From: a virus
Length of the DNA: 64,000 nt
IMG/VR virus record: IMGVR_UViG_3300025087_000061
Span: 1-64,000 of that record
Strand: one strand, 5' to 3'
The position numbers were made by a program, and so were the translations under genes. The first letter of the stretch is position 1. Each line of letters begins with the position of its first letter. This document shows, in pieces, positions 1-64,000 of the stretch. A model generated the notes under the pieces. That model ran no database searches and was not told the DNA's origin. It saw only the letters and a list, made by a program, of their open reading frames with translations.

Positions 1-10
1 TAATAAAGAA

Positions 11-538
11 ATGAGCTTTAAACTATATGAAGCCGGAGAGTTTGGGAATAAACTTAGGACATGGAGTAATTTAGATAGTTTATTGCTTGATAATTATTGT
101 GGTAATGTTACTATAAGATACGCCAGTAAATACGGTAAATGGTGTAAATATAACGTACAACAAGACAGAATTAAAAATGAATTAATTAAAATGGAAGGGG
201 ATGGGGCGGACTTAACATTAATTCGGTTTAATGAAAGTGCTCCGGACGATCATCTTGTTATCCAAGGTGAAATAATGGAAGATGGAGATTATCAATATAT
301 CCTTTGCTATTCAACTGATAAAATAACAATGAGGGAAGCCATGAAACATCCAAAAGAAATGCTTGGACTTCCTGTAATAAATTTATTAAAAAAATATTTA
401 TCCAAACCAAGTATGGATAATATAGAACGGCTATTAAGTCTGTACCCATATGCTGTAATAGAGTTTAGCACTTACGATCATTGTTTGGGAAATATACCAG
501 GAAACAACACAATATTTTGGGAAGTTAGAAATTATTAA
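11..538 (+). CDS. Hypothetical protein (175 aa)
   Basis: I do not recognise this protein. It is soluble-looking, with no membrane segment or signal peptide, and has several aromatic residues and an acidic centre. It begins the visible part of a rightward block of small genes and is followed after 30 bases by the next gene. The ATG at 11 is the first possible start in the window, so a longer N-terminus cut by the window edge is unlikely: a TAA lies just upstream at 1-3. Confidence 0.7.
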   Translation: MSFKLYEAGEFGNKLRTWSNLDSLLLDNYCGNVTIRYASKYGKWCKYNVQQDRIKNELIKMEGDGADLTLIRFNESAPDDHLVIQGEIMEDGDYQYILCYSTDKITMREAMKHPKEMLGLPVINLLKKYLSKPSMDNIERLLSLYPYAVIEFSTYDHCLGNIPGNNTIFWEVRNY

Positions 539-568
539 AACCAACAACTTAATAAGGGATAATTTATT

Positions 569-751
569 ATGGACAAACTAGATAAAGAAAAACTCGATCT
601 TCTTCAAGCCCTGGCAATTTTATTTGAAGAATATGAAGATGTTGCCGGTCATACAATTGATTGCAGTATTAGCTTTGGCGACGATCCTTGTGAAGTACAT
701 TACTACAGTCCAGAAGAAGACCAGCCATTTTGCACAAGGTATGAAGAATGA
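569..751 (+). CDS. Small acidic hypothetical protein (60 aa)
   Basis: A short, strongly acidic protein of unknown role. An AAGGGA-type ribosome site lies upstream of the ATG. Its stop overlaps the ATG of the next gene (ATGA), which is typical of translationally coupled phage genes. Confidence 0.6.
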   Translation: MDKLDKEKLDLLQALAILFEEYEDVAGHTIDCSISFGDDPCEVHYYSPEEDQPFCTRYEE

Positions 752-975
752 AAATAGAACTAGAAGATAACCAAGCCGCTTTGATCCTAACTCTTGAAGA
801 AGATGGAGAAAGCTGCAATATGAGAATTGTTTATGACAGAGGCCATGACGATTTTCTGCCAATTAATATCCAAATGTTATACGCTGTTGCAGAATTATTT
901 CAAGGCAGTGAACAGTTTATGGAAAGCATTCATAAAACAATTGTTGAAATTTTTAAAGAACCCACAACACACTAG
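748..975 (+). CDS. Small acidic hypothetical protein (75 aa)
   Basis: Unknown 75-residue protein starting inside the stop codon of the preceding gene and ending 9 bases before the ThyX-like gene. No recognisable motif. The tight spacing supports a shared transcript with the neighbouring genes. Confidence 0.6.
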   Translation: MKIELEDNQAALILTLEEDGESCNMRIVYDRGHDDFLPINIQMLYAVAELFQGSEQFMESIHKTIVEIFKEPTTH

Positions 976-983
976 GAGCAGTT

Positions 984-1532
984 ATGGAAGATTGGGATAT
1001 TGTTATTAAAAAACATACAGATATAGAAGAAGCGCATGCTTGTATTGAGTCAACAATGGGAGCAGAATTCGTTTCTAAATCTACGTTAAAACAAATTTAT
1101 AGTTGGGAACATTCAATCACACGTTCACAAATTTTTTCAATTCAATTAATTAATATTCCTACTTTTGTTAGTGTCCATCTAGTCAGGCACGTAACAACCA
1201 CCCCATTTGTTAGATCAAAAAGAATTGACAGAGACGGGAATGGGACAGAAAACAGATGGACCCCAGTTAACCACAGATTTATTGCTAATGCTGAATCAAT
1301 CCTCCATATCGCAAGGCGTAGACTTTGTTATAAAGCAAGTCCTGAAACAAGAGAAGTTGTACTCGCTATTAGAGAAAAAATGAAAGATATTGATCCCGAT
1401 CTTGCATATTATATGGTGCCGAATTGCATTTATAGAGGCGGAATTTGCCCAGAGCCTAAGCCATGCGGAAATTATAAAGTCAGGAAATATCGTGGAATTG
1501 AAGACGAAGAAGATATGAGGGTTGTTAAGTAA
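984..1532 (+). CDS. thyX: ThyX-like flavin-dependent thymidylate synthase (divergent)
   Basis: Likely a divergent member of the ThyX family, which methylates dUMP to dTMP using FAD, NADPH and folate. The sequence has the pattern seen in phage ThyX-like proteins: an EHSITRSQIF segment, then LVRHVTTTPFVRSKR in place of the classical RHRxxSxNExSxR signature, a NHRFIANAESILHIARRRLC helix, and a late YYMVPNCIYRGG segment. The usual signature is only partly kept, so catalytic activity is uncertain. At 182 residues it is shorter than cellular ThyX (about 220-250). A GGAGC ribosome site precedes the ATG. dUTPase and ribonucleotide reductase genes nearby fit a thymidine-supply role. Confidence 0.6.
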   Translation: MEDWDIVIKKHTDIEEAHACIESTMGAEFVSKSTLKQIYSWEHSITRSQIFSIQLINIPTFVSVHLVRHVTTTPFVRSKRIDRDGNGTENRWTPVNHRFIANAESILHIARRRLCYKASPETREVVLAIREKMKDIDPDLAYYMVPNCIYRGGICPEPKPCGNYKVRKYRGIEDEEDMRVVK

Positions 1533-1534
1533 AT

Positions 1535-1717
1535 ATGGATAAATATTATAAAAATATGACATTCTGTGTCTTTGAAGAATGCACACTGTATCAAGATTGT
1601 GGTAGAAGATTAACAGAAAAAGATAAAAAAGATGCCATTGAATGGTTTGGATCTGATGAAGCCATAATCCAAATTTATCTTGACAAACCATATTGTTTTG
1701 AAGGGGAAGACCAATGA
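1535..1717 (+). CDS. Small cysteine-containing hypothetical protein (60 aa)
   Basis: Unknown 60-residue protein with cysteines at residues 8, 13, 18 and near the C-terminus, so metal binding is possible but not shown. It starts two bases after the ThyX-like gene and its stop overlaps the next start (ATGA). Confidence 0.6.
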   Translation: MDKYYKNMTFCVFEECTLYQDCGRRLTEKDKKDAIEWFGSDEAIIQIYLDKPYCFEGEDQ

Positions 1718-1977
1718 ATGTTTTAACTGCTATTGGATTTGTTTTTCTATTCTTTAGTATACCGTGTTTTATTTTTGGGATACAATTAGAGATAAAAGAA
1801 TATAAAGATAAGATTAAAACGGAAATTTCAACAGAGTTTCAAAATAAAAAGGAGTATTCGATTAGCAATTTAGAAAATTTTGATATTATTTACAATAATA
1901 AAATAATTAAAAAGAAATATACAATGAGTTTCGGGGATAAAATAATTATATTCGGAGAAGATTTTGATGAATACTGA
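1714..1977 (+). CDS. Small membrane protein (87 aa)
   Basis: The first 22 residues form one hydrophobic segment (LTAIGFVFLFFSIPCFIFGI), followed by a charged Lys/Glu-rich tail, so it is probably anchored in the inner membrane with a soluble C-terminal domain. Family unknown. Its start and stop overlap the flanking genes by a few bases. Confidence 0.55.
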   Translation: MNVLTAIGFVFLFFSIPCFIFGIQLEIKEYKDKIKTEISTEFQNKKEYSISNLENFDIIYNNKIIKKKYTMSFGDKIIIFGEDFDEY

Positions 1978-2143
1978 AGAGAAAATAAATAGTGAGGCAA
2001 TAGAAAAGATTGACGATATTATTTATAGCCCTGATTGTTTCGACCCAAATTTTGATCAATTAAAAAGTGGCTTAATTAAAATTGTTGATATCGCTAGTAA
2101 TGCTATAAAGAAATATGGGATTAGAGATGAAAGACAATTTTAA
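1967..2143 (+). CDS. Small hypothetical protein (58 aa)
   Basis: A short open frame of 58 codons starting at an ATG that overlaps the end of the preceding membrane-protein gene and running to a TAA at 2141-2143. The product is acidic and probably helical. It fills what would otherwise be a gap in a tightly packed operon, which is the main argument for it. It overlaps the next gene by 17 bases if that gene starts at 2127. Confidence 0.5.
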   Translation: MNTEEKINSEAIEKIDDIIYSPDCFDPNFDQLKSGLIKIVDIASNAIKKYGIRDERQF

Positions 2144-2615
2144 TACAAATACAAACAATAATGATGAATGGCTCACTCCTCCATATATCACAAAAGAACT
2201 AGGACCATTTGACCTTGACCCATGTTCTCCAATTGTTAGACCATGGGATACGGCAAAAAATCATTATAATATTAATCAAAATGGACTTTATTTACCTTGG
2301 GGTGGCCGTGTATGGCTTAATCCACCTTACGGGAAAGAAACTTTTAATTGGATTTCTAAATTAGCAGATCATAAAATGGGAGTTGCTTTAATATTTGCAA
2401 GAACAGAAACAATTGGATTTCATAAAGAAATATGGGAAAAGGCAAATTCTGTTTTCTTTTTTAAGGGAAGACTTAGATTTTATTATGTCAATGGAGAAAG
2501 GGGAGGAACAGCCAATGCCCCATCTTGCCTTGTTTCCTATTCAAATTATGATACTATGATAATAGAAAAATCAATTAAAAATAATAAGATTGTAGGTCGT
2601 TTAGTCAAATTATGA
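2127..2615 (+). CDS. Phage DNA N6-adenine methyltransferase (Dam, PF05869-like)
   Basis: Transfers a methyl group from S-adenosylmethionine to adenine in DNA, probably protecting phage DNA from host restriction. The protein shows the family pattern: DEWLTPPYI near the N-terminus, FDLDPCSP, a GLYLPWGGRVWLNPPYGKE stretch containing the NPPY catalytic motif, and a C-terminal segment ending the Rossmann-like fold. Length (about 162 aa) fits the phage family. An upstream in-frame ATG at 2115 is possible, but 2127 matches the usual N-terminus, which begins just before the DEW motif. It overlaps the next gene by four bases. Confidence 0.85.
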   Translation: MKDNFNTNTNNNDEWLTPPYITKELGPFDLDPCSPIVRPWDTAKNHYNINQNGLYLPWGGRVWLNPPYGKETFNWISKLADHKMGVALIFARTETIGFHKEIWEKANSVFFFKGRLRFYYVNGERGGTANAPSCLVSYSNYDTMIIEKSIKNNKIVGRLVKL

Positions 2616-3202
2616 AAATATACTGTGATTATGACAGCACTCTTAATACCTTAGCTCAGGCTTGGACAGATTGGGCAAATAGGCTTTATCATACTAATAT
2701 TACTACAAAAGACATTTTGCACTGGAATTGGATGGGAGAAAGATTCGGAGGAAGTGTTAATGATTTTTGGAAAAATGCCGATATTTATAAGAATGATGTT
2801 GTCACCGTACTTCCTGGTTCAATTCCTTTTATAAAAACCTTACAATCTTTATTTGGGAAAGAAAATGTATTTATTGTAACCCATTCATGGCCGGGAACAG
2901 AAGTAGAAAAAGACAAACAAATTAGAAGAAAATTTGGTTTTATAAATATTATTCATGAAGCAGATAAATTTAGAGTAACAAATGATGGGATTTTAATTGA
3001 CGACAGAGCCTGTACAGTAGGCTATCATTGTCAGATAAATAAAATGAGAGGAATTGTATTTAACAATAACAACAATTACGGTTGGTCAACAAAAGAATTT
3101 ATTGAAGATTTTGAAACAGTACAGACCTTAGTTAGCTTTAAACAAAGCTATGAAGATACTTTCGAATATTTGGTTAAATTATATAAAGATGGTGTTTATT
3201 AA
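2612..3202 (+). CDS. 5'(3')-deoxyribonucleotidase-like HAD phosphatase
   Basis: A HAD-superfamily hydrolase resembling the NT5C family (PF06941), which removes phosphate from deoxynucleoside monophosphates. The N-terminus has the nucleophile motif DYDST (Asp6, Asp8), motif II is in the FIVTHSWP stretch, and a C-terminal ILIDDR gives the metal-binding acids. About 196 residues is normal for the family. The gene lies among nucleotide-pool genes (ThyX-like, dut, nrdJ), which suggests it tunes dNMP levels during replication or recycling of host DNA. Confidence 0.8.
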   Translation: MKIYCDYDSTLNTLAQAWTDWANRLYHTNITTKDILHWNWMGERFGGSVNDFWKNADIYKNDVVTVLPGSIPFIKTLQSLFGKENVFIVTHSWPGTEVEKDKQIRRKFGFINIIHEADKFRVTNDGILIDDRACTVGYHCQINKMRGIVFNNNNNYGWSTKEFIEDFETVQTLVSFKQSYEDTFEYLVKLYKDGVY

Positions 3203-3203
3203 T

Positions 3204-3907
3204 ATGAAATACATGGGGAGTAAAAGGAGAATTGCAAAACACATATTGCCAATAATTTTAAAAGATAGAAAAGAAGAACAATGGTATGTAGAACCATTTG
3301 TCGGTGGTGCAAACATAATTGATAAAGTAGTTGGTAATAGGATTGGAGCAGATTGCAATGGATATTTAATTGCTCTTTTAAAAGAAATGCAAAATGATGA
3401 AATGATTTTCCCTTTATTGGGGAAGAAAAATACAAAGAGATCCGGCAGAATAAAGAAAAATATCCAAGTTGGTTAGTAGGATATGTTGGCTTTCAATTAT
3501 CTTTTGGCGCTAAGTTTTTTGGTGGATATAGAAGAGATAGCAAAAGTGTCAGAAATTATGAAAATGAAGCTATGCAAAATTTAAAAGCACAACAAAATTT
3601 AAAAGCACAACAAAATTTAATAAAAGATGTTTTATTTTATTGCAATGATTATAAAAATATTGAAATTCCTAAAAACAGCATAATTTATTGTGACCCCCCA
3701 TATAAAAATACTACTGGGTATAATAATAAATTTAATCATAATGAGTTTTGGGAATGGTGTGAATTAAAATCAAATGAAGGGCACAAAGTTTTTATATCAG
3801 AATATAAGGCCCCAATAAAATTCAAATGTGTTTGGTCAATGCCAGTAAAGACAAAAATTGATGTAAATTCAAAGAAGAATAGCATTGAAAAACTTTTTAC
3901 AATTTAA
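3204..3907 (+). pseudogene. dam: D12-class DNA adenine methyltransferase, frameshifted
   Basis: A Dam/D12-class adenine methyltransferase in two frames. The first part (3204 to about 3421) has the AdoMet motif MKYMGSKRR and PFVGGANI. The second (from about 3422, open through to 3907) has GEEKY, FQLSFGAKFFGGYRRD, and the catalytic DPPY within IIYCDPPYKNTTGY. The two halves would read through if one base were added near the GGGG or AAAAA runs at 3419-3430. No canonical slippery heptamer sits there, so I read this as a one-base deletion or sequencing error. An 18-bp exact tandem duplication near 3581-3616 repeats LKAQQN. It overlaps no neighbour and follows the nucleotidase directly. Confidence 0.75.
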
Positions 3908-4044
3908 TACAAGAAAGAAAATATTGTAGATACTGTCAGGAATGGCCTTAACACCGCTTAGGTTAGGCGATTGGTATATTTAGCATACCTGACTATGGAA
4001 GGTAATAAAAATGTCTTAAAACGAATTGAGGAGGGCGGGTTGGA
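3908..4044 (+). other. Intergenic region with inverted repeats and TTAGG motif
   Basis: This 137-bp gap carries GTCAGG (3935-3940) matching CCTGAC (3988-3993), which could form an outer stem, and a TTAGGTTAGG direct repeat at 3958-3967. It ends with a strong GGAGGGCGGG ribosome site for the next gene. It may encode a structured leader or small RNA, but no known family is recognised. Confidence 0.35.
3983..3998 (+). repeat. Dispersed motif GCATACCTGACTATGG (copy 1)
   Basis: A 16-base sequence found again exactly at 55577-55592, with its 14-base core also inverted at 54668-54681. The core is a dyad, CATA-N6-TATG with a conserved CCTGAC centre, as expected for an operator or other protein-binding site. 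Confidence 0.5.
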
Positions 4045-4245
4045 ATGGATACAAAAATAGATGCGTTTAATCGTACATTTTCAATTTTATGTGTTTGTGT
4101 AGTAACTGGATATATGGCTAGCGTTGGTTATGAAGTTTCAGACATTAGCATAATTGTAGAAAAGCTCGCATATTTAGCCGGGGCTTATATCGGCGTAAAA
4201 GAAGTTGGAAATATCATTGCCTCAGTAAAGGAGAACAAGCAATGA
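4045..4245 (+). CDS. Small hydrophobic protein, holin-like candidate
   Basis: A 66-residue protein with one clear hydrophobic segment (about residues 11-28) and a second weaker one (about 38-55), ending in a charged tail. Size and topology would suit a holin or another small membrane protein, and the next gene encodes a papain-like NlpC/P60 enzyme that could act on cell wall. There is no sequence match that proves a holin. A strong GGAGGGCGGG site precedes the ATG, and the stop overlaps the next ATG. Confidence 0.5.
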   Translation: MDTKIDAFNRTFSILCVCVVTGYMASVGYEVSDISIIVEKLAYLAGAYIGVKEVGNIIASVKENKQ

Positions 4246-4700
4246 AAGTATTGCTTTATCAAGGAATTAGTGTTGTATCAAAAATAATCAAATGGCAGAC
4301 AAGAAGTCAATATAGCCATGCCGCAGTTGAACTAGATGATAGCAGTGTTATTGAATCCTGGCATAAGGGAGTAGAACACGTTAAAGATTATCGAACAAAT
4401 CATACTAGCGGAACAGTTGTTGATGTTTTTGGGATTAAAGCTCCATCAGAAAACATCGACCTTGCCGAATCTATTTTTCTAAAACAAGTTGGAAGAAAGT
4501 ATGATTTTCAAGGAGTATTCAATTTTGTAACAAGAGAAGACATTAATGTTGATGAACGCTTGTTTTGTTCTGAATCAGTTATGACTGGGTTTAATGAAGC
4601 AGGTATTTATTTGCTGGAAAGGATTAAACCAAATCTCGTTTCCCCACGTGATATTCATATTTCACCCTTGCTTTATTTTATTGAGAAAAGAATTGTATAG
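4242..4700 (+). CDS. Permuted papain-like (NlpC/P60, YiiX/YebB-type) enzyme
   Basis: Resembles the permuted NlpC/P60 papain-like fold (DUF830/YiiX group, PF05708). The catalytic histidine would be in QYSHAAVEL (about residues 24-32) and the catalytic cysteine in RLFCSESVM (about 105-113), in the reversed order typical of the permuted branch. Members cleave amide or ester bonds in peptidoglycan, lipids or proteins, and phage members are often found beside lysis genes. It overlaps the preceding membrane protein by four bases. The true substrate cannot be told from the sequence. Confidence 0.7.
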   Translation: MKVLLYQGISVVSKIIKWQTRSQYSHAAVELDDSSVIESWHKGVEHVKDYRTNHTSGTVVDVFGIKAPSENIDLAESIFLKQVGRKYDFQGVFNFVTREDINVDERLFCSESVMTGFNEAGIYLLERIKPNLVSPRDIHISPLLYFIEKRIV

Positions 4701-4709
4701 AGGTAAGTT

Positions 4710-4895
4710 ATGAGAAAAGAAGAATTAAGTAGAGAAATACTGGCTGATGAGGCATGGAAAATGGAGTTAGGCGATCTTTGTGAAAGAGTTTTGAGATATA
4801 GTTATACTCCGGGTATTCATGACGAAATTTTGCTAGAAAGATGTAGAAAGCATGATATTGGAGAAAAACAAAATCATCCTAATGAACGTTCTTGA
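4710..4895 (+). CDS. Small hypothetical protein (61 aa)
   Basis: A charged 61-residue protein beginning 9 bases after the NlpC/P60-like gene with an AGGTAAGT ribosome site. No family recognised. Its 3' end overlaps the next open frame by at least 14 bases. Confidence 0.5.
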   Translation: MRKEELSREILADEAWKMELGDLCERVLRYSYTPGIHDEILLERCRKHDIGEKQNHPNERS

Positions 4896-5286
4896 TCCAT
4901 ATTTTATAAAAATTGATGAAACCTTAATTCCTTATCTTGGCGATATGCTAACTGAATTGTGTGAGTGCAAGTTAGAGGTTTGTCTAATCCCATCGCAGAA
5001 TGACAGCACAAGAGAAGATGGAGGCATGATCAGAGTCTGTATTGGTAAAAATCCGGAGTGGTATAGTAATTTATGTTCTTCATATATTAGAAAATCAAAA
5101 AAGATAAAGAAACAAAGAACGATTATTAAAAGAAAAAATGTAATTGAATTGTTAGAACATATGATAAGAAATGGCTACAGCAAAAGTAAATATTGTGATT
5201 ATTTGGTTAAAATTGCTACAGATAAGAAACAAGTTGAAGACCAGTACACATTAAATCAATTTGAACCATGGAATGATCAATTTTGA
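4882..5286 (+). CDS. Hypothetical protein (134 aa)
   Basis: Unknown protein with an acidic first half containing several cysteines and a Lys-rich middle (KSKKIKKQRTIIKRK). I chose the ATG at 4882, which gives the smaller overlap with the preceding gene. An in-frame ATG at 4852 would add ten residues. Its stop overlaps the TTG start of the following SLOG gene. Confidence 0.5.
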   Translation: MNVLDPYFIKIDETLIPYLGDMLTELCECKLEVCLIPSQNDSTREDGGMIRVCIGKNPEWYSNLCSSYIRKSKKIKKQRTIIKRKNVIELLEHMIRNGYSKSKYCDYLVKIATDKKQVEDQYTLNQFEPWNDQF

Positions 5287-5642
5287 GGACAATTATAGCT
5301 GGATCAAGATCAATTGAAAGTTATATAGAATTATTAAAAGCTATCTCTAAAATTGATTTTAAAATAACAGTTGTAATAAGTGGTGGAGCACATGGTGCAG
5401 ACAAATTAGGCGAAAAATATGCAAAAAGACACGGAATTCCATTAGAAATATATGAAGCCAATTGGGATAGATATGGTAAAGGAGCGGGGCATATCAGGAA
5501 TTCTTTAATGGCTGATAAAGCAGAAGCGTTGATTTGTTTATGGGATGGAAAGAGCAATGGCAGTGCTGATATGATTAAAAAAGCAAGGGTGAATAATTTA
5601 ATTACTAAAGTTTTTATTAAAGGAATGGAAGGGGAAAAATAA
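5283..5642 (+). CDS. SLOG-domain protein (YspA/DUF2493-like)
   Basis: Matches the YspA-type SLOG family (DUF2493): an N-terminal AGSRS loop, a central ISGGAHGADKLGEKYA motif, then WDRYGKGAGHIRNSLMADKA and a late CLWDGKSNGSADMI stretch. SLOG domains bind nucleotides or nucleotide-derived signals. In phages this family is common, but its role is unknown; NAD- or nucleotide-signal sensing has been proposed for SLOG domains in general. The start is a TTG overlapping the TGA of the preceding gene, and the ATG of dut directly follows the stop. Confidence 0.8.
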   Translation: MRTIIAGSRSIESYIELLKAISKIDFKITVVISGGAHGADKLGEKYAKRHGIPLEIYEANWDRYGKGAGHIRNSLMADKAEALICLWDGKSNGSADMIKKARVNNLITKVFIKGMEGEK

Positions 5643-6083
5643 ATGACAGTGTGGGTCAATGTTTTGAGAGAAGACAAGAGTTTGCCAATGCCAGAATTTA
5701 ATTATGAAGGAGACGCAGGTTTTGACTTAAGAAGCGCAGAAGATGTTGTTATTTATCCAAATATGCCGTTACCTGCTAAGATCTCTACTGGAATGAGATT
5801 TAGTATCCCTCTAGGATATTGCATGGAAGTTCATTCAAGAAGTGGATTAGCGGCTAAAAATCACTTGTTTGTAACCAATGGCCCTGGCATAATTGATAGT
5901 GTCTATACAGGCATTGTTTACGTATTATTAACTAATTTGGGCGAAGATCCTGTTCATATCAAACACGGTCAAAGGATTGCACAAGGCATTATTAAGAAAT
6001 TGCCAGAAGTTATTTTTAAAGAAGTTGATACTATTAAAGAAACTAAAAGGGGTGATAAAGGATTCGGAAGTAGCGGTATTTAA
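5643..6083 (+). CDS. dut: dUTP diphosphatase
   Basis: Hydrolyses dUTP to dUMP, keeping uracil out of DNA and feeding thymidylate synthesis. All five motifs of the trimeric dUTPase family are visible: DAGFDLRS (I), SRSGLAAK (II), NGPGIIDSVYTG (III), HGQRIAQGII (IV) and RGDKGFGSSG (V). The residue after IID differs from the common consensus, but the core Asp is kept. Length 146 is normal. Lies two genes upstream of nrdJ in the same rightward block and is followed by a terminator hairpin. Confidence 0.95.
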   Translation: MTVWVNVLREDKSLPMPEFNYEGDAGFDLRSAEDVVIYPNMPLPAKISTGMRFSIPLGYCMEVHSRSGLAAKNHLFVTNGPGIIDSVYTGIVYVLLTNLGEDPVHIKHGQRIAQGIIKKLPEVIFKEVDTIKETKRGDKGFGSSGI

Positions 6084-6109
6084 AATCTGGTATTAACAAT
6101 TATCTTAGA

Positions 6110-6133
6110 AAGGCAAGGTATGTACCTTGCCTT
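6110..6133 (+). terminator. Rho-independent terminator after dut
   Basis: Perfect inverted repeat AAGGCAAGGTA / TACCTTGCCTT separated by TG (10-bp stem with a 4-base loop), followed by GTTTTGTCTT. Sits between dut and nrdJ, just ahead of the strong AGGAGGT ribosome site at 6144-6150. Confidence 0.8.
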
Positions 6134-6160
6134 GTTTTGTCTTAGGAGGTTTTTTATAAA

Positions 6161-8077
6161 ATGAATGATTTCCAGAAATATATCCATATTTCTAAATACG
6201 CTAGATATTTAGATAAAGAAAAAAGAAGAGAGACATGGGAAGAGACAGTCAGTCGATATGTCCAATTCTGGGAAAGAAAATATCCAGAATTAATTATGGG
6301 CGATTTTAAAACAGAGATGTTTAATGTCATTTATAATTTAGAATCAATGCCTTCTATGCGAGCATTAATGACATCAGGAAAGGCTTTAGAAAGAGACAAT
6401 GCCTCTGGATACAATTGTACTGGTTGTGCTATAACAAACCCAAGGGTTTTTGACGAATTGTTTTACTTGCTTATGTGCGGCTGTGGCTGCGGATTTTCAG
6501 TCGAAAGACAATATATTGTAAAACTACCTGAAGTGCCAGAAGAATTTTTTAAAAGTGATACTATTATATCAGTAGCAGATTCAAAAATAGGATGGGCATC
6601 AGCGTTAAGAGAATTAATAAGTTTGCTTTATGCCGGTAAAATTCCTAAATGGGATTTATCTAAAATAAGGCCCGCTGGAGCAAGATTGAAAACATTTGGT
6701 GGAAGAGCAAGTGGTCCTGATCCATTAAATTCATTATTTAATTTTGTTGTAAAAACATTTAAAAATGCTACTGGTCAAAGACTTAACAGTTTAGAATGCC
6801 ACGACATTATGTGTAAAATTGCAGATACAGTTATTGTCGGTTCAGTAAGAAGGGCGGCGATGATTAGTTTCTCTAATCTATCAGATGATAGAATGAGAAG
6901 AGCAAAGAAAGGGGAATTTTGGTTAACTGCTCCTCAAAGATCATTAGCTAATAATTCTACAGCATATACAGAAAAACCAGATCTCGACGCTTTCTCAAAA
7001 GAATGGAGAAATCAATACATTTCTAAATCTGGAGAGAGGGGAATCGTAAATAAAATAGCTTTAAAGAAAAAAGCAGAATCTTGTGGAAGGGAATATGAAG
7101 GAGATTATATTTTAAATCCTTGCGCTGAAGCTATTTTAAGAGATTCAGGACAAATGTGTAACTTATCAGAAGTTGTTATAAGACCAGAGGATTCATTAGA
7201 AGAATTAAAAAGAAAAGTAAAATGGGCGGCAATTTTAGGAACACTCCAGTCAACCTTAACCGATTTCCGTTATTTGAGAAAAATATGGAAAGATAATATA
7301 AAAGAAGAAAGATTACTTGGAATTTCATTGACTGGCATTATGGACCATCCAGTAATGAGCGGAGAATGGGATAAATTCGATGATACTGTATGGGATCATT
7401 CAAGCTTTTGCGGTACATTTTCACTAAAAGAAGTCTTAGAAATATTAAAACAAACGGCAAGAGAAACGAATGAAATATGGGCAAATAAATTAGAAATAAA
7501 CAAATCAAAACAATTGTCTTTAATAAAACCTAGCGGAACAGTTTCACAACTCGTTAATTGTTCTTCTGGAATACACCCTCGAATGTTCCCTTATTACATT
7601 AGAAGAGTCAGACAAGATAAAAAAGATCCATTGTCTAATCTCATGATTGACCAAGGTGTTCCATTTATAGAAGAACAGGATAAATATATTTTCTCTTTTT
7701 ATATAAAATCACCAGAAAATGCTATAACTTCTGATAATGTAAATGCTTTAGATCAATTAGTATTATGGAAAATATATCGTAATTATTGGTGTGATGGGAA
7801 TCCAAGTCAAACAATCTACTATACAGATGACGAATATTTTGCTATAGCTGATTGGATATGGAAAAATTGGGATGAAATAGGAGGTCTTTCATTTTTTCCT
7901 AAAAATGATCATTGTTATGAAAATGCACCATACCAACAAATTACACAAAAAGAATATGAAAAGGCTATCTCAACCTTCCCAAAAATTGACTGGACTCAAT
8001 TAATAAATTATGAAAAGGAAGATTTAACAACCTCTAATCAAGAGTTCGCATGTAGTGGAGGAAGTTGCGAAATTTAG
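6161..8077 (+). CDS. nrdJ: Adenosylcobalamin-dependent (class II) ribonucleotide reductase
   Basis: Reduces ribonucleoside triphosphates to deoxy forms using adenosylcobalamin rather than an oxygen-derived radical. It resembles the monomeric RTPR type. Visible features: Cys86 and Cys89 in NCTGCAI (one of the redox pair), the catalytic loop NPCAEAIL with Cys321 and Glu323, the phosphate-binding PSGTVSQ near 457, and a C-terminal CSGGSCEI (Cys631, Cys636) that shuttles electrons. At 638 residues it is about 100 shorter than Lactobacillus RTPR. The ATG is preceded by AGGAGGT. A B12 enzyme implies a host that makes or imports cobalamin and allows dNTP synthesis without oxygen. Confidence 0.9.
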   Translation: MNDFQKYIHISKYARYLDKEKRRETWEETVSRYVQFWERKYPELIMGDFKTEMFNVIYNLESMPSMRALMTSGKALERDNASGYNCTGCAITNPRVFDELFYLLMCGCGCGFSVERQYIVKLPEVPEEFFKSDTIISVADSKIGWASALRELISLLYAGKIPKWDLSKIRPAGARLKTFGGRASGPDPLNSLFNFVVKTFKNATGQRLNSLECHDIMCKIADTVIVGSVRRAAMISFSNLSDDRMRRAKKGEFWLTAPQRSLANNSTAYTEKPDLDAFSKEWRNQYISKSGERGIVNKIALKKKAESCGREYEGDYILNPCAEAILRDSGQMCNLSEVVIRPEDSLEELKRKVKWAAILGTLQSTLTDFRYLRKIWKDNIKEERLLGISLTGIMDHPVMSGEWDKFDDTVWDHSSFCGTFSLKEVLEILKQTARETNEIWANKLEINKSKQLSLIKPSGTVSQLVNCSSGIHPRMFPYYIRRVRQDKKDPLSNLMIDQGVPFIEEQDKYIFSFYIKSPENAITSDNVNALDQLVLWKIYRNYWCDGNPSQTIYYTDDEYFAIADWIWKNWDEIGGLSFFPKNDHCYENAPYQQITQKEYEKAISTFPKIDWTQLINYEKEDLTTSNQEFACSGGSCEI

Positions 8078-8080
8078 TCC

Positions 8081-8109
8081 TTGCATTTATTTTGAAAACG
8101 TGGTATAAA
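8081..8109 (+). promoter_or_regulatory. Possible sigma70-type promoter
   Basis: TTGCAT (8081-8086), 17-base spacer, TATAAA (8104-8109), located in the gap after nrdJ and 72 bases before the next start. The -10 box is good, the -35 box is weak. Confidence 0.4.
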
Positions 8110-8180
8110 GATAGTTATGGAAACAAAAGTTAAAGAGTTGGTATAGAAATTAGACATCTATTAACAGCAAGAGGACAGAA

Positions 8181-8369
8181 ATGGCTGAGATTAAAATTGT
8201 TATTGATGAGAAAAAACTAAAGGAGCTTATTTCAGATCATCTTTACGATCTGTTTGGAAGCCTTACTTTTACTGAAGAAGAAATTAGTATAATGGTAAAA
8301 TCTAAACAGAATTATAAAAGTGAGTGGGAGAAAGCAGATTTTAAAGCAGAAATAAATAAAAGTTTTTAA
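8181..8369 (+). CDS. Small hypothetical protein (62 aa)
   Basis: Charged, probably helical protein of unknown function. An AGAGGACAG ribosome site lies upstream. The next gene starts two bases after its stop, so the pair is probably co-translated. Confidence 0.55.
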   Translation: MAEIKIVIDEKKLKELISDHLYDLFGSLTFTEEEISIMVKSKQNYKSEWEKADFKAEINKSF

Positions 8370-8371
8370 CC

Positions 8372-9034
8372 ATGACAAATCAAGAAATAACAATTTTAAC
8401 CTCAGTTAAAACAATCTTAGAATACTTGGATTCAAAATATGGTTTTAAACTAAACTCAGTAAGGTTTCACAAACTCATTAAATCACAAGGATTCCCCGTA
8501 ACTAAAATTGGAATCAAGTATGCGGCAAGAACTGATTTTATTGACAAGTGGATTGACGATTTATTTAACAATAAAATTATTGAAAATATTAGAAATAGAT
8601 ATGATTTAGTTAGAAAACCTGAAAGAAAAGGACCAAGTAAATTTATTGATAAGGTAAAATACAGATACCCTAAAAAGAGAGGTAGAAAAAAAACCTGGAA
8701 AGAAGAAATAGATACTAAAAGTTGGGAATTTTTTCTTAAGAAAATAGATTTGGTATTGCCATGGTATGATAATAAAAACCGAAACATGATTTATTCAAGT
8801 GCTAAGAAGCTGATCTTAAATAAATGTTCAGTTACACTTATTGTGAATGTTATAGAGCAATGTATGTGGGCTTCGTATCGTGAAGCCCTTCATGCATATC
8901 AAAAAGAAGGCACACCTTTTCTTAATTTTAGAGAAAGAAAGAAATTTGGGAGCTGGAAAGAAAAAGTAAGGGGGAAATTAACAATTGGAGATAACGTCTC
9001 AATTAATAAAGAAGATAAACCAATTAAAGAATGA
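8372..9034 (+). CDS. Putative DNA-binding protein (220 aa)
   Basis: Unknown protein with a helical N-terminal part (about residues 10-65) that looks like a helix-turn-helix unit used to choose a DNA-binding frame (KLIKSQGFPVTKIGIKYAAR), followed by a Lys/Arg-rich linker (RYPKKRGRKKTWKEE) and a helical C-terminal half. This layout is like phage terminase-small or transcription-associated DNA-binding proteins, but no family is certain. The ribosome site is weak, and coupling to the gene before it is likely. Confidence 0.55.
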   Translation: MTNQEITILTSVKTILEYLDSKYGFKLNSVRFHKLIKSQGFPVTKIGIKYAARTDFIDKWIDDLFNNKIIENIRNRYDLVRKPERKGPSKFIDKVKYRYPKKRGRKKTWKEEIDTKSWEFFLKKIDLVLPWYDNKNRNMIYSSAKKLILNKCSVTLIVNVIEQCMWASYREALHAYQKEGTPFLNFRERKKFGSWKEKVRGKLTIGDNVSINKEDKPIKE

Positions 9035-9263
9035 CAATTACGTTCCTTTAAAATTACAGTTTAATGAAAGTACGTATATTAAAATTTTAGAGGAATGTAA
9101 TTTTATAAAGAAAGAAAACGGAGAATATATTTGGTATTCTCCTAAATTAGTAGAAACGAGTTCTAACACACCTGGGGTCAATACATTTTTTGGCCTGCCA
9201 TTTGTCATTGAAGACGAAGGTTTCGATTGGGCTATAGTTTCAGAGGAGAAAAGTAATGGATGA
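8985..9263 (+). CDS. Hypothetical protein (92 aa), TTG start
   Basis: Open frame beginning with TTG after a GGGGGAA ribosome site and overlapping the preceding gene by 50 bases. No in-frame ATG exists near the N-terminus. Its 3' end overlaps the next gene by eight bases. The product has no recognised domain. Confidence 0.45.
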   Translation: MEITSQLIKKINQLKNDNYVPLKLQFNESTYIKILEECNFIKKENGEYIWYSPKLVETSSNTPGVNTFFGLPFVIEDEGFDWAIVSEEKSNG

Positions 9264-9606
9264 AATAGATAAGTTGGGTATGAAAGCAAATCTAGTTAAT
9301 GAAATTTGCGGATTAAATCACGGCCATTGGGATTGTCCAGATCCACAAGCAGTTGATTATATTGTAGCACCATTTGGATATAAAGTCGGAGACATAGAAT
9401 ACATGCAAACACAAGAATTTGCTATTCCTGTTTGTAAGTGCTGTGCAGAAACATTATATAGCAATGACAAGGAGTGGATTCTGTACTATTGTATAAATTG
9501 TAATAGCTCGCAATGGATAATTAGACAATTGATGGGCATTAACAGCCAAAGACCAATGGTTGAATGGCTTGACGAATGCCCCAAATGTAAGGCTCAGACT
9601 TTATAA
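9256..9606 (+). CDS. Zinc-ribbon-like hypothetical protein (116 aa)
   Basis: Carries three cysteine clusters: VCKCC (about 56-60), YCINCN (about 75-80) and ECPKCKA near the C-terminus, so it probably binds zinc. Function unknown. It is the last rightward gene of this block and overlaps the 3' end of the leftward SleB-like gene by 13 bases, making this the point where the two transcription units converge. Confidence 0.6.
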   Translation: MDEIDKLGMKANLVNEICGLNHGHWDCPDPQAVDYIVAPFGYKVGDIEYMQTQEFAIPVCKCCAETLYSNDKEWILYYCINCNSSQWIIRQLMGINSQRPMVEWLDECPKCKAQTL

Positions 9607-9854
9607 AATCTTACATTATCAATCTGTTTGACGAAACTTGTTTTGGTCGCCCATTTAGGTGCGCTAATGCTAATATCGTAATAACTATTAGCATTAGCGA
9701 CTTCGGTTATATCTTTTCCAAACCAAGCCTTAGCTTTTACTCTATTCAAAATAACAGCAGCAATTCCTGTCTTAACTTCTTTACTTGCGCCTCTAGCTTC
9801 TCTCCAAATCATTAAAGCTAAAAATACAGTATCGGCTATTTTTAATAATTCCAT
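9594..9854 (-). CDS. SleB-like cell wall hydrolase, internally shortened
   Basis: The N-terminal half matches the SleB/Hydrolase_2 family (PF07486): IWREARGASKEVKTGIAAVI followed by LNRVK, with the expected catalytic glutamate in EARG. The C-terminal part (SYYDISISAPKWATK then FYKV) resembles the family's end segment. The middle stretch that normally holds a QFS-type motif is missing, leaving 86 residues instead of roughly 130. It is probably a peptidoglycan hydrolase acting in lysis, but the deletion may have removed activity. It is the most downstream gene of the leftward late operon, beside a membrane protein. Confidence 0.55.
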   Translation of the reverse strand: MELLKIADTVFLALMIWREARGASKEVKTGIAAVILNRVKAKAWFGKDITEVANANSYYDISISAPKWATKTSFVKQIDNVRFYKV

Positions 9855-9857
9855 TTC

Positions 9858-9968
9858 TCACATTTGGCAATTTATACAAACGCAACCACAATAAATACAT
9901 TTTTCTTTATTGCTGCCATTCTCAATTTCAAAAACCATACCACAATTTTTGCAAATATAAATTATCAT
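9858..9968 (-). CDS. Tiny zinc-ribbon protein (36 aa)
   Basis: Too small for most gene finders. The 36-residue product has CKNC (6-9), CIYCGCVC (24-31) and a final CINC-like arrangement, typical of a zinc ribbon. Its ATG overlaps the stop of the preceding gene (ATGA) and it ends three bases before the SleB-like start, so it fits neatly in the operon. Confidence 0.5.
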   Translation of the reverse strand: MIIYICKNCGMVFEIENGSNKEKCIYCGCVCINCQM

Positions 9969-10240
9969 TTTCTCCCATTTTCTCTCAATATAGAATCCAT
10001 CATATCTGTTTCTAAACTTTTAATTCTAGCCGCATTATTTTTTATATCTGCTTCTGCCTTAACAATCGTCAAGTTTTCCATTGATATTGAATTACTCAAA
10101 ACACCAAAACCAGTTTCCATTTTGTCAACTCTTTTAATTATATATCCCTGCATACCTACCATTATCACTACTGCGATTCCAATTACCCATTGAGTCACAG
10201 TAAAGCGTGTACAGGTTTCGACATTACAGCTTTTCACCAT
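9965..10240 (-). CDS. Membrane-anchored coiled-coil protein (lysis candidate)
   Basis: About 91 residues with one hydrophobic segment (VTQWVIGIAVVIMVGMQGYI) followed by a helical, coiled-coil-like tail. Phage holins, antiholins and inner-membrane spanins can look like this, and it sits two genes upstream of the SleB-like hydrolase, so a lysis role is likely but unproven. I prefer the ATG at 10240 because the AAGGAG site is seven bases away; an ATG at 10246 also exists. Confidence 0.55.
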   Translation of the reverse strand: MVKSCNVETCTRFTVTQWVIGIAVVIMVGMQGYIIKRVDKMETGFGVLSNSISMENLTIVKAEADIKNNAARIKSLETDMMDSILRENGRK

Positions 10241-10346
10241 AGTCATTCTCCTTATATTCTATAAGAGACAAAGCTTCATATAAATAACATCTTTCCAAAA
10301 CAAGATTTATCTCTTTTTTATTTTCAACTATAAAATCATTATCCAT
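10224..10346 (-). CDS. Small hypothetical protein (40 aa)
   Basis: Short open frame between the tail-spike gene and the membrane protein, overlapping the start of the latter. The product is acidic and helical. Its position in an otherwise packed operon is the only support. Confidence 0.35.
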   Translation of the reverse strand: MDNDFIVENKKEINLVLERCYLYEALSLIEYKENDYGEKL

Positions 10347-10353
10347 AATTAAT

Positions 10354-10446
10354 TCATATATTATCTGTTTTTAAATACCCTCTGCCATAAATTGTACAAT
10401 TACCACAACTGACACATCTTTTTTTGTCTTTTGTGAATTTATACAT
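10354..10446 (-). CDS. Tiny Cys-cluster protein (30 aa)
   Basis: A 30-codon frame right after the tail-spike gene, with an AAGGA site upstream. The product contains CVSCGNC, a CxxCxxC cluster, and is rich in Lys. Possibly a metal-binding peptide. Existence is uncertain. Confidence 0.35.
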   Translation of the reverse strand: MYKFTKDKKRCVSCGNCTIYGRGYLKTDNI

Positions 10447-10467
10447 TTACAATCCTTGGTTAAATTA

Positions 10468-12468
10468 TCACCACTCAGCAGCATAAATTGGGACATAGCC
10501 AAGTAAAACTCCACTTGAGTTATAAATAGGCCAGGCTTTAGATGTTGCTCCTGATGGTGTGTTGGCATTACTAGTGGTATTCCCTACTCCCAATCCATCA
10601 CCAGCTCCAAGAGACAAAACATTAGCCGCTGTACGACTCAGAGTTACATCTACTGCTGTCGCTCCACCAGCACCAAAAGACATAACTCCATCGCCAGTTA
10701 AATTAAATGTAGGTTGAGCATCTAAAGTTCCACCAGTAGATTGATGAACTCGAAGAACAATATTTGCCCCACCTCGGACTACTTGGATATAATCATTGTC
10801 CACAATTCTAATATAATTATCTTCATCAGCCATCCAGCCATTGTAATTATCAAAAAATTCAAAGATTGTAGTTGTTGAGTTATTAGTAATATTAGATGCT
10901 GTAACTGGACGAAAATCATTTGACATTTGACCACTTGTTATATATGTATAATAAGCAGTCGCGGCTATTGTTCCACCTTTAAGACCTCCGTCTTTACATC
11001 TTAAAAACTCCACATTGATACAATTAGAAAGATCAAACGCTGGGATGCCTGCTTCAGTAGCAAATGAACTACGATCAAATAGAATACCTCTAGGAATTTC
11101 CCCACCTTCATTAGAAATTTTTAAACCTACTGCTCCGGCATCAGGAGATGGGTAGCCTATGCTTTCAATATGATGACGGACAAAGCTATAACGTCCACCT
11201 GCAGCAACATGAATCCCATGTAAACTATTAGCTTCGGTCACAACATCTATAAGCGTAACACCAAACGGACCACTGTTAACATCAGCTAAAGCTTCAGTTA
11301 AATTACCATCGAAATGGATGCCTACCTTCCCACCCCAATAAGCACCACCTTTAAAATTCATAGTAGTGCCATCAGCAACGTATGCCTGGTACTCTGTGTT
11401 GTCCCAACTATTCACGTTGTCTATTGAAGTTTCAAGACATCTTATCAGATAAAGGCCTGCATTAGTAAATCCAGTAACTTTAAGCTCTTTAATGGTCATA
11501 CTCTGTGCAACACCGTAAAGAGCCAGCCCATTAGTCCCTGTCCCACCTCCATCAAGATACAAATTAGTAAACTCAAGTCCCCTGGTCCAGTTAGCAGGAT
11601 GCTGAACCTGAGAGTAGGTATTAAATATCGGAACAGCCGCAGTTGATACTAATTTCCCATTTCTGAAGATCCAATCTAGTCTAGGAGTAGAACCTGCTCC
11701 TGGGTCTGGTAAAGTGAGAACTGTCCCTATTCCATATCCCAACACACCACTTGCAGAAAAATCAAATATCCGATTAGTTGAAGTTCCAACTGAATCAATC
11801 ATAGACTGAAGTTCTGTACTAACATCTGTGCCATCACCAATACCAACCCACCATCCAGCATATAAAACAGTATCGGGATAACCAGAAAAATCAGTCACTA
11901 AATTTGCCCCAATCCAATACTGCCCAGGAGAAGCAACAACCCCACCAGTTATAACTAATGTCTCGGTTCCGCCTCCAGCAGTACCATCAAAATAACCGCC
12001 TTCAGAAAGATTTAATATCCCATTAACTGTTAATGTAACCCCATCTGCTAAAGTAGTTATACAACCCTTAACACCTCGTAAAGTCAGTGTTGTAGGGGAA
12101 GCCAGATCAGCACTAACTGTATTATCTACATCAAGGGCTAAAATAGTTTCTGTTGCGCCGATATCGGTTAAAGCAGCGCTTAAACTGCCTGCATAATCAG
12201 CATATAAATATTTTATCCCTTCTTCTCCAACATTATGCAAATCCCACCATAAATTTCCGGGATTAGAATCGGGAATAATAACCCATGGGGAATTTTCAAC
12301 AGCTCCAACACTCTCTTTCAACAAATATTGTCTAGCTCTACCAGCAACATATGTTAAAGCGACATCGCCTGCCGCTAAACTAGCGCCGTCAATAGCGTCT
12401 AAATTACCTGTTCCCCCAGACCAGGCACCTCCACCAATTAACCCCGTTGTTTTATAAAAAGTAGCCAT
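10468..12468 (-). CDS. Tail fibre/spike with predicted beta-helix
   Basis: A 666-residue Gly/Thr/Asn-rich protein with repeated short beta strands in the middle, typical of a right-handed beta-helix, and a short conserved head and tail. The C-terminus (YNSSGVLLGYVPIY) resembles the end segments of phage fibre proteins. It probably forms the receptor-binding or polysaccharide-degrading appendage. It follows the tail tip gene and a small coiled-coil gene, as receptor-binding proteins usually do. An AGGGGGT ribosome site precedes the ATG. Confidence 0.7.
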   Translation of the reverse strand: MATFYKTTGLIGGGAWSGGTGNLDAIDGASLAAGDVALTYVAGRARQYLLKESVGAVENSPWVIIPDSNPGNLWWDLHNVGEEGIKYLYADYAGSLSAALTDIGATETILALDVDNTVSADLASPTTLTLRGVKGCITTLADGVTLTVNGILNLSEGGYFDGTAGGGTETLVITGGVVASPGQYWIGANLVTDFSGYPDTVLYAGWWVGIGDGTDVSTELQSMIDSVGTSTNRIFDFSASGVLGYGIGTVLTLPDPGAGSTPRLDWIFRNGKLVSTAAVPIFNTYSQVQHPANWTRGLEFTNLYLDGGGTGTNGLALYGVAQSMTIKELKVTGFTNAGLYLIRCLETSIDNVNSWDNTEYQAYVADGTTMNFKGGAYWGGKVGIHFDGNLTEALADVNSGPFGVTLIDVVTEANSLHGIHVAAGGRYSFVRHHIESIGYPSPDAGAVGLKISNEGGEIPRGILFDRSSFATEAGIPAFDLSNCINVEFLRCKDGGLKGGTIAATAYYTYITSGQMSNDFRPVTASNITNNSTTTIFEFFDNYNGWMADEDNYIRIVDNDYIQVVRGGANIVLRVHQSTGGTLDAQPTFNLTGDGVMSFGAGGATAVDVTLSRTAANVLSLGAGDGLGVGNTTSNANTPSGATSKAWPIYNSSGVLLGYVPIYAAEW

Positions 12469-12626
12469 TAATTACCCCCTAAGTCATTTTGAACGTTAGT
12501 TATGACCTTATTTTTCATTTCATTAATTTGTGTTTTTAAAACCTGAATTTCTTCATTGGCAAGTCTTAAATTTATTGTCAATTCCCCTACGATTTGAAGA
12601 ATTTTATTTAATTTATCTTGGTCCAT
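12468..12626 (-). CDS. Small coiled-coil protein (52 aa)
   Basis: Short protein that is helical almost throughout, with Leu/Ile heptads (LNKILQIVGELTINLRLANE). It lies between the tail tip and tail spike genes. The stop overlaps the spike start. GGGGAGAAG provides a ribosome site. It could be a fibre connector or chaperone. Confidence 0.5.
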   Translation of the reverse strand: MDQDKLNKILQIVGELTINLRLANEEIQVLKTQINEMKNKVITNVQNDLGGN

Positions 12627-12638
12627 ATCTTCTCCCCA

Positions 12639-15398
12639 TTAAGCTGTTGCTGCAACTAAAACATAAATTGTTGAACCACCAAAATCAACTTCAACTGTCC
12701 CTACCGGAGTCGTATTAGATCCTGTAGTTCCGGCACTATGCATAACGTCTTGAGTTAAAACCTGAAGAGTTGTTAGCCCAGAAATAGAACCACCTGTTAT
12801 ACTAACATTGTCAGAAGCTTGTGTAGAAATACTACCAATACCTAAAGTTGATCTTGCCGCAATATTATTCGCATCATCTAATAAAGTTCGCGCAAAGGGA
12901 GTTATATCTGTTTCTGCCGCTGTATTTGCAGCAGTTGTATATACCATCTTATCGGCAGCAGTCCCCAACCCTGCAATACTTGTTAAAAACACATCGTAAG
13001 CTTGAATATCGACTCCAATTTCTAAATCAATAGAAGCTAGAAAAGTAGCTGTATCTTCAATCGTTAATACCTCACCTGTTGGGACAGTAATACTCCCTTC
13101 AAAATATGGAGCCGTTCCATCAGTATAAATTTGGAAGACAACGCCGAGTACAGAGTCATAACCTATTAACCCACTTGGGCTAATTTGAACATAATTACTT
13201 CCAGTATATGATTTTATTCTTTGATTTGCAGAATCTATTTCAACTCCATCAACAGATAACATTGTTGATGTCAGAGTGAAGCCACCAATAGTTCCACCAC
13301 TAGCATAAATAGACTCACAATAATTATTTCCACTCTCATCAATTCTAAAAGGAGCTGTTGAAGGCGTAGCTCCACCCGCCCAAATTCTCCAATCCGTAGC
13401 CCCAGTTACTTCACTATTTAAACCAACTAAACCATTACTAGCGGTAAGACTATATTGATTTGCAGTAAACCCACATAATTTATTCACTCCTGATCCGTCT
13501 AATCTTAATATAGAAACAGCATTTGAATCTAAAATTTCAAGGCCATAGTCATTTGTCCCCAAATCTCCTATTTTTAATCTAGTTGTCCCATTTTCAACAA
13601 ATTTTTGAATAGGCTCATTAGGATCAAAATAAATATAATTTACCCCTGCTCCAATTCTAAAAACACCCTTAACTGTATTTTGAGTATTGCCAGTACTAGT
13701 TGTTGAATCTGGCCCAGAGATCATAGGTGAATAAACTTGAGCAGAACTGGTATCATCTAAAACTGTTAAAGTAGTAACAGATAGGTCTGCAAAATCATCT
13801 AAAGCTTCTTTAAACTGAATACAATTTATACTTATTCCACTAGCTCTGGTAAAAGAAATAGAATCAATCAAAGCCGTATATGTTCCACCATATTTAGCAG
13901 AACTAATTGTTATAGCATCATCAGGATTTAAACCAAGTAATTTATATTTCCCAGAAAAAGAAATATTAGCTTTTTGTAATAAACGGCGTTGATAATACAA
14001 AATTCCAATTTTTTGCGCTACATCTGAATTTTGTATAAATGGGATATTTAGGTTTGATGTAGATATATCATCAGTGCTTGTTTTTGCAGGAACCAAAACT
14101 TTAATAAATTTGTCTTGAGCTTCATTGGTTTGTTGAAATGAAATATATCCAGAATCAGATTGAGTTTGTGTGACAAGGTTATAATTAAAGGAACCCATTC
14201 CAACAGTATTGGGGTTAATTACAATAGCTTCATCAATTGTTTTTTGGCTAGCTTTAATTAAAGGTTGTAGTTCTATTTTATCATTAACAATTAAAGTAGA
14301 ATGACAACAATTTAACAATTCGCCCAAAACTTCTGCTTTTGGCCTTTTATAATAATAGGCATAATTAAATAAAATGCCTTGACTGTCATATGTTGCTTTT
14401 GATGTAATAAAACTATCACCTATATCAATACTAGGTACGCCCATATCAAGCAAAACGAACTTAATTGCATCTGCTGGATTATGAATATTAGTTGTATTGG
14501 ACTTATCAAATTGACATGGGATATCAAGGAAAGTATCTCCCTGCATCCACAATCCATTAGCATCAGCGTCTCCATCTCCATTGCTATCTGCAATTATGGC
14601 TTGAAAAACAGAATAATTTGTTGAATTCAGGGTTTTAGAAGTTTTGCCAAATGTATAAGAACTAGCATCCCATTCAGACTTAGCATTCCCCCATGCTCGT
14701 GGAGATCTGACTTTATGGATATTATAGTCATATCCTGCCTCTCCGAGCAAATAATACCTTTGGTTCGTTATATAAATTGAACGCAAAGGTATATAAGCTT
14801 TCCCAATAGGTACTGGTACACAAATATTATCATCGTTCACATCAGAACTAATACTTAATTCTTTAACTAATTTAGTATTTGGGTAATCACCACGTAAATA
14901 TTTTTGTAACCAATCCTCGCAGGTAAACTTTATTTGATTATATACTTCTTCAGATCTTCTAATATTAAATTTAAAAAAACGAATAATTGCATCATCAGTA
15001 CCGTTGCCAACGATTAACCTTATCAAAAGTGTGGCATCAATAAAATCAGCAGCAGTTAAAGACGCACTTGCATTGCCAACAGAAAAAGACATTTCACTAG
15101 GCGCAATTATACCATATTCTGACCTAGACCGATTTAAAGTTACGCCACTAAATGTTTCTGGTACAATTTTAAACGCATAAACGTCTGTATTAGCCCAAAA
15201 GTCAATGCCAGCAGCCCATGATATGCCAGAAGCCCAAACACCGCTTAGAGAAGCGTTTAGGGTCGTTAAATCACTATCTGCTTTGGTACTCCACAAATAC
15301 TTAACATTTGCAGCAGTAGTTATTTCAAACAACCAGTCAATGGTTTTATAATTTGAATCAACTAAAGCTTGTTTTGTTGTATTAAAAGTTATTGACAT
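12639..15398 (-). CDS. Tail tip / central fibre protein
   Basis: About 919 residues. The N-terminal 450 residues look like the globular tail-tip domains found downstream of tape measure genes. The C-terminal part carries fibre-type sequence (LLDDANNIAARSTLGIG, then SITGGSISG). It probably forms the tail tip and carries fibre elements that contact the host. I chose the ATG at 15398 (MSITFN), just after the stop of the previous gene; a longer frame from 15419 overlaps that gene. Confidence 0.65.
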   Translation of the reverse strand: MSITFNTTKQALVDSNYKTIDWLFEITTAANVKYLWSTKADSDLTTLNASLSGVWASGISWAAGIDFWANTDVYAFKIVPETFSGVTLNRSRSEYGIIAPSEMSFSVGNASASLTAADFIDATLLIRLIVGNGTDDAIIRFFKFNIRRSEEVYNQIKFTCEDWLQKYLRGDYPNTKLVKELSISSDVNDDNICVPVPIGKAYIPLRSIYITNQRYYLLGEAGYDYNIHKVRSPRAWGNAKSEWDASSYTFGKTSKTLNSTNYSVFQAIIADSNGDGDADANGLWMQGDTFLDIPCQFDKSNTTNIHNPADAIKFVLLDMGVPSIDIGDSFITSKATYDSQGILFNYAYYYKRPKAEVLGELLNCCHSTLIVNDKIELQPLIKASQKTIDEAIVINPNTVGMGSFNYNLVTQTQSDSGYISFQQTNEAQDKFIKVLVPAKTSTDDISTSNLNIPFIQNSDVAQKIGILYYQRRLLQKANISFSGKYKLLGLNPDDAITISSAKYGGTYTALIDSISFTRASGISINCIQFKEALDDFADLSVTTLTVLDDTSSAQVYSPMISGPDSTTSTGNTQNTVKGVFRIGAGVNYIYFDPNEPIQKFVENGTTRLKIGDLGTNDYGLEILDSNAVSILRLDGSGVNKLCGFTANQYSLTASNGLVGLNSEVTGATDWRIWAGGATPSTAPFRIDESGNNYCESIYASGGTIGGFTLTSTMLSVDGVEIDSANQRIKSYTGSNYVQISPSGLIGYDSVLGVVFQIYTDGTAPYFEGSITVPTGEVLTIEDTATFLASIDLEIGVDIQAYDVFLTSIAGLGTAADKMVYTTAANTAAETDITPFARTLLDDANNIAARSTLGIGSISTQASDNVSITGGSISGLTTLQVLTQDVMHSAGTTGSNTTPVGTVEVDFGGSTIYVLVAATA

Positions 15399-15399
15399 T

Positions 15400-15819
15400 T
15401 TAATCAGCGATCCTACCAACTACTTTTAGTCTTACATCAGGAATTGTATGAAGTCCAGGAACAGAAATGCTCCTATTAAGCTTGCCCGCAAACCTTACAA
15501 CATATGTATGACCTCCAGCATCGGCAGGGGCAGTCCATTTAAATGTCCTTGACATACCATTTCCTTTAGCTGCGTCATGATAAAAATCAATTATTGTACC
15601 GGCATCACTAGAATCTTTATTGTTCCATCTCAGAGTAATAAAAAATATTGACGTATTGGATAAAGCTATTCTTTCTTCACTTCCGTCATCACCTGTTAAT
15701 ATCACCGCCGATTTTTCCCCTTCTTCAACAATGACATCGCTTGGGCTAACACTTAGTGTTGTAGTTGAGTAATCTGGGGTAACAGTACTTAAATAGTCAT
15801 AAAGCTCTTGATTCGCCAT
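15400..15819 (-). CDS. Minor tail protein (139 aa)
   Basis: Beta-rich, Ser/Thr-rich 139-residue protein in the position of a distal tail or minor tail protein between tape measure and tail tip. Its start overlaps the tape measure stop (TAATG), showing coupling. No family name can be given from the sequence alone. Confidence 0.55.
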   Translation of the reverse strand: MANQELYDYLSTVTPDYSTTTLSVSPSDVIVEEGEKSAVILTGDDGSEERIALSNTSIFFITLRWNNKDSSDAGTIIDFYHDAAKGNGMSRTFKWTAPADAGGHTYVVRFAGKLNRSISVPGLHTIPDVRLKVVGRIAD

Positions 15820-18800
15820 TATACACTCCCAATAGCACTAATTAATTCTACATCTCCACTTCTAATAGCAGAAACAACAAGATCAGAAATAGTCTTATCC
15901 CCTATTTTAATAGTCAAGTTAATTCCACCTTCTCCAGGGATTAAATATGGTTCAATAGCTTTTAAAATACCTGCTCCAATTTTTTCACCATCAACTAAAA
16001 CATCGGAAGTGCTGACAACAAGATTTCTTAAAGTTCCACTTGGTCCAAATAATTCATTATACAAATCTTTATAATCGGTTTCATCACCAGTAAAATTCTT
16101 TAAAAATGGCAGATATTGTGAAGATACAAAATCCATCAATGAATTTGTTGCATCCGTATCCCCAGATCTTGATAAGCCCAATAATTCATTATACCTATTC
16201 TGATATTGTTCAACGCTTTGAACAGGAGCGAGGTCACTAAATTGAATATTGTTCACAAAATCAAGATAATCCTTTACAAGCTGAATCATCGGATTTACAT
16301 CAAGAGATTGAGACGTTGCTTTAATTTGATCTACTTGGACTTTATATGCTTGATTTAGAACTCCAAGATTCATGCCCAAACTATTAGCTAAAGCAGTTTG
16401 TTCTTCATACCACTTATTCAATTGCTTGAGTTGGTATTCAGCATCAGTCATGGTATTTTTGTCAATTATGTCCTGCCAACTTGCTTGCAATTCTTTAATT
16501 TGTGTAATATAATCAAAAATCGCCTGAATTCCACTCATAGCTATATCAATATTTTCCAAAGCCTTTGTAAGACCTGCTTCGTCAGATATTTTCCCTATTT
16601 TCATTATATCCAATGCATCTGTCAAAGCGGCTTGAATTTTGTTTTTAGCAATATTAGAAAAAACAGAAAGATCTAATTCATTAAAATCACTTTGTAATGC
16701 TTTTCTCATAATGCCAACACTACCAGAAATTAAGGGAGTGATAACACCAGAAGTAAATGCTTTTACAACATTAGCAACAGTTGCCTGTGCCTCACCAGCG
16801 TCTTCAGCCTGATAATATTGACCAATGGTAATTGCGCTAGATTTTGGCTTGTTGCCAACAATAGTACTACCAGAAGTAAAAGAGCTTTCTCGACTTCCAA
16901 CGGCAACGGCACTAAAATTCTTTAAAAATGTTTCATATTGATTAGAAGCGGCTTTGCCGAACATTGAAATCTGACTAGAAAACATTGATGTTAGCTGATT
17001 CAAAGCAGAAGATAAAGAGCCTGTCAATGCATCAGCCGCTGGCGCAAAACTAGCACTGCCTCCTTTTCTATCATATGGAGTATTTTTACCTGTTTGGACA
17101 AATCCTTGACCAGATTTATAATCTAATGTATAATTACTATACATATAAGCGCGTTCTTTATTATTCCCAAATAAAGAGCCAACCCCCAAAGCACCTAACA
17201 TTCCACCAAGAATTGCCCCGATACCAGCACCCCATGGACCAAAATAAGCTCCAACTTGTGCGCCTGCATATGCACCAGCGCCAGCGCCAGCGCCCTCAGC
17301 AGCAGATTGTCCAAAATCTTTACCATTTAATAAGCCCGCAATAAAAGTAGTGATACCAGCAGTCCAACCACCAAAGGCGGCACTTGACATGTTGGAAACA
17401 CCAAATGCGGCAGAATCAAGGGCATTACCAAACATATTAGTTGAGGTAGTTAGGGAGTTTACAGACGATGCCATATTGGTAAGGCCCCAAGAAACACTAC
17501 TTTGCAGTGCAGCCGACGATGCTGCATAAGAACCAGGATTTAAGACCTCATTCCCTAAAGACAATGCTCCAGGTAGATATGAACCATTAGAAGCCATAGC
17601 CGCAGAAGAAACGCCAGCCGCACCACCTAATGAACTTAAAGAGCTGCTTAAACTGCCGCTACTCCCACTCACCTGCATTTGAGTCTGACCCCAAAGCCAA
17701 GCACTCACCATTTCAGCAACAGCTTTTTTAAACAAATCATTTAAAGAATCAATATCAAATTTCCAATCATATAACCACTGAGCAGTTAGATCTTGTAGAT
17801 TGTCATACATGTTCTCCCAAATTCTTTCTACCTTTTTTCTAAATTCATCATGTTCATATTCTAATTGCTTTATACCATTATTTTTAGCATCTAATAACGC
17901 TTCTTTATATTCTTTTGCCTTTTCAGTTGGGAAAACAGGTTGTTCTCCTTGTGCAATAAGTTTCTCATTTGCAGCTATTACGCCATTTAAAACCTCTATC
18001 ATTTTCTCATATTCTATATTAAGAGAATGAAGGCCCTTTTGTAATGGAGTTAAATTCCCACTTTCATTATATTTATTAACAAATTCATCAAGCTTATCAG
18101 TTAATTTGCTAATATCTCCTTTAAGAATTTGAGCGTTTAAATCTTTAATTGTTTGCTCAAGTTTTTTGCCTTCGGGACTCGCTTTTTTTAAATATTCAGC
18201 CAGCAACTCCAAATTTTTATTATATTTTTGTAAAGCGCTGTCTCCTTTATCAAAAGCAGATGCTTGTGATTCCAGTCTATTTTGTAAAGTTTCTAAAGAA
18301 GAGTCTGCCTTCATAGCAGCTTTATTTTTATCAAACTCTATAGATGCAGCCATAAGATCAGCAGATAAATTCTTAGCGGCATTACCAGCTTTCTCAATTC
18401 TTAATCTCCATTCATCAGTAACTAATAAAGCCGCCATCTCAGAAGCTTTAGATTCATCCAAGGCCGAATCTTTTACTTTAATTTTATCAATTAATTGCTG
18501 AAGGTCGTTGATTGTTTTCTCATTATCAATACCTTTAGACGTAGCCATAATCATATCTACATATTTTTGGCTATTTTCCCCCGCCATAGCAATCGTTGCT
18601 TGCCATTCTTTACTAGCTAAAGTCGCGGCCATTTCAGACTCTTTAGATTTGTCCAAAGCCGCAGTTTTAATATTTAACGAATCAGCTAATTGCTGAAGCT
18701 TTTTTTGAGCAGTTAGAGAATCAATAGAACCGGCTGTTTTATTCACCTCTGCCGTAAGCTTCTCTAGTTCATTTCTTGCATTATATCCACCATCTTTTAA

Positions 18801-20774
18801 GCTATTTAAATCTTCTGCGAACTGTCCGGTAATCATTTTTGCATTAGCTTCAGCAGCAGCAGAATTGTTAGTTGATTCTTTTAGTTCTTCAAGTTTTGTT
18901 TTTAAAGAGGATAAATATTCTTTTACTTTCGTAGTTTTTTCAGAAATATCCGATGGGGATAGTGTGCCCTCAATTGCGGGGATTATTTCAGAGCTTATGG
19001 TACTACTTGTTTCTGTTTTACCATAGATAATTTGGTCTGACTTTTGTTTCCTCACTTCCATTTCAGCTTGCAATTGCAATGCTTTTTCAGCTTCTTTATT
19101 AGTCAATCCTAATTTATCAGCCAATTGGCTAAATTTATCTACTAAAGTACCTAAAAAACCCCAAGCCTGAAGGCCGGAAAAATAATAAACAAATTTCCCG
19201 CCTAATTCAACAAGGTATAGCATCCCGCTTATTAATTTACTTATTCCCTTACTTGTCATTGTTAATGAGCCATCTGCATTCATTAACAATGCGTTCCACT
19301 TTTCAGCTAAAGAAATAAGATTCTCATAAGTCCGCTTAAACCCGTCTCTTAAAATCCTATTGTGAATAGTCTCCATAGTAGAACCGATTACAGCCCAGTT
19401 GTGCTGTAAATCTTTACTTGCAGGGCCAAAACCAACAAGTAAAGCGCCTACCTTTTCTATTAACACACCTTGTTGTCGCCACGTAACAAGGTGAGATTTT
19501 ATTTCAGGGTCAATTGACTGAAGGGTTTTGACTAAAATATTAGAATCTCTCAACTGGCCCTGAACCAAAGACCTGATCTCTTGTCTCATTTGGATTTCTT
19601 GGTTCTGGCCTTGGGTCAAGAGTTTTAAAGCATTTGCTATATTGGTGAATCCGTCCAATGTGCCTTGATTAGCAGTATCTATCTTTACAGAACCTTTAAT
19701 AAATTGTTCTGCCATAATAGTTAAATCTCTGCCACTTGCAACAGTCCTAGCATCTAAAATTTCCATTGTTTGGACTAATTTTGTCGCTTCTTGCTTTGCC
19801 CCTGCATAAATTTCACCTACATTGCTTAAATTAATATTTCTGTCAAATGTAGTTAAAAATGCTGCCATGCTAGCAATACTTACTTGGTAATCTTCGACAG
19901 CTTTTAGACCTTTAACAAACTCATCTCTAACAGCCCTCAGAATAGCGTACATTGCAGCAATAGCACCGGTAGCAATAGCAAAGCCGGGGGCTGCTAACAA
20001 AACTTGTTTTGAAATAGCAACAGTATTTTGAAGATATGATTTTTGAGGCCCAAGACTGGCATTATATTCTTTTCTTGCCTGTTCAATCCCTCTGGTAAGT
20101 TGATTATATTGATTTTTATCTTGAGAAGCAGAGGCTTTTTGGGCGAACCTTTCCTGAGCATCATACATTTGCTGCCAGCTCTTCATTTGAGAAGTAGCTG
20201 CTCTTTGCACTGTTTGGGAATATTGATATTGAGCCTTAGCATCAGCCGCATAATAATCTTGAGACAATCTTTGTCTTTGCGTAAAAGCGGCCTTTTCTTC
20301 TTTTAATTGCTGTTGGTTTAAGGCTGTTTTTGATTTTAAAGAAGAAGAATCAAGCTGTTCCTGAAGTTTTAGCTGTTGCTGATTTAAAGCTGTTTTTGAT
20401 TTTAGAATAGACGCATCGATTTGCTGAATTTCTTTTAACTGTTGTTGATTTAAAGCAGTCCTAGCTCTTAAAGTATCAGACATAGATTGTCTGATATATT
20501 TTTCATAATTCAAATTGCCTTGCATAATAGCAGCACTAGCTTTATCATTTGTTCTAATAGATTCAGCAACTGCTTTTTTTGTAGCCCTGTCTTTTTCAGC
20601 TATAAATTTATTATATTCTTCTAATTGACTGCTAGTAGATTTTTTAGCAGAAGCAATATTAATACTTTCAATTTCTCGGGCAGACCTCTCCACCTCTGCT
20701 TTTTGTTTTAACAAAGCGTCTTTAAATTGAGAAATATCAAGCTTTAATTGAATAAATATTTCGCCAAGTCGCAT
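15819..20774 (-). CDS. Tail length tape measure protein
   Basis: At 1651 residues it is the longest gene here. It has the typical layout: a long alpha-helical, Gln/Lys/Ala-rich N-terminal part (with three near-repeats of KTALNQQQLK around residues 100-160), a hydrophobic membrane-like stretch (about 255-280), more helical repeats containing ASEMAATLASKEW-like units, and a Gly/Ser/Ala-rich zone around 1000-1200 that includes hydrophobic segments. It sets tail length during assembly and enters the cell during injection. By the usual 0.15 nm per residue, the tail would be about 250 nm. It lies just downstream of the chaperone pair, as expected. Confidence 0.95.
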   Translation of the reverse strand: MRLGEIFIQLKLDISQFKDALLKQKAEVERSAREIESINIASAKKSTSSQLEEYNKFIAEKDRATKKAVAESIRTNDKASAAIMQGNLNYEKYIRQSMSDTLRARTALNQQQLKEIQQIDASILKSKTALNQQQLKLQEQLDSSSLKSKTALNQQQLKEEKAAFTQRQRLSQDYYAADAKAQYQYSQTVQRAATSQMKSWQQMYDAQERFAQKASASQDKNQYNQLTRGIEQARKEYNASLGPQKSYLQNTVAISKQVLLAAPGFAIATGAIAAMYAILRAVRDEFVKGLKAVEDYQVSIASMAAFLTTFDRNINLSNVGEIYAGAKQEATKLVQTMEILDARTVASGRDLTIMAEQFIKGSVKIDTANQGTLDGFTNIANALKLLTQGQNQEIQMRQEIRSLVQGQLRDSNILVKTLQSIDPEIKSHLVTWRQQGVLIEKVGALLVGFGPASKDLQHNWAVIGSTMETIHNRILRDGFKRTYENLISLAEKWNALLMNADGSLTMTSKGISKLISGMLYLVELGGKFVYYFSGLQAWGFLGTLVDKFSQLADKLGLTNKEAEKALQLQAEMEVRKQKSDQIIYGKTETSSTISSEIIPAIEGTLSPSDISEKTTKVKEYLSSLKTKLEELKESTNNSAAAEANAKMITGQFAEDLNSLKDGGYNARNELEKLTAEVNKTAGSIDSLTAQKKLQQLADSLNIKTAALDKSKESEMAATLASKEWQATIAMAGENSQKYVDMIMATSKGIDNEKTINDLQQLIDKIKVKDSALDESKASEMAALLVTDEWRLRIEKAGNAAKNLSADLMAASIEFDKNKAAMKADSSLETLQNRLESQASAFDKGDSALQKYNKNLELLAEYLKKASPEGKKLEQTIKDLNAQILKGDISKLTDKLDEFVNKYNESGNLTPLQKGLHSLNIEYEKMIEVLNGVIAANEKLIAQGEQPVFPTEKAKEYKEALLDAKNNGIKQLEYEHDEFRKKVERIWENMYDNLQDLTAQWLYDWKFDIDSLNDLFKKAVAEMVSAWLWGQTQMQVSGSSGSLSSSLSSLGGAAGVSSAAMASNGSYLPGALSLGNEVLNPGSYAASSAALQSSVSWGLTNMASSVNSLTTSTNMFGNALDSAAFGVSNMSSAAFGGWTAGITTFIAGLLNGKDFGQSAAEGAGAGAGAYAGAQVGAYFGPWGAGIGAILGGMLGALGVGSLFGNNKERAYMYSNYTLDYKSGQGFVQTGKNTPYDRKGGSASFAPAADALTGSLSSALNQLTSMFSSQISMFGKAASNQYETFLKNFSAVAVGSRESSFTSGSTIVGNKPKSSAITIGQYYQAEDAGEAQATVANVVKAFTSGVITPLISGSVGIMRKALQSDFNELDLSVFSNIAKNKIQAALTDALDIMKIGKISDEAGLTKALENIDIAMSGIQAIFDYITQIKELQASWQDIIDKNTMTDAEYQLKQLNKWYEEQTALANSLGMNLGVLNQAYKVQVDQIKATSQSLDVNPMIQLVKDYLDFVNNIQFSDLAPVQSVEQYQNRYNELLGLSRSGDTDATNSLMDFVSSQYLPFLKNFTGDETDYKDLYNELFGPSGTLRNLVVSTSDVLVDGEKIGAGILKAIEPYLIPGEGGINLTIKIGDKTISDLVVSAIRSGDVELISAIGSV

Positions 20775-20823
20775 ATTATACCAAACAATTAAAAGAATTC
20801 ATAAATAATACCCCTAAAATAGA

Positions 20824-20865
20824 AAATGGCTAGGAAATAACCATTAAATTATTTCCTAGCCATTT
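20824..20865 (-). terminator. Strong hairpin between chaperone and tape measure
   Basis: Perfect 17-bp inverted repeat (20824-20840 and 20849-20865) around an 8-base loop. It overlaps the TAG stop of the chaperone T frame and lies 50 bases upstream of the tape measure ATG. On the minus strand the stem is followed by TCTATTTT, so it may act as an attenuator that lowers tape measure expression. Confidence 0.7.
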
Positions 20866-21194
20866 CTTGGATTTGCCTCTTCTATCTTTTTAATATGATT
20901 GAAAATTTTCAAAACTTTTTCAAACGTTTTGACTCTATCCCCAACCTTCAATTCATCAATTAATTTCCAAATAGGCTCATGTTTTAATGCGACCGATTTT
21001 ATGCCACCAAACCCACCAACCCAAATCCTTTGATCGCTTACTAAATTCCAAATCCTTATTGCGTCACCGTTAGATAACCAAAGACTCGGCATACATTCAG
21101 CACACGGAGGGTCTTGAAATTGGTGTATTGCAAGTTTTTTACAAGTCTTGCAATCAAATTTCTTAGTGGCTAACCTCTCCGCATACTCAATTAG
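20856..21194 (-). CDS. Tail assembly chaperone T extension (by -1 frameshift)
   Basis: No good start codon opens this frame. It is read by a -1 shift at A AAA AAC from the gene upstream, giving a GT fusion of about 249 residues (137 + 112). The extension has a zinc-ribbon-like part (FDCKTCKK and PPCAECM, about residues 13-35 of the extension) and a C-terminal helical segment. GT proteins bridge the chaperone to the tape measure, and this one sits between tail tube and tape measure, the classical place. An internal ATG at 21092 could also give a 78-residue product. Confidence 0.7.
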   Translation of the reverse strand, partial: LIEYAERLATKKFDCKTCKKLAIHQFQDPPCAECMPSLWLSNGDAIRIWNLVSDQRIWVGGFGGIKSVALKHEPIWKLIDELKVGDRVKTFEKVLKIFNHIKKIEEANPRNG

Positions 21195-21604
21195 TTTTTT
21201 ACTTCTTCATCCTCAACCAAGTCCAGTTCCTTCTGTAGCTCGCCCAGACACTTATTAGCCCATTTAGCAAACACAGGACTGCCATAAAATAATTTGAGTT
21301 TATTTTCATCTGTACAAGGTATTGACTCCCCATTTTTTTGCATCAATGTCCACGTCTCAATTTGATAGCAGATAATGGCATCATTAAACTTCATCATGAT
21401 ATCATCATTACCATCAACATCAATTACACTGTCCATTCTTCTTGTAAGAGTGTTGGGAATATATTTCTGTTTTGACTTAAGACCTAATTTTTTTCTAATT
21501 TCTTGCATTTTTTCATCAGGAATAAGCCTGAAATTAACACTCTCAGTTTTATTTTCATCCCAATAAAATTCCCGTGATGGGTTCAAACATTCCAAATCCC
21601 ACAT
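21191..21604 (-). CDS. Tail assembly chaperone G
   Basis: Acidic 137-residue protein located between the tail tube gene and the tape measure, as G proteins are in lambda-like phages. It keeps the tape measure soluble during tail assembly. Its last codons are GTA AAA AAC TAA, so a slippery heptamer A AAA AAC (21194-21200) sits right before the stop, allowing a fraction of ribosomes to continue into the T frame. The family is assigned by position and frameshift arrangement, not by sequence match. Its start overlaps the HNH gene by 22 bases. Confidence 0.65.
   Translation of the reverse strand: MWDLECLNPSREFYWDENKTESVNFRLIPDEKMQEIRKKLGLKSKQKYIPNTLTRRMDSVIDVDGNDDIMMKFNDAIICYQIETWTLMQKNGESIPCTDENKLKLFYGSPVFAKWANKCLGELQKELDLVEDEEVKN
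21194..21200 (-). promoter_or_regulatory. Programmed -1 ribosomal frameshift site A AAA AAC
   Basis: Canonical X XXY YYZ heptamer in the correct frame (GTA AAA AAC), immediately followed by the zero-frame stop TAA. After slippage the new frame (CTA ATT GAG) stays open for 112 codons. No obvious downstream pseudoknot was identified by eye. Confidence 0.75.
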
Positions 21605-22349
21605 AAATTTTTCTCTCCCTTTTTATGTTTCTCTTTATGGCACTTCTTACAGAATGTTTGCCCATTGCCAACATTCCAAAGTTCACCACAATTTTCAGCT
21701 TCTTCTATTGTCTTAATCTCGTTTTCTTTTATTATCTTAGCAAATTCTTTAATATGATGAGCGTTTAGATCACCGTTACCTCTAATAAGACACTTTTCAC
21801 ATGTAAAATCATCTCTGATAAAAACAAGATTTCTCCATTCTTTATATTTATCGAGCTTTCTTATTCTTTTTACTAAACTAGTAATTCCACCTTTCCAATT
21901 AGGATTTTTATCTCCATTCTTTTGCTTCACTAATTTACTTATTTTTAATTTATGTTCTTCAGTAAATTTTTTACCTAAATGAGAATCACTTATTTTCTTT
22001 TTACTTTCTTCTGTATGAGTCTTACCTAATAAAGAATTGCTAATTTTATTTTTGTCTCTTCGGTATGATGTTTCCCATAAAAGGGATTTCCTTCACCTAC
22101 AAGACTAATTTTCAAAGCAACACTTATCTTTTTATTATGGATCTCTGGCCTATTTTTATTATAGTGCCCAGAGATATATTTATTCCAAACTAATTTCCAT
22201 CTATCAAAGGAAACATGTTCTCCACAACCACAAGAATATAATGGAGACATTTTATTTTTTAAATTATCCAAATGTCCTTTTATAAACTTATGCCTTTTAT
22301 TTGTTACAATTTCACCACAACCACACAAGCAAAATCTAATATCACCCAT
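21583..22349 (-). pseudogene. NUMOD3/HNH homing endonuclease, frameshifted
   Basis: Two open frames (22349-22026 and 21930-21583) belong to one protein of about 255 residues. The first has two CGCGE zinc-binding segments and NUMOD3 motifs (NPFYGKHHTEETK). In the -1 frame NUMOD3 repeats continue (GKTHTEESKKK, GKKFTEEHKLK), then NPNWKGG and an HNH centre (CEKC, AHHIKEF, CKKCHKEKH). The break lies in the A5 run at 22049-22053, where one base appears to be missing. Such genes move by cutting DNA and inserting between phage genes, here between tail tube and chaperone. Confidence 0.75.
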
Positions 22350-22415
22350 TTTTAATATCTCTGTAATATCACTGATTATAAAATAATAGGCAACAAGTTC
22401 AGAATACTTGCTTTC

Positions 22416-22427
22416 GGTTGGCCAACC
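22416..22427. repeat. Perfect 12-bp palindrome
   Basis: GGTTGGCCAACC lies in the 96-bp gap between the tail tube gene and the HNH gene. A small CAAGT/ACTTG hairpin is next to it (22394-22410). It could be an mRNA structure or a protein site. Confidence 0.4.
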
Positions 22428-22445
22428 TAGCCCATTACAATCAAA

Positions 22446-22862
22446 TTATACCAACGTCATAAAACCAGAAACTTTGCAAGAAAATGAAGCAGTAACTAAC
22501 TGTGATTTATCAGCATCTACGTTCCATTCCGTAATCCAGACATAGGATAACGGGTTAGTAGTTGATGGAGTATAATAACTGTTATCGTCTATATAGAAAC
22601 GGATATCACTTACACTCGTGTTACTAGCATTGTAATTTCGTAATGAGGTCTGACCGTTAGCATCAGTACCGTCAAACAATCCGTTAAAACTAATAGTCCC
22701 ACCATCACGTAAACCCGGACGAAATTGTTTCCATTCATCTCCAAATGCTGAAGTTTCCAACAGATCTGTGGTGACGCCTGACATTGACCACGTTCCCATT
22801 AAAGAAATACTATTTGATCCTAAAGTTACTTTACCATCAGCACCTCTATAAGATGTCGCCAT
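22446..22862 (-). CDS. Major tail tube protein
   Basis: A 138-residue beta-rich protein with the typical layout of siphovirus tail tube subunits: an N-terminal GKVTLGSNSISLMGTWSMSG, a loop with DEWKQFRPGLRDGG, then SFNGLFDG and a C-terminal beta domain ending in SFSCKVSGF. It polymerises around the tape measure to make the tail. A GGAGGG ribosome site precedes the ATG, and position upstream of the chaperone pair supports the call. Confidence 0.8.
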   Translation of the reverse strand: MATSYRGADGKVTLGSNSISLMGTWSMSGVTTDLLETSAFGDEWKQFRPGLRDGGTISFNGLFDGTDANGQTSLRNYNASNTSVSDIRFYIDDNSYYTPSTTNPLSYVWITEWNVDADKSQLVTASFSCKVSGFMTLV

Positions 22863-22865
22863 ATT

Positions 22866-23522
22866 TTAACCCTCCATATTTTGCAATTTCTTCACATGTT
22901 TATATAAAGCATATGTTGACCAATTTATTTCTAAAGTTGACAAATGCCCTATATCTATAGTCGTATCACAAAAAATACGATACCCATTCTGTTTCAATTT
23001 ATAACAAAAACCAATATCTTCTCCAACAAGACTTCCTTTTTCATCTCTACCAAATTCAAACCAAGGAGGGTCTATCTTCAAAAAGACCTCAGTATTATAC
23101 AATACGCAACCACATCCAGTAGCATCAATTTCGAGCAACTCTTTTCTTTCTCTCGAATCTAAAATATCCTCATCTGAAACATGGACATACATACTTGGAA
23201 TCCCGCGATATAAAATACAATCAAATCCCGGATACCTACGATGAACTATAGAAGAAGTTACATCTTTATTATGAGATAAAAGTTTTTCAATCGTATCTAC
23301 AGGGAATACCTGATCACTGTCCATCATCAATAAATGAGTACAACCATTTTCTAAAGCTCTTTCAACTAGCTGATTTCTAACATCAGCAATATTCATTCCA
23401 CTATATTGAGGCCTTAGATATAAAAAACTCGGCTTTCGCATCATTACAAAACTATCAAGAAACGCTGCTGGGACCGTTGGGTCTACTAATGGAATTCCTA
23501 TAGCAAGTTTAATTTTTTCCAT
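22866..23522 (-). CDS. Glycosyltransferase-like protein, paralogue A
   Basis: A GT-A type fold protein: LAIGIPL at the start, VRNQLVERALENGCTHLL, then a DxD-like metal site in MMDSDQ, a KLLSHNKDVTS segment and a GEDIGFCYK acid loop. It would transfer a sugar from a nucleotide donor to an unknown acceptor. It shares the same plan with the genes at 26756-27385 and 30539-31159, so one ancestral gene has been copied and scattered through the head-tail region. It directly precedes the tail tube gene on the transcript. Confidence 0.65.
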   Translation of the reverse strand: MEKIKLAIGIPLVDPTVPAAFLDSFVMMRKPSFLYLRPQYSGMNIADVRNQLVERALENGCTHLLMMDSDQVFPVDTIEKLLSHNKDVTSSIVHRRYPGFDCILYRGIPSMYVHVSDEDILDSRERKELLEIDATGCGCVLYNTEVFLKIDPPWFEFGRDEKGSLVGEDIGFCYKLKQNGYRIFCDTTIDIGHLSTLEINWSTYALYKHVKKLQNMEG

Positions 23523-23535
23523 AATTTCTCCCGAA

Positions 23536-24327
23536 TTATAGGTTATTCAAAAACTCTTCAATTTCTTTATCTGTTTTATTTTGTTTCTTCAAAAGATAAA
23601 GACACTTATTTCTTTTTAATAGTTTATCAACATTTAAGCTTTTAACTGTTGATTCATGTGCTTGATGTAAAGTCAGTAGATCATCTCTTAAGATAAATCC
23701 TATCCCACTTTTTTCTACATCGTCCCTAAAGGCATCATCATCATAAGCATAGCCCTTACTAAATCTTTCATCAAATCCACCCATCTTTAAATAATTTTCT
23801 TTTGATAAACAACTACAAAAATGATATCTCGCATTCCTAAATTTTGTATGTTGATACCAAGAATGATGTTCGTATTTAAAACTATCAAAGGAATCAGAGA
23901 ATAATTTAAATTTGTGGATATTCTCACAACCGCATACTATATAAGAATTTGGTTGATTGTCAAAGATCTTGTCAAACCCGGCCAGAATATTTTCTTTATG
24001 AAAAACTTCTGGATTTGTTATGCAAATATATTCACCGCTCGCTTTAGAAACACCTAAATTAAATAATGGAGCGGGGTTATGATTATTGATAAAATTAGAT
24101 TCTACCAACTTGATATCAATATACTTATCGGCATTTTTAGTAAAAAACTTTAATATTTCTTTTAATTTATGGTGTTCTTTACCATCCTCTCTGTTTTTAA
24201 CATCTTCAACAATTATTACTTCATAATCATCTCTATTTTTATAATGATGATAGTAAGACAACAATGTATTATGCAGCCATCCAGCCCTTTTTATATACGG
24301 GAATACTATTGAATATTTTTTACTCAT
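23536..24327 (-). CDS. Family 2-like glycosyltransferase
   Basis: Starts with YSIVFPYIKRAGWLHNTLLS, then VIIVEDVKNREDG and NPAPLFNLGVSKASGEYICI, which follows the GT2 pattern, although the usual DxD appears as TNPEVFH. A later KMGGFDERF..YAYDDDAF block matches the conserved acceptor region seen in chondroitin-synthase-like GT2 enzymes. 263 residues. It overlaps the next gene upstream by eight bases and is part of a five-gene sugar/radical SAM cassette. Confidence 0.75.
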   Translation of the reverse strand: MSKKYSIVFPYIKRAGWLHNTLLSYYHHYKNRDDYEVIIVEDVKNREDGKEHHKLKEILKFFTKNADKYIDIKLVESNFINNHNPAPLFNLGVSKASGEYICITNPEVFHKENILAGFDKIFDNQPNSYIVCGCENIHKFKLFSDSFDSFKYEHHSWYQHTKFRNARYHFCSCLSKENYLKMGGFDERFSKGYAYDDDAFRDDVEKSGIGFILRDDLLTLHQAHESTVKSLNVDKLLKRNKCLYLLKKQNKTDKEIEEFLNNL

Positions 24328-25144
24328 TAATACCAGCCATTAATTTTAGAAGAAAATTGTCAAAGGTTTCAATATTTTCTTGTGTTACAATATTTTCGTA
24401 TTCACTAGTTTTTTCAGCACCAGCAAACCAATGAATACCAACCGTATTCTCAAATAAATTAGAGTGCTTGCCAAAAATTAATTCAATTTGTCTCCAGTCA
24501 AATGGATAGACAGTTGTAAATGGAATATTATCAATTTTACATTCATGTTTTTCTGAAAAATCTTCAGTATTTTTTTTGTTATATTTAAAAAAAGAAGTAA
24601 ATAAATCTCTCCCAATTGTTTGATATTGCAAATTATCTATTTTATTTATAGAGTTTACACACATATCAAACAATTGTTTAAAAAATTTATTATCCCCAGC
24701 ACTTGCCAAAAATCCAATATTATGACAATTATAGTGATAACAAATTAGAGTATCTTTATTTTCAAATTTATTAAAAATTTTATCTACAGAAGAAGTATAA
24801 AAAATATCAAAGTCTGACCACAAGCCCCCAACAGATGAAAGCAAACTCAATCTTAATAAATCCGACTTATGAACTTCAGATATTTCTTTGGCTAATTTAA
24901 AATCAGTTTCAACCAAAGACACATTTTTTATATTAGCCAAATCATCAAAATAGTCCTTCCCTACAGGGCAATATTTTTTTTGTTCAAACCCATCCCATTT
25001 AATTTCTTTATTAATATTTTTAGGATAGTAAACAAAAATTTGCCAATCCGGGTTTAATTTAGAAAAAGAAACAACTGTCAAATATTTCATATAAGACAAT
25101 GGTTTATTTTTACCCCAATATAGATGAATTTTCTTAGGTATCAT
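24320..25144 (-). CDS. GT32-like (DXD) glycosyltransferase
   Basis: The N-terminal IPKKIHLYWGKNKPLSYMK and the KSDLLRLSLLSSVGGLWSDF block, followed by DIFY, match the 'Gly_transf_sug' family (PF04488), which includes Och1-like and toxin-type sugar transferases. The DxD (DFD) binds the metal and nucleotide sugar. 274 residues. The start overlaps the methyltransferase stop, showing a translationally coupled cassette. Confidence 0.8.
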   Translation of the reverse strand: MIPKKIHLYWGKNKPLSYMKYLTVVSFSKLNPDWQIFVYYPKNINKEIKWDGFEQKKYCPVGKDYFDDLANIKNVSLVETDFKLAKEISEVHKSDLLRLSLLSSVGGLWSDFDIFYTSSVDKIFNKFENKDTLICYHYNCHNIGFLASAGDNKFFKQLFDMCVNSINKIDNLQYQTIGRDLFTSFFKYNKKNTEDFSEKHECKIDNIPFTTVYPFDWRQIELIFGKHSNLFENTVGIHWFAGAEKTSEYENIVTQENIETFDNFLLKLMAGINE

Positions 25145-25689
25145 TTATTCTCCCAAATCGCATACGTATTTTTGTCAATATTATCTGTAGATGTTTTAAA
25201 CCCAAATTTTTTAAATACTCTATCTGGTATAAAACATTTGTGCTCTTGATATTTGTTTATTCCAGTGCCTTTCCAATCTGAATCTGGAGAGTTCTCCATC
25301 CATTCAAATATATTATTTTTCTGACCCAACCAATTGATGTTAATATTGTCAAAGAAATGAGATGGTGTATAAATAATAACCTTTTTTCTAGCCATTCTTT
25401 TCATCTTTTTTATAAGATTATAAGCTTCTTTAAAATCAAGATGCTCTAATATATCTAAGGCAATTACAACATCAATTGTGTTTATTCCAAATTCATATTT
25501 TGTTATATCGGCACAAATAGCATTTACGCCCAGCAACTTAATTTTATTTATATAAGGCTCATATATATCAAATCCAACAAAAGATTTACACCTTAACCCC
25601 ATAACCTCTTGCAATACCCCGCATCCAAGGCTTGAAACAGAATCGTTTCCAGTTATTTCTTTTTGAACTAAATCACCTAGCCAATTCAT
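25141..25689 (-). CDS. Class I SAM-dependent methyltransferase
   Basis: A small Rossmann-fold methyltransferase: motif I in SVSSLGCGVLQEV, an acidic end of beta-2 in FVGFDIYEP, motif II near CADITKYEFG, and ALDILEHLDF as motif III. 182 residues. The substrate is unknown. Neighbours (two glycosyltransferases and a radical SAM enzyme) suggest sugar or peptide modification rather than DNA methylation, since no NPPY-type catalytic motif is present. Confidence 0.75.
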   Translation of the reverse strand: MNWLGDLVQKEITGNDSVSSLGCGVLQEVMGLRCKSFVGFDIYEPYINKIKLLGVNAICADITKYEFGINTIDVVIALDILEHLDFKEAYNLIKKMKRMARKKVIIYTPSHFFDNININWLGQKNNIFEWMENSPDSDWKGTGINKYQEHKCFIPDRVFKKFGFKTSTDNIDKNTYAIWENK

Positions 25690-25697
25690 AGTAAGCC

Positions 25698-26759
25698 TTA
25701 AATAAAATTAATATGTTTTGGTTTATCTTTGATACAATAATTTATGAATTCATTTTTAGCTTTATAAAGACAAGGATTTTTACATCTCAGATCAGGATTA
25801 TGAGATTTAAACATATTGATCTTGTCATCACTCATCCACAAATCTTTGAACGATTGATTTTTTATAGAACCAATCTTCCCTTTTTTATTATACGCAAGTG
25901 TACAGCAAGTATAGACATTATAATCAGCCCCTACATAAGCAAGTAAATCTTTTGTAGGACAAAAATTATAGTCTTGAACTCCCTCAAACATGTCTTTCAT
26001 TCTATCATTAAAAAGATTAAAAACAGTAAAATTATCATCAGATAGTTCTTGAGCTTTTTTAGCCAACTCAAAAGAATCTTCATATATGCCATCAAAATAA
26101 GAATAGCCATCTGGGGTAAAAGCAGCAGATATTCTAAAATTATCTACTCCAATTTCTTTAAATAATTTTGCTGCATCAAATATTTCTTTGTAATTATATT
26201 TGTTAACAACAAATCCTGCTCCTATAACACTATCTTTTTTGTATTTAACTAAATTTTTAATATTTTCAATAGTCCTGAAAAACATCTTTTTATTTACTTT
26301 TCTAAAAGATGAATATGTTTCTGGTGTAGCACAATCAACTGATATTCTAACCCAAGCTGAATCGCTTAAAATCTTACACAATTCATCATCTAACGCCATG
26401 CCATTTGAAACTAGAGCTAGTTCTAGTTTTCTATCTAATATATCTCTGAATATATTTTTAATTTTTGGGTGGACAAGAGGCTCTCCTCCTCCGGTTATTT
26501 GAATAGCTCTTACCCCCATATCAACACAAGAATCTAACGTTTCAAATAACCTTTCATAAGAAAGTAAGTCTTTATCATTAAATATTTCATTTGATTTATT
26601 CCCCTTCAAGCGATACGCACATGTTAAACAAGAATTGTTACACTTATTTGACGGAATAATCTGGACTTGCAATGGATTTGGTTGTTCTCCATCTTTAAAC
26701 TGAATTAATTTGTCAAAGCTATGAATAATTTTGTATGGTGAATATTCCTCTTTAATCAT
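25698..26759 (-). CDS. Radical SAM/SPASM-like enzyme
   Basis: Residues 40-47 hold CNNSCLTC, the CX3CX2C iron-sulfur signature of radical SAM enzymes, followed by the GGGEPLVHP motif near 90. The C-terminal third has a cysteine-rich tail (CTC, RCKNPC) and a GKIGSIKNQSFKDLW segment, as in SPASM/Twitch domains that bind extra clusters and often modify peptides or sugars. It would act in the cytoplasm. It is embedded between a methyltransferase and a glycosyltransferase, with overlaps at both ends or short gaps. The substrate is unknown. Confidence 0.85.
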   Translation of the reverse strand: MIKEEYSPYKIIHSFDKLIQFKDGEQPNPLQVQIIPSNKCNNSCLTCAYRLKGNKSNEIFNDKDLLSYERLFETLDSCVDMGVRAIQITGGGEPLVHPKIKNIFRDILDRKLELALVSNGMALDDELCKILSDSAWVRISVDCATPETYSSFRKVNKKMFFRTIENIKNLVKYKKDSVIGAGFVVNKYNYKEIFDAAKLFKEIGVDNFRISAAFTPDGYSYFDGIYEDSFELAKKAQELSDDNFTVFNLFNDRMKDMFEGVQDYNFCPTKDLLAYVGADYNVYTCCTLAYNKKGKIGSIKNQSFKDLWMSDDKINMFKSHNPDLRCKNPCLYKAKNEFINYCIKDKPKHINFI

Positions 26760-27385
26760 TTTTCTCCCCTATTCCAAATTGCCGAAAACTCTTTATCTAC
26801 TTCAACTGTCCCCAAATGTTTATTTGTACAACTCGTATCTATAAATATTTTATAGCCAGCTTGTTTAACTAAATTACAAAAATAAACGTCTTCACCAATA
26901 TCGAATTGAATGTTAGGATCTGGATTTTTCATAAAAGAAAAATAAGGCTTTTTAATTTTGTTGAAAACATCCATATTAACTAATAAACATGCTGCGCCAA
27001 CACTATCTACTTCAATTAACTCATTCTCTGGGACATTATCTATCGTTTTATAATTGTTTATCATACCATTAAAAGCACAGACTGAATATGGTGTAGTCCT
27101 CATAAAAGACAACCCAGATACAATAGGTAAGTTGTGTGAAAGTAACTTAATTATTGTATCTGGGTTATGTCGATGGTCTACATCAAGAAAAAGTATGTGC
27201 GTACAGTTGTATTTTTGTGCGGCGTCAACTAATTGATTTCTCATTGATGCCAGTCCTTGATAACCACCAGCTCTAAAAAATACGTGATTATCAGGCTTGC
27301 GCATAGCCATGAACGATTCAAAAAATTCAACTGGTACTGTATTGTGTGTTAATGGCACTCCTATAGCTAATTTTACGTCTTTCAT
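26756..27385 (-). CDS. Glycosyltransferase-like protein, paralogue B
   Basis: 209 residues with the same plan as the gene at 22866: LAIGVPLTHN, RNQLVDAAQKYNCTHILFLD, a VDHRH metal-site variant, LSHNLPIVSGLSF, and GEDVYFCNLVKQAGYKIF. It overlaps the radical SAM gene by four bases. Acceptor unknown. The cassette it opens lies between head-completion and tail genes, where virion decoration would be a plausible use. Confidence 0.65.
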   Translation of the reverse strand: MKDVKLAIGVPLTHNTVPVEFFESFMAMRKPDNHVFFRAGGYQGLASMRNQLVDAAQKYNCTHILFLDVDHRHNPDTIIKLLSHNLPIVSGLSFMRTTPYSVCAFNGMINNYKTIDNVPENELIEVDSVGAACLLVNMDVFNKIKKPYFSFMKNPDPNIQFDIGEDVYFCNLVKQAGYKIFIDTSCTNKHLGTVEVDKEFSAIWNRGEK

Positions 27386-27440
27386 TTTTCTCCCGATAAT
27401 GAATGTTTTATTTTTCTTATCGGAAAATTATAAAAAGACT

Positions 27441-27860
27441 TTAACTTTTTTGAATAACAACGTTAAATTCGATTGAGTAAACCCAAGATTCATCTTCTTC
27501 TATCCAAAACGGGCCAAATATATTCTTTAACCCCATTCTATGACTATTATATCCTGTTATAGATAATTTATAATTATTAAACTGAGTAATTAAATAGCCT
27601 AAAATCGTACCTGCTTCAGAAGAAGAATTTATTGTATTAGAATGAATATTAAATTGGCAAGTGATGTCATCAATCGCTTGTGTCTGATCAGAAACTGAAT
27701 TAAAAAAACAGTCATAAGAATGGTTAAATAAAAAATATCTAACAAATGGAAAGACTGGAACTTGTGGGGCCTTTACAAAATATAACCTGCTACCTATAGA
27801 TGTATTAAAATTACTAGAAGCCGTTCCCCTTGAATAAATTGCAGTAGAAATAGAATTCAT
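27441..27860 (-). CDS. Tail terminator / completion protein candidate
   Basis: A 139-residue protein in the position of the DUF3168-type tail terminator, right after the gp10-like protein and before tail genes in the late operon. It has beta-rich sequence with no clear signature. It overlaps the gp10-like gene by one base. Call rests mainly on synteny. Confidence 0.5.
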   Translation of the reverse strand: MNSISTAIYSRGTASSNFNTSIGSRLYFVKAPQVPVFPFVRYFLFNHSYDCFFNSVSDQTQAIDDITCQFNIHSNTINSSSEAGTILGYLITQFNNYKLSITGYNSHRMGLKNIFGPFWIEEDESWVYSIEFNVVIQKS

Positions 27861-28327
27861 TATTTTCCTAAATATTTTTTAAATATATTTAAAATTTCAG
27901 ATGTATTTTGCTTTAACTGTGGTCTCAAAAATGGCCTTTTAGCAGAATACCATGTCAGGCCCAACTCATGTCTGACACCGTTATCATTTGTAGTTCCAAC
28001 TCTCCCAAAAATTGCTTGGATATTGTTACCATAAATAATTGGGCTTATTTTGCTATCTCCACTTTCTGCCCCACCACTTTCTCCCCCAGATGTCACCCAA
28101 GAAATAGACCCGTTCAAATCACCAGTATCTGGAGCAGGAGGAACACCAGGGACAGAAGCTTGATGCAAACCTTGTCCTGGGACTTTAGATGGCCACATTC
28201 TGCCCGTACCTTCAATCATAGAATCTCTAACATTAGCTGTCACGGCGACACAGCTTTCTTTAATTGCTTCTTCGCCAATAGTTTTAACAGCAGCCAAAAC
28301 CTTGTCGTCAAACCAAACAGCTTTCAT
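27860..28327 (-). CDS. HK97 gp10-like head-tail protein
   Basis: 155 residues; the N-terminal helix, the GRMWPSKVPGQG and VPGVPPAPDTGDLNGSISW stretch, and the late RHELGLTWYSAKRPFLRP segment match the HK97 gp10 family, which takes part in head-tail joining. The Pro/Gly-rich loop with GDLNGSI and RPFLRP is diagnostic. Overlaps the head-closure gene by four bases. Confidence 0.8.
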   Translation of the reverse strand: MKAVWFDDKVLAAVKTIGEEAIKESCVAVTANVRDSMIEGTGRMWPSKVPGQGLHQASVPGVPPAPDTGDLNGSISWVTSGGESGGAESGDSKISPIIYGNNIQAIFGRVGTTNDNGVRHELGLTWYSAKRPFLRPQLKQNTSEILNIFKKYLGK

Positions 28328-28641
28328 TCTACTTTCTTCAATTCTAATGATAGCGTAATATTCTTATTGGCGAGATTATCTACAAAATTTATTTGATATA
28401 ATATACCATCACAAAATGCCCTATCTTTCTCTGTTACAACAATATCTTTTGGAAAATCACAGTTAAAATAATGCGTAGAAATAGTTTTTGTCGAATCGTT
28501 GACAAATCTTTCCCTGGCTTTAAAAGCAATAAGAGTCCCTTTTAAAGTCTTAATGCCATACCAAGACGTTGTGTAACCACCCATTCCATCAGAAACAGAT
28601 GTCTGTCTATGTATTTCTAATTTGACTTTATGGCCAACCAT
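28324..28641 (-). CDS. Head closure protein
   Basis: 105 residues of mostly beta structure, beginning EIHRQTSVSDGMGGYTTSWY, which matches the phage head-tail joining/SPP1 gp16-type family. It seals the head exit after packaging and is the tail attachment point. It follows the connector gene by two bases. Confidence 0.8.
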   Translation of the reverse strand: MVGHKVKLEIHRQTSVSDGMGGYTTSWYGIKTLKGTLIAFKARERFVNDSTKTISTHYFNCDFPKDIVVTEKDRAFCDGILYQINFVDNLANKNITLSLELKKVE

Positions 28642-28643
28642 TA

Positions 28644-29801
28644 CTATACCTTGCGTTTTTTATATCTTTCAAGAATCATTTTAGCTTCTTTTGGAAAATC
28701 TCCAGCTTCAAAAACAGATAAAACAGAATTATTACCAACCCTATATTGAGTTAGGCCAAACCCATCTTCATTCCTTCTATTGTAAAAATACTTCACCAAT
28801 ATTTTTACCGCCAGTTGCAAATTTTTCGGCATATTGTCAGCAGAATACCCAGCAGTATAATCAACATAGATATTTCTAAAACCTTCTGGCCATCCACCAA
28901 ATTTCCGAATTTGAGCTTTATCTAAATCAACATAAAAACTATCTTCATGATCGTCTGTTTTATATAAATCAACCCAATTACTGTCTATCACATTTAGCCC
29001 ATACACAGGAATCAATTCTGTGGACTTAACGCTACCGTAGACAGACGAAAGAATTTCTGCTTCCCATCCATTGCCTAAGGCGTTAATCGCGGCTACAACA
29101 GCCGTTACAGTAGTATTAGAGGCAAATGTAACAGAAGTATCGGCAGTACCATCTAAAACAAGTCTTAACCCAGTTGTAGTAACAGAGACAGTTGCTGTTG
29201 ATGTTGAGTTAGTGTTTCTGACTTTCATTACTCCAATTATCCATACCGCAACTCTATCTACTGCTGTTATGGGATAATTGTTTAAATTAATTATAGAACC
29301 GCCGCTACTATCGTACCTTTCCAATCTATAACTTGTTTCTTCAAATACGCGTCTACAATAATCAGAAACAAGTCCTTCAACATCTTCTCTGATTATATCA
29401 ACTATCAGAGTTGGATCTCCGGCTTCAATATCTGAGACTATAGTTTGAGCCGCACTTTTATTGCTATCAAGTCCAAGTGTAAGTCCGGCGTCAGAACTTG
29501 TATGAGTATAAGCAATTGTCTTGCCCGTTCCAGCATTTATAGTAAAAAGTCTTGTTGTAGAAGAATATGATACAGCAAATGTTATTACACCTGTGCCGGT
29601 CAAAGTAGTGTTTGCGTTCATTTGAGTCTGAAGATGAGAGGCTAGCCCAGATCCATCATATGTACCATCACTCAAATCTATATTTACTGGACCACCACTA
29701 GAACTAGTAAGATTAAGAGTGTTATTCGCTTTAGTTATTGTAAAATATCCTTTATCAATATCTAAAAATGTAAGACAATCATCTAAACTTACAATGGCCA
29801 T
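28644..29801 (-). CDS. Head-tail connector protein with inserted beta domains
   Basis: The core is recognisable as a gp6/gp15-like connector: LNNYPITAVDRV, then NIYVDYTAGYSADNMPKNLQ and KILVKYFYNRR near the C-terminus. It is 385 residues instead of the usual 100-180. The extra length comes from two Ser/Thr-rich beta-strand inserts, at about residues 20-115 (ITKANNTLNLTSSSGGPVN) and about 190-255. Such inserts may face outward from the neck. It sits directly before the head-closure gene. Confidence 0.75.
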   Translation of the reverse strand: MAIVSLDDCLTFLDIDKGYFTITKANNTLNLTSSSGGPVNIDLSDGTYDGSGLASHLQTQMNANTTLTGTGVITFAVSYSSTTRLFTINAGTGKTIAYTHTSSDAGLTLGLDSNKSAAQTIVSDIEAGDPTLIVDIIREDVEGLVSDYCRRVFEETSYRLERYDSSGGSIINLNNYPITAVDRVAVWIIGVMKVRNTNSTSTATVSVTTTGLRLVLDGTADTSVTFASNTTVTAVVAAINALGNGWEAEILSSVYGSVKSTELIPVYGLNVIDSNWVDLYKTDDHEDSFYVDLDKAQIRKFGGWPEGFRNIYVDYTAGYSADNMPKNLQLAVKILVKYFYNRRNEDGFGLTQYRVGNNSVLSVFEAGDFPKEAKMILERYKKRKV

Positions 29802-29813
29802 AATTTTACCTAA

Positions 29814-30128
29814 TTATTCTTGATCTACAAATTTATTATAAAGACTCATGTGCTCTTCAGTCAAAAAATCTTTTTCTTTACAAACTTTTAATCTGCCTTT
29901 AATTATATTTAAAACATTTTTAGGAATATAAAATTCTTTTTCAGAATCATTAGTCCATTTAACTTCTCCATCTTCTTGATGGGTTATTGAGTACAAGTCA
30001 TGCTCATCTTCAGTAAAAGACAAATATCTTAGACAATCTTGATACATACCATAAATAGTCATGTCCACTTCTTGAGGCAATAAATTTAAAAGCAAGATCC
30101 TATCAAAAACACTCAACTTAATCAACAT
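29814..30128 (-). CDS. Hypothetical protein (104 aa)
   Basis: Acidic, helix-rich protein of unknown function between the secreted FN3 protein and the connector. No motif recognised. A possible assembly or structural accessory. Confidence 0.55.
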   Translation of the reverse strand: MLIKLSVFDRILLLNLLPQEVDMTIYGMYQDCLRYLSFTEDEHDLYSITHQEDGEVKWTNDSEKEFYIPKNVLNIIKGRLKVCKEKDFLTEEHMSLYNKFVDQE

Positions 30129-30149
30129 TTAAATCTCTCCCGTCTAAAG

Positions 30150-30533
30150 TTATGGCGAAACTGAAATCGTGACTTTCTTTTCAGGGTTAACGTAGAAATT
30201 GATTGGCTTAATGATACGGTCATGAGCCACCCATTTTACCTCAGTTGAATAATCACTTTCGTAACCATAGACATCATAAGCTGTGGCGGCGAAATAATAG
30301 GTTGTTCCAACAACAAGATCCCCTACTGAGCCCTCAACATGACCATCCACCATTGTGCCCATTTTCTGGTCAACATCTAAAGTGTATTTTTTTGACGCTG
30401 TGCCATAGTAGATCTTATACCCGGCAAGGCTGGTCTCTGCATTTGGAGACCAAGAGAACCTTGCCTCGGCAGCAAAAGCATAACTGGATAAGAATAAAAC
30501 AAAAATAGTCGCAAAACAAATTTTCTTTAACAT
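30150..30533 (-). CDS. Secreted fibronectin type III domain protein
   Basis: 127 residues with a clear Sec signal peptide (MLKKICFATIFVLFLSSYAFA, cleavage probably after AFA) followed by one FN3 domain (FSWSPNAETSLAGYKIYYG and YYFAATAYDVYGYES). The protein should be exported to the periplasm or beyond. This is unusual within a head-neck operon. The GTG at 30542 is a possible upstream start, but ATG at 30533 has AAGGTGA at good spacing. Confidence 0.7.
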   Translation of the reverse strand: MLKKICFATIFVLFLSSYAFAAEARFSWSPNAETSLAGYKIYYGTASKKYTLDVDQKMGTMVDGHVEGSVGDLVVGTTYYFAATAYDVYGYESDYSTEVKWVAHDRIIKPINFYVNPEKKVTISVSP

Positions 30534-30538
30534 AATTT

Positions 30539-31159
30539 TCACCTTGGATTAAATCTCTCCCAATATGTTTGATCTATTTCAATTGTACCTAAATGTTTGT
30601 TATCACAACCGGTATCACAATATATTTTATATCCAGCCTGTTTAGCCTTTAAACAAAATGCAAAATCTTCACTTACAACACCGTCGCCAAACCTATAATT
30701 CATTTCGAACCAAGGATAATTAATTTCTTTAAAAACACTGACATCAACCAATAATGAAGCAGCTCCAATAGCATCTACTTCAATTAATTCATTTTTATTC
30801 CATTGTATTATATTCTTGAATTTATCACCATCTTGTTCGAATATAATTGGGTCATATGGATAAGAACGCCTAAAAGATAAACCAGATACAATATCTTTAT
30901 CATGTGACAATAATTTAAGGATGGTATCGGAATGATGTCTATGATCTGTATCAAGGAACAATATATGGCTAAATGTCCCATCTTTAAGAACGGCATGAAT
31001 TATTGAATTTCGTTGATCGTCTACTCTTCCCCTATTCCCAATTATTACACTATGTTGGGGTTTCTTCAACTCTATCCATGATTCAAAAAATTTGGTCGAT
31101 AAAAAATCCCAGTTGCAAGGAAGACCAATGGCGATGTTAATATTACCCATTACAAACAC
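30539..31159 (-). CDS. Glycosyltransferase-like protein, paralogue C
   Basis: 206 residues, same plan as the genes at 22866 and 26756: IAIGLPCN, RNSIIHAVLKDGTFSHILFL, DTDHRH metal site, LSHDKDIVSGLSFRRSYPY and SEDFAFCLKAKQAGYKIY. It overlaps the HNH/AP2 gene upstream by ten bases. It stands alone among neck genes, separated from the main sugar cassette by about 3 kb. Confidence 0.65.
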   Translation of the reverse strand: MFVMGNINIAIGLPCNWDFLSTKFFESWIELKKPQHSVIIGNRGRVDDQRNSIIHAVLKDGTFSHILFLDTDHRHHSDTILKLLSHDKDIVSGLSFRRSYPYDPIIFEQDGDKFKNIIQWNKNELIEVDAIGAASLLVDVSVFKEINYPWFEMNYRFGDGVVSEDFAFCLKAKQAGYKIYCDTGCDNKHLGTIEIDQTYWERFNPR

Positions 31160-31878
31160 CAGCTAATTGCTAGTTCCGGGAAGTTTAATTTATGAGGCAA
31201 TCCTTCTCTTATAATAAATTTATCTCTTGCTAATGCTGCATCTTTAGCAGTTTTAAATGTTGTTTTGTTAAATACTGTCTTCCCATCATTTCTTACAATT
31301 GCAGAAAAAGATTTTCTCTCCGGTTTATAAGACACCCCACAATATCCAGAAGTGTTATTCGACTGTAATAATCTTTTATTAAATCCATTCTCTCTTATAG
31401 TTATAAATCTACAATTCCAAGGAGCATAAGGACCATCATTATCGATTCGATCTAATTGAAGACCTTCTTCCCATCCATTATTTAAACACCAATCATTAAA
31501 CACGGGGAATTCAAACACCCATTCACTACATACATAAATTCCACGCCCACCATAACTGTCATACGATCCATTATTCACATTTGAACATCTACTATTGATA
31601 TGTTTCCAAAGTGAATAAATTTTATTCCTTGATTTTCTTCCACCCATCCCATGAATTGTGGATCTCTCTACTAATTTCTCTATTTTAAGACAGCCGCAAG
31701 ATTGTGATTTCCCACTCCTCAAAACTTGTAAATTAACTAATTTAATTGTCTCTTTATCACATAAACATTTTACAACGACTAGCCTACCTTGCCTCTGACT
31801 ATATGGCAAATCAGCATAAATTACAACCCATCTTCCATAAACGCATCCCAAAACATATTCTTTTACATTATTACTCAT
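31150..31878 (-). CDS. AP2/HNH homing endonuclease
   Basis: 242 residues. The N-terminal half holds a Cys-rich part (KCLCDKE, SCGCLK), the middle the HNH centre (SRCSNVNN, YGGRGIYVCSEW, LDRIDNDGPYAPWNCRF), and the C-terminal 60 residues an AP2-like DNA-binding domain (SGYCGVSYKPERKSFSAIV). The ATG at 31878 follows a clear AGGAGG site and is preferred to 31896. It lies between capsid-related and neck genes and is likely a mobile intruder. The gene at 51716 is the same type. Confidence 0.8.
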   Translation of the reverse strand: MSNNVKEYVLGCVYGRWVVIYADLPYSQRQGRLVVVKCLCDKETIKLVNLQVLRSGKSQSCGCLKIEKLVERSTIHGMGGRKSRNKIYSLWKHINSRCSNVNNGSYDSYGGRGIYVCSEWVFEFPVFNDWCLNNGWEEGLQLDRIDNDGPYAPWNCRFITIRENGFNKRLLQSNNTSGYCGVSYKPERKSFSAIVRNDGKTVFNKTTFKTAKDAALARDKFIIREGLPHKLNFPELAISWCL

Positions 31879-31972
31879 AGTATTCCTCCTATACAATCCA
31901 TAATATATTGAGAGAAGAGGTGGATTAAATCTCTTGTCGGGTGCGCTCCCTATCCCTCAATATAACTATATT

Positions 31973-32290
31973 CTAACTTGCGTAAACCACTAATCCTTTG
32001 ATTACATGGAGATTTGTTACGGCACCACTGGCAAAATCAGCACCAGCAGTTGAACCGACTGTATAGGCTGCTACATTTAAACTTGTCCCCATATCGGCTG
32101 AACCCACCACGATCAGTTTATCAGCGGACTGATCCCAAAGCATGTATTTGCCAGTAGTATCGCCATAACATTTAAAATCCAAACCAGTAGCGTCTTCCCC
32201 TAAAACAATACCAGTTGTTGCACCAGTACCTACTTTCTTAAAAATTAGGCTTCCACTTGACCATTCTGATTTAACTAAAGTAACGGGCAT
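31973..32290 (-). CDS. Virion protein candidate (105 aa)
   Basis: Beta-rich, Gly/Ala/Thr-rich small protein downstream of the capsid gene. This position and composition suit a head decoration or head fibre protein, but no family is recognised. A ribosome site AGGAGGATATA precedes the ATG. Confidence 0.5.
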   Translation of the reverse strand: MPVTLVKSEWSSGSLIFKKVGTGATTGIVLGEDATGLDFKCYGDTTGKYMLWDQSADKLIVVGSADMGTSLNVAAYTVGSTAGADFASGAVTNLHVIKGLVVYAS

Positions 32291-32341
32291 AATTATATCC
32301 TCCTAATCCATACAAATGTTTATCAGCGGTGGTTCCGCATT

Positions 32342-32563
32342 CTACTTCTTATTCTTGCCTTTCTTAACTTTTGGGTCTTTTACCATTTTATCTTTTATCG
32401 GAAAGTCTAACGACTTATTCTCTATTTTAGAATCGAGAATAACAACGATACCTTTACTTTCCAAATCCAATGCTTTCTGTTTTAATATAGTCATTTTCAT
32501 TGGGGCTTTATTCCCCATCCACTCCCCAATGAATTCTACTTTTACATATTCTAATTTATTCAT
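32342..32563 (-). CDS. Lys-rich hypothetical protein (73 aa)
   Basis: Small basic protein with a Lys-rich C-terminus (KDPKVKKGKNKK). Unknown role. It lies downstream of a hairpin in the capsid gene cluster with a GGGAGAAAATG ribosome site. Confidence 0.55.
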   Translation of the reverse strand: MNKLEYVKVEFIGEWMGNKAPMKMTILKQKALDLESKGIVVILDSKIENKSLDFPIKDKMVKDPKVKKGKNKK

Positions 32564-32581
32564 TTTCTCCCTGCTTTAAAG

Positions 32582-32613
32582 ACAAAGCTTGAGTGAAATA
32601 TCTCAAGCTTTGT
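32582..32613 (-). terminator. Hairpin downstream of the 161-aa gene
   Basis: Perfect 12-bp inverted repeat ACAAAGCTTGAG / CTCAAGCTTTGT with an 8-base loop. The minus strand downstream has CTTTAAAG, so it is a weak terminator or an mRNA-stabilising structure between capsid-cluster genes. Confidence 0.6.
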
Positions 32614-32626
32614 TTAAATCAATAAA

Positions 32627-33112
32627 TTAAACAATGGCTGTTGGTTTTACTTCTTGGATAATCTTACCACCACCAAGAATACATACAATTGTCCCATCTA
32701 CTGGGTCATCAGTAGTTTCATCAGTGGCGAGCCTTGCATATTTATCAGTACCAGAAAGTCTAGAACTATCGATCTCAATCGCATAAATTTGGTCGCTACC
32801 AGCAGTAGTTGTGAACCCATACGCAGTAGCTGTCTGCATATCAGACCAAGTATCACCACTAGTACAAGTCCAATAATTAAATGCTACAGTTGTCGCAGTT
32901 GAAGGCGTAACATCATCACAACTTTCAACACTGATACGTGCAACACCAGTAGAACCAGCCGCTTTTTGAATTACCCAAAGACACTGTTCGTATTTGCCAA
33001 GATTAACAATATCCGTATTAGGACTACCATTAAACAAATCCTCATAAGCTGCTTGACTAGCACTAGGCATGGCGTTTACAACATGAACATTCTGAAAAAG
33101 TCTTCCACCCAT
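32627..33112 (-). CDS. Virion protein candidate (161 aa)
   Basis: Beta-rich, Ser/Thr/Ala-rich protein directly downstream of the major capsid gene, a common place for decoration or head-stabilising proteins. The start follows a GGAGGTATA site. Function is inferred from position only. Confidence 0.55.
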   Translation of the reverse strand: MGGRLFQNVHVVNAMPSASQAAYEDLFNGSPNTDIVNLGKYEQCLWVIQKAAGSTGVARISVESCDDVTPSTATTVAFNYWTCTSGDTWSDMQTATAYGFTTTAGSDQIYAIEIDSSRLSGTDKYARLATDETTDDPVDGTIVCILGGGKIIQEVKPTAIV

Positions 33113-33173
33113 AATTTATACCTCCATATTTATATTATAAAATTATACCCCCTACGATATTAATAAAATGTGG

Positions 33174-33200
33174 AAGCTAAGACGGGAGATTTCTTAGCTT
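33174..33200 (-). terminator. Hairpin downstream of major capsid gene
   Basis: AAGCTAAGA / TCTTAGCTT 9-bp stem with a 9-base loop in the 131-bp gap after the capsid gene. The T-tract is weak (CCACATTTTATT). It may protect the abundant capsid mRNA. Confidence 0.5.
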
Positions 33201-33243
33201 ATCAACTTTAGTTTAAAACCAAAGCCTATCCACACTAATATTA

Positions 33244-34524
33244 TTAACTTCTTGAAGTAATTACAATAAACGGAGAAATTGTGTCAGAACTGGCCTCTGG
33301 AGGCACCAATGCCTGCGGCATCCAGCTTTGACCAGCAACGTAAAAGCGCCACCGATATGCCATCTGATCAACGTCGAATTTTAGGTGCATAGAAGTGTCA
33401 AAACCAATACCACCATCACCACTAAGCATACCGAGTAGATACTGTTTCATGTCAGCAAGAATCAAATCGCCAGCAGTGCCTAAAGCTTTTGCATGGTGGC
33501 TAAAAACAACAGGGAGCCCAAACAACGTATTATACGGTTTCCCACTAGCCCCACCCGCTGGCATAAATACAGGGACACCAGCGGTGCCTACAGTTAGAGA
33601 CATGCTTGCAAGCTGAGGAAGAGTATTGGGGTTGGCAATCCAAACAGCATTAGATGGATTAATGCAACGCGCATACATTTTAATAACATTTTCCCAAACA
33701 ATGGTCGTAGCTGGTTGACCAGTCTCAGCAGTGATAGAGACAAGACAAGGGGCAGAGAGTAACCCCTGTGGCTGGCCAGCGCCAGTACCTTTAAGGATAA
33801 CCCTGTTCATTTCATAATTAAAACCATCAGTAAACCCTTCACGCAATATATTCTCCATACTCATAGGAGAAAAGCGAAGAATTTCATCACTAGCATAGGC
33901 AAGAGCTGTTACTTTATGAAGATTTAGATTAATATAACCAAACTTGATATTCTTTTCAGTAAGAGACCCTTCCTCTTCAGTCCATTGCCAAGCAACGTTA
34001 CCATATACCAAGTTCCCAGATTTATCGAAACCATTGACATAAGGAATTTTTACAGAATTTGACTGCATAGGAATTTGAGTACACCGACCCATCAACTCAT
34101 TCTGTTCTTTAGCCGCAACAAGAAGGTTTTGCCGAAATTCTTCAGGAACCAGATAACCACCGGCTTCGCCGTCACCAACATTCTGAGAAGGAGAACCAGC
34201 AGCTTTAATGGTTGCACAATTATCTTCCCATTTAGAAAGTTCTGGAGAGAGTTTACGATATCCAGACTGAGCAGCTTTAGCAACATCAGTTGCAAAGTGG
34301 GCAAGTGTTTTAAACCCAGCCTTCTTATCTTTTTCTGCTTCACTCTGACCAACCACAATACGTTTTTCAATCGGCTCTACTGCGGCTTTAATTTTTGCAT
34401 CAATTTCAAGAGCAAGCGATTCTTTAAACTTAAGAACAGCGCCTTCAACTACGGAAGCAGCACCCTTGCTGATAACTTCATTAAGTTCATCAATAGTCAT
34501 CTTACTTTTAGTTTCTTCAGCCAT
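33244..34524 (-). CDS. Major capsid protein (HK97 fold)
   Basis: A 426-residue HK97-type capsid subunit. Residues 1-110 form a helical, Lys/Glu-rich scaffold-like delta region. From about 115, AGGYLVPEEFRQNLL, then IPYVNGFDKSG, EEGSLTEKNIKFGYINLNLH and KGTGAGQPQGLL follow the family pattern, with the GLPVVFSHHA loop late. It assembles the head shell, and the N-terminal part is probably cut by the protease encoded just upstream. A GGAGGATA site precedes the ATG. Confidence 0.95.
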   Translation of the reverse strand: MAEETKSKMTIDELNEVISKGAASVVEGAVLKFKESLALEIDAKIKAAVEPIEKRIVVGQSEAEKDKKAGFKTLAHFATDVAKAAQSGYRKLSPELSKWEDNCATIKAAGSPSQNVGDGEAGGYLVPEEFRQNLLVAAKEQNELMGRCTQIPMQSNSVKIPYVNGFDKSGNLVYGNVAWQWTEEEGSLTEKNIKFGYINLNLHKVTALAYASDEILRFSPMSMENILREGFTDGFNYEMNRVILKGTGAGQPQGLLSAPCLVSITAETGQPATTIVWENVIKMYARCINPSNAVWIANPNTLPQLASMSLTVGTAGVPVFMPAGGASGKPYNTLFGLPVVFSHHAKALGTAGDLILADMKQYLLGMLSGDGGIGFDTSMHLKFDVDQMAYRWRFYVAGQSWMPQALVPPEASSDTISPFIVITSRS

Positions 34525-34597
34525 TTTATTTTATCCTCCAAATTTTATTTTATGTTTAATAATCGCCTAATATCTCTTGTATGATATCTCTAGCAAT

Positions 34598-37063
34598 TTA
34601 ATCCTCAAATTCAATTATACCCTTAGCTTTTTTAATTCTATCTTCCACTAAATCAGAAAGATCGATCTCATCAAATGTCTTTTTAACTTTATCAACAAAT
34701 ATATCTTTTATTTGAATAGCATCAAAGTCAAATTCGACTTCTGATTTTTTAACCGGGATTTCTATTTCTATAAAATCAATGCTTTTTGTCTCTATATTAT
34801 TGCCAATATCTTTTTTCTTATCTACGTTCTTTAAATCTTGAATTAAGCATCTTTGCTCTTTCATTTGTTCTAAAGACTGAATTAGAGCTTCTTCAATACT
34901 AATTCCATCATCTTCAGCAATCATTTTAGCAAATTCTACTAATTCTTTTAAATGAATTAGTGAATATCCATCTGTTAATTTAGCAAACTCAGTTATAATA
35001 TCCTTATCGGCATCTTTTATAAAAAACTTTAATAGTTTTATTCTGTTATCTTCATCTGGAAGTGAAAAATTTATAATATGATGAAACCTACCAGGCCTAT
35101 CAATCAATGCGTCTGGAATATCTTCTGGGAAATTTGAAGTTAAAATAGTTAGAACACCTTTATTTTCCCTTATCCCATCCATTTCAGTTTTTAACAAATC
35201 AACAGTATAGCCACTAAGCCATGTATCAATATCTTCTAAAAAGAAAACACTAGGCGCAAGAGTTCTAGCCATTTCAAAGCCAATGCCTAAAGCACTAGCA
35301 GCTCCCCAGCCAAAATCTTTAGATGAAGCCCAGATAAAAGTCGTATCTGCTTTATTCATCAAAATCTTCCCAGTTAATGTTTTGCCCGTACCTGGGGAAC
35401 CAATAAACATCATTCCACGACTAGGAGACTTTGTAGATAATTTTTCAATATTCTTCTTAATTTTATCCTTTGCTTCATCATTTGGGAAAATGACATCATC
35501 CCATCCTATTTCCTTAACCTCAAGAAATTCTCCACCAATAGAAAATTTTTCACCTTTAAGATAATTATTCTCATCAACCCATTTTATAGCATCTCTGACA
35601 AACGATTTATTTAATTCAATATTTTTATTAGAAGTAAAAATATCAATACTTAAACCACCCCAATTTTTATAAATTTGAAAAACAAACCTATCACCATCAT
35701 TTGATTTATAAAATTGAGTTCCAGTTACTAAAAACTCTTCTTCTAATTTTGAATTCAATTTCACAACAGAATGCTGCAATGGGATTTCAGATCCATTACC
35801 ATAAAAATTTCTTTGATCAAGGAGTTCATGCTTAGACAAAACATTCTTAAATGCAGAAAGAAAATTGCCTTTCATAGCATTCGGGATAAAAAAATCTGTA
35901 GTGAAAATATCTTTTATTTTACACCCCAAATATTTCGTAAAAATTTTATATTCAAATCCTGCCGGTTCTGTCCTTACTTGAGTAATATCAAAATCATTGA
36001 CATATTCTTTTTTTATTTTTTCTAAATCAACATTTTTTACTTTTAAAGAATTGAAAAATTTAATTCTTGCATCTATTACATCTGTTTCCTTTTTAATCTC
36101 TACTTCCTGTTTCTCTTTATTAAAATCATCCAATTCTTTTTCAATGATTATGTCTATGTCTATCTCTGATTCTGATTCTTTAACATCCTCTAATTCCTGA
36201 TCTTTCTCAATTAAAGTTTCATCAATATCCACATTATCGGAAATTAACTCCCCTTCCGGTTCATTAATAACGACAGTTTTTTCAATTATTTCTTTATCGG
36301 AATCTTTAGTTACGTCTTCATTATTTTCTTTACTGCTAATAAATTCTATATCAACATACCAATTGCCCATTTTTTTGATATCTTCTTTTTCCTTACTTAT
36401 GAAGTCATCACCAGCCAATAATCCAAAAACTTCATCAGGGATATTTATTTCTTTAACTATTTCTTCTTTTTTCTTTTCTAAATCAACAAACCCAACAATT
36501 TTTGCTTTCTCATTATCTTGGTCAATTTCATTTACAAAATCAACAATAGATTTTGTAGTAATCTCTCCATTAGCCACTCTTTCTACTAATGCTGAGTAAT
36601 GGTCCGGCACTACAACAGCTGATATTTCCAAAAGTTCAACTTTTTTAAAAACCCTATCAGGGATTTTGCCGCCTCTAGTATATTTTTTTATTTCAACTTC
36701 ATTCATATCATCTTTATATAAAATTTCTTTAGGAATAAAGCCTACAGAAAATGCATTCATAACTCCGCTAGAGTATAACTTGTAAAAAGTTTCTCCTTCT
36801 TCAGTTTCAGCAAACTTAACCTTGAATTTTAATCCCTGACCAGGATAGACTTTAGTCCAAGCTGCCCTACCAATAGGAGGTCTATCATATTTATGGAAAG
36901 CGGGGATGACAGGATTTTCTATAAAATTTTCTAATTCCCAAGCATTATCATCAATTAAATCTCCACTTCTATCTATAGAATCTGATTTATTCGCATAAGC
37001 AACTACAGATTTTTCTACCTCATTCACTTCTTTTTGAAAAATATTTTTAAATAACTTTTCCAT
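34598..37063 (-). CDS. Prohead protease fused to AAA+ ATPase
   Basis: Residues 1-175 match the HK97 prohead protease family: His57 in AFHKYDRPPIGR, Ser106 in MNAFSVGFIP, and acid Glu146 in ELLEISAVVVPDH. Residues about 180-350 are a charged Glu/Lys linker, and about 350-540 an unfamiliar domain. From about 550 comes a complete AAA+ module of the BCS1/FtsH-like kind: Walker A GSPGTGKT (about 554-561), Walker B SVFFLEDIDTW, sensor ILTSN and an arginine-finger-like RPGRFHH. HK97 proteases are usually about 200 residues with no ATPase. An energy-driven unfoldase joined to the maturation protease is the simplest reading. Confidence 0.85.
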   Translation of the reverse strand: MEKLFKNIFQKEVNEVEKSVVAYANKSDSIDRSGDLIDDNAWELENFIENPVIPAFHKYDRPPIGRAAWTKVYPGQGLKFKVKFAETEEGETFYKLYSSGVMNAFSVGFIPKEILYKDDMNEVEIKKYTRGGKIPDRVFKKVELLEISAVVVPDHYSALVERVANGEITTKSIVDFVNEIDQDNEKAKIVGFVDLEKKKEEIVKEINIPDEVFGLLAGDDFISKEKEDIKKMGNWYVDIEFISSKENNEDVTKDSDKEIIEKTVVINEPEGELISDNVDIDETLIEKDQELEDVKESESEIDIDIIIEKELDDFNKEKQEVEIKKETDVIDARIKFFNSLKVKNVDLEKIKKEYVNDFDITQVRTEPAGFEYKIFTKYLGCKIKDIFTTDFFIPNAMKGNFLSAFKNVLSKHELLDQRNFYGNGSEIPLQHSVVKLNSKLEEEFLVTGTQFYKSNDGDRFVFQIYKNWGGLSIDIFTSNKNIELNKSFVRDAIKWVDENNYLKGEKFSIGGEFLEVKEIGWDDVIFPNDEAKDKIKKNIEKLSTKSPSRGMMFIGSPGTGKTLTGKILMNKADTTFIWASSKDFGWGAASALGIGFEMARTLAPSVFFLEDIDTWLSGYTVDLLKTEMDGIRENKGVLTILTSNFPEDIPDALIDRPGRFHHIINFSLPDEDNRIKLLKFFIKDADKDIITEFAKLTDGYSLIHLKELVEFAKMIAEDDGISIEEALIQSLEQMKEQRCLIQDLKNVDKKKDIGNNIETKSIDFIEIEIPVKKSEVEFDFDAIQIKDIFVDKVKKTFDEIDLSDLVEDRIKKAKGIIEFED

Positions 37064-37901
37064 TATATAATCCCTCTAAAAAATCTTTTTTAAATTTATA
37101 AAATTGTTCCGGCGTAGTTATTTTACCATATATTTTATGGAATAATTTATGTTCATCATTGTTTAATGTCACAACATTATTAATATCAAATAAAATATTT
37201 TTAAATTTTATCCAATTGTCTTTATTAATATTATTTTCTCTAATTATTGTTGACAAAGATTTTAAATGATGATGGATTAATTTGCTCCTATTATTTTTAT
37301 TCAATATAATTGATTTATATTCATCTCTTTTAAAACACCTTTCTCTATTTTTAATATAACCAGAAGACTTCCTTATTAAATCTTGCAAAGATGTTAACCC
37401 GCCCTTCCATTGTGGACTATTTTCTTTAATATACTTACCAACCCTAGCACAATCTGTACATTTTTTAGAACAATATTTTCTTTTACTTCCACGCCTGTAT
37501 AAATTCAGCATCCGTTTATTAAAAATTTTATATTCTTTGCCACAATATTCACAAATTAAAAATATTGTTGAGACATCTTTTTTATTATTATCATAACATA
37601 TACGAGAACAATACTTTTGATTAGATTTATTACTTTTGGGTTTATACGTCTTACCACAATATTCACAAATTTTATTTTCTATAAATATTTTATCGAAGGC
37701 ATAACAATAATGAGAACAATATTTCCTTCCATCTTTTATTTCAGAATTCCTTGCTTTATAGGCTATACCGCAATATCCACAAATAAGGCAAACACTATTA
37801 TTTTTAATAGATTTTTTATTTTTACAAATAGAAGAACAATATTTTTTTCTTTTGATACTAGTTTCAAATTCTATAGAACAAAATTCACATTTTTTAATCA
37901 T
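37047..37901 (-). CDS. Zinc-finger HNH homing endonuclease
   Basis: 284 residues. The N-terminal 170 residues hold five repeated zinc-binding units of the form CxxC..KxYCSxxC (for example CEFCSIEFE and CEYCGKTYK), followed by NSPQWKGG and a C-terminal HNH-like segment (LIHHHLKSL and NNVVTLNNDEHKLFH). It overlaps the start of the prohead protease-ATPase gene by 17 bases. It is likely a mobile intruder. Very AT-rich even for this genome. Confidence 0.75.
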   Translation of the reverse strand: MIKKCEFCSIEFETSIKRKKYCSSICKNKKSIKNNSVCLICGYCGIAYKARNSEIKDGRKYCSHYCYAFDKIFIENKICEYCGKTYKPKSNKSNQKYCSRICYDNNKKDVSTIFLICEYCGKEYKIFNKRMLNLYRRGSKRKYCSKKCTDCARVGKYIKENSPQWKGGLTSLQDLIRKSSGYIKNRERCFKRDEYKSIILNKNNRSKLIHHHLKSLSTIIRENNINKDNWIKFKNILFDINNVVTLNNDEHKLFHKIYGKITTPEQFYKFKKDFLEGLYNGKVI

Positions 37902-37917
37902 AATAAATTCTTCTCAT

Positions 37918-38127
37918 TCAATCACACCAATAATTACATTGGATAAGAAATTTATTATCGCCAATTTTTTTTATTACAGAACCGTCATCAATCCCCATAC
38001 ATTTACATTCTTTGTTCGCTATACATTTCAATTTAGTTTTATCATGATTATATCTTGGACAAAATTCATAATTTTCTGGGATTAGCTGATTTTTATTGTT
38101 TTGTACTGCACGAACAAGATTAATCAT
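37918..38127 (-). CDS. Small Cys-rich hypothetical protein (69 aa)
   Basis: Contains FCPRYNHDKTKLKCIANKEC followed by KC and a C-terminal CNYWC, suggesting metal binding. Its start overlaps the metallophosphoesterase by eight bases. Function unknown. Confidence 0.55.
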   Translation of the reverse strand: MINLVRAVQNNKNQLIPENYEFCPRYNHDKTKLKCIANKECKCMGIDDGSVIKKIGDNKFLIQCNYWCD

Positions 38128-38896
38128 GATATTCCTTTTTTAATTTTTCCAATGAATAGGTTTGGGTGTCAAATCTCCCTTCTTTAAATGAATCGAGTAA
38201 AACCAAGCCTTTCCAATATTCAGTAATTCTGCCGTGTACATAATCTTCATGTTTTTCAAAAAAACAACCTACACTTAATATTTGTTGTAAATCATCTTGC
38301 CCATGCCTTTTAAAACCTTCATACTCCATACTGTGAACATGAGCAAAGACACAACTCGTAAACATTAATTGGCTAACTTTTTTTGTAATATTCACCCCAC
38401 AAACTTCTTTTGTTTTATTAAATGGAATATGTGTAAAATTTATTTTATTTATATTTAAATATTCTCTGTAAGGAATAAATTTTATATTCCTTTCTTTTAA
38501 TTTTAGATCTTTTTCTATACTTACTAGACCTTCAAAAGTTGGATCATATTCTAAATATCTGTTGAGACGATTTCCATGATTACCGTTAAGATAATAAACA
38601 TTTGGTCTATATATTTTTAATTTTTGCAATCTTTGCTTTTCTTGTAATTCTAAAAGTTCATAAAATATAATATCTAAAGCTTCGTTCCCTTTATCTATTT
38701 CTTTTTTATATCTTTTACCTTCCATTCTTTGTCGTTTATCTTTATCAAAAAATGACAAACAACTCATTGTTAAAAAATCACCCATAAAAATAATAACATC
38801 TGGTTTTTTATCTATAATAAATTTACTTAACAACTTAAACCTACTTAAATCATCAAGTTCATCTATATGACAATCACCTATTGGCAATATTAACAA
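38120..38896 (-). CDS. Calcineurin-like metallophosphoesterase
   Basis: Shows the five-block order of this family: GDCHID (Asp8, His10), IIFMGDFL, LNGNHGN, a later His in NFTHIP-like position and VFAHVHS. It hydrolyses a phosphodiester or phosphomonoester with two metal ions. 258 residues. Phage copies are common near head genes, but substrates are unknown. It is the last low-GC gene before the GC-rich secreted cassette. Confidence 0.85.
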   Translation of the reverse strand: MLILPIGDCHIDELDDLSRFKLLSKFIIDKKPDVIIFMGDFLTMSCLSFFDKDKRQRMEGKRYKKEIDKGNEALDIIFYELLELQEKQRLQKLKIYRPNVYYLNGNHGNRLNRYLEYDPTFEGLVSIEKDLKLKERNIKFIPYREYLNINKINFTHIPFNKTKEVCGVNITKKVSQLMFTSCVFAHVHSMEYEGFKRHGQDDLQQILSVGCFFEKHEDYVHGRITEYWKGLVLLDSFKEGRFDTQTYSLEKLKKEYHD

Positions 38897-38967
38897 TTAT
38901 TATCCTCTAATTAAATTATTAAAATAAAATCAGTTGCAAAAATGCGAATGCTATTGTTGCTGTCACC

Positions 38968-40794
38968 TTATTTAAACCTTACCGAACCTGCGCCTTCTTT
39001 AGACCTTACCGAACCAACAGACTCAGTTGATGCCACAATGCTGAAACTCGCTTCCGTGCTTGTTGCGTTTGCGTTGCCAGAACCATCAATACACCTGATG
39101 TAATAAGTGTATGCCGCGTTGCAATCCAGGTTTACGAGGCTTGTGGTGTGTGTAGTTCCCCCGCCACCTGAGAAAGTAAAATCCATATCGGCGTAGGCTT
39201 CATCGGTAAGGCTTCCTTTGCAGGTGGCAGACTCATCTGTTGTCGCGCCAAGCACTTTGGTTGTTGGGTCCGAGGGGCAGGATAGTTCTCCGGTAAGCGT
39301 AACGCCAGAGATAACCGGCGGGTCAAGGTGTGTGATGGTGATAACCGGGCTCGCAACGATGGCTGCAGATCCGGTGAGGATTGAGGCCGGGATTGTTGCT
39401 GTTATCGTCTCATCTGCTGAGACGTCATAAGCATCTACTTTTACAATTAGAGTTATCTGCGTATCACTGTTACGGATGCAGTCAGCGTACGTCCAGTTTG
39501 CTTCATCATCCCAACTGCCTGCCCCAGACAATGAGCCGTTGAAACCAGCCAGTAATGCGGTAGTGGCTGCGTTATCAGCACAAGCCGTCGCAATAAAGGT
39601 GTCGCCATCCAACGTGATGATTATTGTCTGGTCATCTCCGGCAAGCTCTGTTTCAGTTACTCCGCCTGTTACGGCTGTGCCTGTGAGTGTTGCGTTTACC
39701 CCTAACATGGCAAAATATGTAGGCCCTATACGACTGCCATCAATAATAAAATCATCGACATAGTAGGCCATATCCAAGGCTTCCGAAATTTCTCTGATAA
39801 GAAACGAATGGTTGCCACCAAAGAAAAACTTATTATAATTGTAGTCCTGGCCTGCCTCAACTACAACTCCGTCTGTTTTTGTAAATATTTTTGTAACATT
39901 CCCTTCAGCATCGTACAACCACATTTCAGAGACAGCATCGGCATTCCCTGCCGTTCCTGTGGTTTGATGGAATTCTATCCCAAACCACTGCTCATTGCCG
40001 ATAGCTGTCCCCAAAAACGGCTTAATGCTATACGCAGTGCCTCCACCGTCTACGGCATCATATGCCTCGTACAGCAGGTCATTATTCCAGTCTGCATCAT
40101 AAGCCGAATCGAGACGGAGGCCTGGTTTGAAAAATAACTCATACCCGTAGGTTGCTCCTGTTTTTATGTCCGGCAAATAATGTGATTGCCCATAAACCTG
40201 GCCTTGCCCATCTGCCTGAGCGTATTCGTCATATATTGAACTGGCTGAGTATGCCCCAGCCACAAGAGTGTTAAATTTGTAATAACTCCAATACCCGGTG
40301 AAATTTCCGCTTTCATCCCTGTAAGGGAAATGGTTGTAGGGCATCTTCACCATATAGAAAATATAAATGTCATCATAACCAGAATCTATGGTCCCTGATG
40401 TTGCATACCCATCACCAAGCGTGAAGTACAAGCCGAACCTGGAAGGTCCTTTGTGGTCAACCGTGCCTTGTTGGGATAGATCAAGCCGTAACGACTTACC
40501 TGTGCCCTGCCAAACATTTGCTGCCCCATGATTTGCAATCCAATCATAGGTGCTATCGGTGCTTGACTGGTAATAATACATGTTCCAGATTGAAGCTGAA
40601 TTATCTGCTGATTTAGTTGGCAAATTATTAAAATAATACCCAACTCCTGTTGATGTTCCACTCCAGTCATTAAGCTGGTCGAAAGTCTCTACAATATCAA
40701 AACCGGCACCTTCAAGATCTGACTGCCAATCAGCCACAGCCTGGACCGGCAAGGCCAATATGATGAAAAGCAAAAACTTAATAGCCACTTGCAT
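38968..40794 (-). CDS. Secreted multi-domain protein (jelly-roll, Ig/FN3-like)
   Basis: 608 residues from ATG 40794, which has AAGGTG upstream; the frame extends to 40824. A signal peptide (MQVAIKFLLFIILALPVQAVA) leads into a lectin/lyase-like jelly-roll part (about 25-365, ending YYVDDFIIDGSRIGPTY), then a beta-sandwich repeat and an FN3-like domain. The jelly-roll resembles carbohydrate-binding or polysaccharide-lyase folds. The protein should leave the cytoplasm. GC content is visibly higher than in flanking phage genes. A short repeat VGSVRSK/AGSVRFK ends it. Confidence 0.65.
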   Translation of the reverse strand: MQVAIKFLLFIILALPVQAVADWQSDLEGAGFDIVETFDQLNDWSGTSTGVGYYFNNLPTKSADNSASIWNMYYYQSSTDSTYDWIANHGAANVWQGTGKSLRLDLSQQGTVDHKGPSRFGLYFTLGDGYATSGTIDSGYDDIYIFYMVKMPYNHFPYRDESGNFTGYWSYYKFNTLVAGAYSASSIYDEYAQADGQGQVYGQSHYLPDIKTGATYGYELFFKPGLRLDSAYDADWNNDLLYEAYDAVDGGGTAYSIKPFLGTAIGNEQWFGIEFHQTTGTAGNADAVSEMWLYDAEGNVTKIFTKTDGVVVEAGQDYNYNKFFFGGNHSFLIREISEALDMAYYVDDFIIDGSRIGPTYFAMLGVNATLTGTAVTGGVTETELAGDDQTIIITLDGDTFIATACADNAATTALLAGFNGSLSGAGSWDDEANWTYADCIRNSDTQITLIVKVDAYDVSADETITATIPASILTGSAAIVASPVITITHLDPPVISGVTLTGELSCPSDPTTKVLGATTDESATCKGSLTDEAYADMDFTFSGGGGTTHTTSLVNLDCNAAYTYYIRCIDGSGNANATSTEASFSIVASTESVGSVRSKEGAGSVRFK

Positions 40795-41548
40795 TATACA
40801 CCTTCCCGTTGTCAATATATCCATCAGAGGTTAAAACTGTAGCGCTAGCCCCGCCCCATGCAAACACGGTGTTAGAACCAGTAGACGCGGCAGGGTCGTT
40901 GTCTGCTTCCGCAGTAACACAGTTGGTTGTGCCGTCAGCGTCACAAGTTTTTACATACATGTCATTTCCTGCCGCCGTCTCTTCTATCCACCCAGCTTCA
41001 AAATAAAACCACTCGCCTTCCGCACGGCCACTGCTGGCAGGGATGTTTACTGTATCCGCTGTACCGCCCCCGGTATGTGTGAGCAAAAGAAGGATATCAG
41101 CGGCATCACCTAGCGATGCAAAAGACAAAAATACCCGGTTTGATGTATCCAAAACGTTGTACCATATGTACTGCGCATCAGCATACATCCCAGTGCCAAC
41201 ATAACACCTGCCAGAAATTTTCCCGTCTGAAACAAGATCAGTTGCAGTTGTAAACTCGGCCCTGGAGCTTGCCCCATCACCATGGATTGCTGATGCGCCG
41301 TCATAGAATTGATCGGTCGTTCTTGCTGCGCCACTCTGATAAGTGGGAGATGTATCTTCCGTCGAGCACCCGGCAGGAGTTCCGGTTGTTACGTCATCCG
41401 TCTCCATGTGCCAGGAGTGGATCAGTGTCCCGGTACAGGAGTCTCCGGCAGTGGCAGTCTCATTTACATTGTTTTCCCCGCCCGGACCCCAGGCAAAGGC
41501 CTGAAACGGTGCGAGAAGAAGTGCAAGAAATAAAAACCGCTTTATCAT
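40778..41548 (-). CDS. Secreted LamG-like protein
   Basis: 256 residues with a signal peptide (MIKRFLFLALLLAPFQAFA) and a jelly-roll domain of the laminin-G type (SWHMETDD, FYDGASAIHGDGASSRAEF). Such domains often bind sugars. GC-rich. It overlaps the next gene by 17 bases and the upstream gene by four, so it is part of one operon cassette. Confidence 0.65.
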   Translation of the reverse strand: MIKRFLFLALLLAPFQAFAWGPGGENNVNETATAGDSCTGTLIHSWHMETDDVTTGTPAGCSTEDTSPTYQSGAARTTDQFYDGASAIHGDGASSRAEFTTATDLVSDGKISGRCYVGTGMYADAQYIWYNVLDTSNRVFLSFASLGDAADILLLLTHTGGGTADTVNIPASSGRAEGEWFYFEAGWIEETAAGNDMYVKTCDADGTTNCVTAEADNDPAASTGSNTVFAWGGASATVLTSDGYIDNGKVYNASGY

Positions 41549-42564
41549 GAAGCACCCCCATCAACCCAGGTTCCGCTGCGGCCATTGGTATTGGCCTTCG
41601 TGGTTGACCGGTTGTGGATGCAGATAAAATTCCCAGCTGCTCCGGGGCTGTCAAGTTCGTACCCAGCTCCGGCAAGAGCGGCACCATCCAGGTAAATTGT
41701 CATGCCGTCAGATTGAGGGTCAATCTTCACAACATTGGCACCGTCAGAATAGACACACCCTGAATAGTCAGCGATCGCCGGCCAGAGTATTGTTGTGGCC
41801 GCATTGATGTACCACCACGATCCAGACTGAAGAGGACCGGGGGCAAGCTTCCATACGTCCCCATCGTCCCAGTTATTATCGGTTCCACCTGTCAAAGTAC
41901 CGACCAAAGTCGTGCCTGCATTATCTATAACCGGCGCGACTGACCCATCGGTTACGTTGTAAACCGTCATGCCTATGCAGCCGTCAACCGGCAGTGACTC
42001 GCTGGAATCGGTCATAAAAGCAGCATCGGCACCACCATCATGCACGCCCTCGGTGGTGGTCAAAGAAAAGCTTTTCGTATGGCCGTTGATTGTTCCGCTG
42101 CTTTCGACGACCATGTCATTAGAAAAAGAGACTGCGACATTTGAAAGATCCAGTGTTGCAAGTGCCTCAATCCAGCCCTGCACCTTCGTCGCCATGTAAG
42201 TTGCAAAGTCAGTCAGGGCAACCTGCACCATCGTGCCGTTGTCGTTTACTACGGCCCGGTCAGCATCGACAAGCGTGGTGGCTGTTGCGGCTGTATCGCC
42301 ATCAGATGTGGCTGTAAGCTCGGTTGCGGACGGTGTCATGTTGGTTATCCCAGACACGGTTAATGCAAACGGCGCATATACATCCTCGCCGATCAATGCC
42401 TGAATCTCTGCCGAGGTGTCCACGGTTGGATCTTGCTCTGTTGCCGCGTTCGTGCCGCCCTTATTGGCGTCCTGATAGCCGTTGTTGTCAGCGTCAAGCT
42501 CAACCGCTAAGGCTTTCCAGGGAATCAGCAGAACAAGTGCCGCTATCAATAGAATTTTATTCAT
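41545..42564 (-). CDS. Secreted fibre-like protein (339 aa)
   Basis: Signal peptide (MNKILLIAALVLLIPWKALA) then an acidic, Thr/Ala/Asp-rich beta protein whose C-terminal half (CIGMTVYNVTDGS and GNFICIHNRS) looks like sequences in phage tail fibre and neck-fibre proteins. Role unknown. GC-rich, coupled by ATGA overlap with the LamG-like gene. Confidence 0.6.
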   Translation of the reverse strand: MNKILLIAALVLLIPWKALAVELDADNNGYQDANKGGTNAATEQDPTVDTSAEIQALIGEDVYAPFALTVSGITNMTPSATELTATSDGDTAATATTLVDADRAVVNDNGTMVQVALTDFATYMATKVQGWIEALATLDLSNVAVSFSNDMVVESSGTINGHTKSFSLTTTEGVHDGGADAAFMTDSSESLPVDGCIGMTVYNVTDGSVAPVIDNAGTTLVGTLTGGTDNNWDDGDVWKLAPGPLQSGSWWYINAATTILWPAIADYSGCVYSDGANVVKIDPQSDGMTIYLDGAALAGAGYELDSPGAAGNFICIHNRSTTKANTNGRSGTWVDGGAS

Positions 42565-42575
42565 TTGTCATCTCC

Positions 42576-44213
42576 TTACCATGTAGCGGTTTCACCGCCG
42601 AAAGTTGCTGATTCACCACCAAAAGTTACTAGCTCGATATGCAATCTACCCCCACCCAACGAATAACTGTCAGGTGTCCCCAGAAACCACAGGGGCGGCG
42701 GCATTGTCATGCCTTTGCACAACTCGTATGCGCCGATTGGCTCGCCAGACCCGCAATAGATATTGTCGTGGGCGGTGCCGGCGTCAAAGAGCGATTTGAG
42801 GCGGGGACGGCCTTGAGTGTCGAGGAGGGGATTGTCGGTTAAGTCGGTGGCGTCGAGCGTTATGTCATTGTCAGGTGCATTGTAAACAAGGTTGTCGTGC
42901 TCCACAGCGACAGATCCCGCGCTTGTTTCAAACCCTTTGCTTGTCGGGCTGTCACAGAGGTTATTAATCCACGTAGTGGTATTGCCTATGTTGTCACCGT
43001 CAGCTTGACTAAAGCAAACATTTGGGGAAATAACAGTGTTGCCAATCCATCGATTCCCACTACTCTCGTTGCTAGCGTTCCTCAACCCCATGCCGCTTGA
43101 ACCACTTACGAGATTATGCTCTACAAGGTTTCCAGTTCCTTTGAAAATGCTTATGCCCCGCCCCCCGCAAGCCGCGTTGGTGTTTTTAATAATATTTCTG
43201 GCGACATAATTGCCTGTTGACAACAGTGTGTCATCGGTGTTCGACCAATCCAAGATAATGCCACATCCGTCGCAACTTGCCGTGTCAACACTATCAATCC
43301 TGTTATCGATTACGTCAACCTCGTTAATCCAATGGAGCTGAAGGCAATTTACCATTGGGTAGTCCGAGTCACCACATTGTCCTACATGATTATCCTCTAT
43401 TGTGCTGGCTAAAGTTGCACCGTTGATGCCACCAGGAAGACCCATAAACGGTCCCCGTGTGTGGTCAACATCATTCCTCGCAACAGTCAATCCTTCGACT
43501 CTATGCCCTCCGCTCCAGACATCTGCGTCAGCGGTGCCGAATATGAAATTTTTGAGGTAGTCGCCAATGTTATCGGTAATGGAGATATTATACGGGTGTT
43601 TCGCATTTGCTCCCGCCTGCGCCATCCTGATCCCTTCCATTGTCCCATTGCTGCGAAAATCATTGTGGTGAAAATTTATGTTGTAGGAATCAGCGGTTGA
43701 CGTGTAGATATCAAGGCATGTCTGGGATGTGTCCGAATCGCAAATAATATTCTTCACTTCAACATCATGTTGCCCGAAAAAGTACACTATGCGCCCGAGA
43801 GCGGCGCCGCCCGCAAACGTCAGAGTGCCGAGGCCGTCAATTTGATAGCACCCTCTACCAGCTACCCCAAAAAGAAATCCTTGCGTTGCGGAGTAAGACA
43901 AAACCGGTGCATCCCCAAAAGCTGGCGCAAAATAATACAGCGCATCCGATGTGCCGGTGGCCCTGACGATAAGCTGCCCGTCAATGGGGCCAGCATCGTC
44001 GCAAAAGTAAATTGTATCACCCGGGGTCATATCCGCGGCGTCTGTTCCCCAGTTATCTTGCGCGGAAAACCAAGACTCATCATGGGCAGTAGCACAACTT
44101 GTACCTGAATCATCGCCTTGAGTTGCCCCAGCAATGTAGACGCCCTTCGCCCCCGCCACGGACGGCATGGCCAACATGAGGGACAGAAGCAGGGCTAGAA
44201 TTTTCTTGATCAT
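42576..44213 (-). CDS. Secreted right-handed beta-helix protein
   Basis: 545 residues with signal peptide (KKILALLLSLMLAMPSVAGA) followed by a long parallel beta-helix region (about 120-450) with repeated N-rich turns such as NIICDSDTSQTCLDI and NYVARNIIKNTNAACGG. This fold is shared by pectate lyases and tail spikes. It is likely exported and may bind or cut polysaccharide. GC-rich. The C-terminus ends in repeats of TFGGESATFGGETATW. Confidence 0.65.
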   Translation of the reverse strand: MIKKILALLLSLMLAMPSVAGAKGVYIAGATQGDDSGTSCATAHDESWFSAQDNWGTDAADMTPGDTIYFCDDAGPIDGQLIVRATGTSDALYYFAPAFGDAPVLSYSATQGFLFGVAGRGCYQIDGLGTLTFAGGAALGRIVYFFGQHDVEVKNIICDSDTSQTCLDIYTSTADSYNINFHHNDFRSNGTMEGIRMAQAGANAKHPYNISITDNIGDYLKNFIFGTADADVWSGGHRVEGLTVARNDVDHTRGPFMGLPGGINGATLASTIEDNHVGQCGDSDYPMVNCLQLHWINEVDVIDNRIDSVDTASCDGCGIILDWSNTDDTLLSTGNYVARNIIKNTNAACGGRGISIFKGTGNLVEHNLVSGSSGMGLRNASNESSGNRWIGNTVISPNVCFSQADGDNIGNTTTWINNLCDSPTSKGFETSAGSVAVEHDNLVYNAPDNDITLDATDLTDNPLLDTQGRPRLKSLFDAGTAHDNIYCGSGEPIGAYELCKGMTMPPPLWFLGTPDSYSLGGGRLHIELVTFGGESATFGGETATW

Positions 44214-44539
44214 TTTACCCTCGTTAACGTGAACTCAAATCTTTCAATCCCGCCTTTGTACAAAATACCCCTGAATGTGCCGTCATCCTGCTCTTCAACA
44301 ACATCGATAATGTCACAGAAAAATTCATGGTTTTTCGGGTGGTTATAGTCAAGGCAGTATTTTTCCCCGTTCGTGCTCACGTAGAAATGCGCCCCCTCAA
44401 TCCCCACGGCCCGGTTGAATCCCTCGCCGTCCTTGATGATCTTGTGGTCGCCAAGCGGGTTGAAAATGCTTGCCCAGCCGTGACAGGTCACTGCCCATTC
44501 GCCGTCAAGATTCATAATATTATCAACCCAAAAGTTCAT
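44210..44539 (-). CDS. Hypothetical protein (109 aa)
   Basis: A GC-rich gene belonging by composition to the secreted cassette but without a signal peptide. Contains two Cys and a probable beta fold (NLDGEWAVTCHGWASIF). The start may be the second Met at 44515. Its stop overlaps the beta-helix gene's start. Confidence 0.5.
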   Translation of the reverse strand: MNFWVDNIMNLDGEWAVTCHGWASIFNPLGDHKIIKDGEGFNRAVGIEGAHFYVSTNGEKYCLDYNHPKNHEFFCDIIDVVEEQDDGTFRGILYKGGIERFEFTLTRVK

Positions 44540-44542
44540 ATA

Positions 44543-44998
44543 TTAAAGCAAAGTAATAATAATTGTCCCAGTAGCACTAACACCACTATTTGACGCAATA
44601 TCAAGTTGTAATGTAGTTGGGCTTCCAATTGGATAATTAGCGTTATTACTGTCAATCATTGAATATTTTTCAATAGTATCACTCGTATCTATATTAGATA
44701 AAGCAGTCCCAAATACATCTACTCCAGCATCATCTTTTAATGTTATATCAGCAACACCAGTCGTTACAGGAGTAGAGCCGGGTATATGCCTTATCTTTAA
44801 AATAAATCCATAATATCTACTTACAGAAATCCGTGTCGCAGTAGATAAAGACCCATCAGCAGCAGTTTCATACTCTATTGTTAGTGTTCTTAACCCAGAC
44901 ATTGTACTTTTTGATACAGAAAATGTTACAAGTTCTGCACAATAAACATTAATTGGGACAAATAAAAACAAAAACAAAAAAACCAATCTTTTAACCAT
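44543..44998 (-). CDS. Secreted beta protein (151 aa)
   Basis: A signal peptide (MVKRLVFLFLFLFVPINVYC) precedes a beta-rich domain (SGLRTLTIEYETAADGSLS). AT-rich like the phage core, unlike the GC-rich genes downstream. The ATG at 44998 has GGAGGATAAG upstream and is preferred to 45010. It follows the portal gene by 18 bases. Exported phage protein of unknown role. Confidence 0.6.
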   Translation of the reverse strand: MVKRLVFLFLFLFVPINVYCAELVTFSVSKSTMSGLRTLTIEYETAADGSLSTATRISVSRYYGFILKIRHIPGSTPVTTGVADITLKDDAGVDVFGTALSNIDTSDTIEKYSMIDSNNANYPIGSPTTLQLDIASNSGVSATGTIIITLL

Positions 44999-45016
44999 CT
45001 TATCCTCCAACTATTG

Positions 45017-46393
45017 TTAATTTTGCAGAACAGCTAATTTTTTAGGATTATCAATTATATTTCCAGCGCCAGTACCTTGAGCTATATTAGATAAAACGCC
45101 ATCCATAGTTGTCATGTTGACCGCAATTAATGGTTCATCAAATCTTTTATCAAATTTTTCCTTACCCAATCCTGTTCTAACTTCATTAATTGATTCAATT
45201 CCTGTTTGAACATGTTTAATTCTTTCATTTAACAATTCTTCTCTTGAGTCAGGAACGCAATTATCATATGCTAGAAACAATTTTTCATCATATCGCCAAA
45301 TCAATTTTTCATTTAACTTTTCTTCAATTCTTCTCAATCTCGGTTGGATTGTAAAACTCATATATTGATATATAGCAGCGTCTACATTCGCTCTGTTCGC
45401 TTCTTTACTATACATACCTAGTGCTTGTCCAAAAGCGTTTAAAATCAACTCTCTTATCTTTTCTCTGCCACCAAGATAAGACATTTCTTTAGGCGAAGTT
45501 CCAACTGGTTTAAATTTTAAACCACTATCAAGTAATGGCATTTTCCCCGCATTTTTAGGGCCAGTAAACGCTTGTTTAATTTCAGCCTTTAATCTTTCAA
45601 ATTCATGATCTCCTAGTTCACTATCTGTTTCAAATGTCCCTGACAATGTTCCTTGATTTTTGAACATTGCTTCTTCATATTCATTTATAGAATGGTTTAA
45701 TGAATATTCTTCAGTAATAGAAGAAAAAGGAGGGAACCCATAATAAACAGATTTTGGATTTGGCATTTTAAAATGAATCACAGCTTTTTCTTTTAAATCT
45801 ATAGACTGTGTTCCTTTTTGATATTGATAACCAGAAATAAAACTTTTACTATCTGGAACAACTTTACAATTTTGTGGCGGAATAATCCAAATTTCTTTTG
45901 GGATACCCATTCTGTCTTCAAGAATATGCCAGAATGTATTTCCAGTAAGTTCCTGATACAACTGCGTCATTTGCATCAGGTCAAAATTATTCATGAAATT
46001 GTTTACATTTTTTTTCAAATCAAGAAATGGATGATCAAGAACTTCTTCAAATTCGCTAGCTTTTCTAACAGAAGTTATATTTGATAGAAATGGATTTTCC
46101 CTAATAAAAGCGTCTTGAGATTTTGAAATATTTCTCGTAGGAAAATTTTTTATTTTTTGGCCTTTCTTATTTTTTGCCACATAAAGTCTAAGAGGAATAT
46201 TTGCTACACTATCAGCATTTTTAGAACTTGCAATATATACCCAAGACTTATAAGAATTCACCATCGCATTAAAATCATCTTCTGGGTACAACTCTCTGCC
46301 ATATTGCCATGGGTAAAGCCATGGCAATGACGTTCTTTTTCTTCCAACTCTAGCAGCTCTCATTTCAATTTCATATTTAAAAGGGTCTATCAT
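45017..46393 (-). CDS. Portal protein (HK97 gp3-like)
   Basis: 458 residues. It forms the twelve-fold ring through which DNA enters and leaves the head. Family-typical blocks: SYKSWVYIASSKNADSVANIPL near the N-terminus, MTQLYQELTGNTFWHI, HFKMPNPKSVYYGFPPFSSI, MFKNQGTLSGTFETD, and the C-terminal helical part with TIQPRLRRIEEKLNEKLIW. It follows the terminase genes, the usual order. Its start overlaps the stop of the preceding gene by one base. Confidence 0.95.
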   Translation of the reverse strand: MIDPFKYEIEMRAARVGRKRTSLPWLYPWQYGRELYPEDDFNAMVNSYKSWVYIASSKNADSVANIPLRLYVAKNKKGQKIKNFPTRNISKSQDAFIRENPFLSNITSVRKASEFEEVLDHPFLDLKKNVNNFMNNFDLMQMTQLYQELTGNTFWHILEDRMGIPKEIWIIPPQNCKVVPDSKSFISGYQYQKGTQSIDLKEKAVIHFKMPNPKSVYYGFPPFSSITEEYSLNHSINEYEEAMFKNQGTLSGTFETDSELGDHEFERLKAEIKQAFTGPKNAGKMPLLDSGLKFKPVGTSPKEMSYLGGREKIRELILNAFGQALGMYSKEANRANVDAAIYQYMSFTIQPRLRRIEEKLNEKLIWRYDEKLFLAYDNCVPDSREELLNERIKHVQTGIESINEVRTGLGKEKFDKRFDEPLIAVNMTTMDGVLSNIAQGTGAGNIIDNPKKLAVLQN

Positions 46394-46728
46394 TATTTAT
46401 TTCCTTGAGAAGCTTCAAGATAAACTTTATACCTATTTTTAAAAAAGTCTTCATGAAAATATTTTTCAATAAACTCTTTTTTTTCTGTATCAAAATATTC
46501 TGTAATAATATACAATTTATTTTCTTCTGGTTCTAATTCTCTTAAAATAAAATCTGGTGATGAGGAATAGTCTTTAATATAAAATTCTATCCCATCATGA
46601 ATTAATAAAAGACCTTTTGGAAATATTTCTTCTAATTTTGCAGAAAAAAAATAATAATTTTGAGCCAAATTTTTTGTTGCAAATATATAAAAAATATTGT
46701 AAAGTAGTTTAAAAATATTTTTTATCAT
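46393..46728 (-). CDS. Hypothetical protein (111 aa)
   Basis: N-terminal hydrophobic/aromatic stretch (FKLLYNIFYIFATKN), then charged. Unknown. Lies between terL and portal with overlaps on both sides, and is probably a small accessory of packaging or head assembly. Confidence 0.5.
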   Translation of the reverse strand: MIKNIFKLLYNIFYIFATKNLAQNYYFFSAKLEEIFPKGLLLIHDGIEFYIKDYSSSPDFILRELEPEENKLYIITEYFDTEKKEFIEKYFHEDFFKNRYKVYLEASQGNK

Positions 46729-48473
46729 ATTACTCTTATATGAGGAATCGCAGGCTCAAAGAAACATTGCATTAAAGAAGCAAACTTGTCTGGGCTTCTC
46801 CCAATCTTCTTTTTAATTGTTTTCTTATCACTTACTTTAATTTTACCACTACTTTGGTCTTCGTAATATTCAAACGCGAGCATCTCTTCCCTTAAATCAT
46901 TATCATCCGGAATCATAGCTGAAGGATCTTTCTTAAGCCAGTCAGCTATGGTCCAGGCCAACTCATCTCTTATTAAATGAAACTTACCCAATTCACATTT
47001 TTTTTGACTTGGTGAACTTACATAAACTTTTCTGGCATTAATATGGCATCTTGCCATTTCTTTATGACAAACAGGGCACTTATAAATACTTTCATCAAGA
47101 TAAGTTGTTTTATAATGAGAGCATTCATTATTTTCACACCTCCAATACCACATTCTACCAACTCTCGGAGGTATTGCAGCCCCAATCCCGTCAGCTTCTA
47201 CATTAGCCTGATCTGCATCCAAACTTACATAAATTTTACTAAGTCTATCTGATGATTTATCTAAATCAACACCCTTCCAACTTTCAAATCCATCTATATA
47301 ATTACCATATCTTTTAGCAACACAACAATTATCTCCACCCTCATCAGCAACGTCCATTCCTAGTAATGGCTTAATCCCTTTTATTACATCCTTCCCGTAT
47401 GTTGCCCGATAAAGTTTCCATCTACTTACAGCATTATCTATATCCACCATACTTATTAGAGAACTTTCTGTACAAGATGGGTACTCCCCTAAAACCTTAT
47501 AGGAAAAAGCAGGATTTGTTACAACCCTCCATCCACCCTTTAAAGGTGGATAGAATTCATTATTTCCTGAAGGTTTTTCACCAGTAACCCCAATTAAAAA
47601 TTCAGGAACTTCAAAACAAGATTTATCAACCTCTTCATCATCCCTTAACTCTCTTGACCAGCTATTAATCCTTTCAACAACTTTATCTCTACTTACTGCT
47701 CCTGGAATTAAATTTTTGCCACTCACTACATTTGGGTGATTAAATGCAGACATTGTGATTACATTTGCTTTGCCTTTAGTCAATTCATAGACATACCCAG
47801 ATTGACGTTTTGGGTTATACATATTTAATTGCCTACTGCCATCACCTGAAAGACACCCATCCTCGCCTTTAAAAACCTCATCTGGGATAGCATCACTTTC
47901 ATCATTTTCATAAAAAAGATAATCTGCATGCTGCCCACTAAATTTAGCTTCTCTTTCCTCAGCAGAACCAGTGGATGGAATTGTTTTTCCAGTTATAAAA
48001 TGTTTTCCACTACTTTCTCCGTAATCATCTTCTTTGCTATTTAAATTAATGTCATCTGTTATTTTTAAATTTAAAATTCTATCACTTTTAAATAATTTTC
48101 TATTTTTAACAACAATCTCTACTATCTCACTCCAAAGTTTTTCCTTTAAATTATTTTCAGGAGGAGCAGCAACGGCAATTGTTTGTGATTTTGGGAAACA
48201 GCGATAATGCCAAATAGCAAGAGCTGCGGCACAAAAGGTTTTTCCAGTTCCGGTCGCTGATTTAACAACTGTGACTTTATTGTCTCTAACAGATTCAGCA
48301 ATTTTAATTAAATCATCAGGAATTATTTTTATTTTTAAAATTTCTCTAAAAAAAACAACTGGATCTTTTTGATATTTCGTATAATCTATATCATCCAGCA
48401 AGACCGATTTTATTTCATCTTCATTAAAAAGATTAGCAAGCAAATCTAAAGCTTTTTCATCTATGCCCATCAT
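46725..48473 (-). CDS. terL: Terminase large subunit, with zinc-ribbon insert
   Basis: 582 residues. It pumps DNA into the head and cuts it. The ATPase half has Walker A SATGTGKT and an acidic Walker B region in YLFYENDESD. The nuclease half has GMDVADEGGDN and VEADGIGAA, both with metal-binding Asp residues, and RDELAWTIADW. An extra block at about 442-478 (CENNECSHY and CPVCHKEMARC) forms a predicted zinc ribbon between the last two nuclease motifs, not part of the usual domain. The start overlaps terS. ATG at 48470 is an alternative. Confidence 0.9.
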   Translation of the reverse strand: MMGIDEKALDLLANLFNEDEIKSVLLDDIDYTKYQKDPVVFFREILKIKIIPDDLIKIAESVRDNKVTVVKSATGTGKTFCAAALAIWHYRCFPKSQTIAVAAPPENNLKEKLWSEIVEIVVKNRKLFKSDRILNLKITDDINLNSKEDDYGESSGKHFITGKTIPSTGSAEEREAKFSGQHADYLFYENDESDAIPDEVFKGEDGCLSGDGSRQLNMYNPKRQSGYVYELTKGKANVITMSAFNHPNVVSGKNLIPGAVSRDKVVERINSWSRELRDDEEVDKSCFEVPEFLIGVTGEKPSGNNEFYPPLKGGWRVVTNPAFSYKVLGEYPSCTESSLISMVDIDNAVSRWKLYRATYGKDVIKGIKPLLGMDVADEGGDNCCVAKRYGNYIDGFESWKGVDLDKSSDRLSKIYVSLDADQANVEADGIGAAIPPRVGRMWYWRCENNECSHYKTTYLDESIYKCPVCHKEMARCHINARKVYVSSPSQKKCELGKFHLIRDELAWTIADWLKKDPSAMIPDDNDLREEMLAFEYYEDQSSGKIKVSDKKTIKKKIGRSPDKFASLMQCFFEPAIPHIRVI

Positions 48474-49168
48474 TTATTCCCAATACGACGAGCCAAACCT
48501 ACTTTAATCGAATCTTGAACTTCTTTAGGAAACATCGAAATCAAAGTTTTTAAATCAACAGGGATTTTTCTATCATTGTCTTGTTCAAACATCCCCAAGT
48601 GTTTTGCCAAGGCATCGAGCGCACTTTTTTTATCAACTGTTTTTAGTTCTTTGATATACGATTCTAATTTCTCATTGCCGTCTTTATCTTTAACAGTTTT
48701 AACACCAATACTTAGTCCGGATATAACAGCAGCGGTATCTCTATCCATTTCAGATAAATTTTTTAAACTATTGTCTTCGTTATATAAATCCTTTACATTG
48801 GAGTAAGCAAGTTTGGCATATTCTGTTAAAACACGTTCTTGAGTTATTTGCAGTTTTACACTAATCTGTTTTTGAAGTCTTTCAATTTCTCTTCTTACTT
48901 TTGGATTTGAAAGGAGTCTTGAACCAGCAGCTCCAGCATTCCATAATGAATAACCCGCTTTTTGAGCGGCTTTTTCTTCGTTATACCAAATTACATATTC
49001 TTGACAAAATCTTGAAACACGAAAAGGAAGGTCTTCACCTTCCTCAATTGTTTCTAACGAATGAACTTCATTGACTAATTCATTATAATCGTCGACAGAG
49101 TAATCTTCGGTTTTAATTCTCTCCATTTGTTGATTTAAATTATCTTGTTTTAATATTTTTTTATCCAT
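48470..49168 (-). CDS. terS: Terminase small subunit (Terminase_2 family)
   Basis: 232 residues. Recognises phage DNA and starts packaging. The segment RVSRFCQEYVIWYNEEKAAQ, followed by KAGYSLWNAGAAGSRLLSNP and VRREIERL, is characteristic of the PF03592 family, with a helix-turn-helix for DNA binding. A Lys/Glu-rich N-terminal extension (about 45 residues) precedes it. Four-base overlap with terL. A tRNA gene lies six bases upstream. Confidence 0.9.
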   Translation of the reverse strand: MDKKILKQDNLNQQMERIKTEDYSVDDYNELVNEVHSLETIEEGEDLPFRVSRFCQEYVIWYNEEKAAQKAGYSLWNAGAAGSRLLSNPKVRREIERLQKQISVKLQITQERVLTEYAKLAYSNVKDLYNEDNSLKNLSEMDRDTAAVISGLSIGVKTVKDKDGNEKLESYIKELKTVDKKSALDALAKHLGMFEQDNDRKIPVDLKTLISMFPKEVQDSIKVGLARRIGNK

Positions 49169-49174
49169 AATTAT

Positions 49175-49251
49175 TGGGGTGAAGTGTGAGAATCGAACTC
49201 ACTAGAACCTGATTCACAGTCAGGAGGATCAACCGTTTTCCTTACTCCACC
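49175..49251 (-). tRNA. tRNA-His (anticodon GTG)
   Basis: Folds well on the minus strand: 7-bp acceptor stem GTGGAGT/ACTTCAC, G at position -1 pairing with C73, and encoded CCA; anticodon stem CCTGA/TCAGG around loop CTGTGAA with anticodon GTG; T arm GTGAG-TTCGATT-CTCAC. The extra G-1:C73 pair is the tRNA-His identity feature. The D stem is short (three pairs). It may support translation of the phage's His codons or serve as a recombination site. Confidence 0.9.
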
Positions 49252-49259
49252 ATAAAATT

Positions 49260-49448
49260 TTATTCAATAACTACAAATTCGTTTATGATAGAATCTACTT
49301 TTCTAATAACTTCTTCAAGTGTTTCTTTTTTTATCATGCACTCAAGTTCAAGCTCTGGACAAGACTGGGTTAGGGAATCTAATTGATCTAATTCATCTCT
49401 CCACTCATCAGTCATCTCTTCTAACAATTCAATAATTTCATCATCCAT
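49260..49448 (-). CDS. Small acidic hypothetical protein (62 aa)
   Basis: Strongly acidic, helical protein, upstream of tRNA-His in the leftward unit. No recognised family. Such acidic helical proteins can be inhibitors of host proteins, but nothing shows that here. Confidence 0.55.
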   Translation of the reverse strand: MDDEIIELLEEMTDEWRDELDQLDSLTQSCPELELECMIKKETLEEVIRKVDSIINEFVVIE

Positions 49449-49513
49449 ATCAATTCCAATTCATTCTAAGTTTATTTACTTATCGGCATAAGTTAGCAAA
49501 AACTTTAATATTT

Positions 49514-49684
49514 TTATTCTTCTAATTCAAGATACTCTTCATTGAATCTTTCAATCGATTCTCTTTCTAAATTTTTATTTTTTAAAGCCTTCCCAAATCT
49601 ATCTCTCATCTTTATTTTTGGCTTTATTTTTTTATTAAATTTTTTACTTTTGTGCTTTGTTTTAAAATCATCTTCTTGAAACAC
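49514..49684 (-). CDS. Small Lys-rich protein (56 aa), GTG start
   Basis: Open frame with GTG at 49684 preceded by GAGGGA. The product has a very basic first half (KTKHKSKKFNKKIKPKIK) and acidic end. No ATG start is possible except an internal one at residue 26. Fills the gap between two accepted genes. Confidence 0.4.
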   Translation of the reverse strand: MFQEDDFKTKHKSKKFNKKIKPKIKMRDRFGKALKNKNLERESIERFNEEYLELEE

Positions 49685-49699
49685 TTTTATCCCTCTTTT

Positions 49700-49927
49700 T
49701 TATTTTCTATCTCCAAATAAAATCCAAACATCGCCTTTTAAAATTTTATGTGGTATTTCTGGTATATCATATTTTCTTAATTTTTTAAATTCTTCTAAAT
49801 CTAAAACAATCGCAATCCCGTTTTTGTCATCTGCGTAAATACAATTATTTATTTTTAATCCATTGAATCTAATTTGAATGTTTGAAATTAAATTAGATTC
49901 AATGGCTTTCTTAAGATCTATTTTCAT
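49700..49927 (-). CDS. Small hypothetical protein (75 aa)
   Basis: Mixed alpha/beta-looking protein of unknown role. I chose the ATG at 49927 with the longer frame beginning at 49936. It is the second gene of the leftward unit. Confidence 0.5.
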   Translation of the reverse strand: MKIDLKKAIESNLISNIQIRFNGLKINNCIYADDKNGIAIVLDLEEFKKLRKYDIPEIPHKILKGDVWILFGDRK

Positions 49928-49928
49928 T

Positions 49929-50138
49929 TCAAACAACTCCTAAATTAATCTGGCATTCTTTTATGTCAAGGATTTCTATATTGTCAAGAAATCTACATTT
50001 TTTAATATTATTCTCTTTGTCCAAAACAATGTATGGACAAATTTTAACAACTGCTGTTTTATTTTCAAACTGGCATTTTATAATTTGGTAACAATAAAAT
50101 CCCTCAGGTATTAATTCAACTGGCATTTGTTGGTTCAT
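49929..50138 (-). CDS. Small hypothetical protein (69 aa), first leftward gene
   Basis: Unknown 69-residue protein with four cysteines. It is the first gene behind the strong leftward promoter at 50153-50181, with a GGGAG ribosome site. Its position suggests an early or regulatory function. Confidence 0.55.
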   Translation of the reverse strand: MNQQMPVELIPEGFYCYQIIKCQFENKTAVVKICPYIVLDKENNIKKCRFLDNIEILDIKECQINLGVV

Positions 50139-50152
50139 ATATAACTCCCATA

Positions 50153-50181
50153 AATATAATCATTGCAAATAACGTTGTCAA
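50153..50181 (-). promoter_or_regulatory. Strong leftward promoter
   Basis: On the minus strand, TTGACA (50176-50181) is separated by 17 bases from TATATT (50153-50158), almost the sigma70 consensus. It sits 15 bases before the first leftward gene and could drive the whole late region or its small-gene head. Confidence 0.7.
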
Positions 50182-50348
50182 GTACTAGATCCAATTTGCT
50201 ATAACAACTTATCGGAATATTTTTATCAAACTTTAATAACATTATTTTTCAATCATAACATTCAAAATGTTAGCATTAAATTTTATGTTATTAATTTGAG
50301 TTTTAGTAAACAGATTGTAAAAGCAAAGTTTTTAAAAAAAATAATAAT

Positions 50349-50365
50349 AAGCCACAACGTGGCTT
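50349..50365 (-). terminator. Hairpin followed by T-rich tract (minus strand)
   Basis: AAGCCAC-AAC-GTGGCTT, 7-bp stem. On the minus strand it is followed by ATTATTATTTTTTT, a good intrinsic terminator that would block transcription running leftward into the control region. Confidence 0.6.
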
Positions 50366-50367
50366 GA

Positions 50368-50387
50368 GTGTTTGCGCAAGCAAACAC
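50368..50387 (+). terminator. 8-bp hairpin with GCAA tetraloop
   Basis: GTGTTTGC-GCAA-GCAAACAC, perfect stem with a stable GNRA loop, followed on the plus strand by ATTTTCATAATTTTTT. Together with the neighbouring hairpin it forms an insulating pair in the control region. Confidence 0.5.
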
Positions 50388-50494
50388 ATTTTCATAATTT
50401 TTTATTAATATTTTTATGAAAATAAAAATATATTCGTAGAATAATCTTGTAAAGATTTATTCCTTAATATCTTGTAGAATATATTAGTCAATTT

Positions 50495-50650
50495 TGTCTA
50501 TGACCAAGAAACCTATTTTTGTCTATGATTCATCGCCATTTTTGACTATGAACAGTCATTAAATTTGCCAAAAATGACTATAGTTTCTATACCAAATTTT
50601 AGTCAGTACTTGACAAAATTGACTAAAGATGTTACCTTCTATGTCTATAG
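50495..50650. repeat. Iteron-like array, core TGWCTAWRR
   Basis: Six copies in one orientation: 50495-50503, 50520-50528, 50543-50551, 50575-50583, 50620-50628 and 50642-50650, plus an inverted partial copy (TAGTCA) near 50600-50605. Most spacings are 22-25 bases, about two helical turns, and one gap of 45 equals two periods. The array is AT-rich and lies right before a winged-helix protein gene. This fits initiator binding sites and autoregulation. Confidence 0.65.
50610..50638 (+). promoter_or_regulatory. Possible rightward promoter inside the iterons
   Basis: TTGACA (50610-50615) with 17 bases to a weak -10 (TACCTT). It overlaps the TGACTAAAG iteron, so protein binding to the array would repress it. 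Confidence 0.4.
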
Positions 50651-50673
50651 TTAAAAATTAAAAAGAGGTGGAA

Positions 50674-51096
50674 ATGGAAACAGAAATTAATCCAAGTATA
50701 AGGCCGGGTTTGCTAACAATTCCAATTGAATTAGTTATGAACCCGAACATTCCAGAGAGTTCAAAAACTTTGTTTGGTGTTTTTAATTTATACAAAAATA
50801 AAACAGGAGGATGTTGGGCAAGCAATTCTTTTTTATTTTCAATACTTAGGCATAATGAAAGAACAATTACTAGAAATATTAAAATATTATCGGATTGGCA
50901 TTATATAAAAATTGAAAATAAAAACAGGTCAAATAAAAGGAGAATTTTTATTTGTGGCTATCAAGAAATATATGGCGATATTTGTGATAAAATTTATGAC
51001 ACAAGAAGAAATCCAGAAAAATTAGATAATGAATTTGTTAAAAGCGAATTTTTAAGATTAAAAAATGAATTTATTAAGAAAAATGATTGCATATAA
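50674..51096 (+). CDS. Winged-helix replication initiator-like protein
   Basis: About 140 residues. The middle holds a winged helix-turn-helix (SKTLFGVFNLYKNKTGGCWA, then SFLFSILRHNERTITRNIKI) and a basic wing (NKNRSNKRRIFI), as in HTH_36-type phage and plasmid replication proteins. The ATG at 50674 with AAGAGG upstream is preferred to GTG 50668. It lies next to the iteron-like array, so it probably binds those sites to start replication or repress its own promoter. No helicase-loader or primase domain is seen. Confidence 0.6.
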   Translation: METEINPSIRPGLLTIPIELVMNPNIPESSKTLFGVFNLYKNKTGGCWASNSFLFSILRHNERTITRNIKILSDWHYIKIENKNRSNKRRIFICGYQEIYGDICDKIYDTRRNPEKLDNEFVKSEFLRLKNEFIKKNDCI

Positions 51097-51397
51097 ATTG
51101 TTTAGAAAAAGAAAAGATCAGACACTTGCGCCATTATTTATTAATAAAAGACAGGTCATAGTTTTAAATCAATGGCTAGAAGCAGAAGAACATCAAACCA
51201 ATGGCTATGCTTTTAGACCGGGTTGGCATTGTTGTGTAAAACCATTTGCCCCACATTTATCAGAAAAAGACAGAGCCTGGTATAAAGTTGAAATTGAAAA
51301 TTATGAATTTTTTACCAGACCAGAAAGTCAAGGTGGGGTCTGGGTTTTGGCACAAAGAATGAAAGCTTTAGAAGAAATTAATAAAGAAGTGAATTAA
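51083..51397 (+). CDS. Conserved phage hypothetical protein (104 aa)
   Basis: Belongs to a widely spread family in virulent phages recognisable by MIAYKLFRKRKDQTLAPLFI at the start, then WHCCVKPFAPHLSEKDRAW and a SQGGVWVLAQRMK end. Its function is not known. The ATG at 51083 matches the usual family N-terminus; the frame extends to 51065. It overlaps the preceding gene by 14 bases. Confidence 0.7.
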   Translation: MIAYKLFRKRKDQTLAPLFINKRQVIVLNQWLEAEEHQTNGYAFRPGWHCCVKPFAPHLSEKDRAWYKVEIENYEFFTRPESQGGVWVLAQRMKALEEINKEVN

Positions 51398-51430
51398 ATA
51401 ATTATAAAATTAAGATATGGCTTAATTAAA

Positions 51431-51646
51431 ATGAATCGTAAATTCCCAATAAAAGAAGAAATTTGCAATATTTGTTATAGTGTGGGTAAAATTCACCTTA
51501 ATAAATTTACAGATACTTTTTCTGATATGTCAATAAAAGATGGTGTTTGTTATAAATGTAGAGGAACGGGATTTGTTATTAAAGAAATGAGCATTGATGA
51601 AAAACTAGAATATTTATTAAATGCAGTAATGGATAATTTAAAATGA
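51431..51646 (+). CDS. Small zinc-binding protein (DnaJ-type finger)
   Basis: 71 residues with CNICYSVGKI and CYKCRGTGFV, the paired CxxC motifs of a DnaJ-like zinc centre. Often found as tiny phage proteins of unknown role. Ribosome site is weak. Confidence 0.55.
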   Translation: MNRKFPIKEEICNICYSVGKIHLNKFTDTFSDMSIKDGVCYKCRGTGFVIKEMSIDEKLEYLLNAVMDNLK

Positions 51647-51715
51647 AAAATTATTATTTTCTGTAACAAGAAAAGATTTTGATGTCCAAACATTTTGTTC
51701 TGGTACAGGAGTTTT

Positions 51716-52201
51716 ATGACAATTAAACATGGCATGTGTAAAACTAAAGAATATTACACATGGAGGAATATAATAAATAGATGCCTTTATAAAGATGGGA
51801 TAAATTATCCAGATTATGGTGGGAAAGGAATAACCATTTGTGATGAATGGAAAAATAGTTTTATGAAATTTGTCAATGATGTCGGTTTATGCCCAGATGA
51901 TAAATCTTCATTAGATAGAATAGAGAATACAAAAGGTTACTATAAAGAAAATTGTAGATGGGCAACTTGCTCGGAACAAGCTATGAATAGAGGACCAAAG
52001 AAAGATGGGATAGTAAAATTCAAAGGAGTTGTTTACGAACCAAAGAAAAAATTATATAGAGCTAGAATAATGTCAAACGGGAAAACAAAATCTCTTGGTA
52101 GGAGGAAGACTGCTGAAGAGGCAGCGAAACTTTATGATAAAGCAGCAGAAGAATTGTTTGGTGAATTTGTTTTAACCAATAAAAAGCTCGGCCTGCTATA
52201 A
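51716..52201 (+). CDS. AP2/HNH homing endonuclease
   Basis: 161 residues. Same architecture as the gene at 31150: HNH centre (WRNIINRCLYKDG, YGGKGITICDEW, LDRIENTKGYYKENCRWAT) and a C-terminal AP2-like DNA-binding domain (VKFKGVVYEPKKKLYRARI and RRKTAEEAAKLYDKAAEELF). ATG 51716 follows GGAG and is preferred to 51695. Likely a mobile element in the early region. Confidence 0.8.
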   Translation: MTIKHGMCKTKEYYTWRNIINRCLYKDGINYPDYGGKGITICDEWKNSFMKFVNDVGLCPDDKSSLDRIENTKGYYKENCRWATCSEQAMNRGPKKDGIVKFKGVVYEPKKKLYRARIMSNGKTKSLGRRKTAEEAAKLYDKAAEELFGEFVLTNKKLGLL

Positions 52202-52288
52202 TTTACAAAACTGATAAAAATTATATATAATATTTTGACTTTGACATAAGCAAATACAAATATTTTCGTAAAAACGAACCCATACCCA

Positions 52289-52317
52289 TTGACAAAAGCT
52301 TATAATTGTGGTATGGT
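52289..52317 (+). promoter_or_regulatory. Promoter upstream of the 54-aa gene
   Basis: TTGACA (52289-52294), 17-base spacer, TATGGT (52312-52317), 18 bases before the ATG at 52335. A strong -35 box. Follows the homing endonuclease, so it would restart transcription of early genes. Confidence 0.65.
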
Positions 52318-52334
52318 ATTTTTAAGAGGACAAG

Positions 52335-52499
52335 ATGTGGACAGACAATGATATCCCAAGTTGTATTTACGATACCATGGCTTGCGAGGATTGTGGAGCT
52401 TGCAGGCCTTCGCCACTGCAAAAATATTTAGAACAAAAAGAAATTGGTGAAGACGAAGACGAAGACGAAGAATTAGACGTTGAAAATTTAAAGGATTGA
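52335..52499 (+). CDS. Small Cys and acidic protein (54 aa)
   Basis: Contains CEDCGAC, a CxxCxxC cluster, and an acidic run (EDEDEDEELD). GAGGA site and a good promoter lie just upstream. Could bind metal. Unknown role. Confidence 0.5.
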   Translation: MWTDNDIPSCIYDTMACEDCGACRPSPLQKYLEQKEIGEDEDEDEELDVENLKD

Positions 52500-52571
52500 T
52501 ATTAAATTAAAATGTTACCTAAGAATTGGCACACATACAAGCGTTTATACTATCATGCGAGGAGGTATAAA

Positions 52572-52682
52572 ATGCCTAAATATAGCATGTATAAAAGAAC
52601 AATTCATCCCGTACCTAAAATGCCGACTTGGTATGTTGTGGCTTTGGCAATATTATTTATAATTGGATTGATGATTTTATGA
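52572..52682 (+). CDS. Tiny membrane protein (36 aa)
   Basis: A GCGAGGAGGTAT ribosome site is excellent. The product is basic at the N-terminus and has one membrane segment (WYVVALAILFIIGLMIL). The frame stays open upstream to an ATG at 52512, but the site at 52559-52566 picks 52572. Confidence 0.55.
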   Translation: MPKYSMYKRTIHPVPKMPTWYVVALAILFIIGLMIL

Positions 52683-53064
52683 AAAATATATTTTAACAGA
52701 CGGATTCGATCAAAATAAAGTTATTGGTGAAAGCTGATTAAAATCTAGTTCTTCTAAAAATTTTATATATTTTTCTGTAATCTCAATTTCATCAATAAAT
52801 TTATCCTATGGTGGAGTTTTAAAAGATGGAGAATTAACTATCACACAATTTGCAATTATACTAAATGATAATCGAAGAAAGTAAAGCTATATCTGAAAAA
52901 CAATACAAGGCTTTAGATAATTTTGTAAGTTTTGGGCCGATTAATAAAATTCAGACTTTTAAACATAAATGCTATTTATGGTGAATATGTAGGATGGGTT
53001 AAAATCTATCCACGTTGTGGGTTGTGGAAATAATAAGATTAATTGGACTTAATGGATTAAATAT
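52683..53064. other. Gap with decayed-looking coding remnants
   Basis: No intact gene. Short protein-like frames in different phases occur, including a 55-codon frame without an ATG (52744-52884 area) and a 39-codon ATG frame at 52865-52984, whose natural continuation (VGWVKIYPRCGLWK) lies in another frame. This could be a gene broken by indels. No promoter or structured RNA is clear. Confidence 0.35.
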
Positions 53065-53289
53065 ATGAGAACATTGATCAGACTTATTCGAATTGATTTC
53101 GATAACCTTGAGAATAGAGATTGTATTTATACAAAATCTATTGGGACTTTTGTTGATGAAAATATTGGGGCATCTGCTTCAGAAAAAGTAGGAGATTTTA
53201 TTAAAAACATGAAGCCCGAAAAACTATATTTAGGCTGGGATATGAATATTTATCCTAAATATAAATTAGAAATTGAATATTTCCAGTGA
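53065..53289 (+). CDS. Hypothetical protein (74 aa)
   Basis: Unknown 74-residue protein, alpha/beta-like, with a weak ribosome site. It is followed by the 875-bp noncoding region. No family recognised. Confidence 0.5.
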   Translation: MRTLIRLIRIDFDNLENRDCIYTKSIGTFVDENIGASASEKVGDFIKNMKPEKLYLGWDMNIYPKYKLEIEYFQ

Positions 53290-54164
53290 TTATAAATTTA
53301 TGTAATACTTTTCAATTTTCTTAAAATATAAAATCAAGCGTAAAGTGCCCAACCTCGACCTATGGGGTGGGGTGCTTCGGGAAAAATGACCCCATACCCT
53401 ATGACCTATCCTGCCTTAATCACTTTCCTAACAATCCTAACAACATTTAGTTCTCCCTAACTATCTTTACCTACCCTAATCAGTTCAACCTAGCCCAACA
53501 CAATACACAAGTCTTAATAAAGTTAGGTTAGCTTGACTTTGTTATATAACACCAAGTTTTTAAAACCCGTCTTTATATATTTAGGCCGTCCTAATTAGTT
53601 AAACCCTGCCTAATCATCTATTACCAGCATTACAATCTAAAGCAAGCCTGCCATAAGCAATGTCTGTGCCTGATAAATATTTATTTTCTTTTTATTCATC
53701 TATTATAGTATTACTAATGTTGTTAGGCGTGTTATGGCCTTAAATAATCGTTTGCTTAACCGTAGTGAGGCGATTACAGGCTTGCATGTGCTAGTATTAG
53801 AAAATATATTTCGCTTAACCTTGCGATTTTGATGTATTAAGTGCGTGTTTTGATTATGTTTATTTCCTAACAATAGCAGTATTGATGTGCTTTAGTTATG
53901 GTATAAGTCTTGCTTTGTTATGCTACTTCTATGCCCATATGCTGTTAATTGTGCGTTTTTGGGGTAAATAGTCTGACATTATAAACGCTATTAATGATAT
54001 GTATTTATTCGTCTTTATTTTAAATTATTATTTCTTTTAATATCAAACACTTATGCGCAAGTATGTGTAATGATTGATAAAGAAATATTTGACTTATATA
54101 AATTAACTTATTATCTTGTAATTAACATCAGCCATTAAGAACAATTACAAAGTGAGGTATAGTT
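53290..54164. other. 875-bp noncoding region rich in CCTAA/TTAGG
   Basis: No gene. Ten CCTAA or TTAGG pentamers occur in 53427-53870, far above chance, with a TATGGGGT/ACCCCATA stem at 53361-53396. The stretch is less AT-biased at its left and has many CCTAAC units, so it looks like a binding-site array, origin or structural region. Promoter-like TTGACT-N17-TATCTT (54089-54117) is near the right end. Confidence 0.5.
53361..53396. repeat. Inverted repeat with 8-bp stem
   Basis: TATGGGGT (53361-53368) pairs with ACCCCATA (53389-53396) around a 20-base loop. It opens the motif-rich noncoding region. Flanking GGGGTGG/CCC runs may extend pairing. Confidence 0.4.
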
Positions 54165-54488
54165 ATGAAAGCATCTACAAAGGTATACAGAGTGCTTAGA
54201 GCAATGACCGTACATGTACCATACAATGACATCGAAATAGATATAGAAGCACTGCAAAACGTTAAAGGCGGGGATTTTATTATAGGTATACGCAAGCTTG
54301 GCACAACTAGCTTTATTTATCGAAAACCGTGTACTAATTGGCTTGATGAATACAAGGAAGTGACAGATACATGGCCTAATATTGAATGGTATTGCGGCAG
54401 TGTTAATGAAGGTTGGATTGTGTCATTAAGTGATAAAGACGTACCAAAAATGCTCAATAATTGGCTTTATATGCATTTTGCTAAGTGA
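54165..54488 (+). CDS. Hypothetical protein (107 aa)
   Basis: First gene of a run of tiny rightward genes after the noncoding region. AGTGAGGT ribosome site, promoter-like boxes upstream. Contains two cysteines and Trp/Tyr-rich central part. Family unknown. Confidence 0.6.
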   Translation: MKASTKVYRVLRAMTVHVPYNDIEIDIEALQNVKGGDFIIGIRKLGTTSFIYRKPCTNWLDEYKEVTDTWPNIEWYCGSVNEGWIVSLSDKDVPKMLNNWLYMHFAK

Positions 54489-54496
54489 GGCTAATT

Positions 54497-54658
54497 ATGA
54501 ATACCAATAAAAGAGATGCACTCAAGATTAAGATGGCCTCAAGTCTTTATTTTCTCATGCCTGTTAAAGTCAGACTCCAGGCAGTCAAAGAGCTTGAAGG
54601 CTTGCTTGAGACAGGTTCATTGCCTGATATTAAATACGTTAGAGTATATGCGTTTTAG
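54497..54658 (+). CDS. Small hypothetical protein (53 aa)
   Basis: Short basic-then-hydrophobic protein beginning eight bases after the preceding gene, with AAGTGAGGC upstream. No known family. A longer frame on the same strand at 54516-54749 is in another phase and was rejected. Confidence 0.45.
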   Translation: MNTNKRDALKIKMASSLYFLMPVKVRLQAVKELEGLLETGSLPDIKYVRVYAF

Positions 54659-54667
54659 ACTAGCTGG

Positions 54668-54681
54668 CATAGTCAGGTATG
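54668..54681 (-). repeat. Dispersed CATACCTGACTATG motif, inverted copy
   Basis: CATAGTCAGGTATG on the plus strand, the reverse complement of the motif at 3983 and 55577. Located just after the 53-aa gene. Confidence 0.45.
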
Positions 54682-54753
54682 GCTTGAGTTTAAAAACGTC
54701 TATACCATGCCTTTACGGTACCTTAAAATTGAAATTAGGGAGCAAGTGAGATT

Positions 54754-54951
54754 ATGAAAACAGATAGAGACGTTGACGCTATGACATACGAAATTTTAAC
54801 TGATGAAACATTGGCAGTTAAAGACAAATATTATATCCGCACTAAATACCCGTTTTGTTATTGTACTGATAGAATGACAAAAAAGCAGGTTGAAAATGTG
54901 GCAAAGTCTATGCGGAACCTTGGTTTTACTGTAATAGGTAAGACAAAATAA
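54754..54951 (+). CDS. Small hypothetical protein (65 aa)
   Basis: Contains DRDVDAMTYEI and a C-terminal KKQVENVAKSMRNLGFTVI segment that looks like a small alpha/beta domain. GGGAGC site upstream. Unknown. Confidence 0.55.
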   Translation: MKTDRDVDAMTYEILTDETLAVKDKYYIRTKYPFCYCTDRMTKKQVENVAKSMRNLGFTVIGKTK

Positions 54952-54960
54952 GGTAAGACA

Positions 54961-55044
54961 ATGAAAACAATGCTAATAACGGCTTGGATTATGTTTTTAG
55001 TTGTGATGGCGGTTCAGACAGTTTTGACAATCTTTACTTTTTGA
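54961..55044 (+). CDS. Tiny membrane protein (27 aa)
   Basis: A single hydrophobic helix (LITAWIMFLVVMAVQTVLTI) with AAGGTAAG upstream. Very small membrane proteins of this kind are common in phage early regions. Function unknown. Confidence 0.45.
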   Translation: MKTMLITAWIMFLVVMAVQTVLTIFTF

Positions 55045-55054
55045 GGACAAGATT

Positions 55055-55222
55055 ATGAAAGATCTGACAAAGAAAGAATCTAAAGACATGCCTGAAGAAA
55101 GAAGGATATTTATTGTTATGCTTGTAACGGGATCTGATTTTAAAACGGCAAAACAATATTTGATTGCAGAAGAATGGAATATTGACAATGCCGTTATTTC
55201 TCTTAAAGGCGATAGAAGATAA
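55055..55222 (+). CDS. Small UBA-like protein (55 aa)
   Basis: The C-terminal half (AKQYLIAEEWNIDNAVISL) resembles a UBA or TS-N-like three-helix fold. Short leader is charged. GAGGACA ribosome site precedes the ATG. Assignment is tentative. Confidence 0.45.
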   Translation: MKDLTKKESKDMPEERRIFIVMLVTGSDFKTAKQYLIAEEWNIDNAVISLKGDRR

Positions 55223-55410
55223 ATTGCTTTAAACTAGTTCAAACAGTCTTAAACCATGATTGACACAATTTCAATAAAATCAACAACTTATTTTTTAAGA
55301 AAAGAAAAAACTCCATATATAACTTATTAAAAACAGCTATTATAACTCATTGATATTAAAAGATAAGTGAGGAAATAAGAGCTATTAAGAGCAAATGAGA
55401 GGATAAGACC

Positions 55411-55554
55411 ATGAAAAAGTATGAAGTGATTCTTAAAAGTGGCGAGATCGGCATTTACTTTGGCCGGAAAAAACCTAAGGAAGGAGACAGGGTTAAAATA
55501 CACATTGGCAATGGCGTTTTTGTCCACGGCTTTGTCTATGACGTTATGGATTGA
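55411..55554 (+). CDS. Small hypothetical protein (47 aa)
   Basis: Lys/Gly-rich beta-like protein (KSGEIGIYFGRKKPKEGDRV). GAGAGGATAAG site upstream. No family. 188 bp of gap before it has no other gene. Confidence 0.45.
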   Translation: MKKYEVILKSGEIGIYFGRKKPKEGDRVKIHIGNGVFVHGFVYDVMD

Positions 55555-55576
55555 TTTAAGCCATTTTTAAAACCTG

Positions 55577-55592
55577 GCATACCTGACTATGG
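55577..55592 (+). repeat. Dispersed motif GCATACCTGACTATGG (copy 2)
   Basis: Exact copy of 3983-3998. Here it is enclosed by AAAACC and GGTTTT arms that could form a hairpin, 70 bases before the next gene. Confidence 0.5.
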
Positions 55593-55663
55593 TTTTAATC
55601 TAAAAACAGTTCTACGGGCCTAATAGGTGCCTTTAAGACATATCTAAATCATGAGGTGAGGTT

Positions 55664-56179
55664 ATGAGAACAATTACAGTGAGAATTTACACGTTTGATG
55701 AATTGAATGATAAGAGCAAAGAAAAGGCCATTGGAAATTTAAGCGATATAAACATTAGTCATGAATGGTGGGATTATACTTTTGAAGATGCTGAAAACAT
55801 TGGATTGAAAATCAGTGCTTTTGATATCGGTAGAGGATCTTACGTTAAAGGTAAATTTATTTATTCCGCCGCCGAAGTTGCAGCAAATATTTTACGCGAC
55901 CATGGTGAAAAGTGTGATACATACCGAACTGCGGAAGACTTTCTGACAACCTGGCAACCGGTTTTTAACGATTACATGGATGAAGAGCATGAAAATTATG
56001 AAAGCAGGGAAAGTGAGGACAAATTGCAAGAGATTGAAGAAGAATTTTTACGCTCATTGTGTGAGGACTATCGTATTATGTTGCAAAAAAATTATGAATA
56101 TTTAACCAGTGGAGAAGCGATAATTGAAACAATTCAGGCAAACGAATATGAATTTACAGAAAACGGAGAATTGTATTAG
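55664..56179 (+). CDS. Conserved mobile-element protein (171 aa)
   Basis: Member of a protein family found in many phages and plasmids, recognised by TFDELNDKSKEKAI, then INISHEWWDYTFEDAE, FDIGRGSYVKGKF, and the C-terminal SGEAIIETIQANEYEFTENG. Its function is unknown. Acidic, so DNA mimicry or inhibition of host proteins is possible but not shown. GAGGTGAGG site upstream. Confidence 0.7.
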   Translation: MRTITVRIYTFDELNDKSKEKAIGNLSDINISHEWWDYTFEDAENIGLKISAFDIGRGSYVKGKFIYSAAEVAANILRDHGEKCDTYRTAEDFLTTWQPVFNDYMDEEHENYESRESEDKLQEIEEEFLRSLCEDYRIMLQKNYEYLTSGEAIIETIQANEYEFTENGELY

Positions 56180-56294
56180 GTATGATTTAAGACGTTTTCA
56201 AACTTCAATGCCTGTACATACCAGGATATTTTAAATCAAGCTGTATGGTGGGTTTAAAGGCCTGCAATCAACTAATAACTAGTGAGGTGAGGTT

Positions 56295-56563
56295 ATGACT
56301 AGTTCAGAATTAAAATATAGGCATGAAACAAATAACCCCGGTTCATGTTTTTCACCCGAAATAATATGAAATTTGCTGGTGATACCATGAAAAATTATGG
56401 TGTTCGTGAATCAGCGGTAATTACGAACTATGACAATAACGGCGATTATACCGAATCAGGGATTGTTATTGAATGCTGGGAATTATATCGCCGCAAGCCT
56501 GTAAAACATGGATTGTCAAAGAGTGCGTTTTTCAACAAAATTACTTTCAAAGTTGTTAAATAA
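56295..56563 (+). pseudogene. Conserved small phage protein, frameshifted
   Basis: The first frame (MTSSELKYRHETNNPGSCF) stops at 56367-56369. The second, from 56345, continues as FFTRNNMKFAGDTMKNYGVR and runs to 56563. The natural protein would need one extra T in the T5 run at 56348-56352. The FTRNNMKFAGDTMKNYGVR part is typical of phage hypothetical proteins. Likely sequencing error or recent mutation. Confidence 0.6.
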
Positions 56564-56709
56564 CAAATTGAAACGGTTTCATGTTCAAGGTTTGTAAGGT
56601 ATTGATATTATTAGCGCGTGTTTGCATCATTTGCATGTTTTAATTATAAGAGTTAATGAATTTTCAATCTTCTTGACTCTGATTAAAACCAAACCTTAAA
56701 GGAGAGATT

Positions 56710-56877
56710 ATGAAGATCAATGAAATTATGGCAATGACACACAAAGAATTTGCAGTTAAGATCAAGACTTTTAAAGCGAGCTGTGAAAAGGCTGGTGTTG
56801 AACCTACAAAGCGACAGGCCAGCAAATACAGGCTCAAGAAGGGCAAAGCATATATGGCTAAAGAGGCGAGCAAATGA
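56710..56877 (+). CDS. Small basic protein (55 aa)
   Basis: Lys/Arg-rich helical protein (KINEIMAMTHKEFAVKIKTF) with AAGGAGAGA upstream. Its stop overlaps the next tiny gene (ATGA). Possibly nucleic-acid binding, but not shown. Confidence 0.5.
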   Translation: MKINEIMAMTHKEFAVKIKTFKASCEKAGVEPTKRQASKYRLKKGKAYMAKEASK

Positions 56878-56948
56878 GGCCATGGCAGCTTGCTCTTGTC
56901 TTTGCCATGGTTTATGCCCTTGCAAGCTATGTCGAGTTCTGTTTGTAA
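56874..56948 (+). CDS. Tiny membrane peptide (24 aa)
   Basis: Starts within the stop of the preceding gene. WQLALVFAMVYALASYVEF forms one membrane helix. Real only if translation is coupled to the gene before it. Confidence 0.4.
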   Translation: MRPWQLALVFAMVYALASYVEFCL

Positions 56949-56982
56949 TAGTTGTGTATACACAATTGAAAAGGAGAATGCT

Positions 56983-57063
56983 ATGAAGCTAAGTCTTGCG
57001 GGCTGGTTCTGGTTGTCTTACTTTGCTCTGATTTTATTTTTGTTAAAATTTTGCTATAACTGA
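56983..57063 (+). CDS. Tiny membrane peptide (26 aa)
   Basis: Aromatic membrane helix (WFWLSYFALILFLLKF) after an AAGGAG site. Its stop lies inside the first TATAAC-type repeat. Confidence 0.4.
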   Translation: MKLSLAGWFWLSYFALILFLLKFCYN

Positions 57064-57080
57064 ATTTGTATGAATTTTTT
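57053..57080 (+). repeat. CTATAACTGAA repeat (copy 1)
   Basis: GCTATAACTGAATTTGTATG followed by AATTTTTT. Same head as copies at 57943, 58005 and 59574 but with a different middle. It overlaps the end of the 26-aa frame. Confidence 0.45.
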
Positions 57081-57215
57081 GTATTGCATAAAACGCAATA
57101 ATAATTGTTTCGTGTTGCGTGAAGTGAAATACCATATAACGGGAATTGTATGACGGGCCTATACAGGATATTTTCTTGTTATAAAACTTTGAAATAAACT
57201 CTAAAAGGGGCGGAT

Positions 57216-57344
57216 ATGAAGTATTACATTATTTTTTGCACTTCTTCTAACAACTTAATTTGTTTCACTTCTTCATACTCTAGCCATATTGAAGAAATTT
57301 TTGACGTTATCCAAGCTGAAAATATCTATGAATTCAACTGTTAA
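57216..57344 (+). CDS. Small hypothetical protein (42 aa)
   Basis: Ser/Cys-rich N-terminal half and acidic end. AAAAGGGGCGG site upstream. No family. Preceded by a TATAAC-containing gap. Confidence 0.4.
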   Translation: MKYYIIFCTSSNNLICFTSSYSSHIEEIFDVIQAENIYEFNC

Positions 57345-57365
57345 AAATAAAATAAAGGCAATATC

Positions 57366-57737
57366 ATGACCACTTACATTGATATAACGGGTTCTAATAT
57401 CAAAACCGGGCCTTGGATTCACAAGGTAAGTACTAAAGCCTTTACATTCAAAACCGTTAATGGCATTAGGTTTGCCATAACTGAAAACAACTACTACCTT
57501 GATACTAAAGCCGATAAGATCAGATATCAGTTTATGTCTTGTGCTGGTTGTTCATGGAAACATAGTTATGTCATTTATATGGAAGTAAGACCTAATGTTT
57601 TTGTTTATTTTATTCAATGCACTGAATACGATCTTGATATGAGGATAAAGCAATGCTCTGATGTTTATCACAATTATGATTATCCAAACAATTTTGAAGT
57701 AGATGCATATATAAATCAATTGCAGAGAAAGGTATGA
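57366..57737 (+). CDS. Hypothetical protein (123 aa)
   Basis: Mixed alpha/beta protein with two Cys in CAGC and aromatic-rich core. No family recognised. Its 3' end is coupled to the next gene. Confidence 0.55.
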   Translation: MTTYIDITGSNIKTGPWIHKVSTKAFTFKTVNGIRFAITENNYYLDTKADKIRYQFMSCAGCSWKHSYVIYMEVRPNVFVYFIQCTEYDLDMRIKQCSDVYHNYDYPNNFEVDAYINQLQRKV

Positions 57738-57739
57738 TT

Positions 57740-57943
57740 ATGAAAATTATTGCCATTGCTTGTAATGACAGATTTTTTACTATAGGCAAAACTAGGAGAA
57801 AAATTATTACAAGCAATGGTTGCAATGAACCTTGTAAGAACAGATTTTATTGCCCGAAACGAAATTGGCTTATGTTAGAAAAATGTCCGTTCCTGAATTT
57901 GAACGAATGCAATAATTTTGTCAAAATGTGTGGGAAAATTTAG
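57740..57943 (+). CDS. Small Cys-rich protein (67 aa)
   Basis: Seven cysteines in about 65 residues (including CNEPCKNRFYC) suggest zinc or iron binding. I prefer ATG 57740 after AGAAAGG to the one at 57734. Its stop runs into the second TATAAC repeat. Confidence 0.5.
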   Translation: MKIIAIACNDRFFTIGKTRRKIITSNGCNEPCKNRFYCPKRNWLMLEKCPFLNLNECNNFVKMCGKI

Positions 57944-57970
57944 CTATAACCGAAAAGACGTGAATTTTAT
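57943..57970 (+). repeat. CTATAACTGAA repeat (copy 2)
   Basis: GCTATAACCGAAAAGACGTG then AATTTTAT. The ACGTGAATT tail matches copies at 58005 and 59574 exactly. 62 bases from copy 3. Confidence 0.5.
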
Positions 57971-58004
57971 TTTATCAGTTTTTATAACAATTTGTGGAAA
58001 ACTG

Positions 58005-58030
58005 GCTATAACTGAAAGGACGTGAATTCA
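58005..58030 (+). repeat. CTATAACTGAA repeat (copy 3)
   Basis: GCTATAACTGAAAGGACGTG followed by AATTCA. Same 9-base tail ACGTGAATT. A 4-codon ATG frame follows and is not a gene. Confidence 0.5.
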
Positions 58031-58081
58031 TGGCTTATTTATAACCGGTTTTAATTATTTTGTTATAACCTTGTTTTTATC

Positions 58082-58109
58082 TTGATTTTATTTGTTTTTG
58101 GTGTATAAT
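58082..58109 (+). promoter_or_regulatory. Promoter ahead of the 58.1-kb gene
   Basis: TTGATT (58082-58087), 16-base spacer, TATAAT (58104-58109), with an AAAGGAG ribosome site at 58134-58140 and ATG at 58146. Good consensus. Confidence 0.65.
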
Positions 58110-58145
58110 TTTAAATAAGATAAACAAAAATTAAAGGAGAAAGTT

Positions 58146-58390
58146 ATGAAGAATGAAAGATATATTGTAGTAAACAGAAGTTATTGGCAAAAAGTGATCC
58201 TTCTATTAAAGCAAGCATTTATGGTGCTGTACCTTATTTGTCAGAAGAAGACCAGCTGGATTGGGAAATAAAAGAAAACGGATATAATATCATAAACACA
58301 AAAAATAATTGTGTTTATGGTAATTCATATTTCCCTTATTACTGGACAAAAAGGAAGCTCAGGATATCTGCGATAAGAGAAATCAATTAA
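58146..58390 (+). pseudogene. Conserved small phage protein, frameshifted
   Basis: ATG frame gives MKNERYIVVNRSYW. The continuation AKSDPSIKASIYGAVPYLSE and further residues lies in the -1 frame from 58184. One missing T in TTATTGG would restore the single protein (about 81 residues), a type seen in other phages. The TTG at 58184 could alternatively be a start. Confidence 0.5.
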
Positions 58391-58409
58391 AATTTAAAAG
58401 GAGAAAATT

Positions 58410-59288
58410 ATGAAAACTGATTATTCAGAACTTAAAGGCGAGGAAGTAATTTTTATTAATGACGCAGGGGAAGATGAACCTCAAGAGGTGTTAGATTCGT
58501 ATTTCATCGACATTGAAGAGTTCGATGAATTTTACAATGAAAGCACATCATTGTGCGTAGTTAGTGCTCGTAAGGGTATGGGGAAATCTGCTCTCTTGTC
58601 TCGCTTAGAATATAAACTTCGTAATTCAAGCGATTATGAGAACCCAATTATTGTCAGATCCACAGGAAATGCACTGCTTGGGTTGGGTGATTTTCAAGGT
58701 AAAGATCAAGCATATTTAGAAAATTATTGGAAGCAAATTGTCTGTAAGAAAATCAATATTGAGATTGGTAAGCTCATTGGATTTGCTTTGGCAGATAACG
58801 AAATATCAATGGTTGAGGCAGCAGAGCTTGAAGGAATTAAGAGCAAAAACCTTGTTGGTGCTCTTGTGTCTAGAATTAAAGGAAAAATTCCGTATTTAAA
58901 TTTAGAACTGAAAAAAAGCATACCTGATAACTGGGAACAGTTACTTAAGACGTACCAGGAAAGTCACAGTAAATCAGCGGTTTGGGTTTTAATAGACGAC
59001 ATTGATGCGAAATATTTAGATACTGAAGAGTATCAAATTAGGATTGGTTCTTTTTTTAGTGCTATAAGAGGACTTGTCCATGATGTTAAAAATTTAAATA
59101 TTCGTGTAACAGTGAGAACGGATGTTTGGCACAATCTAAGATATCTTGAGGATTTGGATAAATTGGAACAGTATTTGATTGAAATAAACTGGACCAAAAA
59201 TAGAACGAAAGAAATGCTTGCAAAGCGCATATCATCAAATGCATTCAAAGCGGCAAATATGATGTTGGGGAAAGGAAAAAATTTGTAG
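58410..59288 (+). CDS. P-loop ATPase, probably truncated
   Basis: A STAND/KAP-like ATPase: Walker A ARKGMGKSALLSRL (about 53-66), Walker B VLIDDID (about 193-199) and a sensor-like TVRTDVWHNLR. It resembles the Sll1717-type P-loop ATPases, which are usually about 450-520 residues. This one ends at 292 in GKGKNL, so a C-terminal domain is missing. Such ATPases occur in bacterial defence and mobile elements. It may be a remnant or a decoy. Ribosome site AAAAGGAG. Confidence 0.65.
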   Translation: MKTDYSELKGEEVIFINDAGEDEPQEVLDSYFIDIEEFDEFYNESTSLCVVSARKGMGKSALLSRLEYKLRNSSDYENPIIVRSTGNALLGLGDFQGKDQAYLENYWKQIVCKKINIEIGKLIGFALADNEISMVEAAELEGIKSKNLVGALVSRIKGKIPYLNLELKKSIPDNWEQLLKTYQESHSKSAVWVLIDDIDAKYLDTEEYQIRIGSFFSAIRGLVHDVKNLNIRVTVRTDVWHNLRYLEDLDKLEQYLIEINWTKNRTKEMLAKRISSNAFKAANMMLGKGKNL

Positions 59289-59349
59289 ATCAAAGTAATT
59301 GCAAGGGCAATCTCCAGTGCTCATTTAAATAACGGCAATGGGTGAAGTC

Positions 59350-59547
59350 ATGAATATAAAATTGTATTGTAAAAGTATGGGGAAAATTTTTAGAGTAACC
59401 AAAGTCGCTTTAAATGATCAAGAAGCAAATGATTATTGCTCAAAACATAAAGATCAAGGAGTAATAGCAGTAGACAATAAAAATGGCCTGGTTTATATCG
59501 CTGAGTTCTATTCTTCTAAAGTTCCATCAAGCGTATTGCCTGACTAA
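59350..59547 (+). CDS. Small hypothetical protein (65 aa)
   Basis: Small alpha/beta protein, no family. ATG at 59350 follows GGGTGA; the frame also has a Met at 59338. It sits between the ATPase and the methyltransferase-DUF4942 gene. Confidence 0.5.
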   Translation: MNIKLYCKSMGKIFRVTKVALNDQEANDYCSKHKDQGVIAVDNKNGLVYIAEFYSSKVPSSVLPD

Positions 59548-59573
59548 AACAAAAGATATACTTTGAAAATAAA

Positions 59574-59600
59574 TCTATAACTGAAATAACGTGAATTTTT
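59574..59600 (+). repeat. CTATAACTGAA repeat (copy 4)
   Basis: TCTATAACTGAAATAACGTG then AATTTTT. Lies directly upstream of the GGAGGTG site and ATG of the next gene, so it may act in that gene's expression. Confidence 0.5.
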
Positions 59601-59612
59601 TGGAGGTGATAA

Positions 59613-61223
59613 ATGAGCATTAACGGCCTTATCAAAGAAATAAAAGCAAGCAATCAAGACTTTGAATTCTATCCCACGACCAATGAGATTATTGATTTGA
59701 TCAGAACAGATTTAAAAGAACCTTATAAGGAAGGAATTTTTAAATCTGTTCTAGATTGTGGAGCAGGAAACGGGCAGACTTTAGATAAATTGACAGATGG
59801 CGACAAATACGCCATTGAAAAATCAGAAATACTTATTAGCGCAATGCCTGCTAATATTTTCATAGTAGGTACTGAATTTTTTGAAAACTCGCTAATTGAT
59901 AAAAAAGTCGATGTAGTTTTCTGCAATCCGCCATACAGTCAGTACCGGGAATGGGCGGTAAAGATTATTAATGAAGCAAATTGCAATTGTATTTACTTGG
60001 TATTGCCTGAAAGATGGAAAAACCAACCAGAAATAAAAACATGCATTGAAGACAGAAAAGCAAGTTTTAAAGTATTAGGTAATTTTGATTTTCTTGAAGC
60101 TGATAGAAAAGCAAGAGCTAAGGCAGATGTTATAAAAATTAGTTTAAACACAATCTCAAGATATAGTAATTCTGTTAGTCCGGACATAGATCCTTTCAGT
60201 TTATGGGTAGAAAAAACGTTTCCTATTAACAGTCAAAAAACAAATTTAAAAGAACAAGAACAGAAATTTAGAGAAAAAATAAATGAATTAGTACCAGGCC
60301 GTGGACTTGCAAACACTTTAGTCAGTTTGTATCAAAATGAACTCAATGTTTTGCAGACTAATTTTGCTAACATATCGGGCCTTGATTTTACAATTTTTTC
60401 TGAGTTGAAAATTGATTTTGCCTCAATTGTTCATTTGCTAAAATCAAGGATTGTAAATTTGAAAACTAAATACTGGCGTGAACTTTTTGACCATTTTGAG
60501 CCAGTAACAAATAGGCTTACATCTGCAAGCAGAAAAGCTTTACTTGACACATTGACTAAAAATATCGGCGTTGATTTTAATGAAAACAATATTTATGCCG
60601 TAACTTTGTGGGCGATTAAAAACGCTAATCATTATTTTGATCAGCAATTAATTGACGTTTATGTAGGCTTGTCTAAAAAAGCGAATTGCATTAAATACAA
60701 GTCAAATCTGAATACGTGGGAAAATGATCATTGGCGATTTAACGAAATATATAGAGACGGCAAAGCAGGCTCTTATTGCCTTGATTATCGTTGTGTGCTT
60801 GAGTTCTACAACACATTTGATACTAGCAGCTATGGGCAATATGATTACCCCAAAGGGCTTAAAAACAGTGTTCACGACGCTATTAATGATATTATCGCCA
60901 TAGCTAAAAATTTAGGCTTTGCTTGTAATAGTTCTGAAAATAGTTTAAACAAAGACTGGAAACCAGGGCAAAGCAATGATTTTTATATGAATGATGGCAA
61001 GATCTTGATGAATGTCAGGGCATATAAAAACGGAAACATTCATTTTAAATTTGATCAAAAGTTTTTGAAAAGCTTGAATATAGAATTCGGTAGACTAAAG
61101 GGATGGCTTAGGAATGCGAAACAAGCCAGTCAAGAAATGGATATAACAGAGACAGAGGCTAAAAAATATTTCAAAACCAATTTTAGCCTTGAATATTCAG
61201 CGGTTAAAAGTATTACTAATTAA
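59613..61223 (+). CDS. Adenine methyltransferase with DUF4942 domain
   Basis: 536 residues. The N-terminal 190 form a class I methyltransferase: SVLDCGAGNGQTLDKL (motif I) and FCNPPYSQY near 104 (catalytic NPPY motif). The rest, from about 200, matches DUF4942 (PF13708), including NWSKALLDTL-like helices and a QSNDFYMNDGKILMNVRAY segment. It may methylate DNA or RNA adenine. Plasmid and phage relatives are common. The GGAGGTG ribosome site is strong. Confidence 0.8.
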   Translation: MSINGLIKEIKASNQDFEFYPTTNEIIDLIRTDLKEPYKEGIFKSVLDCGAGNGQTLDKLTDGDKYAIEKSEILISAMPANIFIVGTEFFENSLIDKKVDVVFCNPPYSQYREWAVKIINEANCNCIYLVLPERWKNQPEIKTCIEDRKASFKVLGNFDFLEADRKARAKADVIKISLNTISRYSNSVSPDIDPFSLWVEKTFPINSQKTNLKEQEQKFREKINELVPGRGLANTLVSLYQNELNVLQTNFANISGLDFTIFSELKIDFASIVHLLKSRIVNLKTKYWRELFDHFEPVTNRLTSASRKALLDTLTKNIGVDFNENNIYAVTLWAIKNANHYFDQQLIDVYVGLSKKANCIKYKSNLNTWENDHWRFNEIYRDGKAGSYCLDYRCVLEFYNTFDTSSYGQYDYPKGLKNSVHDAINDIIAIAKNLGFACNSSENSLNKDWKPGQSNDFYMNDGKILMNVRAYKNGNIHFKFDQKFLKSLNIEFGRLKGWLRNAKQASQEMDITETEAKKYFKTNFSLEYSAVKSITN

Positions 61224-61232
61224 GGAGAGATT

Positions 61233-61574
61233 ATGAAAGTTAAATGCATTAATAACATTGATATGAAAGGTATTTTAGAAATTGGCAAAATATATACAGT
61301 CGAGAAGGAAGAAGGTAGATATTATCATCTTAAAGAAACGTTAAACATAGGCGGCTGTTATTGGAAAACTAGATTTGAAAAGGTAAGGGATGATAAAACA
61401 AACAGCAATTCAATTACCAAGAAAGATATTCGATACCTGAATTTATTCACCAGACAAGAACTACGTAATTATGCTAAAAAACTAGGGGTTAGAATAGGAA
61501 GAGACAAAAGAGATACAATTAGGAACCTAATTTCTTCCGGTCTTGCCTATGTCACAATCAAACTAGGTGATTAA
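61233..61574 (+). CDS. Small protein with SH3-like and SAP-like parts
   Basis: First 55 residues look like a small beta barrel (CINNIDMKGILEIGKIYTVE), and the C-terminal half (FTRQELRNYAKKLGVRIGRD) looks like a helix-extension-helix SAP-type DNA-binding unit. AAGGAGAG site upstream. Both assignments are tentative. Confidence 0.5.
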   Translation: MKVKCINNIDMKGILEIGKIYTVEKEEGRYYHLKETLNIGGCYWKTRFEKVRDDKTNSNSITKKDIRYLNLFTRQELRNYAKKLGVRIGRDKRDTIRNLISSGLAYVTIKLGD

Positions 61575-61575
61575 A

Positions 61576-61713
61576 GTGAATGCACTGATATTGCTTATAT
61601 CTCTTATTTGTTTAATTAATTCTGTTTTTGCCAATAATATCAATTGTTGTCTTAGTTATGGCATAGCTTTTATATTCTCAATGCTTTATTTTATGGAAAG
61701 GGCGAAGAAATGA
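61576..61713 (+). CDS. Small membrane protein (45 aa), GTG start
   Basis: Two hydrophobic helices (ALILLISLICLINSVFA and YGIAFIFSMLYFM). GTG start, no clear ribosome site. Its stop overlaps the lipoprotein start. It could serve as a partner of the next gene's product. Confidence 0.4.
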   Translation: MNALILLISLICLINSVFANNINCCLSYGIAFIFSMLYFMERAKK

Positions 61714-62162
61714 AAACGATTATTGTTATTACTATGTGTTTGTTATCCGGTTGTAGTGTTATAGATAAAAAATCTTTATTCACTGACTTGAATTCAGTAC
61801 AAGATGAGAAAACAGCAAATGCTTTGATTTGTGAAGGGAATTTCTTTGAAGTTGGTTTTGATTGTGCTGAATTAACCGGACATTATAAATGGCTACACCC
61901 TATGATAGCTATATATTTAGGATGCACTGTTAATTGGTATCAGCAAGATAAGATTACAAAATCAGTTGTTATTACTTCAAACGATTTAACCACTAATCAT
62001 GAAATCGGACATATTAGAGGCAGAAAGGACAATTTTAAAACAGGAATCGAAAGTCAAGATCCTGAGGTTATTAAGAAATATACAGAACTGGCAAGAAATA
62101 TAGAGGCTAAGTATATTAGTGAAGGTAAATGCATGGGAATAAATGAATATTTATTAAAATAA
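61710..62162 (+). CDS. Putative lipoprotein with HExxH motif
   Basis: Lipobox LLSGC (Cys15 as the lipidated residue) after a short signal sequence, so it would be anchored in a membrane. The motif HEIGH at 97-101, followed by IRG, is a zinc-metalloprotease type signature. 150 residues with six cysteines. Phage lipoproteins often alter the host envelope to exclude other phages. Protease activity is a guess from the motif. No family is certain. Confidence 0.55.
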   Translation: MKTIIVITMCLLSGCSVIDKKSLFTDLNSVQDEKTANALICEGNFFEVGFDCAELTGHYKWLHPMIAIYLGCTVNWYQQDKITKSVVITSNDLTTNHEIGHIRGRKDNFKTGIESQDPEVIKKYTELARNIEAKYISEGKCMGINEYLLK

Positions 62163-62238
62163 ATCTTGCAAAATAAGTTAAAATAGATTAAGATAAATCA
62201 ACATTGAAACAAAATAAATTTTAACAAAGGAGAAAGCT

Positions 62239-62781
62239 ATGATATTTGAAATTAAACACAAATTTTCTTTTAAAATTTTATTTTCTGGTGAATTTAAATC
62301 AATTAAAGATTGTCTGGTTACTGCAAACCTGCAAGGTGCAAACCTGCAATATGCAAACCTGCAAGGTGCAAACCTGCAATATGCAAACCTGCAAGATGCA
62401 GACCTGCAAGATGCAAACCTGCAAGGTGCAAACCTGCGATATGCAAACCTGCGATATGCAAACCTGCAATATGCAAACCTGCGATATGCAAACCTGCGAT
62501 ATGCAAACCTGCAAGATGCAGACCTGCAATATGCAGACCTGCAATATGCAAACCTGCGATATGCAAACCTGCAAGATGCAGACCTTGATTTTTCCTGTCT
62601 GCATCTTGCCTGCAAAACATTTAATGTAAAATGGAGTGATAAGCATATATTTCAATTTATCGCCCATATAACTAGGAGTAATGTTGAAAATTTATCTGAT
62701 AATGCTAGGGAAGCAATTTTAGCATTAGACAAATGGAAAAATGATTTTTGCAATTATAGAACAGATATTAAAAAAATTTAA
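62239..62781 (+). CDS. Pentapeptide-repeat protein
   Basis: 18 repeats of A(N/D)LxX at residues 29-118, coded by a 15-bp tandem repeat (62323-62592). This fold is a right-handed square helix that can imitate DNA; relatives MfpA and Qnr protect or inhibit DNA gyrase. After the repeats come about 60 residues of helical sequence. The repeats are nearly identical at the DNA level, so they expanded recently. AAAGGAGAAAG site upstream. Confidence 0.85.
   Translation: MIFEIKHKFSFKILFSGEFKSIKDCLVTANLQGANLQYANLQGANLQYANLQDADLQDANLQGANLRYANLRYANLQYANLRYANLRYANLQDADLQYADLQYANLRYANLQDADLDFSCLHLACKTFNVKWSDKHIFQFIAHITRSNVENLSDNAREAILALDKWKNDFCNYRTDIKKI
62323..62592. repeat. 15-bp tandem repeat array (18 units)
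   Basis: Units of GCAAACCTGCAATAT type with changes at few positions. It codes for pentapeptide repeats. No stop codon appears in any of the frames, which is why long false frames run both ways. Confidence 0.9.
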
Positions 62782-62795
62782 TAAAGGAGAAAATT

Positions 62796-63764
62796 ATGTC
62801 TGCTAATATGAAAAGAAAAATGTTTGCGTCTAAAACGAAAAATCCTTGGTGGTCTTTGGGGTCAGAATCTTTCGTTTTTGAAGATGTAAGTAATGAAGAG
62901 TTGTTTCATTTATCCAAGGCCGATTTTCCAGTTAAACTCGTTAACCTTGATCAGTATAATGAAAAGTTCAAGGATTATTATTTGCTGGTTAATGAAGTTA
63001 CCGGAGATGTGCTTAGGCAATGCAAGGGCAGACTCCAGCCCATGCAGGCGCTGACATTTTTCAATAAAATAACTCAGCTCGGGAATATAACTGATATTGG
63101 CGCAATCGGAAACGGGGAAAAAGTTTTCTTCAGCCTTGATGCAGGAGAGTTTAGCATAGGCGAGGGCAATACACATAAAACCTTCATTAATGCCGTCTTG
63201 CCGCATGACGGCACGATGAAAGTAACGCTTGGGACGGGTGATTTTAGAATTGAATGTCAAAACACCTTCAATGCCTGGAAGAAAAGTTTGAAAGAAGGTG
63301 AATTTTTAGCAGCAAAGCAAACTGCTACGGCAGAGGGAAAGGTTGACAAATGGGTAAAAACTTTCCTTGAAATGCAGGAAGAAAGTAAAAATTTGCGCCT
63401 GAATTTTCTCAAGCTGGCAAAAATGAAATTTAGTCCCGATAGCCAGGCCCAGATCATTCAAAAGCTTTTTGACGAAAAAGATAACACCAGATCGTTGAAT
63501 CAGCAAAAAATGCTTGCTCAAATAATCGGAGATAATGCAAGTAAAATTCCCAGCTCTCAAAGAGGAACAGGTTATGACATTTTCAACGGCGTGACTTATC
63601 TCACAAGCCATGAAAGCGTGATTAAGAAAAATACGGATAGACTTGAAGCTGTTTTGTTTGGTACAGCCCAAAAGTTTGCCGAAAAAGCTTTCAATATAAT
63701 TCTTGGATCTGTTCCCGATGAAGTTATTGAAGAGCGTGAATTTGCAAGAACAATCACAGTTTAA
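62796..63764 (+). CDS. DUF932 family protein
   Basis: 322 residues. Matches the phage/plasmid-like DUF932 family (TIGR03299-type): a central FFNKITQLGNITDIGAIGNG, FSLDAGEF, an ECQNTFNAW segment and a C-terminal NGVTYLTSHE region. Function unknown, though linked to phage and plasmid replication neighbourhoods. AAAGGAG ribosome site. Confidence 0.75.
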   Translation: MSANMKRKMFASKTKNPWWSLGSESFVFEDVSNEELFHLSKADFPVKLVNLDQYNEKFKDYYLLVNEVTGDVLRQCKGRLQPMQALTFFNKITQLGNITDIGAIGNGEKVFFSLDAGEFSIGEGNTHKTFINAVLPHDGTMKVTLGTGDFRIECQNTFNAWKKSLKEGEFLAAKQTATAEGKVDKWVKTFLEMQEESKNLRLNFLKLAKMKFSPDSQAQIIQKLFDEKDNTRSLNQQKMLAQIIGDNASKIPSSQRGTGYDIFNGVTYLTSHESVIKKNTDRLEAVLFGTAQKFAEKAFNIILGSVPDEVIEEREFARTITV

Positions 63765-63775
63765 AGGAGAAAGCT

Positions 63776-63958
63776 ATGAAAGATTTTACGCCAGGGGTAA
63801 AGATTGAATATTGTCCAAATGAAAATTATATTAGCTTGCATTTAAGATATAAGATGGTAGATAACAAAGTTTTTGTTAGTTCTGATTTGTCAGATAGTAT
63901 TAAAATAGAAACTCTTCCTAATTTGCCTAAAGCTATTTTATCTCAATTCTTGATATAA
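63776..63958 (+). CDS. Small hypothetical protein (60 aa)
   Basis: Unknown. AAAGGAGAAAG site precedes the ATG. Last complete gene in the window; the final 42 bases hold nothing clear. Confidence 0.5.
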   Translation: MKDFTPGVKIEYCPNENYISLHLRYKMVDNKVFVSSDLSDSIKIETLPNLPKAILSQFLI

Positions 63959-64000
63959 ATGGAGTTAAAAGTATATCAATTCAGTCTTATGAGATAACAA

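Follow-up and report, generated by a model that had tools for sequence, protein, structure and literature searches.

A prohead protease joined in one chain to a predicted Bcs1/YjoB-type AAA ATPase in the head-gene cassette of uncultured bacterial viruses

The window, by which we mean the whole stretch of DNA that was analysed (64,000 nucleotides, part of the 64,993-base IMG/VR virus record IMGVR_UViG_3300025087_000061), carries a head-gene cassette in which an HK97-type prohead protease and an AAA ATPase are encoded by a single gene. An earlier reading of the sequence alone, hereafter the sequence-only reading, had placed this gene at 34598-37063, which is correct, and had given no strand, which is minus. 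The gene, its domains and its neighbours are as follows.

34598-37063, minus strand: S78 protease-AAA fusion gene, 821 aa, a single open frame, present as a full-length ORF also in L002, L003 and L004
36581-37015, minus strand: Peptidase_S78 (HK97-type prohead protease) domain, residues 17-161 (Pfam PF04586, 33.7 bits, cut-off 21)
36893-36895, 36746-36748 and 36626-36628, minus strand: codons of the triad H57, S106 and E146, respectively, invariant in the family
35999-36556, minus strand: acidic linker, residues 170-355, 30% D+E (47-305 residues in relatives)
35483-35998, minus strand: middle domain, residues 356-527, putative Bcs1/YjoB-like N-domain from the structural match of the middle+AAA model
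34808-35482, minus strand: classical AAA ATPase module, residues 528-752 (Pfam PF00004, 65.3 bits; PDB profile matches to Cdc48/p97)
35378-35401, minus strand: Walker A, GSPGTGKT, residues 555-562 (G555, G558, G560, K561 and T562 invariant, 41/41)
35225-35245, minus strand: Walker B, FFLEDID, residues 607-613, with Glu before Asp (E610, D611 and D613 invariant, 41/41)
35081-35140, minus strand: second region of homology, residues 642-661, with sensor-1 N644 and Arg-finger positions R656 and R659 (41/41)
34956-34961, minus strand: six consecutive substitutions in this record only, sensor-2 Gly702-Ala703 to Leu-Ile
34601-34735, minus strand: C-terminal tail, residues 777-821, as in S78 proteins without AAA (tail profile)
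33244-34524, minus strand: major capsid protein, whose N-terminal ~105 residues resemble a delta domain (phrog_10, E 5e-46)
37047-37901, minus strand: HNH endonuclease, overlapping the start of the fusion gene by 17 nt (phrog_1271, E 1e-13)
45017-46393, minus strand: portal protein (phrog_2662, E 1e-57)
46725-48473, minus strand: terminase large subunit (phrog_2, E 2e-15)
48470-49168, minus strand: terminase small subunit (phrog_51, E 1e-28)

The order runs in one direction, with the small and large terminase subunits and the portal upstream of the fusion gene, the major capsid protein directly downstream, and head-tail adaptor and neck genes past the capsid gene. The interval between the portal and protease genes (38968-44213) contains several large ORFs that look secreted or tail-fibre-like, an unusual position for them, and glycosyltransferase-like and radical-SAM-like genes, judged by eye, lie within the tail and head-completion region (22866-27385 and 30539-31159).

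S78 was the sole peptidase found in the Pfam search, which returned neither an M41 zinc peptidase nor a Lon Ser-Lys domain; the match to TIGR01543 was under that model's own cut-off (23.9 vs 59). The catalytic residues picked out by the sequence-only reading, His57, Ser106 and Glu146, are present and invariant in the family (H in 45/45 with one gap, S and E each in 46/46), and the charged linker it described beyond them is indeed there and acidic. The protein shares with HK97-type prohead proteases (PF04586, HK97 gp4) the His/Ser/Glu catalytic domain, the position of its gene immediately upstream of the capsid gene, and a C-terminal tail common to S78 proteins without AAA, but it is several-fold larger than the catalytic domain, and an ATPase module separates its protease from its tail. 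In S78 protease-capsid protein fusions (phrog_617 type) the protease is likewise joined to a head-assembly component; there the partner is the capsid protein, whereas here it is an ATPase. As far as we know, prohead proteases are taken to be small enzymes that need no ATP and act as a consequence of assembly alone.

The 821-codon frame has no internal stops. Three independent contigs (L002, L003 and L004) carry the full-length fusion ORF in identical form without an indel, the AAA half is present and uninterrupted in L005, L007 and L008, and comparison of L002, L003 and L008 with the window over up to 18 kb gave seven base differences and zero indels. Because the whole ORF or its AAA half is intact in these independent contigs, a frameshift or missed stop between the two halves, which had been named as the finding that would undo the fusion, is excluded, and the architecture of the protein is near certain. 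That the fusion is an assembly artefact or a chance read-through of two genes is exceedingly improbable, for while the source is metagenomic only and one family member (L045) consists of two overlapping ORFs, the independent whole or partial copies are free of indels and 39 divergent homologues are also fused. At 34956-34961 the window differs from all six near-identical copies covering the site by six consecutive bases, such that the conserved Ser-Gly-Ala of sensor 2 reads Ser-Leu-Ile. An error of assembly could account for these substitutions, as could a multi-nucleotide mutation in this record; should the Leu-Ile change be genuine, it may impair the ATPase.

The distribution of the fusion was examined by a viral scan with an alignment of the middle domain and AAA, the search patterns being confined to the middle domain. 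The scan gave 59 loci, which together with other fetched loci yielded 44 non-redundant ORFs at 95%, although, the patterns having been derived from fused proteins, AAA proteins with a strongly diverged middle domain would escape it. Of the non-redundant viral ORFs, all found without using the protease, 42 were complete at the 5' end; an S78 domain was present in the same chain in 39 of these 42, and a capsid gene followed within 2.5 kb in 28 of the 30 members with more than 2.5 kb of downstream sequence. The domain order is the same in L013, with 47% overall identity to the window protein, and in L009, L014, L015 and L016, with 35-39%. The exceptions keep S78 alongside: in L017 the AAA lies inside an 1814-aa protein with a DNA-ligase domain (361-5805), S78 being encoded separately downstream; L057 has AAA and S78 as neighbouring separate genes; and in L045 the S78 ORF overlaps the AAA ORF. 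With these counts the AAA belongs to the head-gene cassette, as the sequence-only reading had needed it to, and the fused proteins make up a family, carried by uncultured bacterial viruses of a widespread group.

The S78-AAA fusion was not found in phage and plasmid collections, in which matches were to the AAA part alone or the protease part alone, and among bacterial and archaeal genomes it occurred on one Cloacimonadota MAG contig only, with no further carriers among 125 Cloacimonadota genomes. The AAA proteins of KPP25, Zuri and a Stenotrophomonas phage were considered as homologues with the same role and rejected: those of KPP25 and Zuri are encoded amid early genes or genes without annotation, that of the Stenotrophomonas phage is encoded a few kb from the terminase on the opposite strand, and all lack an adjoining annotated capsid or protease gene and an S78 fusion. 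Other features of the family loci include capsid genes downstream of the fusion that seem interrupted, intron-like, by endonuclease-like ORFs (L046, L047 and L048), an intein-like insert within the portal reading frame of L013 (1974-3938), and two capsid-like genes in tandem (about 410-440 and 340 aa) after the fusion in L014, L016, L036 and others.

The AAA module is complete, as the sequence-only reading had described it. The PF00004 match (residues 551-667) scored well above the cut-off of 21.2 bits, and Walker A, Walker B (E610-D611-I-D613), sensor-1 N644 and the arginines R656/R659 are invariant in 41/41 sequences. The closest curated sequence models of the AAA are FtsH, PAN and Cdc48, while the middle domain gave zero significant matches by sequence profile against the PDB. 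An AlphaFold model of the full-length protein from seven sequences was discarded (pLDDT 49.9), and a model of middle domain and AAA from 41 sequences reached pLDDT 86.9 and pTM 0.81. When this model was searched with Foldseek against the PDB, Bacillus subtilis YjoB (PDB 7w42, 7w46) ranked 1-3 (410 columns, E 8.6e-19) and Bcs1 ranked 4-8 (about 390-425 columns), whereas most matches to FtsH and to isolated AAA domains covered roughly 235-260 columns. The TM-scores to YjoB and Bcs1 were about 0.4-0.5 with high rmsd, presumably reflecting a different angle between middle and AAA domains in the model. A structural search of a viral library likewise gave as best matches AAA ATPases at full length, several of them named BCS1. 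Since YjoB and Bcs1 match end to end, the middle domain and AAA are, on the evidence of the model, one module of a known kind, the Bcs1/YjoB type; the "unknown domain" of the sequence-only reading therefore exists (~170 residues) but is not a separate one.

The two best matches differ from the viral protein in instructive ways. YjoB has chaperone-like activity and is soluble, as is the protein here, but it stands alone without a protease and has only ~21% identity to the viral module. Bcs1 (BCS1L), with the same middle domain and classical AAA, has a membrane anchor and translocates the Rieske protein, whereas no membrane helix was found in the window protein (19-residue hydropathy maximum 1.26). 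In moving folded proteins, Bcs1 works through concerted cycles and does not thread them (PMC11143374, PMC12219900).

How the module came to lie in the protease is suggested by relatives that lack it. In a capsid-protein scan, of which 80 loci were kept, 7 were fused, 40 had S78 without AAA and 33 had no recognisable S78. Among these relatives, L086 and L087 have capsid proteins 54-55% identical to that of the window and S78 proteins of about 490-520 aa with no AAA. A tail profile built from the fused proteins matched S78-only proteins at their C-termini (L086, E 0.001; L101, E 0.0016; L095, E 0.0078; L097, E 0.0086), and because the tail is common to both kinds of protein, sequence comparison indicates that AAA is an optional module inserted between the catalytic domain and the conserved tail; other accessory domains fill the same slot in S78-only relatives. 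That L086 and L087 do without AAA implies that the ring would be dispensable for that capsid type, and scaffold removal, one of the roles put forward by the sequence-only reading, is accordingly weakened as a sole job.

The protease domain itself also appears exchangeable. L005 has a near-identical middle domain and AAA and the same capsid protein as the window but a different S78 domain, with 29% identity to that of the window and 62% to that of L054; the near-identity starts within the linker, and the contig may conceivably be chimeric. HNH endonuclease genes abut or overlap the start of the fusion in the window (37047-37901), L005 (7358-7876) and L013 (6689-7969), adjoining the protease domain that is swapped in L005, and homing-associated module exchange near the fusion start is possible. 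In pairwise comparisons among 27 members, divergence of the AAA correlated with that of the capsid protein at r 0.62 and divergence of the protease with that of the capsid protein at 0.45, and the protease was least correlated with its own AAA (r 0.26), values that take no account of shared ancestry and owe something to gene order. These correlations are only suggestive that the partner of the ATPase is the capsid rather than the protease.

From the architecture, the conservation, the active sites kept intact across the family and the position in the head cassette, all given by sequence and model, we infer a ring, its substrate, its timing and its dependence on ATP. We put at about one in two the reading that the protein combines a prohead protease with a Bcs1/YjoB-type chaperone that acts on folded head proteins, the protease being held on a flexible tether. 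Like S78 proteases, the fusion chain would co-assemble with the capsid protein. The HK97 protease is reportedly packaged with the capsid protein during assembly, as Duda, Oh and Hendrix are said to have found in 2013; if the same is true here, the ATPase would enter the prohead. By analogy, the AAA modules would assemble into a chambered ring, a hexamer as in YjoB or a heptamer as in Bcs1, which in its ATP cycles would take hold of folded head proteins and rearrange them, the capsid protein or its delta region being the likeliest target. Such rearrangement would help assembly or expose the delta regions, and the tethered protease would afterwards cut the rearranged proteins. A more specific version, in which a Bcs1-type ring works in or around the procapsid and ATP drives or gates delta removal or shell remodelling that would otherwise be held to occur spontaneously, is offered tentatively.

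It is also conceivable, if rather doubtful, that the ATPase is a cytoplasmic chaperone that folds capsid protein before the prohead closes, the fusion serving just to ensure co-expression and stoichiometry. The adjacent AAA and S78 genes of L017 and L057 imply that the covalent link is non-essential, and in a jumbo-phage comparison standalone BCS1-type ATPases are proposed to act on folded, head-packaged proteins (PMC7824862); against this, the linkage is kept in 39/42 members despite the exchange of the protease domain in L005.

The sequence-only reading had inferred an unfoldase-protease on the plan of FtsH or Lon, in which the ring would unfold the capsid delta region or scaffold through its pore and feed it to the attached S78 protease. 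ATPase and protease do share one chain in those enzymes as well, the AAA here is classical with invariant ATPase residues, and FtsH, PAN and Cdc48 are its nearest curated sequence models. However, the peptidase of FtsH or Lon is a zinc metalloprotease or a Ser-Lys enzyme rather than S78, and the ATPase here is of another structural subtype, matched over its whole length by YjoB and Bcs1 and not by FtsH. Pore loop 1 lacks three residues relative to Cdc48 D1 and D2, and the aromatic-hydrophobic-Gly motif (positions 585-591) is not conserved; the linker, at 47-305 residues, is too variable to resemble a rigid ring-on-ring degradation chamber; and the AAA tracks its own protease least in divergence. 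Because of the Bcs1/YjoB match and the short, unconserved pore loop, we favour the chaperone reading, an ATP-driven chaperone with a tethered protease rather than a pore threading into a proteolytic chamber; the FtsH/Lon plan is not supported, and threading of that kind is less likely than Bcs1/YjoB-type action and on the whole unlikely.

Least favoured among the functional alternatives, and quite unlikely, is that the S78 protein is a packaging vehicle from which the AAA is cleaved free in the head, to be injected and act in the next host. The insertion of the module between protease and conserved tail, the other accessory domains in the same slot of S78-only relatives, and the AAA of L017 in one chain with a DNA-ligase domain would all suit such cargo, but AAA divergence tracks the capsid gene, a defence or host-takeover signature is absent, and ring ATPases require many copies per cell.

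Both halves of the protein are of known kinds, an S78 protease and, by the model, a Bcs1/YjoB-type classical AAA, and their combination is new; we found no report of an S78-AAA fusion in the open literature. The standalone phage BCS1-type ATPases offer the nearest precedent: they are of the same type as the ATPase here, a comparable role with folded head proteins has been proposed for them, and no fusion to a prohead protease is described for them in the accessible part of that source (PMC7824862). The suggestion made there gains a genetic link here, in that the ATPase is joined to the capsid protease. Viruses with similar capsids that either have or lack the module (the window and L054 versus L086 and L087) form natural pairs in which its role can be tested. 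The ATPase is conserved in the chain and divergent phages have retained its catalytic residues, which implies that a head step powered by ATP is under selection; these viruses may thus assemble or mature their shells with an input of energy.
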